From Sabellastarte sp. h YS-2021 (taxonomy: Eukaryota > Annelida > Polychaeta > Sabellida > Sabellidae): a stretch of DNA of 64,000 nucleotides. Positions 1 to 64,000 of the stretch are shown one piece after another. The translations under genes were made by a program, and so were the position numbers. Position 1 is the first letter of the stretch; each line of letters begins with the position of its first letter. The stretch lies in contig OZ024939.1 of NCBI GenBank assembly GCA_964017235.1, forward strand, positions 43,688,241-43,752,240, read 5' to 3'. The notes under the pieces were generated by a model. That model was not told the DNA's origin. It worked only from the letters and a program-made list of their open reading frames with translations, and made no database searches.

Positions 1-124
1 AACCAAGACACAGAGGTCAAGGAAACCCTGGCTAACAGTGATTCTCATCAACATCCACTGATTAACTCATTAGAGAAGTCCAACACTGGGCCAGCAGGCA
101 ATTCCTTGACAAGACCATAGAAAC

Positions 125-516
125 TAGGGGTGGGACGAGTACAAATAATTCGGGTCGATTACTCGCAGATAAAAACTCAACTCGACATCGAGCCCTCGCG
201 ACATTTAGTATCCACCATAACAGGAAACGACATCCAATATGGCGGCTCCCGTAAACGAAAAAAATATAAAGATAAAAGCTTTGAATCGCTTGAATTAGCT
301 ATTGTCAGCACATAATATCATTAATTTTATGTTACAAATGGTGGATTATGCGATTTAATGAAAGTAAGGTATGTTATTTATGTTTTATTAACTAAAAAAT
401 GTAACCGGTTCTATAGGTTGTTATGTATACACGAGTAATCGACCTTAAGGATTGGGGTCGAATTTTCATGAAATTCGCCTCGCTCGGCGAGTGTCGACTG
501 CTCGGTCACACCCCTA
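125..516. mobile_element. hAT-type MITE with exact 8-bp target duplication
   Basis: The 392-bp element begins TAGGGGTGGGAC and ends GTCACACCCCTA, so the two ends are imperfect inverted repeats. It is flanked on both sides by the exact 8-bp direct repeat ATAGAAAC (117-124 and 517-524). An 8-bp duplication with a TAGGGGTG terminus is what non-autonomous hAT elements show. The interior has no transposase frame. It is CpG-rich near both ends (TCGA, CTCGCG, GCTCGGCGAG) and contains CAATATGGCGGC at 235-246. Confidence 0.85.
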
Positions 517-524
517 ATAGAAAC

Positions 525-1053
525 AAAGATATATCCAGGTTAGACTCAGGGTAGAGACCTACAATGTCCAGGTTCTACTCTGACCTAACCTAAACAATAT
601 AAAATATCCTGGAATCTTAGAATTTCTCAAACTACTATCTCAACAGTAGGGCTTTGTGTAAAAGATTTCTCTGCTTGCAATATCACATCAGGACATTGTG
701 AATTTGTGTTGCCTCTGTATGTACTTCAGAAATCAGAATGTGTTCTTCTATATCATCAGATGGTCATTCTATTGATACTTATAAAACTATTTAGCCATCC
801 CAAACATTGTACAAGTGTAAAAAAACTTAGCCATCCCAAACATTGCACAAATGTAAAAAAACCATCCATATGCATCTATATCCATATGCATCTTATCAAG
901 AAAAACTAATTCAACACAAGTTTCATAAAAGAAAAAAAAAACAAAAAAAAAAACAACTGATTGAGAATTGTGATAATTCAGCTGCAACTTGAAAGACAAG
1001 GAATTTGATACAAAATTTGTCCAAAACTAGATTGTGCCGACTCGATGCCAACA
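525..1053. other. AT-rich spacer, nothing recognised
   Basis: No supported gene. It contains an imperfect direct repeat of TTAGCCATCCCAAACATTG (about 791-810 and 826-845) and a poly-A stretch near 930-955. Confidence 0.5.
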
Positions 1054-1055
1054 TA

Positions 1056-2277
1056 TCCCCAGACAGGCCATCTCTCACACCACAAGCATTCACTGGGTAT
1101 TTTTTGCAGCACCCATTTTGTGTGATTCACAATTATTATAAACTACTTTTCATTTTTTTTTTGGTCAAACCATTTTTTTTTTCATTTTTAGGGGGTCAAT
1201 TTAAAAACAAATCCTCTGAGTGGATTATTCATGGGTCTCACATGCATGTTAAATGTCTACTTAAAGCCTTGGTTTTTGGCACATGAAAAAAGAACATATT
1301 AATATATTCCCAGATGAGATTTCAGCTGTATCAGCTGCATACTATGACAGTTATAGGGCTTAAAAATGGCAAAAAGTCAATAAATTGGGGGCCTGTGGGC
1401 ATTTATGAGACCCTAAGGTTAAAATTACAGACTTAAAATTTTTTACAGACAAGGATTTCATGTAGAAGTTATATCTACTACAGTTAGACTTATCAGACTT
1501 ACTATTTCCAGGTTACAGGACCAAATATGTTGAAAATATTGTAAAAGGGTCACTAGGGTGGGTGTTTATGGTCCTCATACACAGGTTAAACATCTATTTA
1601 AAGCCTTGATTTTTCTCACATATAAACAGAACATAATCATATATTCCCAAATGAGATTTCAGCTGTATCAGTCACATCTGTTCACAGCTATAGGCCTTCA
1701 AAGTGGCAAAAAGTCCAAATATTGGGTCGCTGTGGGCAATGTAGAGACTTTAAGGTGACCTTAAAATTAAACTTACACACTTAAAATTTTTCACAGACTT
1801 ACAGTACATGTAGAAGTTATATCTACTACAGTTACAGACTTGTCAGACCTACCACTTTTTAGTTATAGGGGAAAATATGGAAAAATGTTAAAAAAAACCC
1901 GTCTAAGTATGGTCTTTATAGGCCTCAAAAACAATTTTAACCTTAACATAAAGTCTGGATTTTTGGTATATGTAAGGCGAATACAGTAATGTGTTCCCAG
2001 GTAAAATCTGAGACAGATAAGCCACATAGTCTGTGACCTACAGGGCATTAAGTGTCAAAAAGTCAAATTTCTGACCTTAAGTTGGCCATAAGTTCTGTAT
2101 TATTGGGAGTTTAAGGTCACCTTAAAATAGCATTCCTCTCCTGACCAAAATAGATGTGTGTGCCAAGTTTGAATGAAATCCTTGAAAGTGTTTTTGAGTC
2201 ATTGCGCACACAAATCAAAACGTGTAGTGGCAACAGCGGTGGCGCAACGGACGTGAAACCAATATACTGTCTGGGGA
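1056..2277. mobile_element. Non-autonomous DNA element with three ~340-bp internal repeats
   Basis: TCCCCAGACAG (1056-1066) is repeated inverted as CTGTCTGGGGA (2267-2277), and each end is preceded or followed by TA, as expected for a TA target. The interior holds three diverged direct repeats of roughly 336-351 bp. The marker GAGATTTCAGCTGTATCAG occurs at about 1316 and 1652, with a diverged third copy near 2001. There is no long reading frame. The short inverted repeat makes the exact ends tentative. Confidence 0.5.
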
Positions 2278-2289
2278 TATACTAAAACA

Positions 2290-3830
2290 TGTTAAATAAC
2301 TGTGTAGATAAAATACCAATTGATTTTGAGACAGCCCAGAAATGAATTGTGATGACCACAACACAGGAGAAAGCAGTCCCAATGTGCCCTATCATAGATG
2401 CTGGTGACACAAAAATTATGGTTAAACATTATCCGGTATGCTGCTCTGGATTAGATAAATCAGGTTTTATCTGTGTTAATTATTTTAAACAATATTTAGT
2501 TTTAGAACCATCCAGTTTGTACTCAGTTTGTCAACAAAGTCATCATTTTTTTTTTTTTTTTTTTGATTTTTTGATTTTTGATTAGTTTAACTTGTGCCGA
2601 GTACTTGGTGGCTGACAAGTTTTTGGTGGTGATGGTAAGTTGGTGCTGCCAAATTTAGAAATACTATGGTGGTACAATCACTGTGCAATATTACTTTGAC
2701 ATATTAACATGACATTAGAAAATTACCATATATTTTCTGTAGAAATGGTCAAAAATCCTAGCACTGCACTTTTTCTTTGAAGAGAAATCACCAAGATATA
2801 AATCAAGATAGTAAATATGGTCCCGGCATCCTAGGCATAAGAAGTTTTAATGCTAATTACAGTACCAACCTTGGGCAACATTTTAATTTAGTCAGATTTA
2901 TAACTTCCACATACCACATTAAATGTTTGAAAATGTTTTTATTTTGAGCTATAAACTCAAATATGACCCATGTCAACCAGACACCGGAAATAATTCACTG
3001 GTAAACGACTACACAGGCATTTACTGGTAAAATACCAATACAGCCAATGTACAAGTTTTCAATATATATCAATTTCATGTCGGCTTCATGATGCGCTACT
3101 TCCGATCACAGACTCATTTTTCCAGTGACATTTTTTTTTCAAAGTAAATATGCAGATAAAGCCAGAGACTTGGCAAATTACAATATTGTCTTCATAGCAT
3201 CCAATAACACTGTATGCGTTTGTTGTGATCTCCAAGACTGTTTATACTCTGCTAAATCACAGAGTTGTTGTTTCAAAGCAAATATTAATTTGGTGCAAAC
3301 TGTTCTCACCGACATCACTATTTAAACTATTTTGTAAGTTGGTTAACTACCTGACAAAAACGACAACAACCAAAGCACCCGCATTATGTGCAATTTTGTG
3401 CATGTTCATTTAAAGACTCGGCATTAAGAATTCAATCATAAAACCTTAGCCTATTGTTATTTGCCCCGCAAAACACTTCACTTTATACAGTAATTTCATT
3501 TGCTATTGGGAATGATCTTTCAGGATAATGGTACCAGTTATACACAATGAGGCAAAAATTACAATAGCCATTAACATCACCAGTGTATTTTATTGTATCT
3601 ACAGCAAGCTGGTAAATATTCATCAGCTTAATATTCAAATCTGCAGAAATAAAGTACACAACTTGTAAGCAAATATGCAGGTTCCCAATATATGAACTAT
3701 GGTAATATGCCTCATTATCATTCATTAGGTTAATTTTGAGGTCTCCAGATATGCAATTCTCAAATCTAAAGAAAAAGTACCAAAAATAAATTAAGTGAGC
3801 TGTTGTAGTTTTGATTTTTATTGGGATAAC
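2290..3830. other. AT-rich spacer
   Basis: Apart from a long poly-T tract at about 2547-2564, I see no supported gene. Short open frames here have no splice or coding support. Confidence 0.4.
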
Positions 3831-3838
3831 ATGGCTTT

Positions 3839-4207
3839 TAGTGTTGAAGACGGTAAACCGGAAACCTATTTGCCGACCGAAAGACAGTGATCCGGTTACG
3901 TTTCGTTTTCTTCTAACCAAAACCGGTTTTGTCACATATTTCATTATTTTAACTTAAGTTTTCCAAAATATTGAACTACAACAAATATTTCCCAGTATTT
4001 TATAATATTCTATTGATATATCACACATTTTGTCCTCGAAAGTCTTCAAAAAGTCCCTTGTGGTTCTTATTTATATACGAGTTAAAGCTCATGTACGCAT
4101 TTCAAAAACTTATTTCTTTGCGATTTATAAATCAAACATACCCGGTTTTTCGCCGAATTTCTGCTTTCGGAAACCGGTTCCAAAATTCGCATTCAACCAC
4201 AACACTA
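3839..4207. mobile_element. hAT-type MITE, second family, exact 8-bp target duplication
   Basis: This 369-bp element starts TAGTGTTG and ends CAACACTA. It is flanked by the exact 8-bp direct repeat ATGGCTTT (3831-3838 and 4208-4215). The subterminal regions carry several AACCGG-containing words in both orientations (AAACCGGAAACC, AAAACCGGTTTT, GGAAACCGGTTCC), which could be protein-binding sites. There is no transposase frame; the open frame crossing its left end on the minus strand is not supported. Confidence 0.85.
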
Positions 4208-4670
4208 ATGGCTTTTGAGTAAAACTTAAAACTACGATGCTATGACAGGAGTCACTTGGCAATAAAAAATAGGTCAACATTGCAGCCCAATGTGTGGAGA
4301 AAAATGTGTTTGCTTTAGTATTAGCTTGACCAGTAAACCACAGCCTACCAGTGAGTACCTTCCTTATGAATCTTTATTAAAGGTCAAGGACAAATATGCT
4401 TCAACATTTAAACAAAATGGGCACTGCTTGGTATGTATCATTTTAAAGAAAAATAACAGTAGATTTTGTTAGTTTTCATTTGAAGAAATTTTGTTTTATA
4501 CTGGCTGAGATGTTGTTAAAAATATTGCAAACACACAAAAACTAGTGTTACCACGAAAACTGGACCATCGACCATAAACAATGAATTACCAATGTATATG
4601 AGCAATTCGATAATTATCTATGATGTGGTAAACATATTTTCTGTGAAAAATTATGAATCTTTAAGAAAAT

Positions 4671-5345
4671 TGAGGGTGGGCATGAATAGGTACATATGGG
4701 CGTGAATTGGTCCACCACCACAAGGAAAGATAATTGTGAAGAGGTTTTAATTCTGGTGAACTTGAAAAAAATATTCCAAATAACGAACTTGGGTAGGCGA
4801 TGAAATTGGGTAGCTGGGCTGTATAGTAAATGATCGTTATGTTGATATGCTCATTAAGTCAATCAGTCACCATAAAGAGCTTTATCGCACATAGCAAACA
4901 GATAGACAAACACCCTTTTCATGAATAGATTCTACAAAAATAATCATGCAATGTGTTCCAAGCAGATAAATTTTTATATTTTCTGAAATAAACACTAAAA
5001 TATTACCTAAATACAGGAATAAACTATCCAGTTTATTATAATACAACAAATATAAAATCTGTATGAGCTTTTGTTCGATTAGATATAATTGATCATCTTT
5101 AACAAATATTTCATCTTGTTGGTTCCAATAAAAGTGGTGGCACAACTGCTCAGCTACCCAAGTTCGTCACAATATTGACAATATTTAAACCTATTAGCAA
5201 TTTCTTTGTAGGGTAATACATCAATGTTATAAGCACCTGTTCCGCTTGTTTCTGTATCAATATTGCTTGTCCTTTTCGGTTTTTAAGGCAGGTGACGAAC
5301 ATGGGTAGGCGACGAACTTGGGTAGCTGAGCAGCAGGTGATCGAT
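4671..5345. repeat. Cluster of tandem-word repeats in both orientations
   Basis: At 4675-4712 the word GGGCATGAATAGGTAC is followed by GGGCGTGAATTGGTCC. At about 4784-4820 ACGAACTTGGGTAG is followed by ATGAAATTGGGTAG. At 5146-5163 the inverse CAGCTACCCAAGTTCGTC appears. At about 5296-5330 ACGAACATGGGTAG is followed by ACGAACTTGGGTAG and GCTGAGCAG. The inverted copies at 5143-5163 and 5310-5332 pair well. This looks like one or more damaged non-autonomous elements, but I could not fix ends or target duplications. Confidence 0.45.
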
Positions 5346-5810
5346 TTAATGATCAGTCTTTTTTTTTTATCTTTTGTTTATTTTTCTTTAACAATGTAAC
5401 ATATATACAGGGTACAGGTTACAAAAAACAAATACAATATCAAAAATGTGATCTAGCAGAACAAGAATTTAAGAGAAGATTCATGTAACAACCTATTAAG
5501 GAAACCTTTACATATTCTCATTATTGTCATTATTGTTTCAATTGCAATGCATGAAGCAGTATCACATACAAGAGGTGAGTTACCATTAATATAAATATAT
5601 CGGTATGTTCTATACTTGTATTTGCGGGTTGATCTTACAAATGACTCATAAACTACCATTTAATCATGCAGTGCATTATCTAAATACATAAATCTTGTAT
5701 TAAATATGAGGTCTCTGCCTTTATTTTTGTATATCACCTTTTCTATTGCAATTTTCGATTTTAAAACCTTAATAAAACCAACTAAGCAGGGTTCTGTTGC
5801 CTTTTGTTTA

Positions 5811-6041
5811 CTGCTTCTAGGCATAAGTTGGCCGTGGTCATAAGTTGGCCACGATCATCATATTTTGAAATTTCTATAAATCTAAAGGCCTGTACGCGTA
5901 TCATTATTGAATGGTCTACTATAATAAGATTTATGATAAAGACCACTTTTAAACCCTGTGCAACCACACATTTGTCTGTTAGACACATTTAAATGATTGG
6001 TGGCCAACTTATGACCACAGCCAACTTATGCCTAGAAGCAG
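5811..6041. mobile_element. TA-flanked MITE with long inverted repeats made of a doubled word
   Basis: A 231-bp element with about 41-bp terminal inverted repeats differing at one position, starting CTGCTTCTAGGCATAAG. TA is duplicated at 5809-5810 and 6042-6043, as for Tc1/mariner-like elements. Each inverted repeat contains two tandem copies of CATAAGTTGGCC separated by GTGGT. No coding capacity. Confidence 0.85.
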
Positions 6042-6093
6042 TACATTTACTTATAAAATATTTTGCAATTATTACAGCAAAATTTAACCAGTA

Positions 6094-6321
6094 CACGGGT
6101 GGTCACAATTATGTCCGGGTCATAATTGTGTCCTGTGTTACTAAATGACGGTACTGAGTTTGGGTGTTTGGTCCAATTTTTAAAGTTTCCATAAAATAAA
6201 CTTGATCTCAAAGGGAATAATTTGAATAAAATATTCAAAATTCTGGTTGCAACATTTTAAAAATAAACTCCAATAAAAATCGGACATTATTATGAACCGG
6301 ACACAATTGTGACTACCCGTG
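6094..6321. mobile_element. TA-flanked MITE, related design, different word
   Basis: A 228-bp element starting CACGGGTGGTCACAATTATG and ending with its inverse, flanked by TA at 6092-6093 and 6322-6323. The inverted repeats are about 40 bp and contain two tandem words, CACAATTATGTCC and CATAATTGTGTCC. It lies only 50 bp from the preceding element. No coding capacity. Confidence 0.8.
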
Positions 6322-6331
6322 TAGAACCAAT

Positions 6332-7377
6332 CGGAATCTGGTCAACTCGGCCCAGTTCAAAGTCGGCCCATACAAACTATAAGCCTTATTAAGGTAGTTG
6401 GGTTAAACAAAGTTTCACGTAAATTATTTAACTTTTAGGAACTTTTATGCAACATTTCTATTGATAAAACGAAGTGGCTAACGAACGGGGATCCGGTCAA
6501 TAGAAAGCGTGGCTAACGAACAGGTCCCATTTTATTTAGTTGGTACTAATTGATGAAATTGTCAGTAACAGTTGTTTTCATTGGTTAATTAAATTAATCA
6601 TGGTTGGCTAGATCTTCTATTTGTATATTATTGCAAGGAAACCCACCGATCGTGCCCTCATATTTTCTTCAGTTTGCATATGTACAAGTAACAGCATTTG
6701 ACATTTTTTTTGTAAAATATTGCCAGAAACCAGCATCATGGCCTTATATTTTCTTCACTTCCTGCAAGTTCAACAGTAGGTGCAGTGAGAGTAAAATATC
6801 GGTAGATCATAATGCACTCATACAATTCTCGGATCCAGTACTAGTGTGGCGAAAATTTTTTTTTTTCATTGTAAATTGCCACTATATTTCTCCTTTCAAC
6901 TTATTTTAGCTTTATTTTATTTCATTAAAATCATGACACAACAAAAGACAGTCATACATAATATATGCAATACATCATATTATATTACAGGGGACCTGAT
7001 CGATAGCTAGCGTTTCTAACGAACGGGAACCTGATCAATAGACTCTTGCTTGATAAAATGTTGCAAGGAAACCCCACGGAATTCTGTGACCCTATATTTT
7101 TATGTATAAATCAATATAATTGAATTGTGTAAGTCCACGAAATTTAAATATTAATTTGTCAGCTAAGTACAAGTTTCCAGGTAACATACTTGATCTCCCA
7201 GCAGCATTTCTATAACATATTGTTAGAAAATCGTAAAGAATACTGTGATTTCATATTTTATACATAAATGTGAATATTATTGAGTTATTCTCATGTTCAC
7301 TTTGCAGGGGGCCGACTTTGAAACGGGCTGACTTTAAAATGGGCCGAGTTTGAAGTGGGCTGAGTTGTCCATAAAAC
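6332..7377. mobile_element. 1.05-kb element with tandem-word inverted repeats and 8-bp flanking repeat
   Basis: The left end carries CAACTCGGCCCA and TTCAAAGTCGGCCC (6343-6370). The right end (7309-7371) carries four inverted copies of this word (GGGCCGACTTTGAAA, GGGCTGACTTTAAAA, GGGCCGAGTTTGAAG, GGGCTGAGTTG). The exact 8-bp direct repeat GAACCAAT flanks it at 6324-6331 and 7378-7385. Inside are direct words CTAACGAACGGG and CTAACGAACAGG near 6478-6527 and CTAACGAACGGG near 7015, plus diverged repeats around TTGCAAGGAAACCC (about 6633 and 7065). No transposase frame is visible. Confidence 0.65.
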
Positions 7378-7399
7378 GAACCAATTAATCTGCTTGAAC

Positions 7400-7560
7400 A
7401 TTGGTAGCACCAAGTAAAATTTTATTTATTTATTTATTTTATTAAGGGAGAACAATCGCTCTTTACAAGTCTCCCTTAAGTGATCGACTTTACGATCATC
7501 CATTATACTTATTGTGGCAAGATCCACTTAAAGAGAGATAAGTGAACACTGGGTCATTAG
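7400..7560. other. AT-rich spacer with a short hairpin
   Basis: A TTTA repeat tract (7420-7440) is followed by TTAAGGGAGA and its inverse TCTCCCTTAA (about 7442-7479), a possible stem-loop. No gene is seen. Confidence 0.4.
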
Positions 7561-7622
7561 CAAGAAAATGTAAACAAAAAGGGGGCGGGGCAACTGGCGA
7601 CAAAAGTGCACCGCTAACTTAC

Positions 7623-7658
7623 AACGTCTGGCTCTTCCTCCTCCTGTGACGATGTCAT
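7623..7658 (-). CDS. Candidate first coding exon, unknown gene
   Basis: On the minus strand an ATG at 7658 opens twelve codons, MTSSQEEEEPDV, ending exactly at a consensus donor (GTT then GTAAGTTAG). The 200 bp upstream (7660-7870) is richer in CpG and holds TTCCGG, as expected of a 5' leader and promoter. The acidic, Gln/Glu-rich start resembles many eukaryotic N termini and identifies no family. Later exons, expected at lower coordinates, were not recognised, partly because that region is full of transposons. Phase at the donor is 0. Confidence 0.45.
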
Positions 7659-7872
7659 CTTGAGAAAATACAATCGTCGTACTAAAGATTTAGTCTTACA
7701 GCAGTTCATGTCTCTAGGCAAACATATTGTAACAAATACACCAGTAAAAATTAAGAAAATCAATCATTTGGGCGTAAATGAAAGATTCTTAATGAGCCTC
7801 TTTCTGGGAGTAGAAGTTATACGTAAAACCGATTCGTACGAAATTACCGGAAATTTCACACTATGTCTCTGA

Positions 7873-9180
7873 AACCTGTGGATATCAAACACACCCGGGG
7901 CGAATGTTGTCTTAACATATTTCAAACTAGGAGTACTGTCATAAAGGTTAAAACTTTAAGATTTTACTAAATTATAACGGCATTTCTTTGGAATCTCTAT
8001 CATCAATTTGTAAACCCTCTATGTCTTAATTAGATCATACTTTTTGTAATTTATTTGAGGCAGCTGTTTATTTTTAAATAACCCATTTGGTACACGAGGT
8101 AATTGAAACATAGATTTAATACTAAAATATTTCATCTAGATACAGGTTTTATCACAGGTTAATTTCCAAATCTTCCCGATCCCATGTAAACTAACTGTAC
8201 ATCATTATTGGGGATATAAACAGTGCTGCAAAATGTGCTATGAAGTGCAATGGGTTGAAAATTGGACTAATGCAGTACTGATGAAGCGTTGTGATCATCC
8301 AAAAAGAGTAAAGAAAATAGAATTATTTAAAAAGCCATACATATTTAGACTTACAAAAAGAAAATTTATAAAATTTATGACATATTATCCATTTCTGAAC
8401 TTTACTGTAATTAATACCTTGAAAGAGGTACGGGGGAATGGTGACCTTTTAAAGAATGAAAAATCAGTGGTGCTATCCAGGAAAAGCATAATTTGTCACA
8501 AAAATGGGTCTTTTCTAGTGAAAATTTTTAAATTACTTTTTTAACCTGTCATGCTATGCATTTGGTGTGAACTTATTTTAACCACATATTTTTTTGTGTC
8601 TGTTTCAAGTAAAGACTTGACAGCAGAAATAGGTTAAAATGTAGCAAGATCATAATGTACTCATATGGAACAAAGAAATAAAATAATGGGAATTCTTTAT
8701 GACAAGTAGTTGTTTATGACAGTAATCCTTCTGAATATTGGCTGTGAGTAATGGTTGTGTAGAATATGGACATGAATGAAAAGTATGTGAAGAGTAAGCT
8801 AATCGGTGAAAGGTGATGTTTCTTGACCAGCTTTTATCATGTTTATGTTTTATGTTCCTATTATCCACACGATACGTTTATGCTAAAGCATAAACTGATT
8901 TCACTTATGTTTGCTTTTCCGTATTTCTTTTCAAAATTTTCCCAAAATTTTCAGTGGCAATTTAAATTCAGCACAATATTTCCTTTACTACAAGATTCAA
9001 AGTACTATTTGACCCATCCAGACTTCAGCAGTGCAGCACACAGCTCTATTGTTCAACATTCCTCAAACTGAAACACACAGTTTTTGGAGATGACCATTTT
9101 TTAGTGTCCCTGTGGTTTTTTAGGCTGCCACTGGGGTTTGGATCAAAGACAGAATATTGACTTTTAAGTGGTCATCAGAG
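7873..9180. other. AT-rich spacer with unsupported open frames
   Basis: Several 60-100-codon open frames occur, the longest at 8233-8544 on the plus strand. None has recognisable motifs or paired splice signals. Confidence 0.3.
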
Positions 9181-9189
9181 CAACTATGT

Positions 9190-9262
9190 ATCTGTCGGTA
9201 CATGGGGGTTGGACCCAGGTCCTTTACGTTTCTAGACACGTGTGTTATTCACTAGGCTATTT
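9190..9262 (-). repeat. Degenerate tRNA-derived SINE head
   Basis: Read on the minus strand, it has an A-box-like AGCCTAGTGAATAAC and a B-box-like GGGTCCAACCCC with tRNA-like spacing. It is diverged and no target duplication was found. Confidence 0.4.
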
Positions 9263-9649
9263 TACTTTTTATTATTTTACCATTATGTGAAAAGTGTGAA
9301 AAACTGTTTGAAGTGGAAAAATCCCTTTAATTAACCAGAGAAAACAGAACCAAAGAAAGCCAGTAACAATTTGGAAAGTTTGTAGGCCATGTTCCAGAAC
9401 ATATCTCACAACAGAGAAACAATATTAATAACAAGATGAAAGATGGATCATTTCCACTATAAAAATATCATAAAATATTGAGCATGCAGTATTACAGTTC
9501 CTTCATTATAAACAAGCAATCAGTGCCCGTGAACAGGCTCTATGTCAGCTAACCGCTTTAGAGTACCAAGTGAAAGTAGAAAAGGACACAAAACTTTTCT
9601 GTTGCAAATGATATTCAGCAGTAAAGTGCAAACTTACATATTAAGGTGC

Positions 9650-10835
9650 TTCTTAAGGCGCTACTGAGGATCTGACAAACCCCTAAAAATGCTGGAAGTG
9701 AAAACCATGAAAGGGTGTTAAAATTTTAACATTAGATAGGAGGACTCACTTTCAACAGCTCTTTTTCATACATGAAATTTCTACGACCACCAATAAAGGA
9801 AAGGGACTGAAAGTAGCAAGGACTAATTTGACCTTGAAGGGAAAGTAGATAATACTCACTTTGCTACTGGTGTCTACCCAAGTTACTGGCCATGTTGTAA
9901 CTATGGAAAAAGTAGCTGAACAACATATTTTAAGAAAATGCTCTAAATGCAATACTTTTCAAATTACAACTGATTTACTTAACTATGAGAATCTGAAAGT
10001 AGCTACGCAATGAGCTACATGTCTACAATTTCACCATGTTATGGCTGACCTAAATGTAGGTGAATACCATATTTACACAAAATTCTCTGATGCAATAGTT
10101 TTCAAGTTACAACTGATTTACTCACTAACCTGAATGTAGCTATTACTTCACTATGCAATGAGCTACAGGTCTGCAACTTCACTATCTTACAGCTGACATA
10201 AAAGTAGAAGAATAACGTATTTAAACAAAATTCTCCAAATGCTATAATTTTCAAATTACAATTGATTCACTCAACAGTGAGAACCTGAAAGTAGCTATTT
10301 GTCAGCAATGTAATGAGCAACAAATCTGCAATTTTACTATCTTATGGCTGACCTAAAAGTAGATGAATAATCTATTTACACAAAATTCTCTAAATGCAAT
10401 AATTTTCAAGTTACAAGTAATTTTACGGTAATTTAATTTTAAGGTACTGAAAAGTCGGAAAGTAGCTATTACTCACTTAGCTATTAGAATAAGTTACCAA
10501 CTTACTCACCATGTTGTAGCTTTGGAAAAAAGTAGCTGAATAACATATGTTAACAAAATGTTCTAAAAATACAATACTGTTCAAGTTATAAGTGATTTAG
10601 TGCAAAATTTCATGAATTCTAATGCATCAAAAGTTATTCTAAAAATTCATAAAAAATAATCAAGAAAGATCCAGGTCTGATACTCAAACAAGAGAATCAA
10701 CTTGTGGCCTTGTACATCTATGCAAGATCACAGACAAATCCCTGCAATAGTTTATGAGAAAATTGTGATCAAGTGTTGAAATTTTCACACTTTGGGTGGG
10801 GTATCTCACTTGTAATGGCTCTGGGGAACAGACAA
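9650..10835. repeat. ~150-bp tandem repeat block with repeated flanks
   Basis: From about 9800 to 10620 there are roughly five diverged units of about 148-155 bp. One marker, a GAGCTACATGTCTACAA-like word, recurs at about 10012, 10160 and 10315. Another marker, CAAGTTACAA followed by CTGATTTAC, also recurs. The flanks repeat directly: a GTGTTAAAATTTTAACA then CTCACTTTCAACAGCTCT-type stretch near 9715-9762 resembles 10773-10822. This is the layout of a non-autonomous element with a tandem core. Bivalve pearl elements are built this way, but I cannot assign it to that family by eye. Confidence 0.5.
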
Positions 10836-11263
10836 ACAAACAGATCTGCATGCATTGAACATTTTTTCATCCTCGACAGATAAGGTATCTATTTAAAAAA
10901 CACCAGGTCTCTGGGCCTTGTAGTTTTGAAGGAGAAGTTGTTCACACTGACACCACAAAGTGATGCCATGATGTCATAAAATATAATGCAAATTTTTTGC
11001 TGGCTTCTGATGTCCTGTATACCAGACCTACCAGCAGATGCCTCCACATAAACCATCAGAAAAAAATTTTGGGAAAACTTTAAAATAAAATTAATTTGTA
11101 CCATGCTGTACCATCAGAATAATTTCTTCACCACCAGTTTCACAAACTAGTAGAACACCATTGCAGTACTTTATGAACTCAGAGAATCTCGGTTCTGAAT
11201 AGCACATACACTACCTTCTCCAGGTTGTACAGTTCTATATATCAGATTATTTGCCTCCTTTAC

Positions 11264-11380
11264 TCTGGACATCAGTGCAAAAACAATGGTATCTAACATA
11301 TTGTATTTCCAAGATATACAAAGTAAGGTGTTCCACATCCAAGATAAAGCACCCCTGATTTTGTTCATTCCAGGACATAA
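11264..11380 (-). CDS. Candidate internal exon, unknown gene
   Basis: After the acceptor CGCCTGCAG, 117 nt stay open in one frame (MSWNEQNQGCFILDVEH then LTLYILEIQYVRYHC) to a donor CCAGA followed by GTAAAG. Entry needs one upstream base; exit is phase 1. No domain is recognised. An overlapping alternative frame is also open, so the frame is not certain. It belongs to a cluster of minus-strand coding-like segments between 11.2 and 12.5 kb. Confidence 0.35.
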
Positions 11381-11416
11381 CTGCAGGCGTCTATGGACTG
11401 TCTTCTCCCTCAGGCA

Positions 11417-11596
11417 CTATCTTGGGCACATTTTATTCCATCCAGTGCAAAAATTGGCATCCAGGAAGGATATGAACGTGCTTAGAATCTGTCCTTGTTT
11501 TGCAAATATGCCACGTACTGTTCCCAGGGGCCGAGTCACTCCTGATGACTTTTCTTGACTCCGAGGTATCTGTGACAATTGAGATTTCTGAGTTGT
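11417..11596 (-). CDS. Candidate exon, unknown gene
   Basis: Following the acceptor-like AATAGTATAG, 59 codons are open, including SQIPRSQEKSSGVTRPLG and ILSTFISFLDANFCTGW, ending at a stop at 11417-11419. A good internal donor (GGAACA then GTACGT) could end the exon earlier. A second frame over the same DNA is also open. Phases do not chain cleanly to the neighbouring candidates, so either a small exon is missed or this is a decayed copy. Confidence 0.35.
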   Translation of the reverse strand, partial: TTQKSQLSQIPRSQEKSSGVTRPLGTVRGIFAKQGQILSTFISFLDANFCTGWNKMCPR

Positions 11597-11642
11597 CTAT
11601 ACTATTACTGTATTTTTTATAAAACATGTCAGCTGTCAGGAT

Positions 11643-11941
11643 TCAGCCCAAAAAGCTGCCTTTTATATTGATCTGTGTAGCAACCACTGATGCCCCACAG
11701 TCCATGCCAATCTGGTATTTCATCTTCTCCCACCCTCCAAATACTTCATCAGACAACAACAGGTGGGGGAGTGGTAATCTAGGACTGTGGGTGTGAATAT
11801 ACATGATACACGTTGGGTAACTTGAGTTGAAGAGGTGACTGTTAAGATGTTTCTTTAAGGATGTTACTAAAGACTTGAACAAATTTTGGAGAGCTGCATC
11901 TGGTATTTCCAAACAATGATGGAGTTTGTCACTGATGTTTT
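11643..11941 (-). CDS. Candidate exon with 98 open codons, unknown gene
   Basis: From an acceptor (ATATGACCAATCAG) the frame runs 98 codons through ISDKLHHCLEIPDAALQ, LFKSLVTSLKKHLNSHLF and LLLSDEVFGGWEKMKYQIG to a stop at 11643-11645. The composition is ordinary for a soluble protein, without the low-complexity residues typical of chance frames here. If the stop is genuine this is a terminal exon. If not, the group 11264-11941 may be a frame-shifted pseudogene. No family is recognised. Confidence 0.45.
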
Positions 11942-12149
11942 CTGATTGGTCATATTTAAAGAATCATGTTTTAAGTTTCTGCCACCAACCAATTCCGCAA
12001 GTTTACCCACAATGTCCCATTTGTCTTTTATCCTCATGAATGTTATCATTATATTAATCCAATGGGTTATTAGGTTCAAAGATCACTGAGCACTGGCATG
12101 CAGATTTCACATAGGACGTTCGCACTGACATAATGTGTGAATCATGACA

Positions 12150-12310
12150 CAACAGTCAGCTTTAGTAGTGGAGGAAACCGGTGAATACTAACTAGTATAA
12201 TTGTGAAAGTAAATCTCCTGGCATTGACAAACACTTACGTGTGGCTAGGAATGAAATTTAAACCCACAATCTCATTGGTGGGAGTCAAATGTTGTTACTC
12301 ATTACAGCAA
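12150..12310 (-). repeat. Old SINE copy
   Basis: On the minus strand the order is a tRNA-like B box (GTGGGTTTAAATTTC), then the body words ACCGGTTTCCTCC and GTCATGATTC, in the same order as the young SINEs at 19767, 52018 and 61492. Strongly diverged. Confidence 0.45.
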
Positions 12311-12422
12311 TAAACAAGCTTCACTTACCCACAACAATGTACAATAATGCAATCATATGCAGGACATAAGAAATATACAAAAAAAAACTACGAAATTATG
12401 TTCAATGACATCACATTCTTAC

Positions 12423-12464
12423 CTTAAATGGAGTAGCCCACTCAACTTCTTGCTCTTTTGCCAT
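12423..12464 (-). CDS. Candidate first coding exon, unknown gene
   Basis: Minus-strand ATG at 12464 gives fourteen codons, MAKEQEVEWATPFK, ending at a strong donor (AAG then GTAAGAATG), phase 0. The start context TTTATCATGG has G at +4. The upstream 100 bp is AT-rich and not CpG-rich. It could be the first coding exon of the group at 11264-11941, but the phases I can assign do not prove it. Confidence 0.5.
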
Positions 12465-12479
12465 GATAAAACTTCTTTC

Positions 12480-14300
12480 ATTTAATATATACAATAATTA
12501 TTTGCTTATGTTTTAGTCAGATATATTATGTATCCAAAGTTTCCTTAAAATTATCCATAATTAAAAATGTATTCACCCAGCACACTTTTTAGTATCAGCT
12601 GTTATGTTCTATCCAACTTCAGATAAATATATTTAATTAATGTTACAATTTAAACACATAAAGTCTGTCAAACATCAAGTATATCTAAAATTAACTGTCT
12701 CCAGGTCTATGAAACACCAACAACAGAATTTGGAATGAAAGCATTGTAAACCAATCTATTAATTCAATTCTGAAGCACCATGTTCTGTGGAGTTTGATCA
12801 GTAAACGTACCGACTTGGGCCAAACCCCCTTACCCCAAATGTAAGGAAATTACTGGCCGTCCGCAAAAGGTTTAAATAATTAATCCACACCACTGATTAG
12901 ATATCTCTCTCTTCAAGGGATGGATAGAGCTTAGGACAAAATTGGCAACCTTAACTCCTGTGCAAAATAATTATTTATTCATGTGTGTGGGATTTCAAAT
13001 GTCTGAGTTTATGTTAAATGATAAATGAAAACTGGCCGGATTGGAGTTTAGATTATTATGCGTTAATTTGATAGTGAATACAAAATATTGAGATAGAAAA
13101 GGGGTGCTTGAGGAAATAAGTTGACTGCAGAATTGCAATGAAGAAATAATAATAAATAATACTAAATGAAATGAAAAAAAAAATTAATGTTATTTTAGAA
13201 ATAATATCAATAATAATAATAATCAATAATAATAATGCTGGAATGATAAACACTGAAAGTTCAAGTAAAACAGCAAAACAAAATACAGGTAAAACATTAA
13301 CTTTTGTGAACAAATGAACAAGTTGCAGGGTGCAGTCATTATTTAGATAGCCTTTTTCAATCCGTGACCCTTTTACTAACTTTGTTCAACATTTTACAAA
13401 TGGACTTTTTACAGGGGACATTTTGAATAAGGTTAACATTAATTTTTCCAAGTTGAGTTACTGTCATGGTTTTAATATCAAGGACTTCATTTTGCATTTC
13501 TTCAGCTCAGATGTAACATACATGACAGAGGACTGAATTGCAATGAACCTCTTTATGTAGAGCTCTGCTAAGTATATTAACCTCTTTAAGTGGAAAGAGA
13601 CATGAGGTCACAAGAGAACTCATTCCAGTTTACTCCATTATGTAAAATGGCCAGTTAGATAGAAGTGTTTCTGGTCCATTGAAATTCAGATTAACCCACT
13701 CCATCTGCAGAGTGCGAATTTGTCAAGTGTTCAGATGATTGGTGGGCTTTTTCCTGATATGTAAAACTGATTAACTTGATCCATATCAGATCAATTCGTA
13801 CTTTGATAAATAATAAATGTAAAGGTGTCATTTGCTTTCACTCTTCACTCAGACAGGAATGTCTGTTTCCATATGTGTACAATTAACTTTACACTTCTGT
13901 TTAAATGTGCATCTGTTTACTTTATTTGCCTACCATTGTGGTTGTCTCTTTCATCCTGTTCTTTGGATTTTGCATTCTTATGATTTGTGATGGTTTTCTT
14001 TTTACACATACTCAAGACTACGAATAAAGAAAAAAAGGTTCTCATCTATAAAAGTTTGTGGAGCCAAAATTCACTGGAATAAGAAAGGGTAAATTTTTTC
14101 TTCACTGGGAGGAGTACATGTTGCAATAATTGTGGTATTTACTCCGAGACCCGATACTTTGAAGAGAAATGAAGGCTATCTGTGATCCTATTACATACAA
14201 AGCCGCTACTCATCTTTTATTTTCCATTTACAAAATAACAGCCATTGTTTTGCTAGGTCTGTTGTAGATTTACCCTTGACATACCAGTGATAATGCTTTC
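12480..14300. other. AT-rich spacer with (AAT)n tract
   Basis: An imperfect AAT/ATA microsatellite lies at about 13142-13245. A G12-like run is just outside at about 14681. No supported gene. Confidence 0.4.
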
Positions 14301-15291
14301 ACATGCACTACAACAGGTCAAGCATGATTTACTGGTGTGTTTAAAGTCCCGGCCTCCTGTATGAGTTGATGCTGCATTGCCTTTATTTCAATAGGACCTT
14401 CTGTGAGAAGTGCAGTGTTATCACACTGGTTAAAGCATTTTATCAGAACTTCTGGCCAATACAATATCAATGCTTGACCTTGGAAAAGCCAACTATTTGG
14501 TGGAATAAATGTAAAGTTCAATGTAGTTGATTATATTTTAATGTCCAAAACAGCAGCATTTAGTTTGTTATTCCATAGTTTTGATGCGGTGGCACCATTT
14601 GTTTTCTTCAGTTCTCAATCCATAATAACTTTGAATAAGTAAAACCATTCACCATATTTCTTCAAATCTTGAAGTTATGGGGGGGGGGGGGCTTTTATTT
14701 TGCAGTTTCAGGGAGAAGCCAATAGAACCGTGAAAATGTTTGGGTGACTTAACAGCTGACTTTACCAGTACCACAGAGCCATCGGGAATGTGAAAGTGTA
14801 AGTCTACAAAACATGGACACTTTATAAACTGTAAATATCACCCTACACATAGGTTTCTGATTTGTTTAAATCTGTACTTTTTTAGGCAATTGCAAGCGAA
14901 TTTTTCTTGAACACAGTCCACTAAAGAAAGGGTAACAAGAACCACTCATTTTAACCAGCCATTCCAGTTTTTTTCTGGAAAGATACTACAATCAGGAAAT
15001 GAGACTGCCAACATTAACAGACATTCCATTTCATTATTCCTTCAAACTTAAACACAATATTTCTTTATTTCCAATTTCTGCTTCCTAAAATGATATGTAA
15101 TTGTCTTAACAAGAACATTTTATGCTCTTCTGTCCAAAATATGTCTGTTATTCTGATACAATGTGTTACAGTGATGTACAAAAAACATAATTGTTAAAAT
15201 AAAGTTTACACAGCTAATGTAAACTTGGTAAAAATAAGAGGAATAACTTCGATTTTTCTGTCACATTCAGCACATTTTATTGGTCGAGTGG

Positions 15292-15425
15292 TTCTGACGG
15301 TGGAGGTAACTAGTGCACACTAAGTGGTCAACATTCTACACAGTAAAGCGATAAGCGTTGACAAGTAACTTCCAAGTTTCCCACTTAAGACATCAGATTA
15401 GGGATTAACAATCTCAGAATCTCAC
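15292..15425 (-). repeat. Old SINE copy, body only
   Basis: Read on the minus strand, CTTAAGTGGGAAACTTGGAA, a TGTGTAGAATG-type word and ACTAGTTACCTCC follow the body of the young SINE (CTCAAGTGGGAAAGCTGGTA ... ACTGGTTTCCTCT) in order. It lacks clear ends. Confidence 0.45.
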
Positions 15426-15757
15426 AGATATGAGGGAAGAATGTTATTTCAAATCCACAAAGTCTGTCATTTGGTCCAGTGGTTGTTATCCAGCAAATAA
15501 ACATAATTTGGTTTGCTGGTGGAGGAATGTAAGGCTGCAACACTGTAAACATCTAGCTTGCATGCAATGCAACCAAGCCTTTACCAAGGCCATCTGAAGA
15601 CAATCAGACCTGGCTGTTAAATTATGCAGGGACTGGTGGGAAGTTGTTATAGTAAAAACACAGTTGTGGCCAGTCACAACAGATCAGCTCTCCAACTGAT
15701 TCATTATTGACCACCACACGGACAGTAATTGCTCATTCTTCATCCGAAACAAGGGAT

Positions 15758-15849
15758 TTAATGAGCCAATGACATGTACTCTGCTGGAGTTTCAGGTTCA
15801 AACTGGATACCTGGAGGAATGGGTCGCTTTGCAGCATCATATAATTCAT
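15758..15849 (-). CDS. Candidate terminal coding exon, unknown gene
   Basis: After the acceptor TCTTCTTGAG (minus strand) 29 codons read ELYDAAKRPIPPGIQF then EPETPAEYMSLAH and end in TAA at 15758-15760. The Pro/Glu-rich, Cys-free composition and higher local GC are unlike chance frames in this AT-rich DNA, so it is probably a real C terminus. The exon takes two bases to complete its first codon from the preceding exon. No family is recognised. Upstream exons should lie above 15850 on the minus strand; 16595-16644 is a candidate, but its phase does not fit directly. Confidence 0.6.
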
Positions 15850-16299
15850 CTCAAGAAGAGTGACCTATTATGTGTGTTAGATTCAATTATACAAGGTTTA
15901 GGGGTAATAAAGGGAGAACCGGGTCATCCGGTTGTGTATTGATATCTTGAGAAAGTCAAGTATTTATGATAACATGTGTACACCAACAATATAAGGCCAC
16001 TGACTCTAACAACTTCTGCTTTGCGTGTATATTGAACTTTTAACTGCAATCCACAAAGGCACAATACATTTATCAAGAATAAGATGTCCCAACAGTGACA
16101 ATATCATAAAAAACATGAACCGAAATAGATGCTCACTGCCACAACTCATGCTTGAGGTTAGTTCTGGTATTAACCCTTTCAATGCCAGAAATATTCATGA
16201 TTTCTCAATTTCAACTCACAGGCATTATGTAAACATATTAAGAAACACTTAAGTAAGCCCCAATTTAAGATCAATAAGTTTTAAGACAAGACAGATGTA

Positions 16300-16325
16300 T
16301 ATGTATATATATATGTATATGTGAT
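16300..16325. repeat. TA/TG microsatellite
   Basis: A short run of GTATATATATATGTATATG-like sequence. Confidence 0.6.
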
Positions 16326-16594
16326 GACCTTAGTACAATACCCTGTAGTCAGGGTGACAACACAGCCTGTGAAGAGGTCAGTCTTTGCTTGCTTTTTCAC
16401 AATACAATAAAAGAACAAAGTGTCAACAGAGGGACAAAATACAGTAGCCAAAAAAGGAAACAAGAAATAACAACCTACAAGGCTTGCCAACAAAACAATC
16501 AGTTGCCATAAAGATGAATAATGTAGGAAGTAGAACAGAAACATCTATATCTAAGGCCGAGATGATTTACTTTTGGATAAATGAAGGTACACAC

Positions 16595-16644
16595 AGTGAC
16601 AATACTGTCATCTGCGTCAATGCAAAATGTCAGATTTCCCTCAG
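16595..16644 (-). CDS. Weak candidate internal exon
   Basis: Minus-strand segment between an acceptor (TTCTTGTCAAG) and a GTGTGT donor, open as EGNLTFCIDADDSIVT. Both splice sites are only fair. No family is recognised. Confidence 0.25.
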
Positions 16645-17519
16645 CTTGACAAGAACTACTGATTTTTTCCCCATGAGGTTGTAACCTTGAGTAATCTCCT
16701 TAACTTGAAGCTAAAAACATGAGACGGTATTTTCTCTTATGACTGAAGATAAAAGACTTATCTCAGTTTTCTGTCATTAAAACCTTAATTGATAAATGAG
16801 TTGACAAATTGCAACAAGGAAAAAAATATTAAAGTTTTTACATAATTTACAGCTTAGTGCAAAACTAACAGCTGGGACGAATATGTTATATTTCCTTCAG
16901 ATTTGTTTCAGCCAAAAGGCTAAAACATATAACAATGTTTTTTTTACAGAGACCCTTGGTACAACTCAACATGAAAAACAAATGTATATTTACTTCACTT
17001 ATCTGGAGTTTAATTTGCTTTTCACACATTGTAATGGTCATATTTTTATTGTCATTGTGATAGTGGAGGAGAGCTGTGCATATGAGTTGGTCATGAATCT
17101 ACACTACCTACTTGTACCGCTTATGTTTGAATTGAAGAATTAAACACACGGCCTCAGAGGCCAATGACATCTGTTGCATATTGTCCATGTGATACTCCCT
17201 ATGTGGCACCTGCAATCCCAAGGGTTGTGGTCCATAACTGTATTCACATGGCCCTTGCTATCAGACCCATTACAAGTTATCAATATTCCATGTTGTGGGA
17301 GATTTGTTCCCAAAACATGTTAACCTGGTGTCAGACACGCTGAAAGAAATGAAATGCCATACAGGTTTCATGATAGATGAATTTTAACATATTTTCAATC
17401 AACTTTGAATTTGCACAATACTTATAACTGAAAAAAGCTATGACTATTACAAAGAATGTCAACTACCCAAACATGCTCAGCTCAGACACAGAGTAATTTA
17501 TACGGAAAATAGAAGGTTT

Positions 17520-17704
17520 ATAGGAAATTATAAAGACCGGAAATGCGCAGTGAACGAAAACCCGTCTGTGCGCATAGAATCAGCACGGAGTAAAACCTCC
17601 AATAACGGCCCGCTGAGAAACGGAAGTGCTGTTTCGATTGCTCGATTGTATGTCGAAAGTAAAATTGTCTGCTTTTACGAGAGCGATCATGCATTCAAAA
17701 CAAT
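17520..17704 (+). promoter_or_regulatory. CpG-containing promoter-like region with ETS, NRF1-like and YY1-like words
   Basis: This is locally GC- and CpG-rich within AT-rich DNA. It contains ACCGGAAATGCGC (an ETS-type GGAA core beside a GCGC word), a second TGCGCA at about 17571, and CAATATGGCGGC (17701-17712) overlapping the candidate start codon. ETS, NRF1 and YY1 words clustered at the start are typical of TATA-less housekeeping promoters in animals. The assignment rests on these words only. Confidence 0.5.
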
Positions 17705-17759
17705 ATGGCGGCACCCTTGTTCGTGTCACCTCGTAAAAATAGATATTTCTTTCAACCAG
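17705..17759 (+). CDS. Candidate first coding exon, unknown gene
   Basis: The ATG lies inside CAATATGGCGGC and opens MAAPLFVSPRKNRYFFQP, followed by a donor (CCAG then GTAGGC) in phase 1. The basic, Pro-containing N terminus is plausible, and the upstream region looks like a promoter. I do not recognise the protein and could not find a next exon in matching phase. A palindromic transposon begins 18 nt after the exon. Confidence 0.45.
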
Positions 17760-17779
17760 GTAGGCCAGTCTTTATAATA

Positions 17780-17901
17780 GTAATAAATACCTCATGCTCG
17801 GGCGTTTGTTACAGGATATACGCCCGGCACTCTGGCATTATTTGGAATTTTTGCCGGGCGTATATCCTGTAACAAACGCCCTCACACTCAGTATTTATTA
17901 C
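17780..17901. mobile_element. Palindromic foldback MITE, TA-flanked
   Basis: Two arms of about 50 nt (17778-17829 and 17852-17903) pair as GTAATAAATAC and then GGGCGTTTGTTACAGGATAT with a 22-nt loop; only a ten-base internal segment differs. TA at both outer edges fits a TA duplication. No coding capacity. Confidence 0.75.
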
Positions 17902-18126
17902 TACAGGAATTTTGCAATAATAAGAGAGCAATCCAAATTTGGGCAAGTAGAAATGACTTAATCAACATGAATATGTGGATGGTATTAGTCAGATAATGGG
18001 GGTTTTGGTGTAATACTCTTGTGTCTGAATGTCTACAACATGCCACAGTACATGAGCCAAACCACCGATTAAACCACTATATTTCACTTTGAATTATAGA
18101 CCATTCTCAAGGTTGTGAATTTTGCA

Positions 18127-18249
18127 TTATTTCTGGCCATTTGTTGGATCTGCTAACAGATTTTGCAGCAAATTTGAGACTATGTTTCTTAAGTTTTGTG
18201 GATTTGCCCCACCAGTTACATCCAGTAGGAACATTTCAGGTTCTTTAGG
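18127..18249 (-). CDS. Candidate terminal coding exon, unknown gene
   Basis: A very good acceptor (AATTTCTTTCAG) is followed by 40 codons, PKEPEMFLLDVTGGANPQN then LRNIVSNLLQNLLADPTNGQ, and TAA at 18127-18129. Entry phase is 0. The helix-like, hydrophilic sequence reads as a genuine C terminus. No family is recognised. It lies on the opposite strand, about 370 nt downstream of the plus-strand exon at 17705-17759, so the two transcription units overlap or one call is wrong. Upstream exons should lie above 18250; I could not define them. Confidence 0.65.
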   Translation of the reverse strand, partial: PKEPEMFLLDVTGGANPQNLRNIVSNLLQNLLADPTNGQK

Positions 18250-19194
18250 CTGAAAGAAATTCTCAGAAAATTATCTGGAGCACTGCCTCGGTCAAGGCTG
18301 ATTTCATTGATGTGTGATAGGTACGAATGCCACAGGAAATTGTTAGATAGTCCATAACTCATCAAACAGGAAAAAACCCTTTTTCCCTGTCTCCAGTGTA
18401 CACTTACAGGGATTACTGGCAGCTTATGGAAGGACTAGTTGTATATATAGGGCTATGACGGATAATATGAATAACTGCAGAATTATTTTTCCAAAAGTAA
18501 ACTGTTTGGAAAACAACAAAGGTGGATGGGAGAACTTGGACTTCTTCAAGTTTTGATATTTGAAGTTGTCTGATGTTTATTCACATATCACCAACCTTAG
18601 CCATATAACAATGAGAAGGGTGTAATAATGACAAAAAGAATAATAACAATGATAACAGAAATAATAATAATACTATACTTATAGGAAAGTAATCATAAAG
18701 TGCCAAATTGATGTAGTGGGTGAAGAAAATGTATGCTGCAGTAAGCAGTACACACAGGAGTCCAATCCGAATTGACATGACACACAAGTGAAGAGAAGTC
18801 GGTAACTACATGTTGGATTGTCATTATAATCCAAATATGTAGGGAGAGTAAGACTTGGCTCAGATAATAGAAGGTTCATATAATTTAAAAGGCATTTTAG
18901 TAAAAACCAGTCAGAGAAATACAAATTTGAGAGAGTGGATATAAGTTTATGAAAATTCTGTTGGGATAACATATGATAAGATAACAAAATGTACTGTAAC
19001 ACTTCCTCAGAATATACCTTAATGGTCAATATTTTTCTCACCATCACTACTTTATCTGGCTCCCCTTGCAATTATTTCAACAAGAATGTTTTTTTCTGAT
19101 TACACCTGCCCCTGAAACCCATCTGATTATAGGTATAACTCAGTATGTATATGTCAGATTGCAGTCATATTTTCACACAAGGAACGGTCTAGCA

Positions 19195-19418
19195 GTGGTT
19201 TGCTGATGCTGTTTTCAACTCATTATGAGGGTCAAATCATGACAGGCTTAGGTTAAGGGACAGGAGGAAAACAAGGCATACTAGTCTGTCAGGGATCTGA
19301 GCTAAAAACATCAGACATCTTCAAGAAACTATCAGCTTTCCACTTCAGTTTAGGAAGGTGTTCAAACCCACAACCTACGAGGTAGGAGACCAGTGTGTGA
19401 CTATGCTACAATACCCCA
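19195..19418 (-). repeat. Old SINE copy
   Basis: On the minus strand a tRNA-like head (A box near 19400, B box TGTGGGTTTGAACAC) is followed by the body words GTGGAAAGCTGATAGTT and GTTTTCCTCCTGTCCCTT, then GTCATGATTTGACC and TTGAAAAC, in the same order as the young SINE family. Diverged; ends unclear. Confidence 0.55.
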
Positions 19419-19766
19419 CCCCCAGTGAGAGAAAATAGAAGCTTAAAATAACCAAACAGTGTTACTCTTTTATTTTGAGAGTCCGAGGAAGGATAAAAAA
19501 ATGTGTAGAATTGTGACTGTTAATGTTAAGGGAGTTGATAAATGAAATGTTCAGATCATATGCTGCACTGTAATGAGATACTAGTGATTTGCTCTGCTGA
19601 GACTCAATCCCAGTGTCTTTGGATTACACACAGAAAAAACACAAGTCTAGCTGTTTAACCAGCTGCCCTGAAGGGGGAACCACCGGAGGCCCATGTGTTA
19701 ACAGAAATGATATACGCAAATATATTACAATGCATAAAATCATCCAGAGAAGTGACAATATCTGAA

Positions 19767-20008
19767 TTTTTTTATTTATTTATTTATTTGGGGTTTTACA
19801 TCGCTTTCAACACTGTTTAGGTCATATCACGATGGGTAGTTGGAAGGGCAGAGGAAACCAGTACATAGAGTTCGCTAGGGTTCTGTACTGTAAACTGCCT
19901 ACCAACGGCAAGCAACTACCAGCTTTCCCACTTGAGGCCGTTCCGGGAATCGAACCCCGGCCTAAGAGGTGGGAGGCGAGAGTGTTACCACTCTGCCACT
20001 GTGGCCCC
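19767..20008 (-). repeat. Young tRNA-derived SINE with exact 14-bp target duplication
   Basis: Read on the minus strand the 242-bp element starts GGGGCCACAGTGGCAGAGTG (A box TGGCAGAGTGGTAACACTC) and has a B box GGGTTCGATTCCC. It continues through a body with ACTGGTTTCCTCTGCC and ends in GATGTAAAACCCC plus an AAAT repeat tail. TGACAATATCTGAA is duplicated exactly at 19753-19766 and 20009-20022. It is close in sequence to the copies at 52018 and 61492. Confidence 0.9.
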
Positions 20009-20088
20009 TGACAATATCTGAAACCCATCAACAAAATATAAGACTGTCAAAAACAATTAAGTTGACAATATCTTAGGCATCTTTTCAG

Positions 20089-20228
20089 CCAGAAAAGACC
20101 ACAGAAATTGAAAATGAGAAATCTAATTTGTACCAATATCCAGAAGGGCACAAAAGAGGTTGTCAAACAACAGCTCTTCTGGAATATGAACTTGTGGAAA
20201 AAGCAAAGAAATCTGATATGTGGACATT
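20089..20228 (+). CDS. Candidate internal exon, unknown gene
   Basis: After the acceptor GGCATCTTTTCAG, 46 codons read PEKTTEIENEKSNLYQYPEG then HKRGCQTTALLEYELVEKAK and end at a donor-like ATT then GTGATA (phase 2). The Lys/Glu-rich composition is coding-like. The opposite strand is also open in a hydrophobic frame (to about 20241), so strand is not certain. The young SINE ends 80 nt upstream of the acceptor. Confidence 0.35.
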
Positions 20229-20720
20229 GTGATATTGACAATGTACGAGAACTTTATAGACATCAAAATCACCCTAAAGCACCTTATCATAACCTCAAGT
20301 TGCATGTAATAGTTTGAGTATCGATAATTTCATTAATTTTTTTCAGATCTTTCATATGATAAACCACTTTCACTATGAAAAAAATAAACAAACTCAAATT
20401 ATAGGAACATGCATTAATTTATAAAGAATCAACTTAAAAATGAGTATTAAAATGACAACTTGTAGAACCATACATATTGACAAAAAAATTACATGAAAAT
20501 GGTGCATAATATTTTGCAATAAGACTAAACCACTATTCTCACTTCATCCTATAATGCAAAATACGATAACAGTGCATTATAAATAAAACAATAATGGGAA
20601 TTCAAGCTTATTACCTCCTTTTTCACAAGAAAGTTTAAAATGGAAATAAACAGACTTTAAATAAGCACATGTAAATGGTAATTTGGATTTAATATCAACT
20701 AGTTTTTCTACAAAATATTC

Positions 20721-21305
20721 ATGCAGTATGAAGCTGATGAGCCTATATGTAAAGAAATATGGTCCAAAAAAATTAATTTTTATATAAATGATGAAATTTG
20801 GCAAAACATCTTTAAAGCTTGTATAAAATCAGTCATTGATAATGACCTTGTCTGGTTTCAATACAAAATCCTGTTTAATATATTGGATACTAATGAGTAT
20901 CTGTACAAAATTAAAATCTCTAATTCCAATCTATGTAGATTATGTGGGGAATGTCCAGAAACAATCTTACACTTATTTGCACAATGTAAAGAAGTACAAG
21001 ATTTGTGGCAGAACTTAAATAGTTGGATCAGAAATAAATTGTCAATACATATTGATTTCCTTGATTCTAGAAAAATACTAGGTTATGAAGATTATGATGC
21101 ACATTTCTGGCCACTAAATTTTATACTTACCAATGTTAGAAATAATATATTTTGGTGTTCCAAATATAATTTTAAAATAAATATATATTTTCTCCAAAAA
21201 AGGTTGGAAAGCAAATTTAAAGAACAAAAAACTTTAGCCATTATAAACCAGACTGAAATAAGATTTAACAAACGATGGGAAGTGTGGCAAAATTTATTTA
21301 CATAG
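20721..21305 (+). pseudogene. 5'-truncated LINE, C-terminal end of ORF2 with zinc knuckle
   Basis: An open frame of 194 codons matches the far C terminus of a non-LTR retrotransposon polyprotein. FQYKILFNILDTNEYLYKIK precedes a CX2CX8HX4C zinc knuckle (CRLCGECPETILHLFAQC), then a Trp-rich tail ending WEVWQNLFT. This layout (the RVT zinc finger after the reverse transcriptase) is known from L1/Tx1-like LINEs. The reverse transcriptase and endonuclease are missing, so it is a dead 5'-truncated insertion. The 3' untranslated part runs to a poly-A near 21527-21550. Confidence 0.75.
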
Positions 21306-21550
21306 CAATATGTATCAGAAAAGCATTAGGTTTTTTCTTTTTTTTTTTTTTAAAAAAAAAACCCCAAAAAACATGACCCTACAAGAACCAGTAGGTGAAA
21401 CAGTGAAAATGTATAGATATGGAAGTAATATTATTAAAAAACAAACTAGAGTTCACGCAAATGTATAGAGAAATGTATAGAGAGTTGTATGTAATATATA
21501 TGTAATATATAAAAACTTATGCTTTGAAAAGAAAAAAAAAAACAAAAAAA
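21306..21550 (+). mobile_element. LINE 3' untranslated region and poly-A
   Basis: After the LINE stop, a T-run/A-run at about 21334-21369 is followed by repeats of AATGTATAGAGA and a terminal A-rich tail. It is read as the 3' end of the same insertion. Confidence 0.5.
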
Positions 21551-21581
21551 CTAGTTTTTCTTCTCCAATTACAATAGGAAA

Positions 21582-21717
21582 ACGTCCCGAATGACATATA
21601 CAGAAAAAATATATCACGAATGAAGATAACAATATTATACGAGTGCGTAGCACGAGTATTATATTGTTAATCTTCATGAGTGATATATTTTTTCTGTATA
21701 TGTCTGATGAGGGATGT
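21582..21717. repeat. Large near-perfect palindrome
   Basis: The arm CATATACAGAAAAAATATAT ... GAATGAAGAT ... ACGAGTGC pairs with its inverse around a loop of about 4 nt (GTAG). It is a potential cruciform and a foldback-type element or end. Confidence 0.75.
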
Positions 21718-21722
21718 TTTAC

Positions 21723-22096
21723 TTTTATTATCCACCATTTTGTGCGATTTATGGGTCAAATAATATGAATATTTAATGAGAAAACGTGAACAGACTGTCA
21801 AAAAGAATGAGCAACACTGAATATAAAACTTCAATCTTTACCTTGCAATATCTCAGTCATTTCTGCATGGATATTTATGCAACATACATGAGCGGAAGCG
21901 CTAGAATAACACCTTTCTAATGATATATTATACATATTTTTAAGTTACATACTTTCCGAGATATTGTTGAAAAACCGGAAGTTAATCACACTCAATATCC
22001 ATAGTACCGGGGCGCCGGTGTATACAAAAAAAATACATCCCGGTCTGTATTTCCCCGTATTTAGGGCAAATACGTCGCGTGGTGGATAATAAAATA
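21723..22096. mobile_element. Possible MITE with 16-bp inverted repeats
   Basis: TTTTATTATCCACCA at 21724-21738 is repeated inverted as TGGTGGATAATAAAA at about 22081-22096. It directly abuts the palindrome at 21582-21717, so the two may be one nested structure. No reading frame. Confidence 0.45.
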
Positions 22097-22120
22097 TATA
22101 AAATATCCATCAGAGTTAAA

Positions 22121-22354
22121 GGGGCATCAATGACTTAGTGGTGACATCCGCCTCCCACCTCTAAGGTCTGCGGTTTAAATCCCGGGATCCTATGTGGGAA
22201 AGTAGATAGTTGCTTACTGATGGTCGCCAGTTTACAATAAAGAACCCTGACCAACTCAACTGTATTTCCTGGTTACCTCTGCCAATATAACGACCATTGT
22301 GATATGACCCACTAAGTGTTGAAAGCCTCATAAAAACCCAAATAAACAAATAAA
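22121..22354 (+). repeat. SINE copy, plus strand, moderately diverged
   Basis: The head GGGGCATCAATGACTTAGTG, a B-box-like GCGGTTTAAATCCCG, the body GGGAAAGTAGATAGTTGC and the tail AAAAACCCAAATAAACAAAT follow the family order. Flanks CCATCAGAG and CCATCACAGAG may be a decayed target duplication. Confidence 0.7.
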
Positions 22355-22359
22355 CCATC

Positions 22360-23682
22360 ACAGAGGTAAGTTTAATAACAGTTGTGTTAGAATCAAACAA
22401 ATTCCCACCATCAGAAATGTACAAGATCCACTTACCTTATTTGGTCAATGATGTTAATATTTTAAGAATGAAGTAAATGTCACTTACCTAAAAAATACAA
22501 GGAAAACAGAATCTTTTTAATTTTGTGACAACTTACATTAAAATAATTACTATAATTTTTTTTTAATTATTAAAAGGTTATCAGAAAAAACCCTTGTTTG
22601 TGTGGTCAACTTCTATCCATTGATAAAACATGTTCATTCACTCTGTTGTCAAATAGATCTTTCTCTAGCTCTACATTACATTTATTTTTAAATAATTATT
22701 GGGTTCAAATGAATTTCCAGTTGAATTAGATGCCAGGTGGACAACACTTTGATGAGGGGCTTTCTCATTATTCCTTCAAATAGGTGACTGGTTCAGGTGA
22801 ATACCCAGCCTACAGGTGTGATCCCTGCACCAGGTCATATTTGTTTTAAAATACACAATGAGGTGAGAAGACCCTGAGAAACCTCAATGGATCAGGAAAT
22901 ATTTTCACTTAACTGGGAATTTCAGACAGTAGGGTTGATTCCCAAAGAAAAGAACTGCCACTTCTACTTAAAAGGGATTTCTACGTAACAGAGTGCCATG
23001 TATTAAAACAGTGTAACAGTGTCAGCTCAATCTAATCCCCATCTTCTGCCACTAAAATTTACTGTGCCACTGTAGCTAACCCAAACAACACTTGAAAATG
23101 GGTTAAAAGTCATACTTGATAGACTTTAACTTTAAGGCACACAACACTTCTGTTTCTGCTTTTGTCATTACCAACTGATGACTTAACAATAACAGATGAT
23201 CCACTGATATTTCCAGAGAGCACATTGCCATATTAGAGTACAACATATACAATAGAACCTATATTTCCCTACCTTATATTTTCAGAATATTTGATTTCTA
23301 GCACACAAATGTATAGTTAACCACAGTGAGTGTCATACAATGCGATACCTCTTCAAATATATAAACAACTTCTGACTCCAAGTATGTTTGCACAATATAG
23401 TTTCAACTGAAGTATATTTCTTTCCATGGAAGAGACACAAACCTAGGACATCTTTTAACACTGTATTCATAGCAAGCAGCCCTATCCCTAACCCTCTGTC
23501 TTTTCAAGTAAACCTTCATGTAGATTGATGTTGCATTCTATTCCAGTTCTTTACACAACACAGAGTTGTATGGAACAAAAGGCATCATATCACATCCCAT
23601 ATCACAGCCGGGTCATAAATCTAAGCCATAACCAAGTTTGCTACCAAAGCGAAGTACAGGCACCAGAAGTGGGCAGCATGTT
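22360..23682. other. AT-rich spacer, nothing recognised
   Basis: No supported exon or repeat was found. It would lie 3' of the minus-strand gene that ends at 23683. Confidence 0.35.
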
Positions 23683-23870
23683 TTAAGAAGGCTTGGACAA
23701 ATATGTGGTCTTAAAGATGTGGATAATTTCTGAAGTTATCTCCCAAGACAAAGACGGCAAGGCATGATAAGATTTCTGAAACTGGCCAAGGCAAGGGTAG
23801 CGAGCATCTGCAAAGGCTGAAGAAGGGTTATTTCCTTGAGATTCTGAGGTTTGCAACTTTTTGTACAGGT
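23683..23870 (-). CDS. Candidate terminal exon of the 23.7-33.6 kb minus-strand gene
   Basis: After the acceptor CCTGTTGTCTTCAG the frame reads LYKKLQTSESQGNNPSSAF, ADARYPCLGQFQKSYHALPS and LSWEITSEIIHIFKTTYL to TAA at 23683-23685. The first two bases complete a codon begun by the exon ending at 24777 (G plus AC, Asp), giving an uninterrupted junction FEAV-D-LYKK. Composition is normal for a soluble protein. No family is recognised. Confidence 0.6.
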
Positions 23871-24776
23871 CTGAAGACAACAGGCCAAAGTAGAGCGTCA
23901 AAGTTTAGGGTTTTGCATCCACTAAAAAAGCAAAGGTCACATTGGGATTTACCTTAAAAAGATTATTGTAATGGAAACTCAGAAGAGTTTTGCTTCACCC
24001 TTATTTACTATTACAATTAATCAAATATTCATTGTTCTACCTTGCTCTTTTATCAACAGTAAGTTTTAGATTATAAAATTCGCAACTGCACGTGGAATTC
24101 ATGGCAGGGACAAACAATTAAACCTAAATAACAAAAATCATGATTCTTTGAAATTTGAGAGAGGTCTAAAATTTGCACAGAAGCTGCAGCATTGCAGGAG
24201 AGAAATGTGAAATTTGTCACTGTTTTTTTTTTTTTTTAAATTTGCAACCTATAAAATTGAGAAAAGGAAGTAAACTTCACTGAGATACTGCAACAGATCA
24301 GGTGAATGGTATAAAAGTAGAAAGAGGACAGATTGTTAAAAATAGCCTGAACACTGAAAAACAATTTTCCTTTAAAACAGCAGAAATGAAATGGTGAGAA
24401 ACTTTTGAAGGTACCGTATATCCAACATGTCCAAGGAAATAGAAACAATGGAAAAATAACAGAATTGCACAGAAAAAGAAACACACTATTATGTGCAATG
24501 CCCACCCTGTAAGGAGTATAATCGGTAAACATATGCTAAAGTGGGTTGAGATACGGGGCTCGTATGTAAAATATACTTCCCACAAGAGGGTTGGAGATAA
24601 AAATCAAAAATTGTTAAGATAAATACCATGTTGAGTACCCCATTACTCTGAGTTCTCTGTGACTACAGCTTTTGCATTTCAGTGGGGATTAAGATTTCCT
24701 ATATCTACAGGTACAATGAGGTAGGTTAAAAGCAGTAATCAAATCTTTGAACAAAAACGATCTACCCAATCATCAC

Positions 24777-24907
24777 CCACCGCTTCAAATCGCTCCCTGT
24801 AGTCACGGAGCTCCGCCATTCGCTTTATGGTCTGCAGCTTCACAAAAGGACGGAAGACAGGCTGGTTTGACCCAGACTGGGCATTTGACTGCGTGGACAG
24901 GGAGGCA
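24777..24907 (-). CDS. Internal exon of the 23.7-33.6 kb minus-strand gene
   Basis: The acceptor GTGAAATCCAG leads into ASLSTQSNAQSGSNQPVF then RPFVKLQTIKRMAELRDYRE and RFEAV, closing at a donor GTGG then GTGATG (phase 1). The GC-rich, CpG-containing codons stand out from the neighbouring DNA. Entry takes one base, matching the phase-2 exit of the exon at 26916-26964 (TG plus T, Cys). A GTGGGT donor four bases earlier is an alternative. The segment is basic and probably helical; no family is recognised. Confidence 0.65.
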
Positions 24908-26915
24908 CTGGATTTCACCAGATGAAGCATCTCTTTGAGAGGATGCTGACACTTCAGAGAGTATGTTTTAAATGTGTGTGAAACAATCTCTTTAAACAGA
25001 TGCTGATCTTTCTCAGAGTATGATTTAAAGTTCATACATAATGCCTTTGAATAGATGCTATGGCTTGACCCAGGATACTTTGAAATTATCATAAAACAAT
25101 CTCCTTGAAGATGATGGTACCTCGGCTGGGGAGTTTTTAAATGATCATAAAATAAGGGAAACCAGTCTCAGTGAGCGTTATCCTTTCATTTCACATTAAA
25201 CACTGGTAATCCCAGTTTAGCAGAAGCTACAAGAAGTCAGTATTTAGCCTGGTGACCCAACTATGCAGAAAGTTCCAGGTCATCTAATGCTACATTAGAA
25301 CATTCATTACAAATGATTCAGTATACATAAGGACTGCAGAAGAACAATGCTTTTGCATTCAAGAAGCAACAAAAGATGAGTAATCTACTGAAGTTTATAT
25401 TTCGTTATTTCTCTTGACACAAAATCTAAGGCGTCATTAACAGTACAACAACACCTGAATATACCTACACTATCTGACAATATTCCAAGTGTGTAAAGTA
25501 TTACAGCATCACTGAAGCATCAACACATCCTAAAGTGTGCTTACTAAATATTTAAAGAATTACAGAACCCAGTAATTATCTATAAAAAGACTAAAACTTC
25601 AGCATGCACGACACAACGTTTTGTCATTTTATATACCACTTTTGAGTTTCTGTGACAATGGAAACAGTAAATAGTGTGAGCAATCAATCCAAGAGAGTAA
25701 ACCACACTAAGTGTGATGCCAATATCTAAATATTTATAAAACTCATCATTTAAGATTAATGTCACCAACTTGTTTTACTTCAACGTCAATCCCTATCATA
25801 TCTGTTTGATCCACACTCAAAGACATTGTAATTTATTTGTTATACAACTCCATATTTCCTCCCTATAGAGATTTATGGAACTGGAACTTTTCTGTCACGT
25901 TTTCTAATATTATGCATAAACAAAGAATTAATTTACACTTTCTCTCTAAAATATAAAATATTTATTTTCTTTTATCCAACAATACAGCACTCGAATGGAG
26001 GTATCAGTGCAAACTGGATGTCCCAGATCCACTGCTTCAAATCTGCTTAAATTTAACATCCAACTTATAGCTAGAGTAGCAAAGGTGAAATTTAAAATAG
26101 AACACAAAATTTCCGACTGACAAGAGACCCTTTTCTTGCTTCAAATTACTGAACTTAGCATCTCTATCCACTTTATGATTAGTGACAGCATTTATCTCAT
26201 TTGTTGTGTAATTTCTGCAAGTTTTGCCTCTCATTGCTTTATCTGAAGAATCAAATTTCAGAGCATGTGTCAAATTTCACACTTCTTACTTAACTGTTAA
26301 CTAGTTTTCATATCTCAGAATCCACAAAACTGGTGTCACTGTTTTACATACAAACTAAAACCACATACTGTATCATCTTATACAGTTCACATACACACAC
26401 ACTGGATATTCAGTCATTCAAAGTCTATTCTATGCTTCATATTTGGCAATTTCAAACACTCCCATCCCACAAGTCAGCCAGCAAACTGGTCTTATGAGTG
26501 ATCACTTTCTTCACACTGATTGGAAATCCACATTAAAGGCAAAAACAAACTATCTTGTTGACCTTGGAAAATGATTTCAAATCCCCAATGAAGTGTTCAC
26601 AGACGTAGCCCCTAAACTGGAACCAAATTACAACTTGTAATCAAGCACGACCAAATCTTCTACTACAGATACTTTTGGGGGATGGCAGAATTTCCATAGA
26701 GATGATGGTTTAAGTTAACAAATAACTAAAAAAACGACATGTACAAGAATATTTATCATGTCATAACACACTTACAACTATATAAAATACAGAAATATTT
26801 CAATCAGGTCTTGGAAAATTTAAATGGTAAAGCTGTATGGCTTCATTTAATTAATGCCAAGTCTTTTGCCAGTATATTAAGTGCAGTAACTGAAGAAATG
26901 TTCTGCAGTACATAC
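24908..26915. other. Presumed intron
   Basis: AT-rich DNA between two exons whose phases match. I see no other feature. Confidence 0.35.
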
Positions 26916-26964
26916 CAAGTGATGCTTTGGTTCACAGAAAATAACGCAGGCCTCTCTGAGATTT
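26916..26964 (-). CDS. Candidate internal exon of the same minus-strand gene
   Basis: A strong acceptor (CTTCTGTTTTCACAAG) and donor (CACTTG then GTATGT) enclose 49 nt. Read with two leading bases it gives ISERPALFSVNQSIT and exits in phase 2, which fits the next exon at 24907. A second frame (NLREACVIFCEPKHHL) is also open. I prefer the first because it chains. Confidence 0.5.
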
Positions 26965-28574
26965 CTTGTGAAAACAGAAGGGGTTTGAGCATAGCAAAGC
27001 CCCAGAGGGGGTTGTAAAAATGTCAATAGGTGGATTATCACCTTTACATTTAAACGAATGGATGAAAAACATGGATTACATCTGAGGGCGGTCTCAGATT
27101 GATAGAAAAAATATTGACACACCAAAGTTTGATTTCCACTTCCAATCACAACTTGATTTACTATAATTTATAGCTCTGGGGGTTTAGTTTGCCAGGCAGT
27201 TATGAAGGATTCTATATTTTTTTGTAGGCCAGGGGTTATTCTAAGACTGCAGCCCAACTTTCACTGTAATAAACTCTGTACCAGTAGAACCATTGTAAGG
27301 CAAGTTGATGTACAAATAAAACCTTTTTGAGAGTTACAACATCAGGAAGCGGCTGTGTCTTTATTGGTGGTGTATAGGTAAAAATTTGCTGAAATAGAAG
27401 CCTGTGGACACTAGAGGTTCTAGTTATACAGAGGCTACTCTATCTAAATGTCTAATGTCAGATGTTTATCTCTCATGAACAGGCTTTTGTGAAGATTTTA
27501 ATGAACTAGCCCTTTGAGTTCTCAAACCATCTGTTTCCTTACAAACTTCCTCTGGCATTATAGTCACATGATAGAGAGTCTCATATATTTTTATGACACA
27601 AAATTAAGAATCTGTAACACATTCAGTTTGCCAACACTCACATCCTGCCTTGGTTGTCTGGGAAGTTAAAATCAAAACTGCACAACTCTTTAATCAGTTG
27701 AACTAAAGTGATTAAAACCCACGTGTACTAACTGATTAACTGCTATACTTGACAATTTGTTGGCAGACCGGTTGAAGGGTCAGTACTTCACAGCATATAA
27801 ATGTTGAGCATCTAATGTCTGCTCCACTTCTCTTCAACACCAACTTCCTGTTGTGTAACGTGTTTTGAATGTGTTGGTGCACGGGTTGTGAGGCATGTCC
27901 ATGACAATGATTAAATGATTGTCCATTGACTCTGTATCATATCAGAGGCCAGAATGTTTCTTTGAATTTTAACTAAACAGGTTAAGCAGTATACAAGCTT
28001 TGCTAGATTACACAAAAATTAATGTCACTTTCAAATTTAACATTTGTTTTCTTCATTGTGTCATCATACTATCACAAATAACTCTTCCTAACTGCCATTA
28101 GTTGAGAACATCTGGGTAAACATTTAACTCGTGCATTATTGGAACAACCATTTAGCGGGCACCAAAAAAACAACAAACTGCATTTCACCAAAGGTGACTT
28201 ACTGCCTGTTTTGTATGTGTCTTAGTTTATGTTCCCATAAACACACACTGAAAAACAAAACTTAAATGCATACAAAAATGCAACAAAAGTACACAAGAAA
28301 CCCACTTTTTAAAACAGAATTATCCAATTTGAGATTGCACTGATATTTATGGCTACTTAGACACCTGTCAAATCTATCTATGGACTGCTCCAAAAGTTAA
28401 ACCCAAACTATAAATATCCCAAGCAAAAACAATATGCTTTCTCAGTGCTCTATATATAACCCGTACTCAGGCTATATATTTTTATATTGGTTTTACTTTA
28501 TACCAGAAAACACTCGTAGAGTGCAGACCTCCACCGGAGGGGTGGAGTCCTGATAATCAGGAATATATGGGATC
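26965..28574. other. Presumed intron
   Basis: No other exon or repeat is supported here. A diverged tRNA-like B box may lie near 27720-27760 on the minus strand. Confidence 0.3.
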
Positions 28575-29296
28575 CAGGGGCCGGTTTCATGAACAGACTT
28601 AAGCCTTGAGTCAGACTCAAAAGTTGAGACTTTGTCTCAAATTTTGGAAATATTTTGCTGAGTCTGTGAACTCAGACTCAATGCATTTCACAAACAAGCT
28701 CAAATTGAGACCTGGCTCAGTCACAAGCTCAAATTTGAGCCCATGAAAGAGGTGTCTCAAATTTGAGTCCAAGCTTTGATGCCAAAAAACACATACATAA
28801 AGCGATACAATTTGTTCCAAAATGAAATTGATAAATCTTGAAATCTTCTATTTTCATTTTATTTTGTAATTACAGCCACATATTCAATATTTACTAATAA
28901 CAAAAGTCAATAGAATTGACATGCTTTATAGGCTATTATCAAGTGACAGGCCTCAAGGGTGGACTCAAAGCCAGACTCAACCTCAGTTGAGTCTCAATCT
29001 TATGGATCACTTAGAATAATATATTATCATATAATTTCTTTGTATTATGAGTATTAAAGATATTTAAAATGATAATAATCATAAAATATAACTTTTTAAA
29101 CTAAAAATAAGCCCACTAAATGTATGAAATGAGATTAAAAAGTTGAGACCATAACTTGAGACTGGTCTCAGCTGATCCACCCTTTGTGAAATCCATTTGA
29201 GCCAAAAACTCAGCCGAGACAAAAGTCTCAGATTTGAGACCCTGACTCAGCCTTGAGTCTGGCTCAGTTTGAGACTTTTCATGAAACCGGCCCCTG
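28575..29296. mobile_element. 722-bp inverted-repeat element, CAGGGGCCGG ends
   Basis: The ends CAGGGGCCGGTTTCATGAA (28575-28593) and its exact inverse (29278-29296) are 19-bp perfect terminal inverted repeats. The subterminal regions on both sides are filled with words such as GAGTCAGACTCAA, TTGAGACTTTGTCTCAA and CTCAAATTTGAG, many of them self-complementary. I found no clear target duplication and no transposase. The superfamily is not assigned. Confidence 0.75.
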
Positions 29297-29719
29297 AATA
29301 CAATCTGGGTCTTTTGAAAAAATGTAAATATTTCTTTTTCTGGCTCACATAGAAAAATTCATGACGATTCAATCATTGCCTTTGGAATAACGTCAACCTG
29401 AAAACTATAGTCACTGAAAATATATTAAAAATGGGACCTCTGAAAGTTCAGGATAGTTTTGTATCCAGAATATGATCCAGATTTTTCCCAAAATGTAATC
29501 ACTTCTTTCTTTGGTCAGGCCCTACCTACATAAAAAAATCAGAAATATATTTAATTGAATATTCAGATAAGTTTATTGTAGAAACAAAGTCCAAGAGTGC
29601 ATACTTTACTGATGATTTGAGGACTTACAGTAAATGAATGTTATAAGTCCACAAATTATCCAATTAACACTTCCAGTTTCTGTCTCACATATTTAACTTT
29701 CACGAATGCTTCTTAAAAC

Positions 29720-29830
29720 CTCCCAGATTTACTTCGATCATCATGTTTCATTCTCCTGTAGAATACAAAGACTGCACACAGACGATTTCTTCACTTCACG
29801 AAAGTTCCCTCACAACATGGCAACCCAGAC
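29720..29830 (-). promoter_or_regulatory. Weak promoter/first-exon candidate
   Basis: On the minus strand TTGCGCACATGCACAGA is followed by GTTGCCATGTTGTGA and an ATG-containing segment (ATGATGATCGAAG). CpG words and G+C are locally raised. No convincing donor, so low confidence. Confidence 0.2.
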
Positions 29831-29951
29831 CTCTGTGCATGTGCGCAAGCATGAAACTTTATAAAATTGTAGAGATCATTTTTGTGTGGGTTTTGTAAAT
29901 GTTCATTAAATTATCCAGGTCATACTACATCATATTGTGCGCATGGTAAAG

Positions 29952-30042
29952 GAATGCTGCATGCCAGTGTGAACTGGTGGATACAGCACACTCGTCTTGA
30001 ACAGAGAGGACTTGGGTTCAATCCCAGGTACATGCAGTTCAG
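29952..30042 (+). repeat. Degenerate tRNA-derived SINE head
   Basis: An A-box-like AACTGGTGGATACAGCAC and a B-box-like TGGGTTCAATCCCAGG lie at tRNA-like spacing. There is no intact cloverleaf, so it is a SINE relic rather than a tRNA gene. Confidence 0.5.
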
Positions 30043-30245
30043 TTGAATTAAATAGTTCTGTATAAGGAGATATTTTACGAAGTATAAATACATAATATAA
30101 TAAAATATAATAACAAGATTCTGCATAAAGTTCCAATCTGGGATTTTAACATACACTATTGGGAAAAAAAATTTCAATAAAAAGGAGTCTGTACTATTGC
30201 TGTGAAAGACTCTATCTGAAGACACTGCTGGTTGTTATTATAGGG

Positions 30246-30382
30246 GTATACCATAAAAATCCATGCTCTACGTAAATTTAGAGCACGAATTCTGGGTTTA
30301 GATCACTCAGGCTACGCCTTCAAGATCTAAACCCAGAATCCATGCTCTAAATTTGTGTAGAGCAGGGATTTTTATTGTATAT
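30246..30382. mobile_element. Foldback MITE with ~58-nt arms
   Basis: The arms 30246-30304 and 30324-30382 pair (ATAAAAATCC, GCTCTAC, AAATTTAGAGCA, TTCTGGGTTTAGATC) with few mismatches around a 19-nt loop. No coding capacity. Confidence 0.75.
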
Positions 30383-31262
30383 CAAAATTCTAACATGACA
30401 TGTCCATAATAAAATGTTTTTATTACTTTTTGGTGATAAATTTTACATTTTTAGAGGTTAACGATAACTGGAAGTGACAGCCACAACTTTGTGATAATAC
30501 TTAGCATGGTATTTTAATTTGATTAGCCAATCAGAAACTCTGTTACATCACCATCATATTAGAATTTCATATAATTTTCACCTGCAGCTAGAGTAAGAAA
30601 TATGACAAAGTTAGGGTAAGTTTGCCAGTGTGAATACCCCATTATATTGAATTACCTAACATTCTTGTCAAATTTCTCTGAGATTTGACACAGTTTTTGA
30701 CCGCTTATCTGATGTTAGTCCAATCAATTTCAACATTTTTTGCTAAAATCCAAGTGTTTAAATTTACATGATATGTTGAATTACCAATCGCTTATTTTCT
30801 ATCAGTTTCAAACCAGGCTAAGCTTATTTACAAATGAATTATGGATTCAGTAAAACAGGGTGATTTTCCAGTGACCTCCTTACGCCTTGTGACTGGAATA
30901 GAAAAGTCTACATATCAACTTAAACAGCCACAAAATGGCAGATTTTTTCTCAAATTTGTTCATTTTAATCTAAGTACAAACAGAATGTTCAATGGGTTCA
31001 TGAAGAAAAATTCTTTTTACATTTTTTTGTCCAATAATACAATACAGTATCGCGTAATTATTCACGCAACATAAAAATGATTGCTTTGTCACAACCATGA
31101 ATTTTCAATGAATATATAACATGTCCAATTCATGACCATTTAAAACAATGCTATATCCCCACACTAAATATGCAATATACATGTATTTGCTTTATTACAC
31201 ACACAACTCAGATGACAGTAATCATCAAGGTGCATTTTTGAGTTGAATGTATTTAAGCTCAC

Positions 31263-31362
31263 CAGTAGAATTCCTCTTAAGTAGAAGTAAAAAGTATCTA
31301 ACCAGAAGTACTGGTAGAATTTAAGAGCTGCAACTGTTTTGTGCCTTCTCTTCATTGACATT
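31263..31362 (-). CDS. Candidate exon with membrane-segment-like sequence
   Basis: From an acceptor-like CCTTCAAAATAG, 33 codons read MSMKRRHKTVAALKFYQYF then WLDTFYFYLRGILL and stop exactly at a strong donor (CTACTG then GTGAGC), phase 0. A basic stretch followed by an aromatic hydrophobic segment suggests a membrane helix. It lies within the span of the 23.7-33.6 kb minus-strand gene and may belong to it, but I could not link its phase to the neighbours. Confidence 0.45.
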
Positions 31363-33539
31363 CTATTTTGAAGGATTTGTACAAAATTTGAGTACCCTGA
31401 GTTTATTTGATTTCAATTATAAATGTGCTCTGACTGCATCCTGTTTTATCGGTGTCACTACAATTTAGAATGACATTTATCTGCAAAACTACTTGACATA
31501 AATTTCTTAAATATCAGACATGTTCGAATTACCACTAGTTCAATTCAATGATTGTAAGCCATTCCTTCATTACACCTTTATTATTTCATTTTTCAATTTA
31601 AATATATTTTGGTGTTAGCTTAATATTTGCAATACTGAAAATTTGGAAAGTTAATACCCAAGCCATATACAATTTTTTACAGCAAAAATTCATTTCACTT
31701 TAGTAAAGAAGTTTCGACCGGCTCTTCCATGCTGAACGGTCACACAAACAACACAAGAGTTTGAAAATAATTAATGCCCATGTAATAATACTTTTAAGTA
31801 TACAGTGAGTGGTCACATTCTTTTTACATTTTTTTGGCTTAGTGAATGAGGTCAAACTGAATCTAGCTTGCAAAATATCACACTACCAGCACAGAGACTC
31901 TGACAAGTCAGTTCTGATCAATGCTCACTGGTCCCAGGTTAATTGGGAAAAGCAGAAAATAAGTTTGGAAAAATGTGAAAAAATACAGGAAATGGCTCAG
32001 CATTTTGACAGTAATTCGATGCCCAGTGATAAGTAAACAGCTTGTACATACACATAACTTTTTTGCCAAATACATCACAAGAGTTTTTTTCTTATTTTGT
32101 TAGCAAACGGCAATATTTGTATTTATATAGAAGACTTATGACATCCAAAAAATCAAATCATTGAATATTTTTTTCTTTCATTCCCCTTTTCCTGTAAAAA
32201 AATGTGTTTTCATCAGAATAAATAGCACAAAAATGTCAATGTACTTGAGACAAATCACAAGACCAGTAAAGTAACAGCACCATCATAAAACACACAAGAA
32301 CTGTGACCAGTAGAGGTGGTTTGTATTGGTGGTACCCGTTTTTCTATATTTCACTATTTGAATCCTGGGGACACTCCATTTCTGGAAAAACTTTACATTG
32401 TATCATTAGATCAACAAACAAGAAAACATTTAACTCGCATGTCTTTACATGATGTAATGGCATTACTTACTTTTCGATCATTTCTGTGACATATTTGATG
32501 TGTTTCCAAAAAACTTAATGCTTATTTATTTTATCAAGTTTTCTAACCAATCTCTGTCATGAACCAGCATTTCTATCATATTTCTAAAACCTTGCACGAT
32601 AGAATCTGCTGCTTTAGAGGTTAAGCATTACACAAATCTGACATGTTTCATACTGCATACAAAATAGTCATAGAAAGATATTGATTTTAAATACTGAACG
32701 ATTGGTGAAATGAATAACTGTTGCAAAATTCCTTCAAATGGATCTCTGTCCGGTTTTTCACTTCAGATCCATGAATAATGGTCAAATTAACTAGGAAGAA
32801 GTTATCTTTCTTGCCCTTCGACTAAATCAAATTGAAGATCAGAAAGTTGATTTTATTCATCACATCAACCATGTCATTTTGCTGTGTTTTACTCCAGATT
32901 AAACAAAATCACAATCTCTTTCATTCACCAGCCAGACAAACTGGTGTCACAATGCACTCATACAAGTATTATAGTGCACACGATTGGTACTGGTGAAAAA
33001 TTGTTGTCGACCTCAGTGGTTTTAAAGTAAAGTTAAAATTTAAGGTACTCAACATGCTTCCGTGACAACAGATGAGAAATTATGCCACAAATAGAACAAA
33101 ACTCATGACTTGAGTGCTTGACTTAAAACACTACCTCTCATAGCTACCTAGCGTCTTTACACTGCCTTCAAACTAATATCAATTTAAATAAATTTTAAAA
33201 CACTCCCTTTCATGTGGTTCCGTGATCACTGTAAACTTGATTTGCGAACAGAAATTTAACTGATTTTAAGGAAGTGATTTTCAATGCTAAATTTGAGCAG
33301 GTTTCATTATTAATACTCTGAATTTGATCCAATCGACTCGCTTAGTGGTACAAGCAACTCAGTGAATTTTGAACCAATTGAAACCATCTTCTACCAACTT
33401 TCCCTTACCTTTCAAACCACCTCTGCAGGAATTGCCAAAAATGTAATTCTATCAAATTATAATTTGCCTGATATTTGATAGTGGGTTTTTCATAATTTTA
33501 AAGTCTGTACATTCATCAAGTCTGAGCCAGTGAACTCAC
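31363..33539. other. AT-rich, presumed intron
   Basis: No exon or repeat is recognised with confidence. Confidence 0.3.
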
Positions 33540-33641
33540 CTCTATTGCTAATCCTTGAGCAGTCAGCCCAGACTTGGGGGAGAGTCTGTTAGTGCTCCCT
33601 GTTAGAACAGTACCTGCTGATGTCCCTGCAGTGGTATGCAT
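33540..33641 (-). CDS. First coding exon of the 23.7-33.6 kb minus-strand gene
   Basis: Minus-strand ATG at 33641 opens 34 codons, MHTTAGTSAGTVLTGSTNR then LSPKSGLTAQGLAIE, closing exactly at a consensus donor (GAG then GTGAGTTC) in phase 0. The segment is GC-rich and Ser/Thr/Gly-rich (a flexible N terminus) in otherwise AT-rich DNA. I find no second frame of equal quality. The product is unknown. Joining it to the exons at 26916, 24777 and 23683 is an inference from strand and order; at least one exon is missing between. Confidence 0.65.
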
Positions 33642-35390
33642 CGTGACAAGCTTTGTTTCCAAATAAAACTACAGTTAAAACTGGTAGCTGTTTTGCACTG
33701 AATGTTGAGATCACTAAAATCACTGTTTTCAAGATGGTCTTTGGGGTTCAAAAAAACTTCACTGTGATTGTATAATGTTTTAGGTATAGTCCTTACTTTG
33801 CTTTCATTGATGAACTATATTAATGTACCTAAAAATGTGTATAGCTGAAGCTACTTATTTAGAACTCTAATGAGCAGCAATCTCAATAAGTAAAATTAAA
33901 TATCAATTGAATGATGCTGAATTGCCATCCAGTAACTTGCAGTAAAGATTGAGTTTGTGCAAAGGTTTTGTTAAATTGTTACAGGAATATATTCACCTTC
34001 TCTACAGCTTCAACTCTAGTTCCAATTTTTACACTGAAATTTACATTAAAATTTTAGACAACAGTTTTCCAGTTCTTGTTCAAATTTAGCACAAATTAGT
34101 TCTCCAGTTCTTGTTGCAGTTTATATTATCATTAAGAGAAGAGGTTTTTCCAGTCTCTCTCAATCCTTTGTTAAAATGTTTACTCACGTATCCAGTACTA
34201 TCTCTTTATTTGATATTTGACACACATAAAATTGATTCCAATTATATCTTTTGTTCCATCAAGAGAGTATGTCTGTCACTTTTAGTCACTTTCACCAAAG
34301 CTACATCTGACAATAAAAAACAGAGTAGTAGAAATGTGAAATTTACTGAAGCATGTCATATTTAAGATATCAGAATTAAAAACTCACTGAACTAATTGGG
34401 TAAAAGTGTCACACAAATCACCAAATTGACAAGACTGCCCAATCAACTAAAGTGACAGAAGTTTATTATCTTAAGCGAATTGAACATTTTGTCCTTTGTC
34501 ATTATCCTTTAACTGCTGGGTACTTTTGTATTTAAACCTCTCTCAAAATAATACCGGTCAGATTTATTTTTCCCATTGTTGAATCTTTTTGGTCCTTGTG
34601 AAAATTTTAAATTCATTTTAATCATTTTTATATATATATTTCCATTTGGACTTACATTGCCACAAAACTCAGTTTTAAAACTACATTATGGCATTAGTAC
34701 TATATAATCTCATTACACCTTGAAGCAAATTTTCCAGTGAAAATAATCACAGATTTATTTGTCGATTTCACAGAAAAGGGACAATAACAATGCCTTCTGC
34801 AGTTGACATAAAACACAAATACATCCCAATCCACAAACTAATCTCATGTATATCAAAACACAGCCTGTTGCAACTGTACTCCACAGAATGTTTAAAGTAC
34901 ATCAAATATTCAAATATGTGTCCACCTTCCTGACAATGAGAGACAAAAAGGCTCTAAATGGTTGTCACACTCTGCCATGGACATAAGGCCTTCTGTCGTT
35001 GAGATTTAACATTAGTAAAATTCAATTATTGATCCGTAATCAGTACAGGATAGTTCTGTACACATAATGAGGTGGTAGTTGTAATCCAAGTGGCTATTTC
35101 ACCTGCTTTTAGTGGGATCTAATTTAATTGCTTCAATTAGCATTGTATGTACTTGTCATCTGTGGCAGGCAAACCAAGGATTGATAATAATAAATTTCAC
35201 ATTGTCAAATGAATGCCCCAACCTTCCAACTTTGGTATATGATACATCATGGTGAAACAGAGAACAAAGTACAACTATTCATCATTTAATTAGGACCGCG
35301 AGTCATACAATGTATGTTATACCTAGTGTTGGTTTACCATTTTGTTGCTATTGTTGTGGGAATTAATTTTCTATTTATTGCAAACAAAAG
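33642..35390. other. AT-rich spacer
   Basis: It includes the presumed promoter of the minus-strand gene starting at 33641, but I see no recognisable core element. A plus-strand open frame at 34111-34365 lacks support. Confidence 0.3.
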
Positions 35391-35539
35391 AAATAGCATC
35401 CCTCAATGAAATGAACATGACTATGCAGTTAAAAATCTTCCTGCATCCAGATGATCGAATAACTTTGAGGATAACAGCTGAAACCTGCTTACGTAAAATT
35501 CTCTTTAAGCAGCTACAATTATGTGGTCCTTTCAATTGA
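35391..35539 (+). CDS. Candidate exon, unknown gene
   Basis: After an acceptor-like TTATTGCAAACAAAAG, 48 codons read IASLNEMNMTMQLKIFLH then PDDRITLRITAETCLRKILF and end at TGA. A donor-like C then GTAAAA inside it (about 35493) could end the exon earlier. Composition is coding-like; no family is recognised. Confidence 0.4.
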
Positions 35540-37010
35540 AATAAATGTCATTACATGGAACCACTTGTTATGGTAGAAGCATTTTGGGGCCACTAATAAA
35601 TAACCAGTTTTAACTACACTGAACAATGTGAGACATGTTATTTTTGCGTCTTAATATTTGTAAATACTGTGATTTTTCTGACATTTGTTAATCCACAGTT
35701 GCATAATCAAATCTATGCAGCCACTGATAGTAGCTGACAATATATCAGAACTGAGCTGCTCCATTCATTAGTGGCTGCAATGGTATTTTTGTACATCCGT
35801 CACATGGTTCTCACAGATGTTTGTACCGATCAAATTACACACCATCTAAAACTGGAGAACATTTAATTACAAAAGATACTATCAAAATGAAATCAAAGTC
35901 ATTTAACATAGAAAATGATCTGCAGACTGCCTACATTTTCCTATCCGCAGTATTATACACGTGCAAACTTGTGTCACAGGTACCCTTCACAAACAGCGAC
36001 TTGTAGGTTCCTTGGTTGTAACTTTGCCTTGAACAAATATATCCAGAAATTGAATACATACAATTGGTTCTTGAAATATCAATTATATATCTCCTAATAT
36101 ATGTGAAAAAAATTAAAGATAGACACTGTTTTGAAAGACCTAACATATAAAGAAAGAATAACAAGGAATGTCCCAGTACAGCAAATTACAACCACAATAT
36201 GGGACAAGACTACTTGTCCTTAATGACAAAATAGATCTTTAACCTTAAACACTAAATTAGTGGCTTTCCAGGGACCCATGCATGTTTGTTCAAAAGAATA
36301 TATGGACAAAATGAAGATCCACTTGATGTTGCAAACAATTTGTTTTTTTTTTTGTTTTTTTTAATTGAAAAGTTTCATTTACATTGATCGAGACTAATTT
36401 TATTTACATTCAACAGTAATTAATTTATTAATTAGTGGGCACAAAAACCTATAGCTATACATTTCACAAACTTAGGAACAAAGCTTAAACTCGGTGAAGG
36501 TGTAAATTTCAGATTACGGTGAGACTTGTGGGACATTCTGTGGCCAGTCATGGAATTTGTACTCTGTATCTCTGGGGTATTGCATTTTCAATGAAAGCGT
36601 CAATTATAAGACGGTCCATCCTTCAGGGTTTCCATTTTATCTTCAATTGCTTGTAATCACATCCGACTGCAACACTGCCGAGTCAGGTGTTTTTATAGTC
36701 ACAAAATTAATTTTTCCTAACCATATGCTGATGATAAGGCCTTGGTATCCACCCAACATTTATTCTAGTAATGAATCCAGGCATTCTGAAGTGAAAAAAC
36801 TACAGCATTACTGCACCACCATAAAATGTTGCTGGGTGTCCCTGTATGCTCCATATGCACAGTCACTGATATCGCTTGCACTTGTCTTTTGAGAGTTCAT
36901 CAACAACAGACCACTGTAGATGTAACTTAGAAGAGCATGGCCTACTCAAGTCAGAAGCATCATCCAATATAACCAGTTTCATGCTTTAGTGCATTTGTAT
37001 CTTACAAAAG
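35540..37010. other. AT-rich spacer
   Basis: A T-run lies at about 36341-36360. A 111-codon plus-strand open frame (36557-36892) lacks motifs and splice support. Confidence 0.3.
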
Positions 37011-37025
37011 TCAGTGGGTGTTGGA

Positions 37026-37064
37026 ATGTCTTCACAGGAAGAAATGCTACTTCTACACTTCTTG
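37026..37064 (+). CDS. Candidate coding exon, unknown gene
   Basis: ATG at 37026 opens MSSQEEMLLLHFL and meets a perfect donor (CTTG then GTGAGTAATC), phase 0. The frame is also open upstream to an acceptor-like CTTACAAAAG at 37010, so it could be an internal exon. No family is recognised. Confidence 0.4.
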
Positions 37065-37854
37065 GTGAGTAATCATGGTCTGGGTACAAGCCATGGTTAC
37101 CCCATATTCTCCAGGTTTCTGAAAGTCCCAATTTCTGATATAATTTATTCTCCTAATTTCATATTGTCAAACAGCTGCTGTTTATCCATAGTCAAGAGAA
37201 GGGTGACTGAAGCATTTGGAATTTTCCTTCAGCTTTGTTCTTATGGCTGTTTGAATGATCCAGATCTGATGATGAATTCTGCAAACTATGGTAAAAATCC
37301 TTATAACCACTCTAAATATGTAATGACTGATGCATAATATTCCATCAATAAATAAAAATAATATGTGAATTCTGTTACAATAAATTCAATATTGTTTCTT
37401 AAAAATAATACCCTGGGCATTATAAAGAAAGTAAGGACTGTGGGTATGAGTTACTGACACTTTCAGAATTGAGCTGGGCGGGGAAATCATGGAAGTCCAA
37501 GCTGTTTAACTTGTACAAAAGTATCTTCAAGTTTTATTCATTTTAAACATCAGTGGATCAATAGCTATTTGAACCAGCTGAATATTTCAAACACAAAACC
37601 GTGCTTTCAATACAAATGATATCTTGAAATCTGTCTTTGTGTTGGCATTCAGTTAAAGTTAGATAATATACTTCTGACCAAGCACACTGTACCCAGTAAT
37701 GTCTCAGTTTTGCCCACTGCAATAGGGGCCGCTTTCAGTGAGTTTACAGTAGAATTCCAGAGCTGGAATTCAAATTACTCCCAACAACATTTAATTTGTC
37801 ATTCCTAATGTGCGAAAAGGAATGGTGTGGAGAGTTAAAGATAGTGAAAACAAA

Positions 37855-38130
37855 AAGTTTGATGAAACTCCTAAAATACACGTAGTCCTGGAAAACAGTT
37901 GATGAAATAGGTAGGAAAAATTCATATTGTTTTAAAAATCTCTATGGTGCTTTAAAATGTTGATAAAACTGGTAAAAATGCATGAGGTCTTTCACAAAAG
38001 AAGGTTGATGAAATTGGTAAAAAATAGATGTAGTATTTTTCCAAAGCTTGAAGATATTGGTAAAAAATACCTGTACTGTTTTAATAAGGTTGGAGAAATA
38101 GTATTGGTAGAAATACAAGCATGCATTTCA
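37855..38130. repeat. Diverged ~45-60-bp tandem repeat
   Basis: About five or six copies of a unit containing GTTGATGAAATTGGTAAAAA occur at about 37855, 37899, 37959, 38003, 38048 and 38089, with much divergence. The short open frame across it is a by-product. Confidence 0.6.
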
Positions 38131-38378
38131 CATATCCAGTTTTTTTTTGAAAACATAAATCTCATATCAAGCACCTGCATAAACAGTGCATTGAAACCTA
38201 TTCAACAAAAACTTCATAGCATCACTTTCGAAATTTAGCTCGCACCATATTTACTACATCATCTATTTATATCCATTTGAAATACATTAACAACATCTTA
38301 ATTGTCTAACTGCATTACAGTTGAATACTTTCTGGTCAAACTCTTCTAAGTCACATTTCCTTTAAGTGGACAAGATAT

Positions 38379-38762
38379 CTGTATTGGTATTCTTTAAAAA
38401 AGCTACTTCAATCTTAATCTCAAATATTACCAATGTAACTTTATCAATATAACTTAAGGTCAAATCTTGAATTTCAATTTAAACTCAAACTCAACTGTAA
38501 TGCCTACACTAAAATGAGTATACACTTAAACTCAGGCTTAAAATCATTTTAAATCCCTACATACTAAGGGATTGTATGAAAGGAGTCTTCAATGTTTCAG
38601 ATTTTGGCTGCATTAATTTTATTTGACCATGTTTTTACTTCAGTTTGAACACATGCTACTTTGGTAGGATTTCGCTTGTGATTTCTAACGTTGAGTTTAT
38701 ACTTATTTAGGACTGAGTGTAGGACTATGAGTTTGAGAGTTTTTGTGAATACCAGCCCCAGT
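38379..38762. mobile_element. Possible relative of the CAGGGGCC element, decayed
   Basis: The right end TTTTTGTGAATACCAGCCCC and a left TTGGTATTCTTTAAAAA resemble inverted ends. The interior carries repeated AAACTCAAACTCAA and CTTAAACTCAGG words like those inside 28575-29296. No target duplication was found. Confidence 0.4.
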
Positions 38763-41573
38763 CCTTCGACTAGCTTTGAAATTCACTGTTACTAGAAATT
38801 TTGGGCAATGTAGAAGAATATTGACATGTTCAATGAGATTTGCTTTGAACACTTTTCAAATGTATCGTTTTTACAACTTTCAGTCCACAAAGAACTTTTT
38901 CAGTACAATCAATATTAAAGCTGTCAGTAACAGCTGTAAAGCAACAGTGGCTTGTAAAAGTTTAAAGCATTTCTGACACCGGGTGAGAGCTGATGGGTAT
39001 CCTTTGAACCAACCATTTATCAGAGGTCAAAAACTAACAAAAACATGACTAAAACATAAGGGACTTAATTAAACAATAAATGAATCCCGAAACAAGGTCA
39101 ATGATTATATTTTGATGAACCAACCAACACAGTCCAAAACTGTGCCATATTTTTCTGAAATGACGGCCCTCAATGGTTAATTATTTTCAAAACACTATAA
39201 CATTTGTCATTAATTACAGCCAAATAAAATAGTCTTCAAATTGTATTCAAGGCATTTTGGACATTAATTTTTAAATGACTGAACTGTTAGAAATTAATGG
39301 TACAAAAAGATCCACATTTTTTTTCATTTTTGCTAATTTATTAAAACTTTAATATCTCTTGTACAGCTTATAATATCTGGCTTCATCCTTCCCCATTGAT
39401 TAGTACTGATATTACTAAGAAAAGGTGTTTTAGAAAAGACAAACCATTTCCTGTGGGTAGTGCTAAAGAAAAATACGAATAACTTTAGACTTTCAATCTA
39501 GATCTGGAAAGGAATCTTTATACAGGATAAACTTTGAGGAGGACCAAGCAATGGATCCCACATGAAAATGTGGCTCAGATCTGATGTACAGTTCAACCTA
39601 TGCACATGGACAGACAGACAAACCTACTTACAATACTCTAGCCTTCCCTTGGAGTGAGGGTAATCAGTTTTAGTAATATTATGATGGCAAGACTTAGAAG
39701 TGGCGGCACACAAAGCCACAACACTGAAAACCAGTGGTATGTAGCTGGAATAACACACTATAAAAGACCCAGCATGATAAGGTTCTGAGTGTTTAAGGAT
39801 GAAATACCAGCAATGTAAACATGATGTCACTGCCATTGTAATTCAATTATAAATTCTGATATTATATCATGCAAATGAATCCTTGACATTTTAATATCCT
39901 AAAACTAGTTCCAGTTAAAAGTACACCTCAAATGTTATATTTTATATCTCAAGATCAGAAATTACTGAAATATATACAGAAATTCATTTTATGAAACTGA
40001 CTTTTTAACCAAGGCTAAATTTTATTACTTTCCATCATTTTCACAGACTCAAACTTTGAAAATCTAGTGAGATACAATGCAAAAGATATTCATCAGGTTA
40101 TTTTGTTAGCCACAAAATTCTGGGAAAAGGTATGCCTAACACCATTCTTGAACACTCTTCTACCCAAAGATGGACAGCCTCTATTCCCAATCCAATAAAA
40201 CAATTTGATAAAAGATCCCAACCCGTTATTAATTACCCCCCTGTGGACAGTAGGCCCCCTCTTATAAATGAGGTTTAGTATGTCCCACTGGGCTCGATAT
40301 TGTATGGACAAATGACAACAGCAAGGGGCATAAAAGAAGCAGAAACTGAACAACTACCTGAAGGACCAGAGTTTTGTGAGAAGTACAGGGTTTCTATTAA
40401 ACTTAAACTCAAAAAGTAACATTGTATCGTGCTTGAGTCATACAAAATTTTAAGCTGAAGTTAAGATGACTAAAATGTTCATTTCCTGCCCAGACTTCAC
40501 AGCTAAATTCACAATTTTTACATTATAAACACAACACCAAGGTAATAGTCTATGAAACTTCTTGAGAAGTTCAACCAGTTCATGAAGACCCACACTCAAA
40601 TACCAGGATTAATTACAGCTTTTTAAGCCAATGAGCTTGGGAAATGTAAATTACATCATACTGAAGATTTAAATCTTTAATAATCTGTAAAAATAGCAAG
40701 CAGCAGTTCTTTATTGTATGTTGTTTTCATTCACTTAAAACTCTCAGTAAATTCGGGCCAATCTTATTCGTTCCATATTTAGTCACACAGGAGAGGAATT
40801 TCCATGGATAACTATCATTGTTATGTTGATGTACTTTGATAAAGTACCTCACTGATCTAAACTTAGTTCATAAGTTCAAGCAATATGCATTAACCAAAGA
40901 CTGGTGATGAATTATGTCCGATATATTTTATCTGAAAATCGTAATCTGCCATGCTTTTCAGCAATATATTTCCAGCACAATATTGGCTTCACAAAATATA
41001 AATCACACATAATGATGACATGGTGATAAATGTTATAAGAGTGCATGTACAATTGATTCTTCATGCATACAAATATATCAACTTTCATCGGCAGCTGGCT
41101 TATTCCAGTAAGCACTCGTGTAAGATTCACTCCAGTTTTCCTGGTCCAGTTGATGAAAACTGTACATTTCTATTGTCAAAAGGCACCCTTAAATGTCTGT
41201 TAAAACCAACGAAATCTGCAAGTGGGCTCAATGACTCTTCAGAAAGAAATATTAAAACTTTTCCGCGAACTGTCAAAAATATTTCTGGAAAACTAATGTA
41301 CAAAATATACAAGTCTAATCTAACCACACTTTTATAGCATTTAATCTGAGCTGTAGCATATACTAAGACACTGCAAAATTACTGTCCCCAAATCCTGGAT
41401 CTGTTTGACATAAATAAAAAATCATAGAGATCCAAGGCAATTAAGGAGGTTAAGGAGGAAACTAATAGATGCTGTACTTAATGTACACCAGAATATGCTT
41501 CAAACTTAATTTATTTTCATATCTATTCGACAGATTTTGCTTATTATAATATCACCTGCACTGAAAACAACAG
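38763..41573. other. AT-rich spacer with one long minus-strand open frame
   Basis: A minus-strand frame of about 86 codons (40093-40353) follows an acceptor-like CTGGTCCTTCAG but has no recognisable domain. A second frame after the same acceptor is also open. Nothing else is seen. Confidence 0.3.
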
Positions 41574-41611
41574 AACTGCAGTATGTCATGGCAACCAGCC
41601 AAATATATAAG
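41574..41611 (+). CDS. Weak candidate internal exon
   Basis: From an AAAACAACAG acceptor, LQYVMATSQIYK is read to a strong donor (AAG then GTAAGAAC), phase 0. It is too short to assess further. Confidence 0.3.
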
Positions 41612-42860
41612 GTAAGAACATACTGTTATATTAACATTTTCAGATTTATATATACCCAAGACAAGCATAGGTCCTTACCCAATGAGACCAATGATGGTGC
41701 AGGAAGGTCACTTCTGACCCCATGTGTAGAAATTTAACAGGTATTAATGTGGAAAATATCGATTTACTTAATGTATGTCGAAATAATGTTGCAAATTTAA
41801 ATTCTTCACTTTACGTTTGTATGATAAGGTCTCTAAATGTAAAGGTTTGAGCATTACACTCTTTTTCACATAATCATCTCCTAAAACTAAATACACAAGT
41901 TTCAACAGTCCAACATAGATAAATATGTAGAAATGGGGCTTTATTTTTAATAGGGATATTTATTTAATATTATTATCAACAATGTCATTGTCTGGAGAAA
42001 CCATCCACTGAAAATGTGATACATGGGATAAATTGAATCTATTTTGGGACATTCTCAACTGATCAGTGAAGTCTCGCCCAGTGTAATGGACTATTAGTGA
42101 AAAAACCCCAGACAGTCTGGTGTGATTGGCTTTTTTGGGGATTATTCTAGTCTCAAGGCCTTATAACACCATCCACCAAATATTTTAGTCTGCACATCAT
42201 GATCCAATCCAATTTAAACAGACTTCCATAGAGCTTAATCTTAGTTCATGAAACATAAACTCTGTCATATTACACTTGTAAGTATGAGACAATATGAACA
42301 TATACAGTGCTAAAATCAATGTGAAACATTATCTTATCTTCCATTTTGTCCAAGAAGAAATGGTCGAATTACAAGAAGGACAAAAAGTAAAATCAGTGTC
42401 CACCATGGGAAAGACTATTACAGTTGCTGGAAAGGCAAGCCTGAAAAGATGCGTTTTAAGTTTCTGATGGTCTGGTCCCACAGTGGAGAGGTTGCTACGA
42501 TGATCTCAGTGAATATAGAAGACTAGAGGCGACTAGAAGTGAGAAAGTCAGAATCTTCTACAACAAAGGAAGAACCAGTTGAGAACAAGGAAGAATATCT
42601 GGTGAATTTATTGAGAACAAGAAGGTAGTACGATTTTGCCGCACAGCTACGACATAGAAGAATCTGCTACCAATAGTGGTGAATTCTCATGGCAAACTAA
42701 AACACTGCCAAAAAACGGCGAATACAGGTGATAGTTTTGAACATCGGCTTGTTGTCGCCATGAAGTGGCCAATTATGAGGAAAACTGAAGACAAATGAAG
42801 AATAATGAGGAATTCACCTAGAATACTATTCACCAATATTCGCCTTTAAAATTCGCTACT

Positions 42861-43042
42861 GTGGGACATCTGCATGAAGAAGCTGTGGCTATTTGTTACC
42901 CAAGGACAGGTGGTAATCTAACTCAGGCTTCTGGCTCAATTATGGATACAGGCACAAGAAACAATCAGACCAATGCAAATAAACAATGGAGATTGACTAC
43001 AATCAGATATTTTAATGCTAAATTAACTATCAACAAACTGTG
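42861..43042 (+). CDS. Weak candidate exon
   Basis: An open plus-strand frame, including HLHEEAVAICYPRTGGNL and QASGSIMDTGTRNNQ, ends at a consensus donor (CTGTG then GTAAGTATA), phase 2. The preceding 500 bp is also richer in G+C than its neighbours but is broken by stops, so this may be a leader, an untranslated exon or a decayed gene. No family is recognised. Confidence 0.3.
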
Positions 43043-43981
43043 GTAAGTATACAGCCTTGAATATTATAATAAGAGTCAAAAAGAAAATCACAGAAATATT
43101 TAAAATTGACAGCAGATAAAAAAATTTGCTTTAACCTAGCAAGCCATCCATGATGCTTTACAATGTCATATATTTCAAGTGTAAACTCGTAAGTGGAAGA
43201 AGTCTCTTGCAATGGGATCCTATTCACATCTCAGGCTAGTCCAGCTGGTGTTTCTCAGCTGCAAATTTTACATTTATAAGAGTTTTTAGGACAACTTGGA
43301 CCAATGCCAGATTATCCATACTTAGGTGTACCTGTACATGTTGAATCTTAAAGTGTTATTAAAGTTTTGTCATGTATTGAGAGTTTTGTGCTACTCCAGG
43401 AATTAGGGTATTTTTCCCTATTTCCCTTTACTGAATGTTAGGCAACTCTGCCACTTGGTATTCACAGAACAAACCGACAAAAACCAGTTAATAGATTCAG
43501 TCTCCATGTCCTGTGAGATTCTGTATTTTTCATTAATCAGTGACGTCACTTGTGTTTGGATTCTACACACGTGGTGTGCTGGTTTTTCACTGGAGGAATC
43601 AGATATATTTTTATTTTATTCTGCAGTAAATACCCTGGACATTTTCCATCTGAAGCAGAAAAGTAATTATCCTGGTCTTGAAAAGAAATCAAAGAAATAT
43701 GACTCTTCAAATTCCAATAAACTAATCATTCCTTAAAATTTATCCTAAATGTTTTGCTGTATGTTTTTGTATCCTCTCTCTTCTTATAAAATCTCAGAAT
43801 GGATCATCTTGTTGGATTTTATTTTTAATAGTTCACTTAAATTAGACTGCAACTTTTACAGCTAAGTTTTCCTCATTTTTAAAGTAAACTCTTTTAATAC
43901 ACCTGAAAAATTCTTTTTATAACACATTGATAACACTCTAAATCAGCTATGTGTCATAAATTCTGTCTTGTCCAAAGTCAA

Positions 43982-44108
43982 AGGTTAAAGTTAGGTTTTA
44001 TGTATTGTACAACAGCCAGGGTTATAATGGGACAGGGTTCTCAGTATTGTCACTTGTGGGAGTCGAACACACACAGAGGTGACAGCCTGTGATCAGATGC
44101 CCAAAGAC
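43982..44108 (-). repeat. SINE copy of the 53480 family, head missing
   Basis: On the minus strand GGCTGTCACCTCTGTGTGTG, a B-box-like GTTCGACTCCC and CAATACTGAGAACCCTGTCC match the intact copy at 53480-53633, ending in a degraded ACATAAAACC tail. The A-box end is lost or diverged. Confidence 0.7.
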
Positions 44109-44378
44109 TGAAATTGTTTCTAAAACTTACATAATAATAGCTGGATATCAAACAGTAAAGGTTTCCCTTTTCACAGACTTGAGCTTTAAAGGGGAAGATT
44201 AAATCATCTGAAATTAAATTTATCTGAGTCACTGAGTTATTTGGGACAATCTGGCATCGCTATGAAATGAAAAAAGATGTAGCGGTTGTAATTTATTTGG
44301 GGGCTGTTAAAGAATGCTAGAGTTCTAATTACAGACAAGAGTGATAGATTACTTTGAGTACTAAATTATCAAAAAGGA

Positions 44379-45240
44379 CTGCATCCCTGGATTCCATCTT
44401 TTGTTTCTCTAAATGTATGAGCTGCATACCTGGATGTCATCTTTTGTTTCTGTAAATGTATGGGCTGCATCCCTGGATGTCATCTTTTGTTTCCATAAAT
44501 GTATGGGCTGCTTGCCATCTTTTGTTTCTCTAAATGTATGGGCTGCATCCCTGGATTCTATCTTTTGTTTCCATATGAGTATGGGCTGCATCCCTGGATG
44601 CCATCTTTTGTTTCCATATATGTATGGGCTGCTTGCCATCTTTTGTTTCTGTAAATGTATGGGCTGTATCCTGGATGTCATCTTTTGTTTCCATATATGA
44701 ATGGGCTGCATCCATGGAGGACATCTTTTGTTTCCATAAATGTATGGGCTGCTTGCCATATTTGTTTCCATATATGTATGGGCTGCTTGCCATCTTTTGT
44801 TTCTGTAAATGTATGGGCTGTATCCTGGATGTCATCTTTTGTTTCCATATATGAATGGGCTGCATCCATGGAGGACATCTTTTGTTTCCATAAATGTATG
44901 GGCTGCTTGCCATATTTGTTTCCATATATGTATGGGCTGCTTGCCATCTTTTGTTTCTGTAAATGTATGGGCTGTATCCTGGATGTCATCTTTTGTTTCC
45001 ATAAATGTATGAGCTACATCCCTGGATGCCATCTTTTGTTTCTGTAAATGTATGGGCTGCATACCTGGATGCCATCTTTTGTTTCCATATATGTATGGGC
45101 TGCTTGCCATATTTGTTTCTGTAAATGTATGAGCTGTATCCCTGGATGTCATCTTTTTTTTCTATAAATGAGCTGCATACATGGATGCCATCTTTTGTTT
45201 CTGTAAATATATGAGCTGCATCCCTGGGTGCCATCTTTTT
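44379..45240. repeat. Minisatellite of ~35-43-bp units with a 154-bp higher-order period
   Basis: About twenty units of the form CATCTTTTGTTTC plus a TAAATGTATGGGCT-type half. Units are 43 bp with a CATCCCTGGATG segment or about 35 bp without it. A four-unit block starting GCTTGCCATCTTTTGTTTCT recurs at 44631, 44785 and 44939, exactly 154 bp apart, so the centre was homogenised by block duplication. CCATATATGTATGG within many units is near-palindromic. Long open frames on both strands come from the lack of stops in the unit. Confidence 0.9.
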
Positions 45241-45670
45241 TCTACTATTTGTTAATACTTTTCACCTTAATCAAAAATAGGATTGTACATTTACCAACAA
45301 CAATATTTCTACACAACAATTATTCCCAGAGGTCAATTAACCAGAAAGGTAAGCATGTGTGACCTTATGCTGATTTAATTTCATCTTGCCACATACTTTA
45401 TTCCAACTTGGGTGTTCACATAATATTCCAGAGCTAAGGTCATATCAGGACAGGCTCTCAGTAATTAGTACGCTCATCAATGAACTGAATTCCGATCCTT
45501 GACCACACAAAACCAAGAGATTAACTACCTTACAGTTCAGAAATTGGTCATAAAGACTTCAATTTCATTAGTTAGTAAGGAAGCTAGCACAAACTGCAGA
45601 AAGATAGGACATGATGGGATTTTTGCAAAACATTGTGACATGGCTAGTGAACAAACCGTGTTCCAGAAAG
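45241..45670. other. AT-rich spacer
   Basis: It holds a possible minus-strand SINE relic near 45430-45520 (TAAGGTCATATCAGGACAGG) and no supported gene. Confidence 0.3.
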
Positions 45671-45677
45671 CACTTAC

Positions 45678-45731
45678 TTCGCCACATCCTGGTATCCCTG
45701 GGGTATCCAGCCCAGTCGGACAATCAGAAAG
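45678..45731 (-). CDS. Candidate 54-nt internal exon, unknown gene
   Basis: Minus-strand acceptor TTGTGTTTTCTAG and donor GCGAA then GTAAGT enclose exactly 18 codons, LSDCPTGLDTPGIPGCGE. Both splice sites are strong and the exon is GC-rich. The Gly/Pro/Cys-rich peptide suggests an extracellular protein; no family is assigned. Confidence 0.4.
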
Positions 45732-45739
45732 CTAGAAAA

Positions 45740-47321
45740 CACAATATGCAAAGGATATATCAGCCAGGATGGGACTTTGCGTGCTGGCAGATAAGTGACA
45801 GCTCTCTGCTCCCATTACTTCAAAGGTAATTCAGTAACCCAGAATAGCACAACATTAAGCTATCACAAAGCAATTAGAACTGTTGATATAAAAGTTTGTA
45901 TTAAGTAATGTGATTGTTTTTGGTCTGCACAAACTTCATCTAAAATAAAATCATAATTTCACCAAAATACAAGGTTTGTCAAAGATAACTTTTCATTAAG
46001 ATGCACACTTGGGTCACTGCATATGTTAATTTAAGAAAATTCATACTAATTTGCATAACACAAGTGCAAATATGCACTTTTTGTTAAATTAGTTTTGAAT
46101 AAGCTAACCTTCATTTGATACCTTTTTACTAAGCAAATACAGTCTCCAGCTCCAAATTATGACTGGCAAATTATTGTGACTCAAACTTATTGTGACTTAA
46201 GAACCTTTAGTTCTTTCATAAACACATTTTCTCTCTGTCAAGATTCTACTTGACGCAGTCTTTAACTGCTCAATAGATATTAGATACTCTTAATATGTCT
46301 GATAATTTTACCATAATTAAGATGTAAGCCTATTCTACTCATAGTTTTCTCCCCTATGGTTAGATGCTCAAATGGACATGGACTTTATCTAGCAATTTGA
46401 TTATCCCTTCCTGGGTTCAGGATTTATACATCAATTTGGTGCCTTGGAAATATGTCACTCGTCCACAACAAGAGGCTGCATCTGTTTTTGCTATATTCTA
46501 CTTACCTTGCCACCTGTAGTATATTTCAGGGGGTGGGGGAGTTATGTATGACTTTCGCACCCACTCATGTATTTATTCTTGTCAGGTGAGAAAGTATGAG
46601 ACTCACAGAGACGGGGGGGCGGCAAGTTATGGAGGAGAGATGTCGGGGAAATAATCCAATTAGCCTGTAGAGTCACTGGATGTGTTTACACACTTACTCA
46701 AACAGCCAATCAGATTAGCCAACACACTGGACACCTCGGAGAGTGATATATGTCCTCTGAGTGGTGAAAAAATGAACAAATATGTAACAGGCCAACAACT
46801 TCAAGGTTACAGAGTAGACATGGCTGGTTTGTATGTATAGCAAAACTATCAGAGGGCTTGCAATTCTGTAAATAGCTGGGGTTTTTTAAATTCTAGCTGT
46901 TGGGTTTTTGTTGATGCAATATTTACTATCTCAGATGTCAGATTTCTTTACTGCAGACATTAAACGCTGTTTTATTGCACGCTTTATGAATCGATTTTTT
47001 CCCCCCACTTTCCCTTTGATTTTACGGTTTGTTTTTTTAAAAAAAATTCTGTTCCTCTCTTAAATTTTGTGAACAAATGATGACATTTTTATGTAGAACT
47101 TATATCTAGTATACTACTAATAAAACATATCTTTACACATTTTCTATTTGTGAAATATATTATTGTCTTGGTTTTAACGACACTGTTTTTTTTTATAAAC
47201 CTATTAATACAGAAAATGAAATCCAATCTGCCAACTGTAAACATATAATAGAGCTTTGTGAACCTCTAAACATACAAATAAAAGCTTCTATGGACAGTTG
47301 ATGTTCAGGAGTAATTTCATC
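45740..47321. other. AT-rich spacer
   Basis: No supported gene. A G-rich stretch lies at about 46532-46545 and another at about 46612-46622. Confidence 0.3.
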
Positions 47322-47461
47322 TTATTCGTAAATGTGAAGGCCCCAAATCCCACCAGTCATTTCCAACTGATTTTTATACAAAAAGCCATCACTGGATTTG
47401 ACAGCATAACAGTGAATGAGTCCTCTGAGTCTCACTGTTGAAGTCAAGTTCAATTGAAATG
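47322..47461 (-). CDS. Candidate terminal coding exon, unknown gene
   Basis: A strong acceptor (ACTAAGTTTATTTGCAG) is followed by 45 codons, FQLNLTSTVRLRGLIHCY then AVKSSDGFLYKNQLEMTG and GIWGLHIYE, ending in TAA at 47322-47324. Entry takes two bases. An alternative shorter frame exists, but this one is longer and varied in composition. No family is recognised. Confidence 0.5.
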
Positions 47462-48260
47462 CTGCAAATAAACTTAGTAAATTATCTACATTTCTGGCAA
47501 ATAACAAAATGGTAGACAACCAAATAATATATCCATTCCATACCCTGGGCACACTGAAATTCAGGCGCTGGAGTCAAGATGAAAAGATGAAACTTTCAAC
47601 ACAGTGCAAGTGGTATCAGCAGTGCTGCCTGTTCTCATGTCTATCTGAGCAGTTGGTAATTAGATTACTATATTGTTATGGTTAAGGATTTTTAACAGTT
47701 TGCCATCAATATACATGTAACAAGCCCATTCACATACAGTAACACTAGCTAGTTATTATATTTTTACAAAAAAAAACTGCATCGCAACTGAGTAAAATTT
47801 TAGCACTGAATCACTATTTGTTGCTTTTGATAATTTTTGCCCATATTTCTTATTAAAAATACTAGCTTTAAATTCTCACTTTGAGCACATTTTTGCGCTA
47901 GTCCCTGCTGAGGGCACCTGACAAATGCAAGGATTTGATTGGCTTAGGGTTTCCAATGAATGGACTAATATACCTTGGAAAATACGTGACTAATATAGAT
48001 GGAATTTAGTCAAGTGGAAACTTAAATGAAAAATATCAATATAATGAACATGATCTTGGAACTTTTCAGCAGCGATACTAGAATTTCTACACAAGAGTGG
48101 CAGACTAAATTAGCAAACAACCAATGAACATGCACCTTACAAAGACTATTTTATGTATCAGACATCCTTACTGATTGAAGTTAGAATTTATATAAGTCCC
48201 AACTTAAGCTATGTGCTGAATTATGGTGAGAAACCATGTCTTGAAACAAAGAAACTCAAA

Positions 48261-48308
48261 ATGGCGTTAAAATTATTCACTGCAGCTGTTTGTTTCAGAC
48301 AAAACCAG
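48261..48308 (+). CDS. Candidate first coding exon, possible targeting peptide
   Basis: The start context CAAAATGG is good. Sixteen codons, MALKLFTAAVCFRQNQ, end exactly at a consensus donor (CAG then GTGAGT), phase 0. The peptide is hydrophobic with basic residues and no acidic ones, like a mitochondrial presequence or a short signal peptide. A TATATAAG word lies about 70 nt upstream (near 48190). The next exon is not identified. Confidence 0.5.
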
Positions 48309-50485
48309 GTGAGTTGGTCATGAATGTTTGTCAGGAAACTACCTGACTACCGAACACTTCCAACTTTCCTTCCAACTTTCCCTCAGTACAAAGGTTTACA
48401 AATTTTACAAATCTGTTTATTGAATTATAATTTCCCTATAACGGAAGCAACAAAAACATATTTATTGCTGATATAACCCTGTAATAATTAGGGTGACAGT
48501 GTGATAATTTTGTTTGAATAACTGAAAGTTAAAAACTCAAAATGGGTAATTCAGTATAAAACAGTAGGAAATTGTGGTATTCATAAAAATATACTTATAA
48601 AATTAAATATTTAAATAAAAGAAATTTAGATAATAATGATTCTACTGTATTTACAAACTCCACTTCTTGTTCAAAGATGGGATTCCAATTTACGAGGGTG
48701 TGCCAGTAGTATACATAAACCACCCCATGAAATTTCATGATGATAGAGGGGTAATACATTTTATCCAGTCTGAGCCATTCCAAAGATTATGTCTTGAACC
48801 TTGAGGCAAGCTGACATCAAAGAAGGGCCAACAACAGACTAGGACAAATCAACTGGAAAAGTGGGCTGGTGGCCCCGGAATATGAAGTTAGTTCTCTTTG
48901 CTTAATGAGAGAGTGATGCACTTTGAAAAGAAATACTCCGCATATCATTGTATTAAGATGTGTCCTCCTGGCATGTAAAACATGGAACTGGTGACTGGAA
49001 CAAAAATTAAAGGTATTTCAATCACTAAGACCTTATGATTCTCAACATAACTGAGGCTTTGCCAACTGCTTAATAGCAATACAAGAAAAGTACTTGTGGA
49101 AAAATAGCATAGTAATAGAAACAATAGAAATAAATAAAGAAATGAAATAAAGAAGTAGATCTGGAACATGAGGCTTAGGTTAAGCAAATCTTAGGAAAAT
49201 TGGATTTCTGAACTTCAGTTATCTAACAGGCAAGTGAAAATGGGTGAAGTGTGAAATCGGATTATTATGGAAGGAAAAAAAAATCAGGCATCCTTTAACG
49301 AATGAGATGTGCTGTACTACAGTAGTGTTGATGTTAGAGGGACCACTCAAATGTCACCCAGTGAATAGGGGAAACTTTCCTGAACAAGACTGTACTAGAA
49401 ACTAAAACCCAGGTCAAGGTGAACAGTTGAACATTTCTACAAATAAAAAAATGGCCAAATTCTTGTCCCGAGGGCACATTAGTGACAATTTAAGTGCAAA
49501 AATGTATAATTCTGTTGCAGTAATGTTTCAACATTTTGTTTCCCATTCTTTAATTTTATGTGATGGTGTCAGTGACAAAACTAATATGGCGTTGTGATTA
49601 AATTTTTGCCTTTTATGTGATAGCTAACTGCCAGAGTAGACTTATACATTTCTAGCTACACTAATATGCAGGTACACTAGTATGCATAAAAACGGAACTT
49701 TTCACCAGTCAACAAAGCCTAGTTACATAATGCACTGCCCTCAATGTGGTGTTAAGTTTTCTTTGTTGTTGTCTACATGGATAATAAACAATACCATAAT
49801 ACAAGATATTTTTACACATCTTCTTGGCACTAAAGATAGATGCAAAAATAAACAGTAAAACCTGTTTATAATCTAAGCAAAATAATAGCTAAAAATTTGT
49901 TTTCTTCGGGATTACAACTGCTTTTACCATTTAACTAATTATATGTAACACACATTTCTTATGTAATATAATAAAAGGTAACACCTTACAAAGCCCTTCA
50001 CCTCCCCACCCCCTTACTAAAATAAGCAAAAAAAAAAAAAATGCACACACAATAAGAATACTGAACTGACCAATAACTGTAAATATTGAAGTGTGTCAAG
50101 AAACTCAGGGCATACAGTGACAAAAACAACCCAAAAGTCAATGGCCAATTTTCATATGCTAAAATAACTCCTGCCATAGGATTTTTCGAAGACACTTTTT
50201 TCCAAGTATGTCGGTCATGAAATAAGATCAAATGACCACACAAATTAACCTTGAAAAGATAACTCTGTTATTGCGGGGGCTTTAATCAGTTTGATCATAC
50301 TCAGTGACTTGCACACAGTGCATGTCATGAGCCTGATTCTCAAACCCACAACCACTGATGTGACAGTTGAGTGACTGCATGACTGACTGTACATGTTAAC
50401 AGCCATTGATCAAATTTCTTAGTGCAATGCAAACCTGCATTATTTTAATTATTAGCACTGTTCATATACTTTGAATAGATACCAT
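48309..50485. other. AT-rich, presumed intron
   Basis: No supported exon. A poly-A run lies near 50029-50041 and a tRNA-like SINE relic may lie near 50280-50400 on the minus strand (B box GTGGGTTTGAGAATC). Confidence 0.3.
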
Positions 50486-51074
50486 CCAGTAAACATAGCA
50501 AATGTTTTTAAACGTTTAGTAAATGTATAAACGTTTTTAAAACCAAATATAAACCTAAATATTGACAATTATTCAATATTATGGGTTTATAAACGTTTCA
50601 GCAACATTAGTTTGGTTTATAAACGTTTAATAAATGTTTTTAAACGTTTACAAAGAGTGAAGAATATCTTAACCTCGCTTTCATTCTGGATGATGATATC
50701 AGCACAGCCATTTTGAGAGAAACTGGAGAAATATTTCTGTTACTATATCTTGCTGTATCACTGTTGTTTGAAGCCATCATTAAATTTAAGTGGAGATATA
50801 AAAGTACAATATATCATAGAATGCACTGTACAAGGTTAAATTGATGTAAACAGGGAAATTATTCATAAAATGAAATTTGTTTACATTCTCCCTTGAATCA
50901 TACTGGATACTTGAACGTTTATAAACATTTATGTATAAAAGTTTATAAATGTTTATGTTTAAATGTTTATAAATGTTTATAGGCAAACATTTAGGAGCCC
51001 ATCATTTTAAACCTTAAATAAACCGTTCATAGTTAGGTCTATAAACGTTTATAAACATTTGTAATGTTTACTGG
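50486..51074. mobile_element. Inverted-repeat element filled with TAAACGTTTATAAAC words
   Basis: CCAGTAAACATAGCAAATG on the left pairs with CATTTGTAATGTTTACTGG on the right. The subterminal 150 bp on each side carry many copies of TTAAACGTTTA, TATAAACGTTT and TTTATAAATGTTTA, which are self-complementary. No clear target duplication and no coding capacity. Confidence 0.65.
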
Positions 51075-52017
51075 GCAGGCATAGTGATTCTAAAATACAA
51101 CTTGCTATTACAGTATGTAATCACTGAGGACACAGGGAGATCATTTGCATGACAACCTATGCCCCCCTCACCCACTTTCACTTCAAACAGGAAATGAACA
51201 GGACTAAGTGGCTTCAATGAATCTCCCCAAATAGAAACACTTACGGACACTTTAACTCAACACGGCATTACAACAGCAAGTCCTTGACTTTATTAGTTCC
51301 AAGAATAAAGCATAAATTTGTGCTGAAAAGTCTTAATGTCTTTCCTTTCCCACAAGAGGCATTCTTCAGGTTCATTAAAGGCATGTGTTGGTTTTTTTCC
51401 AGATATCTCAAGTGTAGTTTAAATGAAATTTTGAACAGGCTGACAGTATTCCCCATTATAAGTGTCCTTGCTTGTCCTAATTAAAATCATAATTAAACTG
51501 ACAGGGTATTTGAAGAGCATTAAATATTTGAAATATAACATAGTTCGAATTACTGACTCTGTCAATTAAATGCCTGGTGAGAAACTCCTGGATAGCATTT
51601 TTCCAATTTTTTAAAATTGTCTCATTTTAAATTGGTGCATATAATCTCCAAATTAAGTTTTGAGGGAATATTCAAGTCAAAATGTTTTTGTTCGGAGCAA
51701 ATTTTTCACAAAAGACACTGAACTAGAGGCAGAGAATGAGATTTACTCTGTGAATTTAATCAGCTGTTCATTCTCAACTTTGTGGCAAACTTCATTACAT
51801 TTCTTCAGGATTTCAGTTTCTTCTATTTATACCAGTGATGATGAACTGGCAAATTGCCACCTTTAGCAAGGGATTCAGTAAGTCACATTCAAGTTGTTTT
51901 TCTAAAAATGGGTAGAAATCTCCTCTCAAAAATATCTGAGAATCAAAATGGGCTAGAATGCTTAATGTTACCTATACAATGAAATGGAAGGTAACACAGT
52001 ACTTTGGACTTTCTTGA

Positions 52018-52247
52018 TTTATTTATTTGGAGTTTTACGTCGCTTTCAACACTGTACAGGTCATATCATGACGGGTAGTTGGAAGGGCAAAGGAAACCAG
52101 TACATACAGTTCGTTAGGGTTCTGTACTGTAAACTGCCGACCAACGGCAAGCAACTACCAGCTTTCCCACTTGAGGCTATGACAAGGATCGAACCCCGGC
52201 CTCAGAGGTGGGAGGCGAGAGTGTTACCACTCTGCCACCGTGGCCCC
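52018..52247 (-). repeat. Young tRNA-derived SINE with exact 14-bp target duplication
   Basis: Same family and orientation as 19767-20008. TTGGACTTTCTTGA is duplicated exactly at 52004-52017 and 52248-52261. A box TGGCAGAGTGGTAACACTC, B box GGGTTCGATCC, tail GACGTAAAACTCC plus AAAT repeats on the minus strand. Confidence 0.9.
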
Positions 52248-52261
52248 TTGGACTTTCTTGA

Positions 52262-53324
52262 AGAAGTTACTGTAAATTACCCTAATTTGAAATGCAAAGC
52301 TGACACAAATTTTTGGATTGCAATTTCACCGTTATGGCAACTGGTTCCAATGAACTTTCAAAGTAATTAACACATGAGCAACAGTTTGGAATAATATATT
52401 GCTTCCACATTTAAAAAGTATCAAAATGTACATATAAATTTTCCATAAATGACACCTTATTGAATGTAGCAAGAACATGTTTATCCCACATGTTCATAAA
52501 ATGCTTACTCCAGTGGTACAGAAATGATTTATTTCAGAATTCTTTAACACTGAAACACACATTATGGTGAGACCTTTGCAGCAATTTGTACTCTCCAAGT
52601 GCATGGTTTAACTAAATTGACATCAGGAATCATATTCTAGCTCAAACAGGCTGTCTGAATTTTGGGACAAGCTGTCTTGCAGATAAATACTTAATGGTTG
52701 TGGAAAAAGTTATTGTCACTTAGATGAAATATGCAGATGAAATATCAATGAAACTTGTCCCCATACTGAATATTGCCGGAAATTTAGGGTAGCCAGTTTA
52801 TGGAGAGTATAACCAGGAGACTAATTTAAATCTGTCTGGTGTTGGTTGACTTGAGAGTTCTGTGGAATCTTAATAACAATAACAAATCTCTGGAAATTCT
52901 CTGACATTGATGAGAAAATATGCCAGACACTTTATACCCTGACAACAACTGCACTTATTAGGTCAGCCAGGTCACTGTTGTCTGGACAGAGCGGGATATT
53001 GTTTCATTCTATAAATATTGGTCGTCTGACTAATGCAAAGTTTTATGGCATTATTTTTATGCAGGGAAATTACACTATAAACTGATCCTTATGAGTGGGC
53101 GATAAAAAGAATATCAATGATGGGCATGTTGTCATCAGCAATATAGAATGACACTTAGAAGCTCTAAAAACTTAATTAATCTGCAGCTCAAGCCTCACAA
53201 CTTGTCTCTCCCAATAATTTTTATTATGGTTTCAATTGTATCTTACTTCAATATGATTTGAATAGTTTGAGCCTGGTGGTGTTTTTAACAAACACTATGT
53301 AAATCATACTGTCATGACATAGTT
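52262..53324. other. AT-rich spacer, nothing recognised
   Basis: No supported exon, repeat or element. Confidence 0.3.
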
Positions 53325-53455
53325 GTATGGGTTGCGGAAAGCAGTGGACACTAATTAGTCAAGACCTATACTGGCATTCAGAAAGCAACTTGCACCTTAA
53401 GACCAAGGCTGGGACTTGAAAGCACTACCTCGGAGACAGGAACCAGGTATTTTAC
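53325..53455 (-). repeat. Old SINE copy
   Basis: On the minus strand an A-box-like ACTAGGTAAAATACC, a B-box-like GCTTTCAAGTCCCAGC and a body ending CCACTGCTTTCCGCAACCC and GTCATGACA follow the family order. Diverged. Confidence 0.4.
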
Positions 53456-53479
53456 CTAGTATACTACCAAGCCAAGTTG

Positions 53480-53633
53480 AAGGTCCTCAGTGGCCTAGTG
53501 GTTAGCAAGTTTGGCATCTAATCATAGGCTGTCACCTCTGTGGGTTCGAGTCCCACAAGTGGCAATTCTGAGGACCTGTCCCAATATGACCCTGGCTGTT
53601 GAACGGGACGTAAAACCCCAACTTTGACCTTTG
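53480..53633 (+). repeat. Young SINE of a second family with exact 14-bp target duplication
   Basis: The 154-bp element starts AAGGTCCTCAGTGGCCTAGT (A box TGGCCTAGTGGTTAGCAAG) and has a B box GGGTTCGAGTCCC. It ends in GGGACGTAAAACCCCAACTT and a TTTGACC tail. ACCAAGCCAAGTTG is duplicated exactly at 53466-53479 and 53634-53647. The tRNA head differs from the 19767/52018/61492 family, but the GACGTAAAACCCC end is shared. Confidence 0.9.
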
Positions 53634-54159
53634 ACCAAGCCAAGTTGGAACTGGATCTTGGGTCCTTTCTCACAGAAGAAAATGAAGAATATTATCACAG
53701 TGTAAAATTCGGTAGTTTTAGGAGTTTCATAAATTTTAAGGTTACCCCCTACTTTTACAGTTAAAATGTGTAGTTTGTAAATGTTGTTCTTTGAATTATT
53801 TTTTCTTTGTAGTTTGTGTTCATTTCATATTGCTTGTAACTTTATGTCTTTCATGATGTAATACCTATTGTAAAACATCTGTCATTATGTCCTGTATGTC
53901 CCTTTTGATTTTGTATCCTCCTGTTATCTGTCATCTGGAATCAGAGATATCCAGTTGTTGTATAAGGCCTATGGTATCTGCAGGAGGTTATTATTGATGA
54001 GTTTATTTGAAGTTGTGGGAATGACTGTGTGATTGTGTAATGATGTAATTTATGTTCTTGTGATGTCTTGCTTTATAAATGGTTATTGTTCTTTTCTGTC
54101 ATGTCATTGGTCACTCATTTTATTATCTAGTGTTTTGTATTGTCTCATGTTTCTGTAAT

Positions 54160-54420
54160 ATGATTGGCCAATCCATGAATTATTGTATTTTGCATTATTA
54201 TATTTTACTATAAATTGTGGGGTGAATCTCAAACAAGGTCAGAATTGAATTTCAGAGAAGGAAAATGAGAAGTGAAATTGAGACTGAGAAATCTAAATGA
54301 GAATTGAAACTGAGAACAAACTAGAGATAATAGAAATGAGAATTGAATAAAGAAATTAAATAGAGATTGAGACAGTTAAAATATGACAATAAATTAGAGT
54401 AACTTGTGAAAATTGGAAAG
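54160..54420 (+). promoter_or_regulatory. CCAAT/TATA-like words followed by purine-rich strand
   Basis: TGATTGGCCAATCC, then TACTATAAATTGTGGGGTGA, then a GA-rich stretch of loose repeats (GAAATTGAGACTGAGAA and similar) to about 54375. The order recalls a promoter or a solo LTR, but I could not find matching LTR ends or a target duplication. Confidence 0.25.
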
Positions 54421-54654
54421 GCAGTTATGATAAATAAATAATAGACAGTTTGATATTTGTGATTTTAACATTACATTGTATTACATCTGGATTATATGAA
54501 CAGACATTAATCTGCAGGGTGATTAAGTTTTATATGATATTTGATTGTGTTTATGTTATTTGTTTATAATTGTGTTACACCCCAAAAAGTAAAGGAACAA
54601 TAAAAAGATATAAAGAGGAAATAAATGAACTTTTTTTAGTGACTTAAATCACAC

Positions 54655-54817
54655 CTAAAATTAACAGTGTGATAATATTCGCAATGACCACTGAAGGGAA
54701 TTTCAATTCTAACTTCTTGAAAGAAGTATTTGCCATTGGATCTTGTTGCTGCATTGGAGTAAAAAGGCAACAAACCACTGTGGAAATGATTCATGAGTAA
54801 CTGCAGATTAAAGTGCC
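54655..54817 (-). CDS. Candidate internal exon, unknown gene
   Basis: Minus-strand acceptor ATAGTTTGTCAG and donor TTTTAG then GTGTGA enclose an open frame, HFNLQLLMNHFHSGLLPFY, SNAATRSNGKYFFQEVRIEI and PFSGHCEYYHTVNF. Entry takes two bases and exit is phase 2. Composition is varied and coding-like. No family is recognised. Confidence 0.45.
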
Positions 54818-54819
54818 CT

Positions 54820-56080
54820 GACAAACTATAGTGCTGTGTATTTCTCCATCAGAAAGCTGCCCATTCGGATATGAACTATGATGGATATTAACTAACATGA
54901 AAGCAATGCTTAAACCAGAAATATTTCAAACATTTCAGATCACATACTGCAGGCCTGATATTCAAGGTCTACCCCTTTTCCACCTGCCCTGCCAACTCCC
55001 ATGTTAACTCAGTCAATTGATTAGCAGAAAGCCCCAGGAGCTGTCCAAATGGTCCTATTGTGTGTCCCGCTGACCACTTGTAATGGTTTTTATTACTCCC
55101 GGGGACCTTGTGGGGTCCAGTTCCATCTACACTGCCATGACACCAGTATATACAGATGCCTTAACACCAGTGATATTTACAGCCAAAAATACTCCAGTAA
55201 TCACAGACTGCTCAACAGACAAAATGGGTTTTTGGTACACACTAAAACTCAAACTTGCACAAGTTTATTAACTCATTAAGTAATTTTATATATTGACTCT
55301 ATGACAGTGAAATAAATTGCTTACTTTTAGCAAATGGTACACATCAATATGTTTATACATTTAAAAAATATTGCTGATAAGCAAAATTGTTTATGACTGT
55401 GATGGAAATATTATCTGTAGATTTGGTGAGAAGTACAATTTTCTTTCATTACGGTCAGAAGAGGGAGACCATCTCGATCAAGTTAAATCAGTGCAGTGTG
55501 TTGTGGACTAAATACATCTTTCACTGATAATTCACAAAGTTGCATGAGGATAATGTAACCAATTAGATATTCCTGGGTATTTTTGTTTCTGAAATGGCAA
55601 ATATTATCAAAGTAAAAAAATTCCTTAATTATAACATAAACAATATTATTCTGTGACGAAAGTTGATTTTCTCAGAAAAATAAAGATCCCTCTCAGACAT
55701 TGAGAGGCCTATGAGTCACTTACACACCTCTTTACTTACTCTTACTTATACAAACTTTACAACAAATATAACTCAATAATAAATTTGTAACAATAAATAT
55801 TATATATTTTTATCATATACACATGTGATGATAATAATAATAATACAGTTGCAACAAGTAGTTCTTTTTGTATTTCAATATATCCTCCTGGTTTCTGTGA
55901 AGGTTTTTGTTAAATATCATTAGGATGCCAATGATTCCTCAGACAAAATTCCATTTAAAGATGTTTGATTGTAGCCAAGTAATTTATCTCAATGAGTAAA
56001 CCACAACCTTAGTAAAAATACGATATGTCTATTTTAGAATGTGTTTTGGGAAGTTGCACATTTTTTATCATCATTTTCCC
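54820..56080. other. AT-rich spacer
   Basis: A small ATAATAATAAT tract lies near 55828-55842. Two overlapping plus-strand open frames at 55049-55279 have no splice support. Confidence 0.3.
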
Positions 56081-56082
56081 AG

Positions 56083-56222
56083 GATGTCCTGACAGAATTG
56101 ACAATGCATTCATTAAGCATAATGTTATTAATTTGGCAAGGTCAAAGACAAAGGGATGTAAAAAGGATGAGGAAATTGGCAGCAGAGACTCAATGGAGGC
56201 TACCTTGGCTCCAATCAAATGA
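56083..56222 (+). CDS. Candidate terminal exon, unknown gene
   Basis: A very good acceptor (TATCATCATTTTCCCAG) is followed, with two leading bases, by CPDRIDNAFIKHNVINLARS then KTKGCKKDEEIGSRDSMEAT and LAPIK, ending in TGA. An alternative frame stays open to a GTAAAG donor near 56249. The charged, Lys/Glu-rich frame looks more like a C terminus. It may end the plus-strand gene that starts at 48261, which is inference only. The large satellite begins about 150 bp downstream. Confidence 0.45.
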
Positions 56223-56368
56223 GGGGCATTCATTAATCTGTTCTCTCTGGTAAAGTCATTGCTAACAGCATGTAACCTTCAATCATACTGCAATTATCAT
56301 CCCAGCTTTTATTTTGCAAATATTTAACATTACAATCAACTTTAATCTGACTCACTGTTTAGTATATT

Positions 56369-57858
56369 TTGTACAGCCTCTACACTAAATAGTATAGCCT
56401 TTACACTGTCTTTTGTACAGTATTCACACTGTCTAATGTACAGCATTTACAATGTCTATTGTACAGCCTTTACACTATCTATTGTACAGACTCTATAGAG
56501 ACTTTGTACAGCCTCTATACTATGTATTCTAAGTCTTTACATTGTCCATTTTACATCCTCTACAATGTCCACTGTACATCCTCTACAGTGTAAACTGTAC
56601 AGGCTGTACACTGTCCACTGTACAGCGTCTACACTGCCCACTGTACATCCTATACAGTGTCCACTGTACATCCTCTACAATGTCCACTGTACATCCTACA
56701 CAGTGTCCACTGTACAGCCTCTACATTGTCAACTGTACAGCCTCTACACTGTCCACTGTACAGCCTCTACACTGTCTACTGTACAGCCTCTATACTGTCC
56801 AATGTACATCCTCTACAATGTCCACTGTACATCCTATACAGTGTCCACTGTACATCCTCTACAATGTGCACTGTACAGCCTCTACACTGTCCACAATACA
56901 GCCTCTACACTGTCTACTGTACAGCCTCTACACTGTCCACTGGACAACATCTACACTGTCTTCAGTACTGCCTCTGCACTGTCCACTGTACAGTCTCTAC
57001 ACTGTCCACTGTACAGCCTCTACACTGTCTACAGTACAGCCTCTGCACTGTCCACTGTACAGCCTCTATACTGTCTACAGTACAGCCTCTACACTGTCTA
57101 CAGTACAGCCTCTGCACTGTCCACTGTACAGCCTCTACACTGTCTACAGTACAGCCTCTGCACTGTCCACTGTACAGCCTCTATACTGTCCACTGTACAG
57201 CCTCTACATTGTCCACTGTACAGCCTCTACACTGTCCACTGTACAGCCTCTATACTGTCCACTGTACAGCCTCTACATTGTCCACTGTACAGCCTCTACA
57301 CTGTCTACTGTACAGCCTCTACACTGCCTACAGTACAGCCTCTGCACTGTCCACTGTACAGCCTCTACACTGCCTACAGTACAGCCTCTGCACTGTCCAC
57401 TGTACAGTCTCTACACTATCCACTGTACAGCCTCTACACTGTCTACAGCCTCTACACTGTACTGTACAGCCTCAAAACTGTCCACAGTACAGCCTCTACA
57501 CTGTCTACAGTACAGCCTCTACACTGTCCAATGTACAGCCTCTACACTGTCTACTGTACAGCCTCTACACTGTCTACTGTACAGCCTCAAAACTGTCCAC
57601 AGTACAGCCTCTACACTGTCCAATGTACAGCCTCTACACTGTCTACAGTACAGCCTCTACACTGTCCAATGTACAGCCTCTACACTGTCTACTGTACAGC
57701 CTCTACACTGTCTACTGTACAGCCTCTACACTGTCCACAATACAGACTCTACGCTGTCTACTGTACAGCCTCAATACTGTCCAATGTACAGCCTCCACAC
57801 TATATTGTACAGCCTCTACACTGTCTTTGTACAGCCTTTACAATGTTCATTGTACAGC
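56369..57858 (+). repeat. 23-bp satellite/minisatellite array, about 64 units
   Basis: The unit is GTACAGCCTCTACACTGTCCACT (with TCTACT, TCTACA and TCCAAT variants). CTGTACAG inside most units is an 8-bp palindrome. The edges are degraded and the centre is homogenised, with some units recurring as dimers or trimers (46 or 69 bp). All three plus frames are open for over 420 codons because no unit carries a stop; the period of 23 makes every frame read the same 23-residue repeat (CPLYSLYTVHCTASTLSTV...). This is best read as non-coding. Confidence 0.95.
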
Positions 57859-58015
57859 TAAACATTTAAACATTTCCAGACATGTATATAACAAACCTAT
57901 TTGTCAAATTGCATGCAAATAAGTGAAGTGGTTTTTATGTTATCATCCAAACAAGCAGACATATTAAAAACATGTTTTGGTCCTTCAGTTTAGTAGAACT
58001 ATCCCAACATCATGT

Positions 58016-58093
58016 TCAGAAATTTTTTCCAGGGCTACTGCATACACATGCTACATCTGAAGAGAATCCACCAAGTAGTTCCTCAGCTATAGC
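58016..58093 (-). CDS. Candidate terminal exon of a minus-strand gene
   Basis: The acceptor CTCCACATTTTCTTCAG is excellent. It is followed by 25 codons, AIAEELLGGFSSDVACVCSS then PGKNF, and TGA at 58016-58018, entry phase 0. It chains in phase with the exon at 58422-58472. The 23-bp satellite starts about 160 bp further downstream. Confidence 0.55.
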   Translation of the reverse strand, partial: AIAEELLGGFSSDVACVCSSPGKNF

Positions 58094-58421
58094 CTGAAGA
58101 AAATGTGGAGTCAGCAACCCCTTCCTTGTGAATTTTCTCCTGTATACAAACAACCTGTTTCTAAATCCCTACAGTGTTTTTCTTTCATTTACTTGTTCTG
58201 TTACAGTTAAAATGCCGTCACCAATCTCTTAAAATGGCACAGCGGGTCATCCTATTTTATCAAAGAAACTGCAAAGATGGGACATACTTCACACAAAATT
58301 TACACTGATTTGGGTCACAAGTTAAAACTGCAAACAATTCTATTAAATACTTCTGTTGTGTTATGTTATGGCTTCTGTGAAACTGACTTCAGCAAGGTAT
58401 TTGTTTATGAAGGTTTATCAC

Positions 58422-58472
58422 TTCTCCAAACAGTTCAGATCTCACTTTCTGGATTAACATGGCACGCACCAA
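58422..58472 (-). CDS. Candidate internal exon of the same gene
   Basis: A strong acceptor (ATTTTCTTGCCTCAG) and a GAA then GTGATA donor enclose exactly 17 codons, LVRAMLIQKVRSELFGE, a likely amphipathic helix. Phase 0 on both sides joins it to AIAEELLGG. Another frame from the same acceptor (GACHVNPE to a GTGAGA donor) would chain with the upstream exon's alternative reading. Confidence 0.5.
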
Positions 58473-58902
58473 CTGAGGCAAGAAAATAGTCAAAGTGGAT
58501 GAGTTTGTCCATTTTTTCCTAATTTCAAGTTGTTACATCACTATGAAAATGGAGACCAATAGAATGTATCCCATACACAGGTCAAATGTGAATACTGTTT
58601 TGCATTGCTGCATTCCTAAAACATCTGGAATCCCTAGAAATATGAGCCTCAATGCATCAAACCAACACATTTGAGACACAACAATTTACATAATTTTAGA
58701 ATATCACAATATTCACAAGCAGCTACACTGGGTTATCAAAAAGGGTAAATAGGAATTTAAATTTGAGTCACGATCAATGAAAAGAAGAAATAAAACATAA
58801 ATAGGCAACCTGTGGTTTCCATTAGTGATTCATCGGAGGACATGTCACCTTCTCACTGTGATATTTTCCAAATTTCCAAATCTGCAGCTCAGCTTTAAAT
58901 AC

Positions 58903-58941
58903 CTGCTTCAGAACACATTCTCTCCCACAACATCCCATCAC
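58903..58941 (-). CDS. Candidate 39-nt internal exon of the same gene
   Basis: Acceptor GACCTTTGTGCAG and donor CAG then GTATTT. Read with two leading bases it gives DGMLWERMCSEA and accepts the phase-1 exit of the exon at 60652-60750 (A plus GT, Ser). Read in phase 0 it gives VMGCCGRECVLKQ and chains with the 58422 exon instead. Only one can be right. Confidence 0.4.
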
Positions 58942-59207
58942 CTGCACAAAGGTCAAACGTAGATTTTTACATCACTTTAACCCCTGTAGTTATCTTCACG
59001 CAGGTCTGCAGTATCTGCCACATATTTTTATACGTTGGATTCTCAGATATGAGAACCAATGATTACTTGCAAAATCACTGGGCCACTGAAAAATCTTCAA
59101 CATCATTTGTGCATTTCAAATTATGCCTTTTATGAACACAATTCTTGTTCATTGGTGTAAGAAAATAGTAACAGTGTGAAAAACACCATATGCATTACTG
59201 TTGATAC

Positions 59208-60090
59208 GGGGATCATAAAAAACCCCACCATAAAAAACACCACCATAAAAAAACCCACTGTTTTTGGATAAACCTTTAAAAAACCCACCCTTAAAATTGA
59301 CGGGCTTAAAAAACCCACTTTTCATAATTTAATGTCGGCTTCTTTAGAATTACTTTGTCTTCCAGACAAGCGGTTATGTCTCATTTTACATTGTTTTATA
59401 TAAAATAAAAAATAATCTGAAAATGTATTTTGTAATAATTGTGGAGTTTTTCAAATTTTACCATGGCTTGAAAAATCATTATAACTGGGATGATGTCATT
59501 AAAAAAGGTAAATATTTTTGTTGCATTATTTGAAATTTAAAAAACTCAATTTAAAACTTAGATTTAAATCTAAGATTTCACTGAGAAGCCACATACACTG
59601 TCCATATACCTAGTCTCAGTTGTTTGTCTTTGTAATCCACTATTTCCAGTTATTCTATTGAAGGATTAAACATAGCATTATGAATGTTTGTTCTTCACAA
59701 GAAACTACATACCGGTACATTGGTCATATAGCAAGACTCAATTGTTTATCTTAGCAATCCACTATTTTCAGTTATTCTATTGAAGGATTAAACATGGAAG
59801 GGCTTCCCATTGACCAGCACATGCAACATAAGGTTTGTCTGTTTAATTATATTCACTATTGAATCACCTGTGAAATAATACTAAGAAACAATATACAATA
59901 TACTTACTTTCTCTGATGAAATCCAAAGAATCCATCAATGTATTGTATCGTCTCCTAAAATGATCAATTCTGTTAAAGTGGGTTTTTTTATGTCCCCAGA
60001 AATTTTTAGGGTGGGTTTTTTTATGGATTGTCCAAAATCAGTGGGGTTTTCAATGGTGGTGTTTTTTATGGTGGTTTTTTTATGTAAATC
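59208..60090. mobile_element. 883-bp element with long tandem-word inverted repeats, 8-bp flanking repeat
   Basis: Terminal inverted regions of about 120 bp are built from repeated CATAAAAAACCCACC-like words (left 59211-59328, right 59955-60087) that pair in order. The exact 8-bp direct repeat GTTGATAC flanks it at 59200-59207 and 60091-60098. The interior holds two diverged copies about 124 bp apart of a unit with AGTTATTCTATTGAAGGATT (59650 and 59773). No transposase. It lies in the presumed intron between exons 60652 and 58941. Confidence 0.75.
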
Positions 60091-60372
60091 GTTGATACCA
60101 GTATACAAACATCTGAAGGAAAATGAATTATTATCTGTGGAAGCAGAAGCATCACGTTGAGTATTATAAAAACCAAACAAACAAAAAATAGAAACTCCCA
60201 CACACTGGACCACTGGAGATTAAGATTGTGAATGATGAATTTGCATGATTTTTTTTTTCTGAAACAAAACATCTATCACTAAAAATTCTTTAATCCAAAC
60301 TTTCAATTTATGCAGTTTTTTTTTCAAAACTGTTCCAAGATAACAATTTCCTTTATTTTCATGTAAAGTTGT

Positions 60373-60495
60373 GTTTTTACATTGCTTTCAACTATTAAGG
60401 TCACATGAGGACATTCCCTCATGAGCTTGATTGGAACCCACAACCACAGACATAACAGGTAGGTCAATAAATGCAAAACTTGTTTACCACCCACA
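60373..60495 (-). repeat. Old SINE copy
   Basis: On the minus strand the A-box-like GTGGGTGGTAAACAAG and B-box-like GTGGGTTCCAATCAAG are followed by CTCATGTGACCTTAATAGTT and TGAAAGCAATGTAAAAACA, matching the 3' end of the young family. Confidence 0.55.
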
Positions 60496-60651
60496 CCTCC
60501 ATATATATGAACTGTCAAGTATGTCAAAAATACTGAATTATTCCAGTATATTTTCTATTTAATTATATTTGGACAACACAAACTAAATAGTTTGAAATAT
60601 CTTATAACTGCATAAATGAGTAGATATAAGCAAAAAAGGCAAGTTACTTAC

Positions 60652-60750
60652 TCGAGGAAACATGGAGTTTAATGCCCAGCCAGTTAAGTGGATTTTGCTC
60701 AGCGAATCTTGACGGATATGTCAAACAAAACCAATCATTTTGCAAATAAA
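60652..60750 (-). CDS. Internal exon of a minus-strand gene, unknown product
   Basis: From an acceptor CATCAAATAGAG, 32 codons read YLQNDWFCLTYPSRFAEQN then PLNWLGIKLHVSS and end at a strong donor (TCGA then GTAAGTAAC), phase 1. The alternative frames contain stops. The sequence is among the most convincing coding segments in the window (varied composition, Trp and Pro, no low complexity). No family is recognised. Downstream exon candidates on the same strand are at 58903, 58422 and 58016. Confidence 0.6.
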
Positions 60751-60759
60751 CTCTATTTG

Positions 60760-61478
60760 ATGAAAGACTGCACTGCATAAGGTAGCAATGAAGTATTTTT
60801 TTCAGCCTGTGTAATTCATTTTATATAACCCACACCGAATCAATTGACACAGGGGAAAAGCTGGTTTGAGGAGTCTAATTGATGGATGGAGGGAAATGAC
60901 AGATATCTCCAGAAATTCCATACTTTATTTTCTGATAAAAACAGAGAATTGCGAAAGCCACTGACTTACTGATTGTATTGTAATGACTCCACTTGGAATT
61001 GTTAATGTTATATTTTGTTGTATAATTGAAGTTTTTTAAATCTACATTTGGTAAAAAGTAAAATAAAAATGGACTTTCTTTTTACTGTAATGAAATATGA
61101 CTTTTATAGGGATTCATAAATATGGCAAATTTTATTCAAGCTTCAGATACCCATTTGCTAAGATACCTGTTTCTTCAAAGACTTATCATGTTATGAAAAG
61201 AGTAACTGTTAAGTTTCAGTTATAAACTGTGTAACGACACTGAATCTTGCACTTTTAGAAAAAAAACAGAAGCCACTGACTTCATTAACATAGTTCCGCC
61301 ACCATTGACTTTTTTAATGCTCTTTTTGTTCACTTCAGCAATGTAAAGTGTAAGATTTATTTTAATGATTCTTTTATGTACAGCTAAAAAATAATGCCAA
61401 CGTGCGTAAGTTATAATATACTCGCTTTGTGGTGCATAATTCTTTGCAGTAATTCAATGAATGCTATTAATTATTACC
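60760..61478. other. AT-rich spacer
   Basis: Nothing supported. It is the presumed upstream intron of the gene with the exon at 60652-60750. Confidence 0.3.
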
Positions 61479-61491
61479 TTTATGACCATGA

Positions 61492-61725
61492 TTTATTTAT
61501 TTATTTGGGGTTTTACGTCGCTTTCAACACTGTACAGGTCATATCACGACGGGTAGTTGGAAGGGCAGAGGAAACCAGTACATACAGTTCGCTAGGGTTC
61601 TGTACTGTAAACTGCCGACCAACGGCAAGCAACTACCAGCTTTCCCACTTGAGGCTGTGACGGGGATCGAACCCCGGCCTCAGAGGTGGGAGGCGAGAGT
61701 GTTACCACTCTGCCACCGTGGCCCC
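61492..61725 (-). repeat. Young tRNA-derived SINE with exact 13-bp target duplication
   Basis: Same family as 19767 and 52018. TTTATGACCATGA is duplicated exactly at 61479-61491 and 61726-61738. Minus-strand head GGGGCCACGGTGGCAGAGTG, B box GGGTTCGATCCCC, tail GCGACGTAAAACCCC plus AAAT repeats. Confidence 0.92.
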
Positions 61726-61738
61726 TTTATGACCATGA

Positions 61739-64000
61739 AATTTACATTAAACTGTTTTCATTTTTTCTACCTATGAGGGGGTTTATTTAAAAGTTTGAAC
61801 AAGACCTTGAATATGAAAGTTATCATTGGATTTCCCAATGCCTGGTTGTTAACAGTGAAATGCTGATTGGTACAAACTGTGCACTGTTCTTGTGCATTCC
61901 TTCATCCTCACAACACTGTGAAAACTACTAACAAAATAAAAAATGCATAAAACTGCATTGTAATTCTGTGTGAAAAAAAATTGCACAGCATTGTTTAACT
62001 ACACAGTTAAACCACTAAAACAATAATAACAATTAAATTTTAGATATTAAAAATCAGCAACAGAATCCTTTTATTGTTGTATAGTTTTTGCAGTAATGGT
62101 GTTTTTATTTTCGCAATGGCGGTATGGTTTGTTTTAATTCCTTTTATTTTTGATGCCTTAGAAAATGCAAGTACAGAAAAAGGACAAAGTACAACTTGGT
62201 GATTGACTTTCAATATCTAAAGTTATATCAAGAGAGTCCCTCAATATATTTCAAATATTGCCATAAAACTAGGCTGAGAAGTAAATGTTAGATTTGAGAC
62301 AAAACATGACTTCAGACCTTTAATAAAACCAGTCCCAGATCCAGGATAGTTTGCAAGCTCTCCAACAGCCAGTAAAAACCCTGTGTGACATTCTGTTCTC
62401 CTACACGTCTATCTCACGGCCCACTGGCCTGCTGGTGTTTGCTTTCATCTTATCCACTGCTAACACATCCTAGTCTGTGTTCACAAATTGGGCCCTCCAG
62501 CTGACAACGGCTACCGTCACTAATCTCTAAGTCCAGGTTTCCTTTTTCTTTTCCTCAAACCTGGCTGGGCTTTTAAACAGATCCTAGCATTTTCCCCGTG
62601 AGCACACTCTGAATAACAAGCTTCTAGTTATGACTATTTTACAATTGTTACCTGCAAAAAATAAAGCATTGCTTGACACTGTGATTATAAAGCTGTATTG
62701 AGTTATATCTAAACTCAACTTCTCCTGGTCATTCTTAAAAGTTGCTTGCTGTAGGATCTTATTTTGTTTAATTCTTCTTGCAATGTTCTTCTGAGTTGTA
62801 ATCCCGACAACTTGTCCCAAACCCTCTGGTTTGAATCAATATGATGACTGTTTTATGTGTCAGTATATCATTTGCACTGTCACTTAAGCTCACCTTTGCT
62901 GAAATGTGTAATAGTAGCACCACAAGACTGGGGTGTTTGTGCCAAGCAAACACTAGTCATCTTTGCATTGTTTTTGGATATGGAAGAAAACACTTGAAAC
63001 CTTTTATTTTTATCTCTTTTTTTATTATTATTATTTTTTTTTTTTTTTTTGGGGGGGGATTAATTTTCAAGTTACTCGAACTCATGTGACTCCCACCTCA
63101 CCAAATAAGACTAGACGTGTAACTAAATGACACAACTGGGAGATGTGTGAGATTGTTTGCAAGCAATCTCTATGTTTAAAATCTTTACACCAAAATCTAA
63201 TTTGTTCAAGTTGATAACATTTTAAGACAATTGACCAACATTGACAAAAAGTATCTCAATAAATAAATATGAAATATTCTCTCAAACAAGTCTTCAATAA
63301 AACAGGTTTTCATGTAGGATGGTTGAATGTTGAAGGCTGATCGCTGATTTTAGTGTTACCATGTGTCAGACTTTACAGACCGATTTAAGCTCCTGCCACA
63401 GCCAACCACTCCACTCTAAATTCCTGCACATAGTGTGGGTACAGTAAAGTGCTCACTCAATTTTTTTTCCAGAGATGTCTTCTTATTCCAAGAAATGATG
63501 TTTCAGTACATTCATATTTAATCTATATTGTACATAATAAAATATGGATTACTATGGCATTAAAACACAAATATAAAGTCTATACTGATATCACCACAAA
63601 TTAAATTTCTATTATAATTCTTCATTGACATAGTTATTTTACTTATGAAACTGATAGCTTGACCATACTGTCTCAAATTCCAGGAAATAGAGTTTCTGGG
63701 TATACAATCAGGAATCCATCATGATTTTACATTGAATTAGGGGACTTTTTAAAATTTCTTATTTTTGGTTATATTTCTAGGCTGTTTAGGCTGTTTAGTT
63801 AATCTCTTTCAGAATTCCAATTTACTTCTCACTGTTTTATTATAAGGGTTAAACATAAGAAACAAATTTGAGATATAATGGATGTATACCTATTCTGTCC
63901 ATTGCTGGGATGGAAGGTGAAGCCGTGGTCTAATCACTGTTTATCCCTGTGCTATTTACATCACTATGAATAATATATGATAACATGAGAACACCCACTT
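61739..64000. other. AT-rich spacer with poly-T/poly-G run
   Basis: A TTA/T/G homopolymer tract lies at 63018-63058. A minus-strand segment at about 63360-63410 (LEWSGWLWQELKSV after the acceptor ACTATGTGCAG) is a faint exon candidate. Nothing else is supported. Confidence 0.3.

Follow-up and report, generated by a model that had tools for sequence, protein, structure and literature searches.

The 64-kb stretch of DNA analyzed here (hereafter, the window) probably holds a nest of DNA transposons, non-autonomous and of the cut-and-paste kind, that likely belong to two superfamilies and have tandem words of 15 to 17 bp at their ends. The window is AT-rich and animal-like, with a CpG observed/expected ratio of 0.31. 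Between 5.1 and 7.4 kb we found four successive inverted-repeat elements, in the order E4, E1, E2 and E3, while a fifth element of similar build, E5, is located far downstream (59214-60084, outside the 4671-7377 stretch). Each of the five is present as a single copy within the window, and we deduce their mobility from their ends and duplications. In kind they look ordinary, as multi-site-end DNA transposons that resemble layouts already described in other animals.

Tandem words in the ends of the elements

We examined tandem structure by scoring self-matching at lags of 12 to 22; 22 arms or stretches of 50, 60 or 72 nt were scored in this way, each against 4000 dinucleotide-preserving shuffles. 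Nine of the ten arms of E1-E5 were tandem at P<=0.008, the exception being the left arm of E4 (P=0.60). The best lag was 17 in E1, E2, the right arm of E4 and a solitary E4-type end, 16 in E3 and 15 in E5; the stretch beginning at 4671 was also tandem (P=0.0002). In E1, E2, E3 and E5 the tandem is found at both ends, in inverted register. None of the seven comparison stretches (both arms of the elements E6 and E7, and one arm of three palindromes) reached P<0.02, with weak tandems in the left arms of E6 (P=0.025) and E7 (P=0.026). An extra, shifted look at the control palindrome 30247-30381 (at 30267-30316) gave a lag-20 tandem with P=0.0042. Over the whole window we counted 14 tandem clusters at lags 11-22, minisatellites included, versus 2 to 5 in each of five first-order Markov sequences.

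The two elements bounded by TA, E1 and E2, show two words per arm:

5809-6043, no strand: E1, a 235-bp non-autonomous inverted-repeat element including the terminal TAs; 44-bp arms, 98% complementary
5809-5810 and 6042-6043: terminal TAs of E1
5822-5850, + strand: left doubled word of E1, CATAAGTTGGCC, at 5822-5833 and 5839-5850; spacing 17, P=0.0002
6002-6030, - strand: right doubled word of E1, at 6002-6013 and, with one mismatch, 6019-6030; spacing 17, P=0.0002
6092-6323, no strand: E2, a 232-bp element including the terminal TAs; 42-bp arms, 88% complementary
6092-6093 and 6322-6323: terminal TAs of E2
6104-6133, + strand: left doubled word of E2, at 6104-6116 and 6121-6133; spacing 17, P=0.001
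6282-6311, - strand: right doubled word of E2, at 6282-6294 and 6299-6311; spacing 17, P=0.008

The flanks of E1 also share a 6-bp direct repeat, out of register. Upstream of E1 we identified E4, a solitary end of the same type and a further tandem pair:

5146-5333, no strand: E4, a 188-bp element; 23-bp arms, 100% complementary
5154-5167: single word in the left arm of E4; tandem test P=0.60
5295-5308 and 5312-5325: two words in the right arm of E4; spacing 17, P=0.0002
4783-4822, + strand: solitary E4-type right end, words at 4783-4796 and 4800-4813; spacing 17, P=0.0007
4677-4714, + strand: tandem pair TGGGCATGAATAGGTACA / TGGGCGTGAATTGGTCCA; spacing 20, P=0.0002

In a flank search for direct repeats no target duplication was detected at E4, despite its perfect 23-bp arms; it is flanked by AA and CA, not by the TA of Tc1/mariner-type elements. 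The solitary end is 89% identical to the right end of E4 over 37 nt, and its sole inverted match is the left arm of E4, with the tips facing each other. A TA follows it directly, its opposite end is missing, and we found no word of E4 type upstream of it. For the tandem pair at 4677-4714, no inverted partner was observed.

Regarding the 8-bp class, the left duplication of E3 directly adjoins the right TA of E2:

6332-7377, no strand: E3, a 1046-bp element bounded by an 8-bp target duplication
6324-6331, + strand: left target site duplication of E3, GAACCAAT
7378-7385, + strand: right target site duplication of E3, GAACCAAT
6332-6338, + strand: left outer motif of E3, CGGAATC, beyond the inverted repeat
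7372-7377, + strand: right outer motif of E3, TAAAAC, beyond the inverted repeat
6339-6371 and 7339-7371: inverted arms of E3; 33 bp, 88%
6344-6369, + strand: left words of E3, about two copies (1.9 by TRF); spacing 16, P=0.0012
7309-7371, - strand: right words of E3, three copies plus a partial terminal copy (3.2 by TRF); spacing 16, P=0.0002
6448-7065, no strand: imperfect internal foldback of E3 (6448-6538 versus 6981-7065) holding CTAACGAAC direct repeats; weak, 66%
59208-60090, no strand: E5, an 883-bp element bounded by an 8-bp target duplication; inverted arms of 110-120 bp, 82-83%
59200-59207, + strand: left target site duplication of E5, GTTGATAC
60091-60098, + strand: right target site duplication of E5, GTTGATAC
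59208-59213, + strand: left outer motif of E5, GGGGAT
60085-60090, + strand: right outer motif of E5, TAAATC
59214-59258, + strand: left words of E5, three 15-bp copies of CATAAAAAACCCCAC type; P=0.0002
60041-60084, - strand: right words of E5, three 15-bp copies; P=0.0002

More words related to the left set of E5 were found at 59275-59288 and 59305-59318. Inside E3 there are direct repeats (6478-6504/7016-7042 and 6487-6524/6990-7027) that are also part of the internal foldback, and neither of the two clusters there proved tandem when lags of 12-22 were scored (P=0.99 and 1.0). We rejected the idea that the CTAACGAAC cluster forms a terminal array of its own, as it is internal to E3 and made of direct repeats. 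The first-pass annotation of this DNA had described at least three intact elements and one damaged cluster with doubled-word inverted repeats. The doubled words hold for both arms of E1, E2 and E3 (P from 0.0002 to 0.008), but the cluster is in fact E4 plus the solitary E4-type end (4783-4822) and the tandem pair at 4677-4714. The words quoted in that annotation are all present, one of which, ACGAACAGGTCC (6516-6527), is not terminal but lies inside E3 in direct repeats.

Pfam domains were searched in 72 read-through frames from 1-43,539, 45,235-55,224 and 57,855-62,854 (about 58.5 of the 64 kb), with thresholds of E<=0.1 for one batch of frames and E<=0.01 for all others. No transposase domain was found in these frames; the sub-cut-off matches were one zf-RVT just below its cut-off and three weaker ones. 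Taking E1-E5 as non-autonomous elements, the lack of a transposase in the scanned parts is expected. Rfam gave nothing at gathering score in the window. Exact pattern scans for the doubled words in contigs of viral and prokaryote genomes, collections not expected to contain such DNA, returned no match, and a literature text search for six words gave matches that were unrelated, judging by their titles.

Two classes of target site

Exact 8-mers bracket two of the seven elements (E3 and E5), or two of ten if three further inverted repeats are added. A shared stretch of at least 8 occurred in 0.7% of 200,000 random flank pairs. GTTGATAC is present at E5 only, and GAACCAAT four times in the window, so that it is not rare. 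We found no direct repeats of at least 7 bp flanking E1, E2, E4, E6 or E7. The target types read in the first pass, TA at E1 and E2 and an 8-bp repeat at E3, are correct; the repeat of E3 does not directly abut the inverted one.

The duplication is separated from the inverted repeat by 7 and 6 bp in E3 and by 6 and 6 bp in E5, so each of these elements has short, non-inverted outer motifs. The outer hexamers (CGGAAT and GGGGAT on the left; GTTTTA and GATTTA on the right, read inwards) match between E3 and E5 in 9 of 12 positions (compared with random hexamers, P=0.002). Within each element, the left and right hexamers agree at 0/6 positions in one and 1/6 in the other, and are hence asymmetric. 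For such elements, the bounding mark is an 8-bp duplication 6-7 bp beyond the inverted repeat, and the termini are misplaced if the inverted repeat itself is taken as the end of the element.

What the sequence shows directly is the inverted arms, tandem words and duplications of the elements, and the outer motifs that E3 has in common with E5. E3 and E5 are unlike in word (P=0.81), anchored inverted repeat (P=1.0) and interior (P=0.16). Since their likeness is one of layout, duplication length and outer motifs only, it speaks for one superfamily and not for one family.

Relationships among the elements and alternative explanations

To compare words, we aligned locally the first copy only of seven words (21 pairs); words and phases were selected after inspection, so that the P values obtained, including the joint ones, overstate the evidence. 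Allowing both orientations, one of the 21 pairs fell below P=0.05 (E1-E3, 0.026), and in forward orientation only the values were 0.006 for E1-E3, 0.025 for E1-E4 and 0.050 for E1-E2. Resemblance between the words thus appears marginally above chance, and the loose template to which they had been said to conform is barely distinguishable from it. We also compared the ends in anchored form (28 pairs, two statistics, anchored and ungapped). E4 and the solitary E4-type end were matched by none of 1500 shuffles. Further values were 0.001 for E1-E2, 0.028 for E1-E4 (0.002 ungapped), 0.030 for E4-E3 and 0.63 for E2-E4; those of E1-E2 and of E1-E4 ungapped fail a strict correction for 28 pairs and two statistics, and neither is secure. 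From these alignments, the ends of E1, E2 and E4 may have a common origin. Among the interiors (10 pairs) the best was E2-E3 (P=0.017), and none were alike after correction. Whole elements (15 pairs) gave 0.003 for E4 and for E2 against the solitary stretch, and 0.010 for E2-E3.

The first-pass annotation had raised the possibility of a single transposase lineage in which the doubled layout stays constant and the binding words diverge; on this view, E1-E5 would descend from one ancestor. Tandem words of similar length in all five elements favor this proposal, as do the joint word similarity (P=0.007 for E1, E2, E3 and E5 in left-arm orientation; P=0.03 for all seven in free orientation) and the anchored likenesses of E1-E2 (0.001), E4-E3 (0.030) and, ungapped, E1-E4 (0.002). 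However, there are two classes of target duplication, asymmetric outer motifs are found in E3 and E5 only, 20 of the 21 word pairs have P>0.05 with both orientations, no interiors are alike after correction for ten pairs, and the joint values are inflated by post hoc words and phases and by the use of first copies only. We consider the proposal very improbable, and the annotation's own doubt about simple single ancestry was right. As a single family, E1-E5 can be rejected, given TA versus 8-bp duplications, the absence of any alike interior pair and the marginal word similarity. A narrower version, in which only the TA class (E1, E2 and E4) is one lineage with diversified words and E3 and E5 are separate and Mutator-like, is a tentative possibility. 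In its favor, all doubled ends of E1, E2 and E4 and the solitary end are spaced by 17 bp, against 16 and 15 in E3 and E5, and the anchored E1-E2 value is low (P=0.001); yet the end similarities fail strict correction, the ends of E2 and E4 show no resemblance (anchored P=0.63), the interiors are unlike and E4 lacks TA duplications.

One could also argue that slippage, as in minisatellites, produced the words within ordinary inverted repeats and that they play no part in binding. The number of words is indeed unequal between the ends of E3 (1.9 versus 3.2 by TRF) and of E4 (one versus two), the window contains large minisatellites, and tandem repeats in Merlin and Galileo are presented without a binding role in the descriptions consulted. 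We find this explanation unlikely, as E1, E2, E3 and E5 are tandem at both ends in inverted register, the same word size class recurs in otherwise unlike elements, and the same placement is a family trait in the descriptions of Tm1 (PMC3169594) and Muta (PMC5225508). As for E3 and E5, their membership in another superfamily with long duplications (hAT, P, Merlin, Zisupton or Dada) is somewhat doubtful. Duplications of 8 bp are reported also for Merlin, Zisupton and hAT, while Galileo, which belongs to the P superfamily, has duplications of 7-8 bp; in Dada the inverted repeats are sub-terminal, at a fixed distance from the duplication. The terminal consensus of hAT elements has CAG-type bases directly at the 8-bp duplication. 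The termini of E3 and E5 read inwards CGGAAT, GGGGAT, GTTTTA and GATTTA, with nothing of CAG type, and we rejected hAT for both. Merlin is described with a conserved terminal GG, which E3 lacks at both ends and E5 has on the left only, while Dada makes 6-7-bp duplications within small RNA genes, none of which Rfam detected in the window at gathering score. Among the descriptions consulted, the full composite of asymmetric motif and tandem words is that of Tm1.

Precedents in other genomes and what the ends may do

By analogy with known elements, the most likely placement of E3 and E5 is among Mutator-like transposons (Phantom/foldback, Tm1- or Muta-like). Tm1, from the root-knot nematodes Meloidogyne, is described with a Mutator/Phantom transposase and foldback-like ends. 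Its duplications measure 8-10 bp in 45 of 53 elements, asymmetric motifs of 7 bp separate them from the inverted repeat, and 1-9 tandem units of about 14 bp follow, in numbers that are unequal between ends; its group includes MITE-like non-autonomous members (PMC3169594). E3 and E5 resemble it in their duplications (GAACCAAT and GTTGATAC, both of exactly 8 bp and within the 8-10 bp of Mutator-like elements), their asymmetric outer motifs (CGGAATC / TAAAAC and GGGGAT / TAAATC) and their tandem words of variable number (1.9 versus 3.2 in E3, three and three in E5). Their words have 16 and 15 bp, versus about 14 in Tm1, and were compared by description. Regarding the long inverted repeats typical of Mutator-like elements (>100 bp), E5 has 110-120 bp and E3 has 33 bp plus the weak internal foldback.

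In Aedes aegypti, MULEs are reported with 8-9-bp duplications in 14 of 14 families and 9-15-bp subterminal tandem repeats in 10 of 12 long-arm families; in Muta elements a terminal motif is followed either by words of 12 bp separated by spacers of 3-4 bp or by words of 15 bp, and their non-autonomous derivatives vary in word number (PMC5225508). According to the same source, the arms of Muta1 and Muta5 contain 9 copies in 145-151 bp, and the terminal motif of Muta1 belongs to the inverted repeat and is not asymmetric. E3 and E5 share with Muta1 and Muta5 the short tandem words and a duplication length that falls within 8-9 bp. They differ in having fewer words (about two and 3-4 in E3, three plus scattered ones in E5, versus 9) and in their asymmetric outer motifs, whereas the terminal motif of Muta1 and Muta5 is part of the inverted repeat. 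For a MULE, moreover, the 33-bp arms of E3 are short, and its 16-bp words are longer than the 9-15 bp of the Muta families.

For E1 and E2, and perhaps for E4, the most likely assignment is to TA-targeting miniature elements of Tc1/mariner type, here with paired words at the ends that are spaced by 17 bp. Of the published kinds consulted, Tc1/mariner ends with direct repeats come nearest to these TA elements. E1 and E2 have the TA of this type at both ends and two words per arm, and E4 has two and one, for the two or three direct repeats per end of Tc1-mariner elements. Such repeats are putative transposase sites, and all three are bound in Bari1 (PMC4120734); in Sleeping Beauty, all four sites are described as needed, with repeats within ends of about 220 bp (PMC7827188). 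E1 and E2 are similar to Bari and Sleeping Beauty in having direct repeats in inverted ends and a TA target, but they pack both words, tandem and with 17-bp spacing, into about 44 bp, versus the roughly 220-bp ends of Sleeping Beauty. In the Drosophila pogo element, each end has two closely spaced 12-bp sites. The tight spacing in E1 and E2 is reminiscent of this layout. Composite ends with internal tandem repeats, as in E1-E5, are also found in foldback elements (Galileo, FB and FARE); the repeats of Galileo, described in single copy, measure about 140 bp and lie some 1.7 kb from the tips, unlike the terminal 15-17-bp words seen here. As far as they bear on these elements, PMC9297572, PMC7325037 and PMC12730594 leave the superfamily unsettled.

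Being placed at both ends, in inverted register and beside a duplication, with no recognizable gene, the words are best read as binding sites, and a role in transposase binding agrees with the anatomy of the elements and with the published precedents. A transposase made elsewhere and acting in trans would recognize these repeated sites through its DNA-binding domain. Several transposase subunits would occupy each end, the multiple sites would make end pairing cooperative, and the catalytic domain would cut beyond the word array. The tandem-word layout itself is probably convergent, a reading that we adopted from the Tm1 paper, which describes foldback-like (FB-like) elements as having a common structure with different transposases and as not necessarily related (PMC3169594).

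A further-reaching proposal, which we consider quite improbable, is that several unrelated transposon lineages in this genome have tandem-word ends and that the TA class combines rapid word drift with a fixed geometry (two words, exactly 17-bp spacing and a similar distance from the tip), with transposase and site diversifying together. If true, the TA class would be a natural series for testing the evolution of transposon-end recognition. For the nest of elements from two superfamilies that we favor, the presence of similar end architectures side by side in two target-site classes fits convergence on multi-site ends, and the Tm1-like composite end, made of duplication, asymmetric motif and tandem words, can be tentatively extended to another animal-like genome.

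Inverted-repeat elements and palindromes

Besides the packed nest and E5, the window holds two further inverted-repeat elements, and three short palindromes that served for comparison in the tandem-word test:
50486-51074, E6, a 589-bp inverted-repeat element with 33-bp arms (91%)
28575-29296, E7, an element with CAGGGGCCGGTTTCATGAA ends
17778-17903, 21573-21726 and 30247-30381, short palindromic elements

Both sides of E6 are crowded with near-palindromic AAACGTTTATAAA-type words, and CTCAAA/GAGAC words recur within the arms of E7, whose ends we take to be hAT-like. When the flanks of E6 and of E7 were searched for direct repeats, no target duplication was found for either element. Among the palindromes, the one at 30247-30381 carries TATA at both ends and, upon a shifted look, showed a lag-20 tandem.

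Packing of the nest and interior of E5

Four elements (E4, E1, E2 and E3) are packed into ~2.2 kb of the window, and the terminal TA of the 232-bp element E2 directly adjoins the target duplication of the 1046-bp element E3, with 0 bases between them (6322-6331). In addition to its terminal words, the inverted-repeat element E5 (59214-60084) contains an internal duplication, 59594-59673 vs 59716-59795, at 86%.

Tandem and dispersed repeats

The remaining repeats were as follows:
56370-57858, large minisatellite, units of 23/46/69 bp
44379-45239, large minisatellite, unit of 43 bp
9908-10599, degenerate tandem repeat, period ~155 bp
1228-2067, degenerate tandem repeat, overlapping ~500-bp copies (71%) offset by ~340 bp
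19774-20009, 52014-52249 and 61492-61727, direct copies of a dispersed 236-bp repeat, 91-97% identity
22119-22354, inverted copy of the same repeat, 72-76% identity

The 56370-57858 minisatellite has an open frame of 442-456 aa in each of its three forward frames. The dispersed repeat, which opens with a TTTATTTATTT stretch and GTTTTACRTCGC, is SINE-like by appearance. Finally, the open stretch 20703-21305 is likely a non-LTR retrotransposon remnant; it gave a zf-RVT match of 27.1 bits, just below the Pfam cut-off of 27.5.
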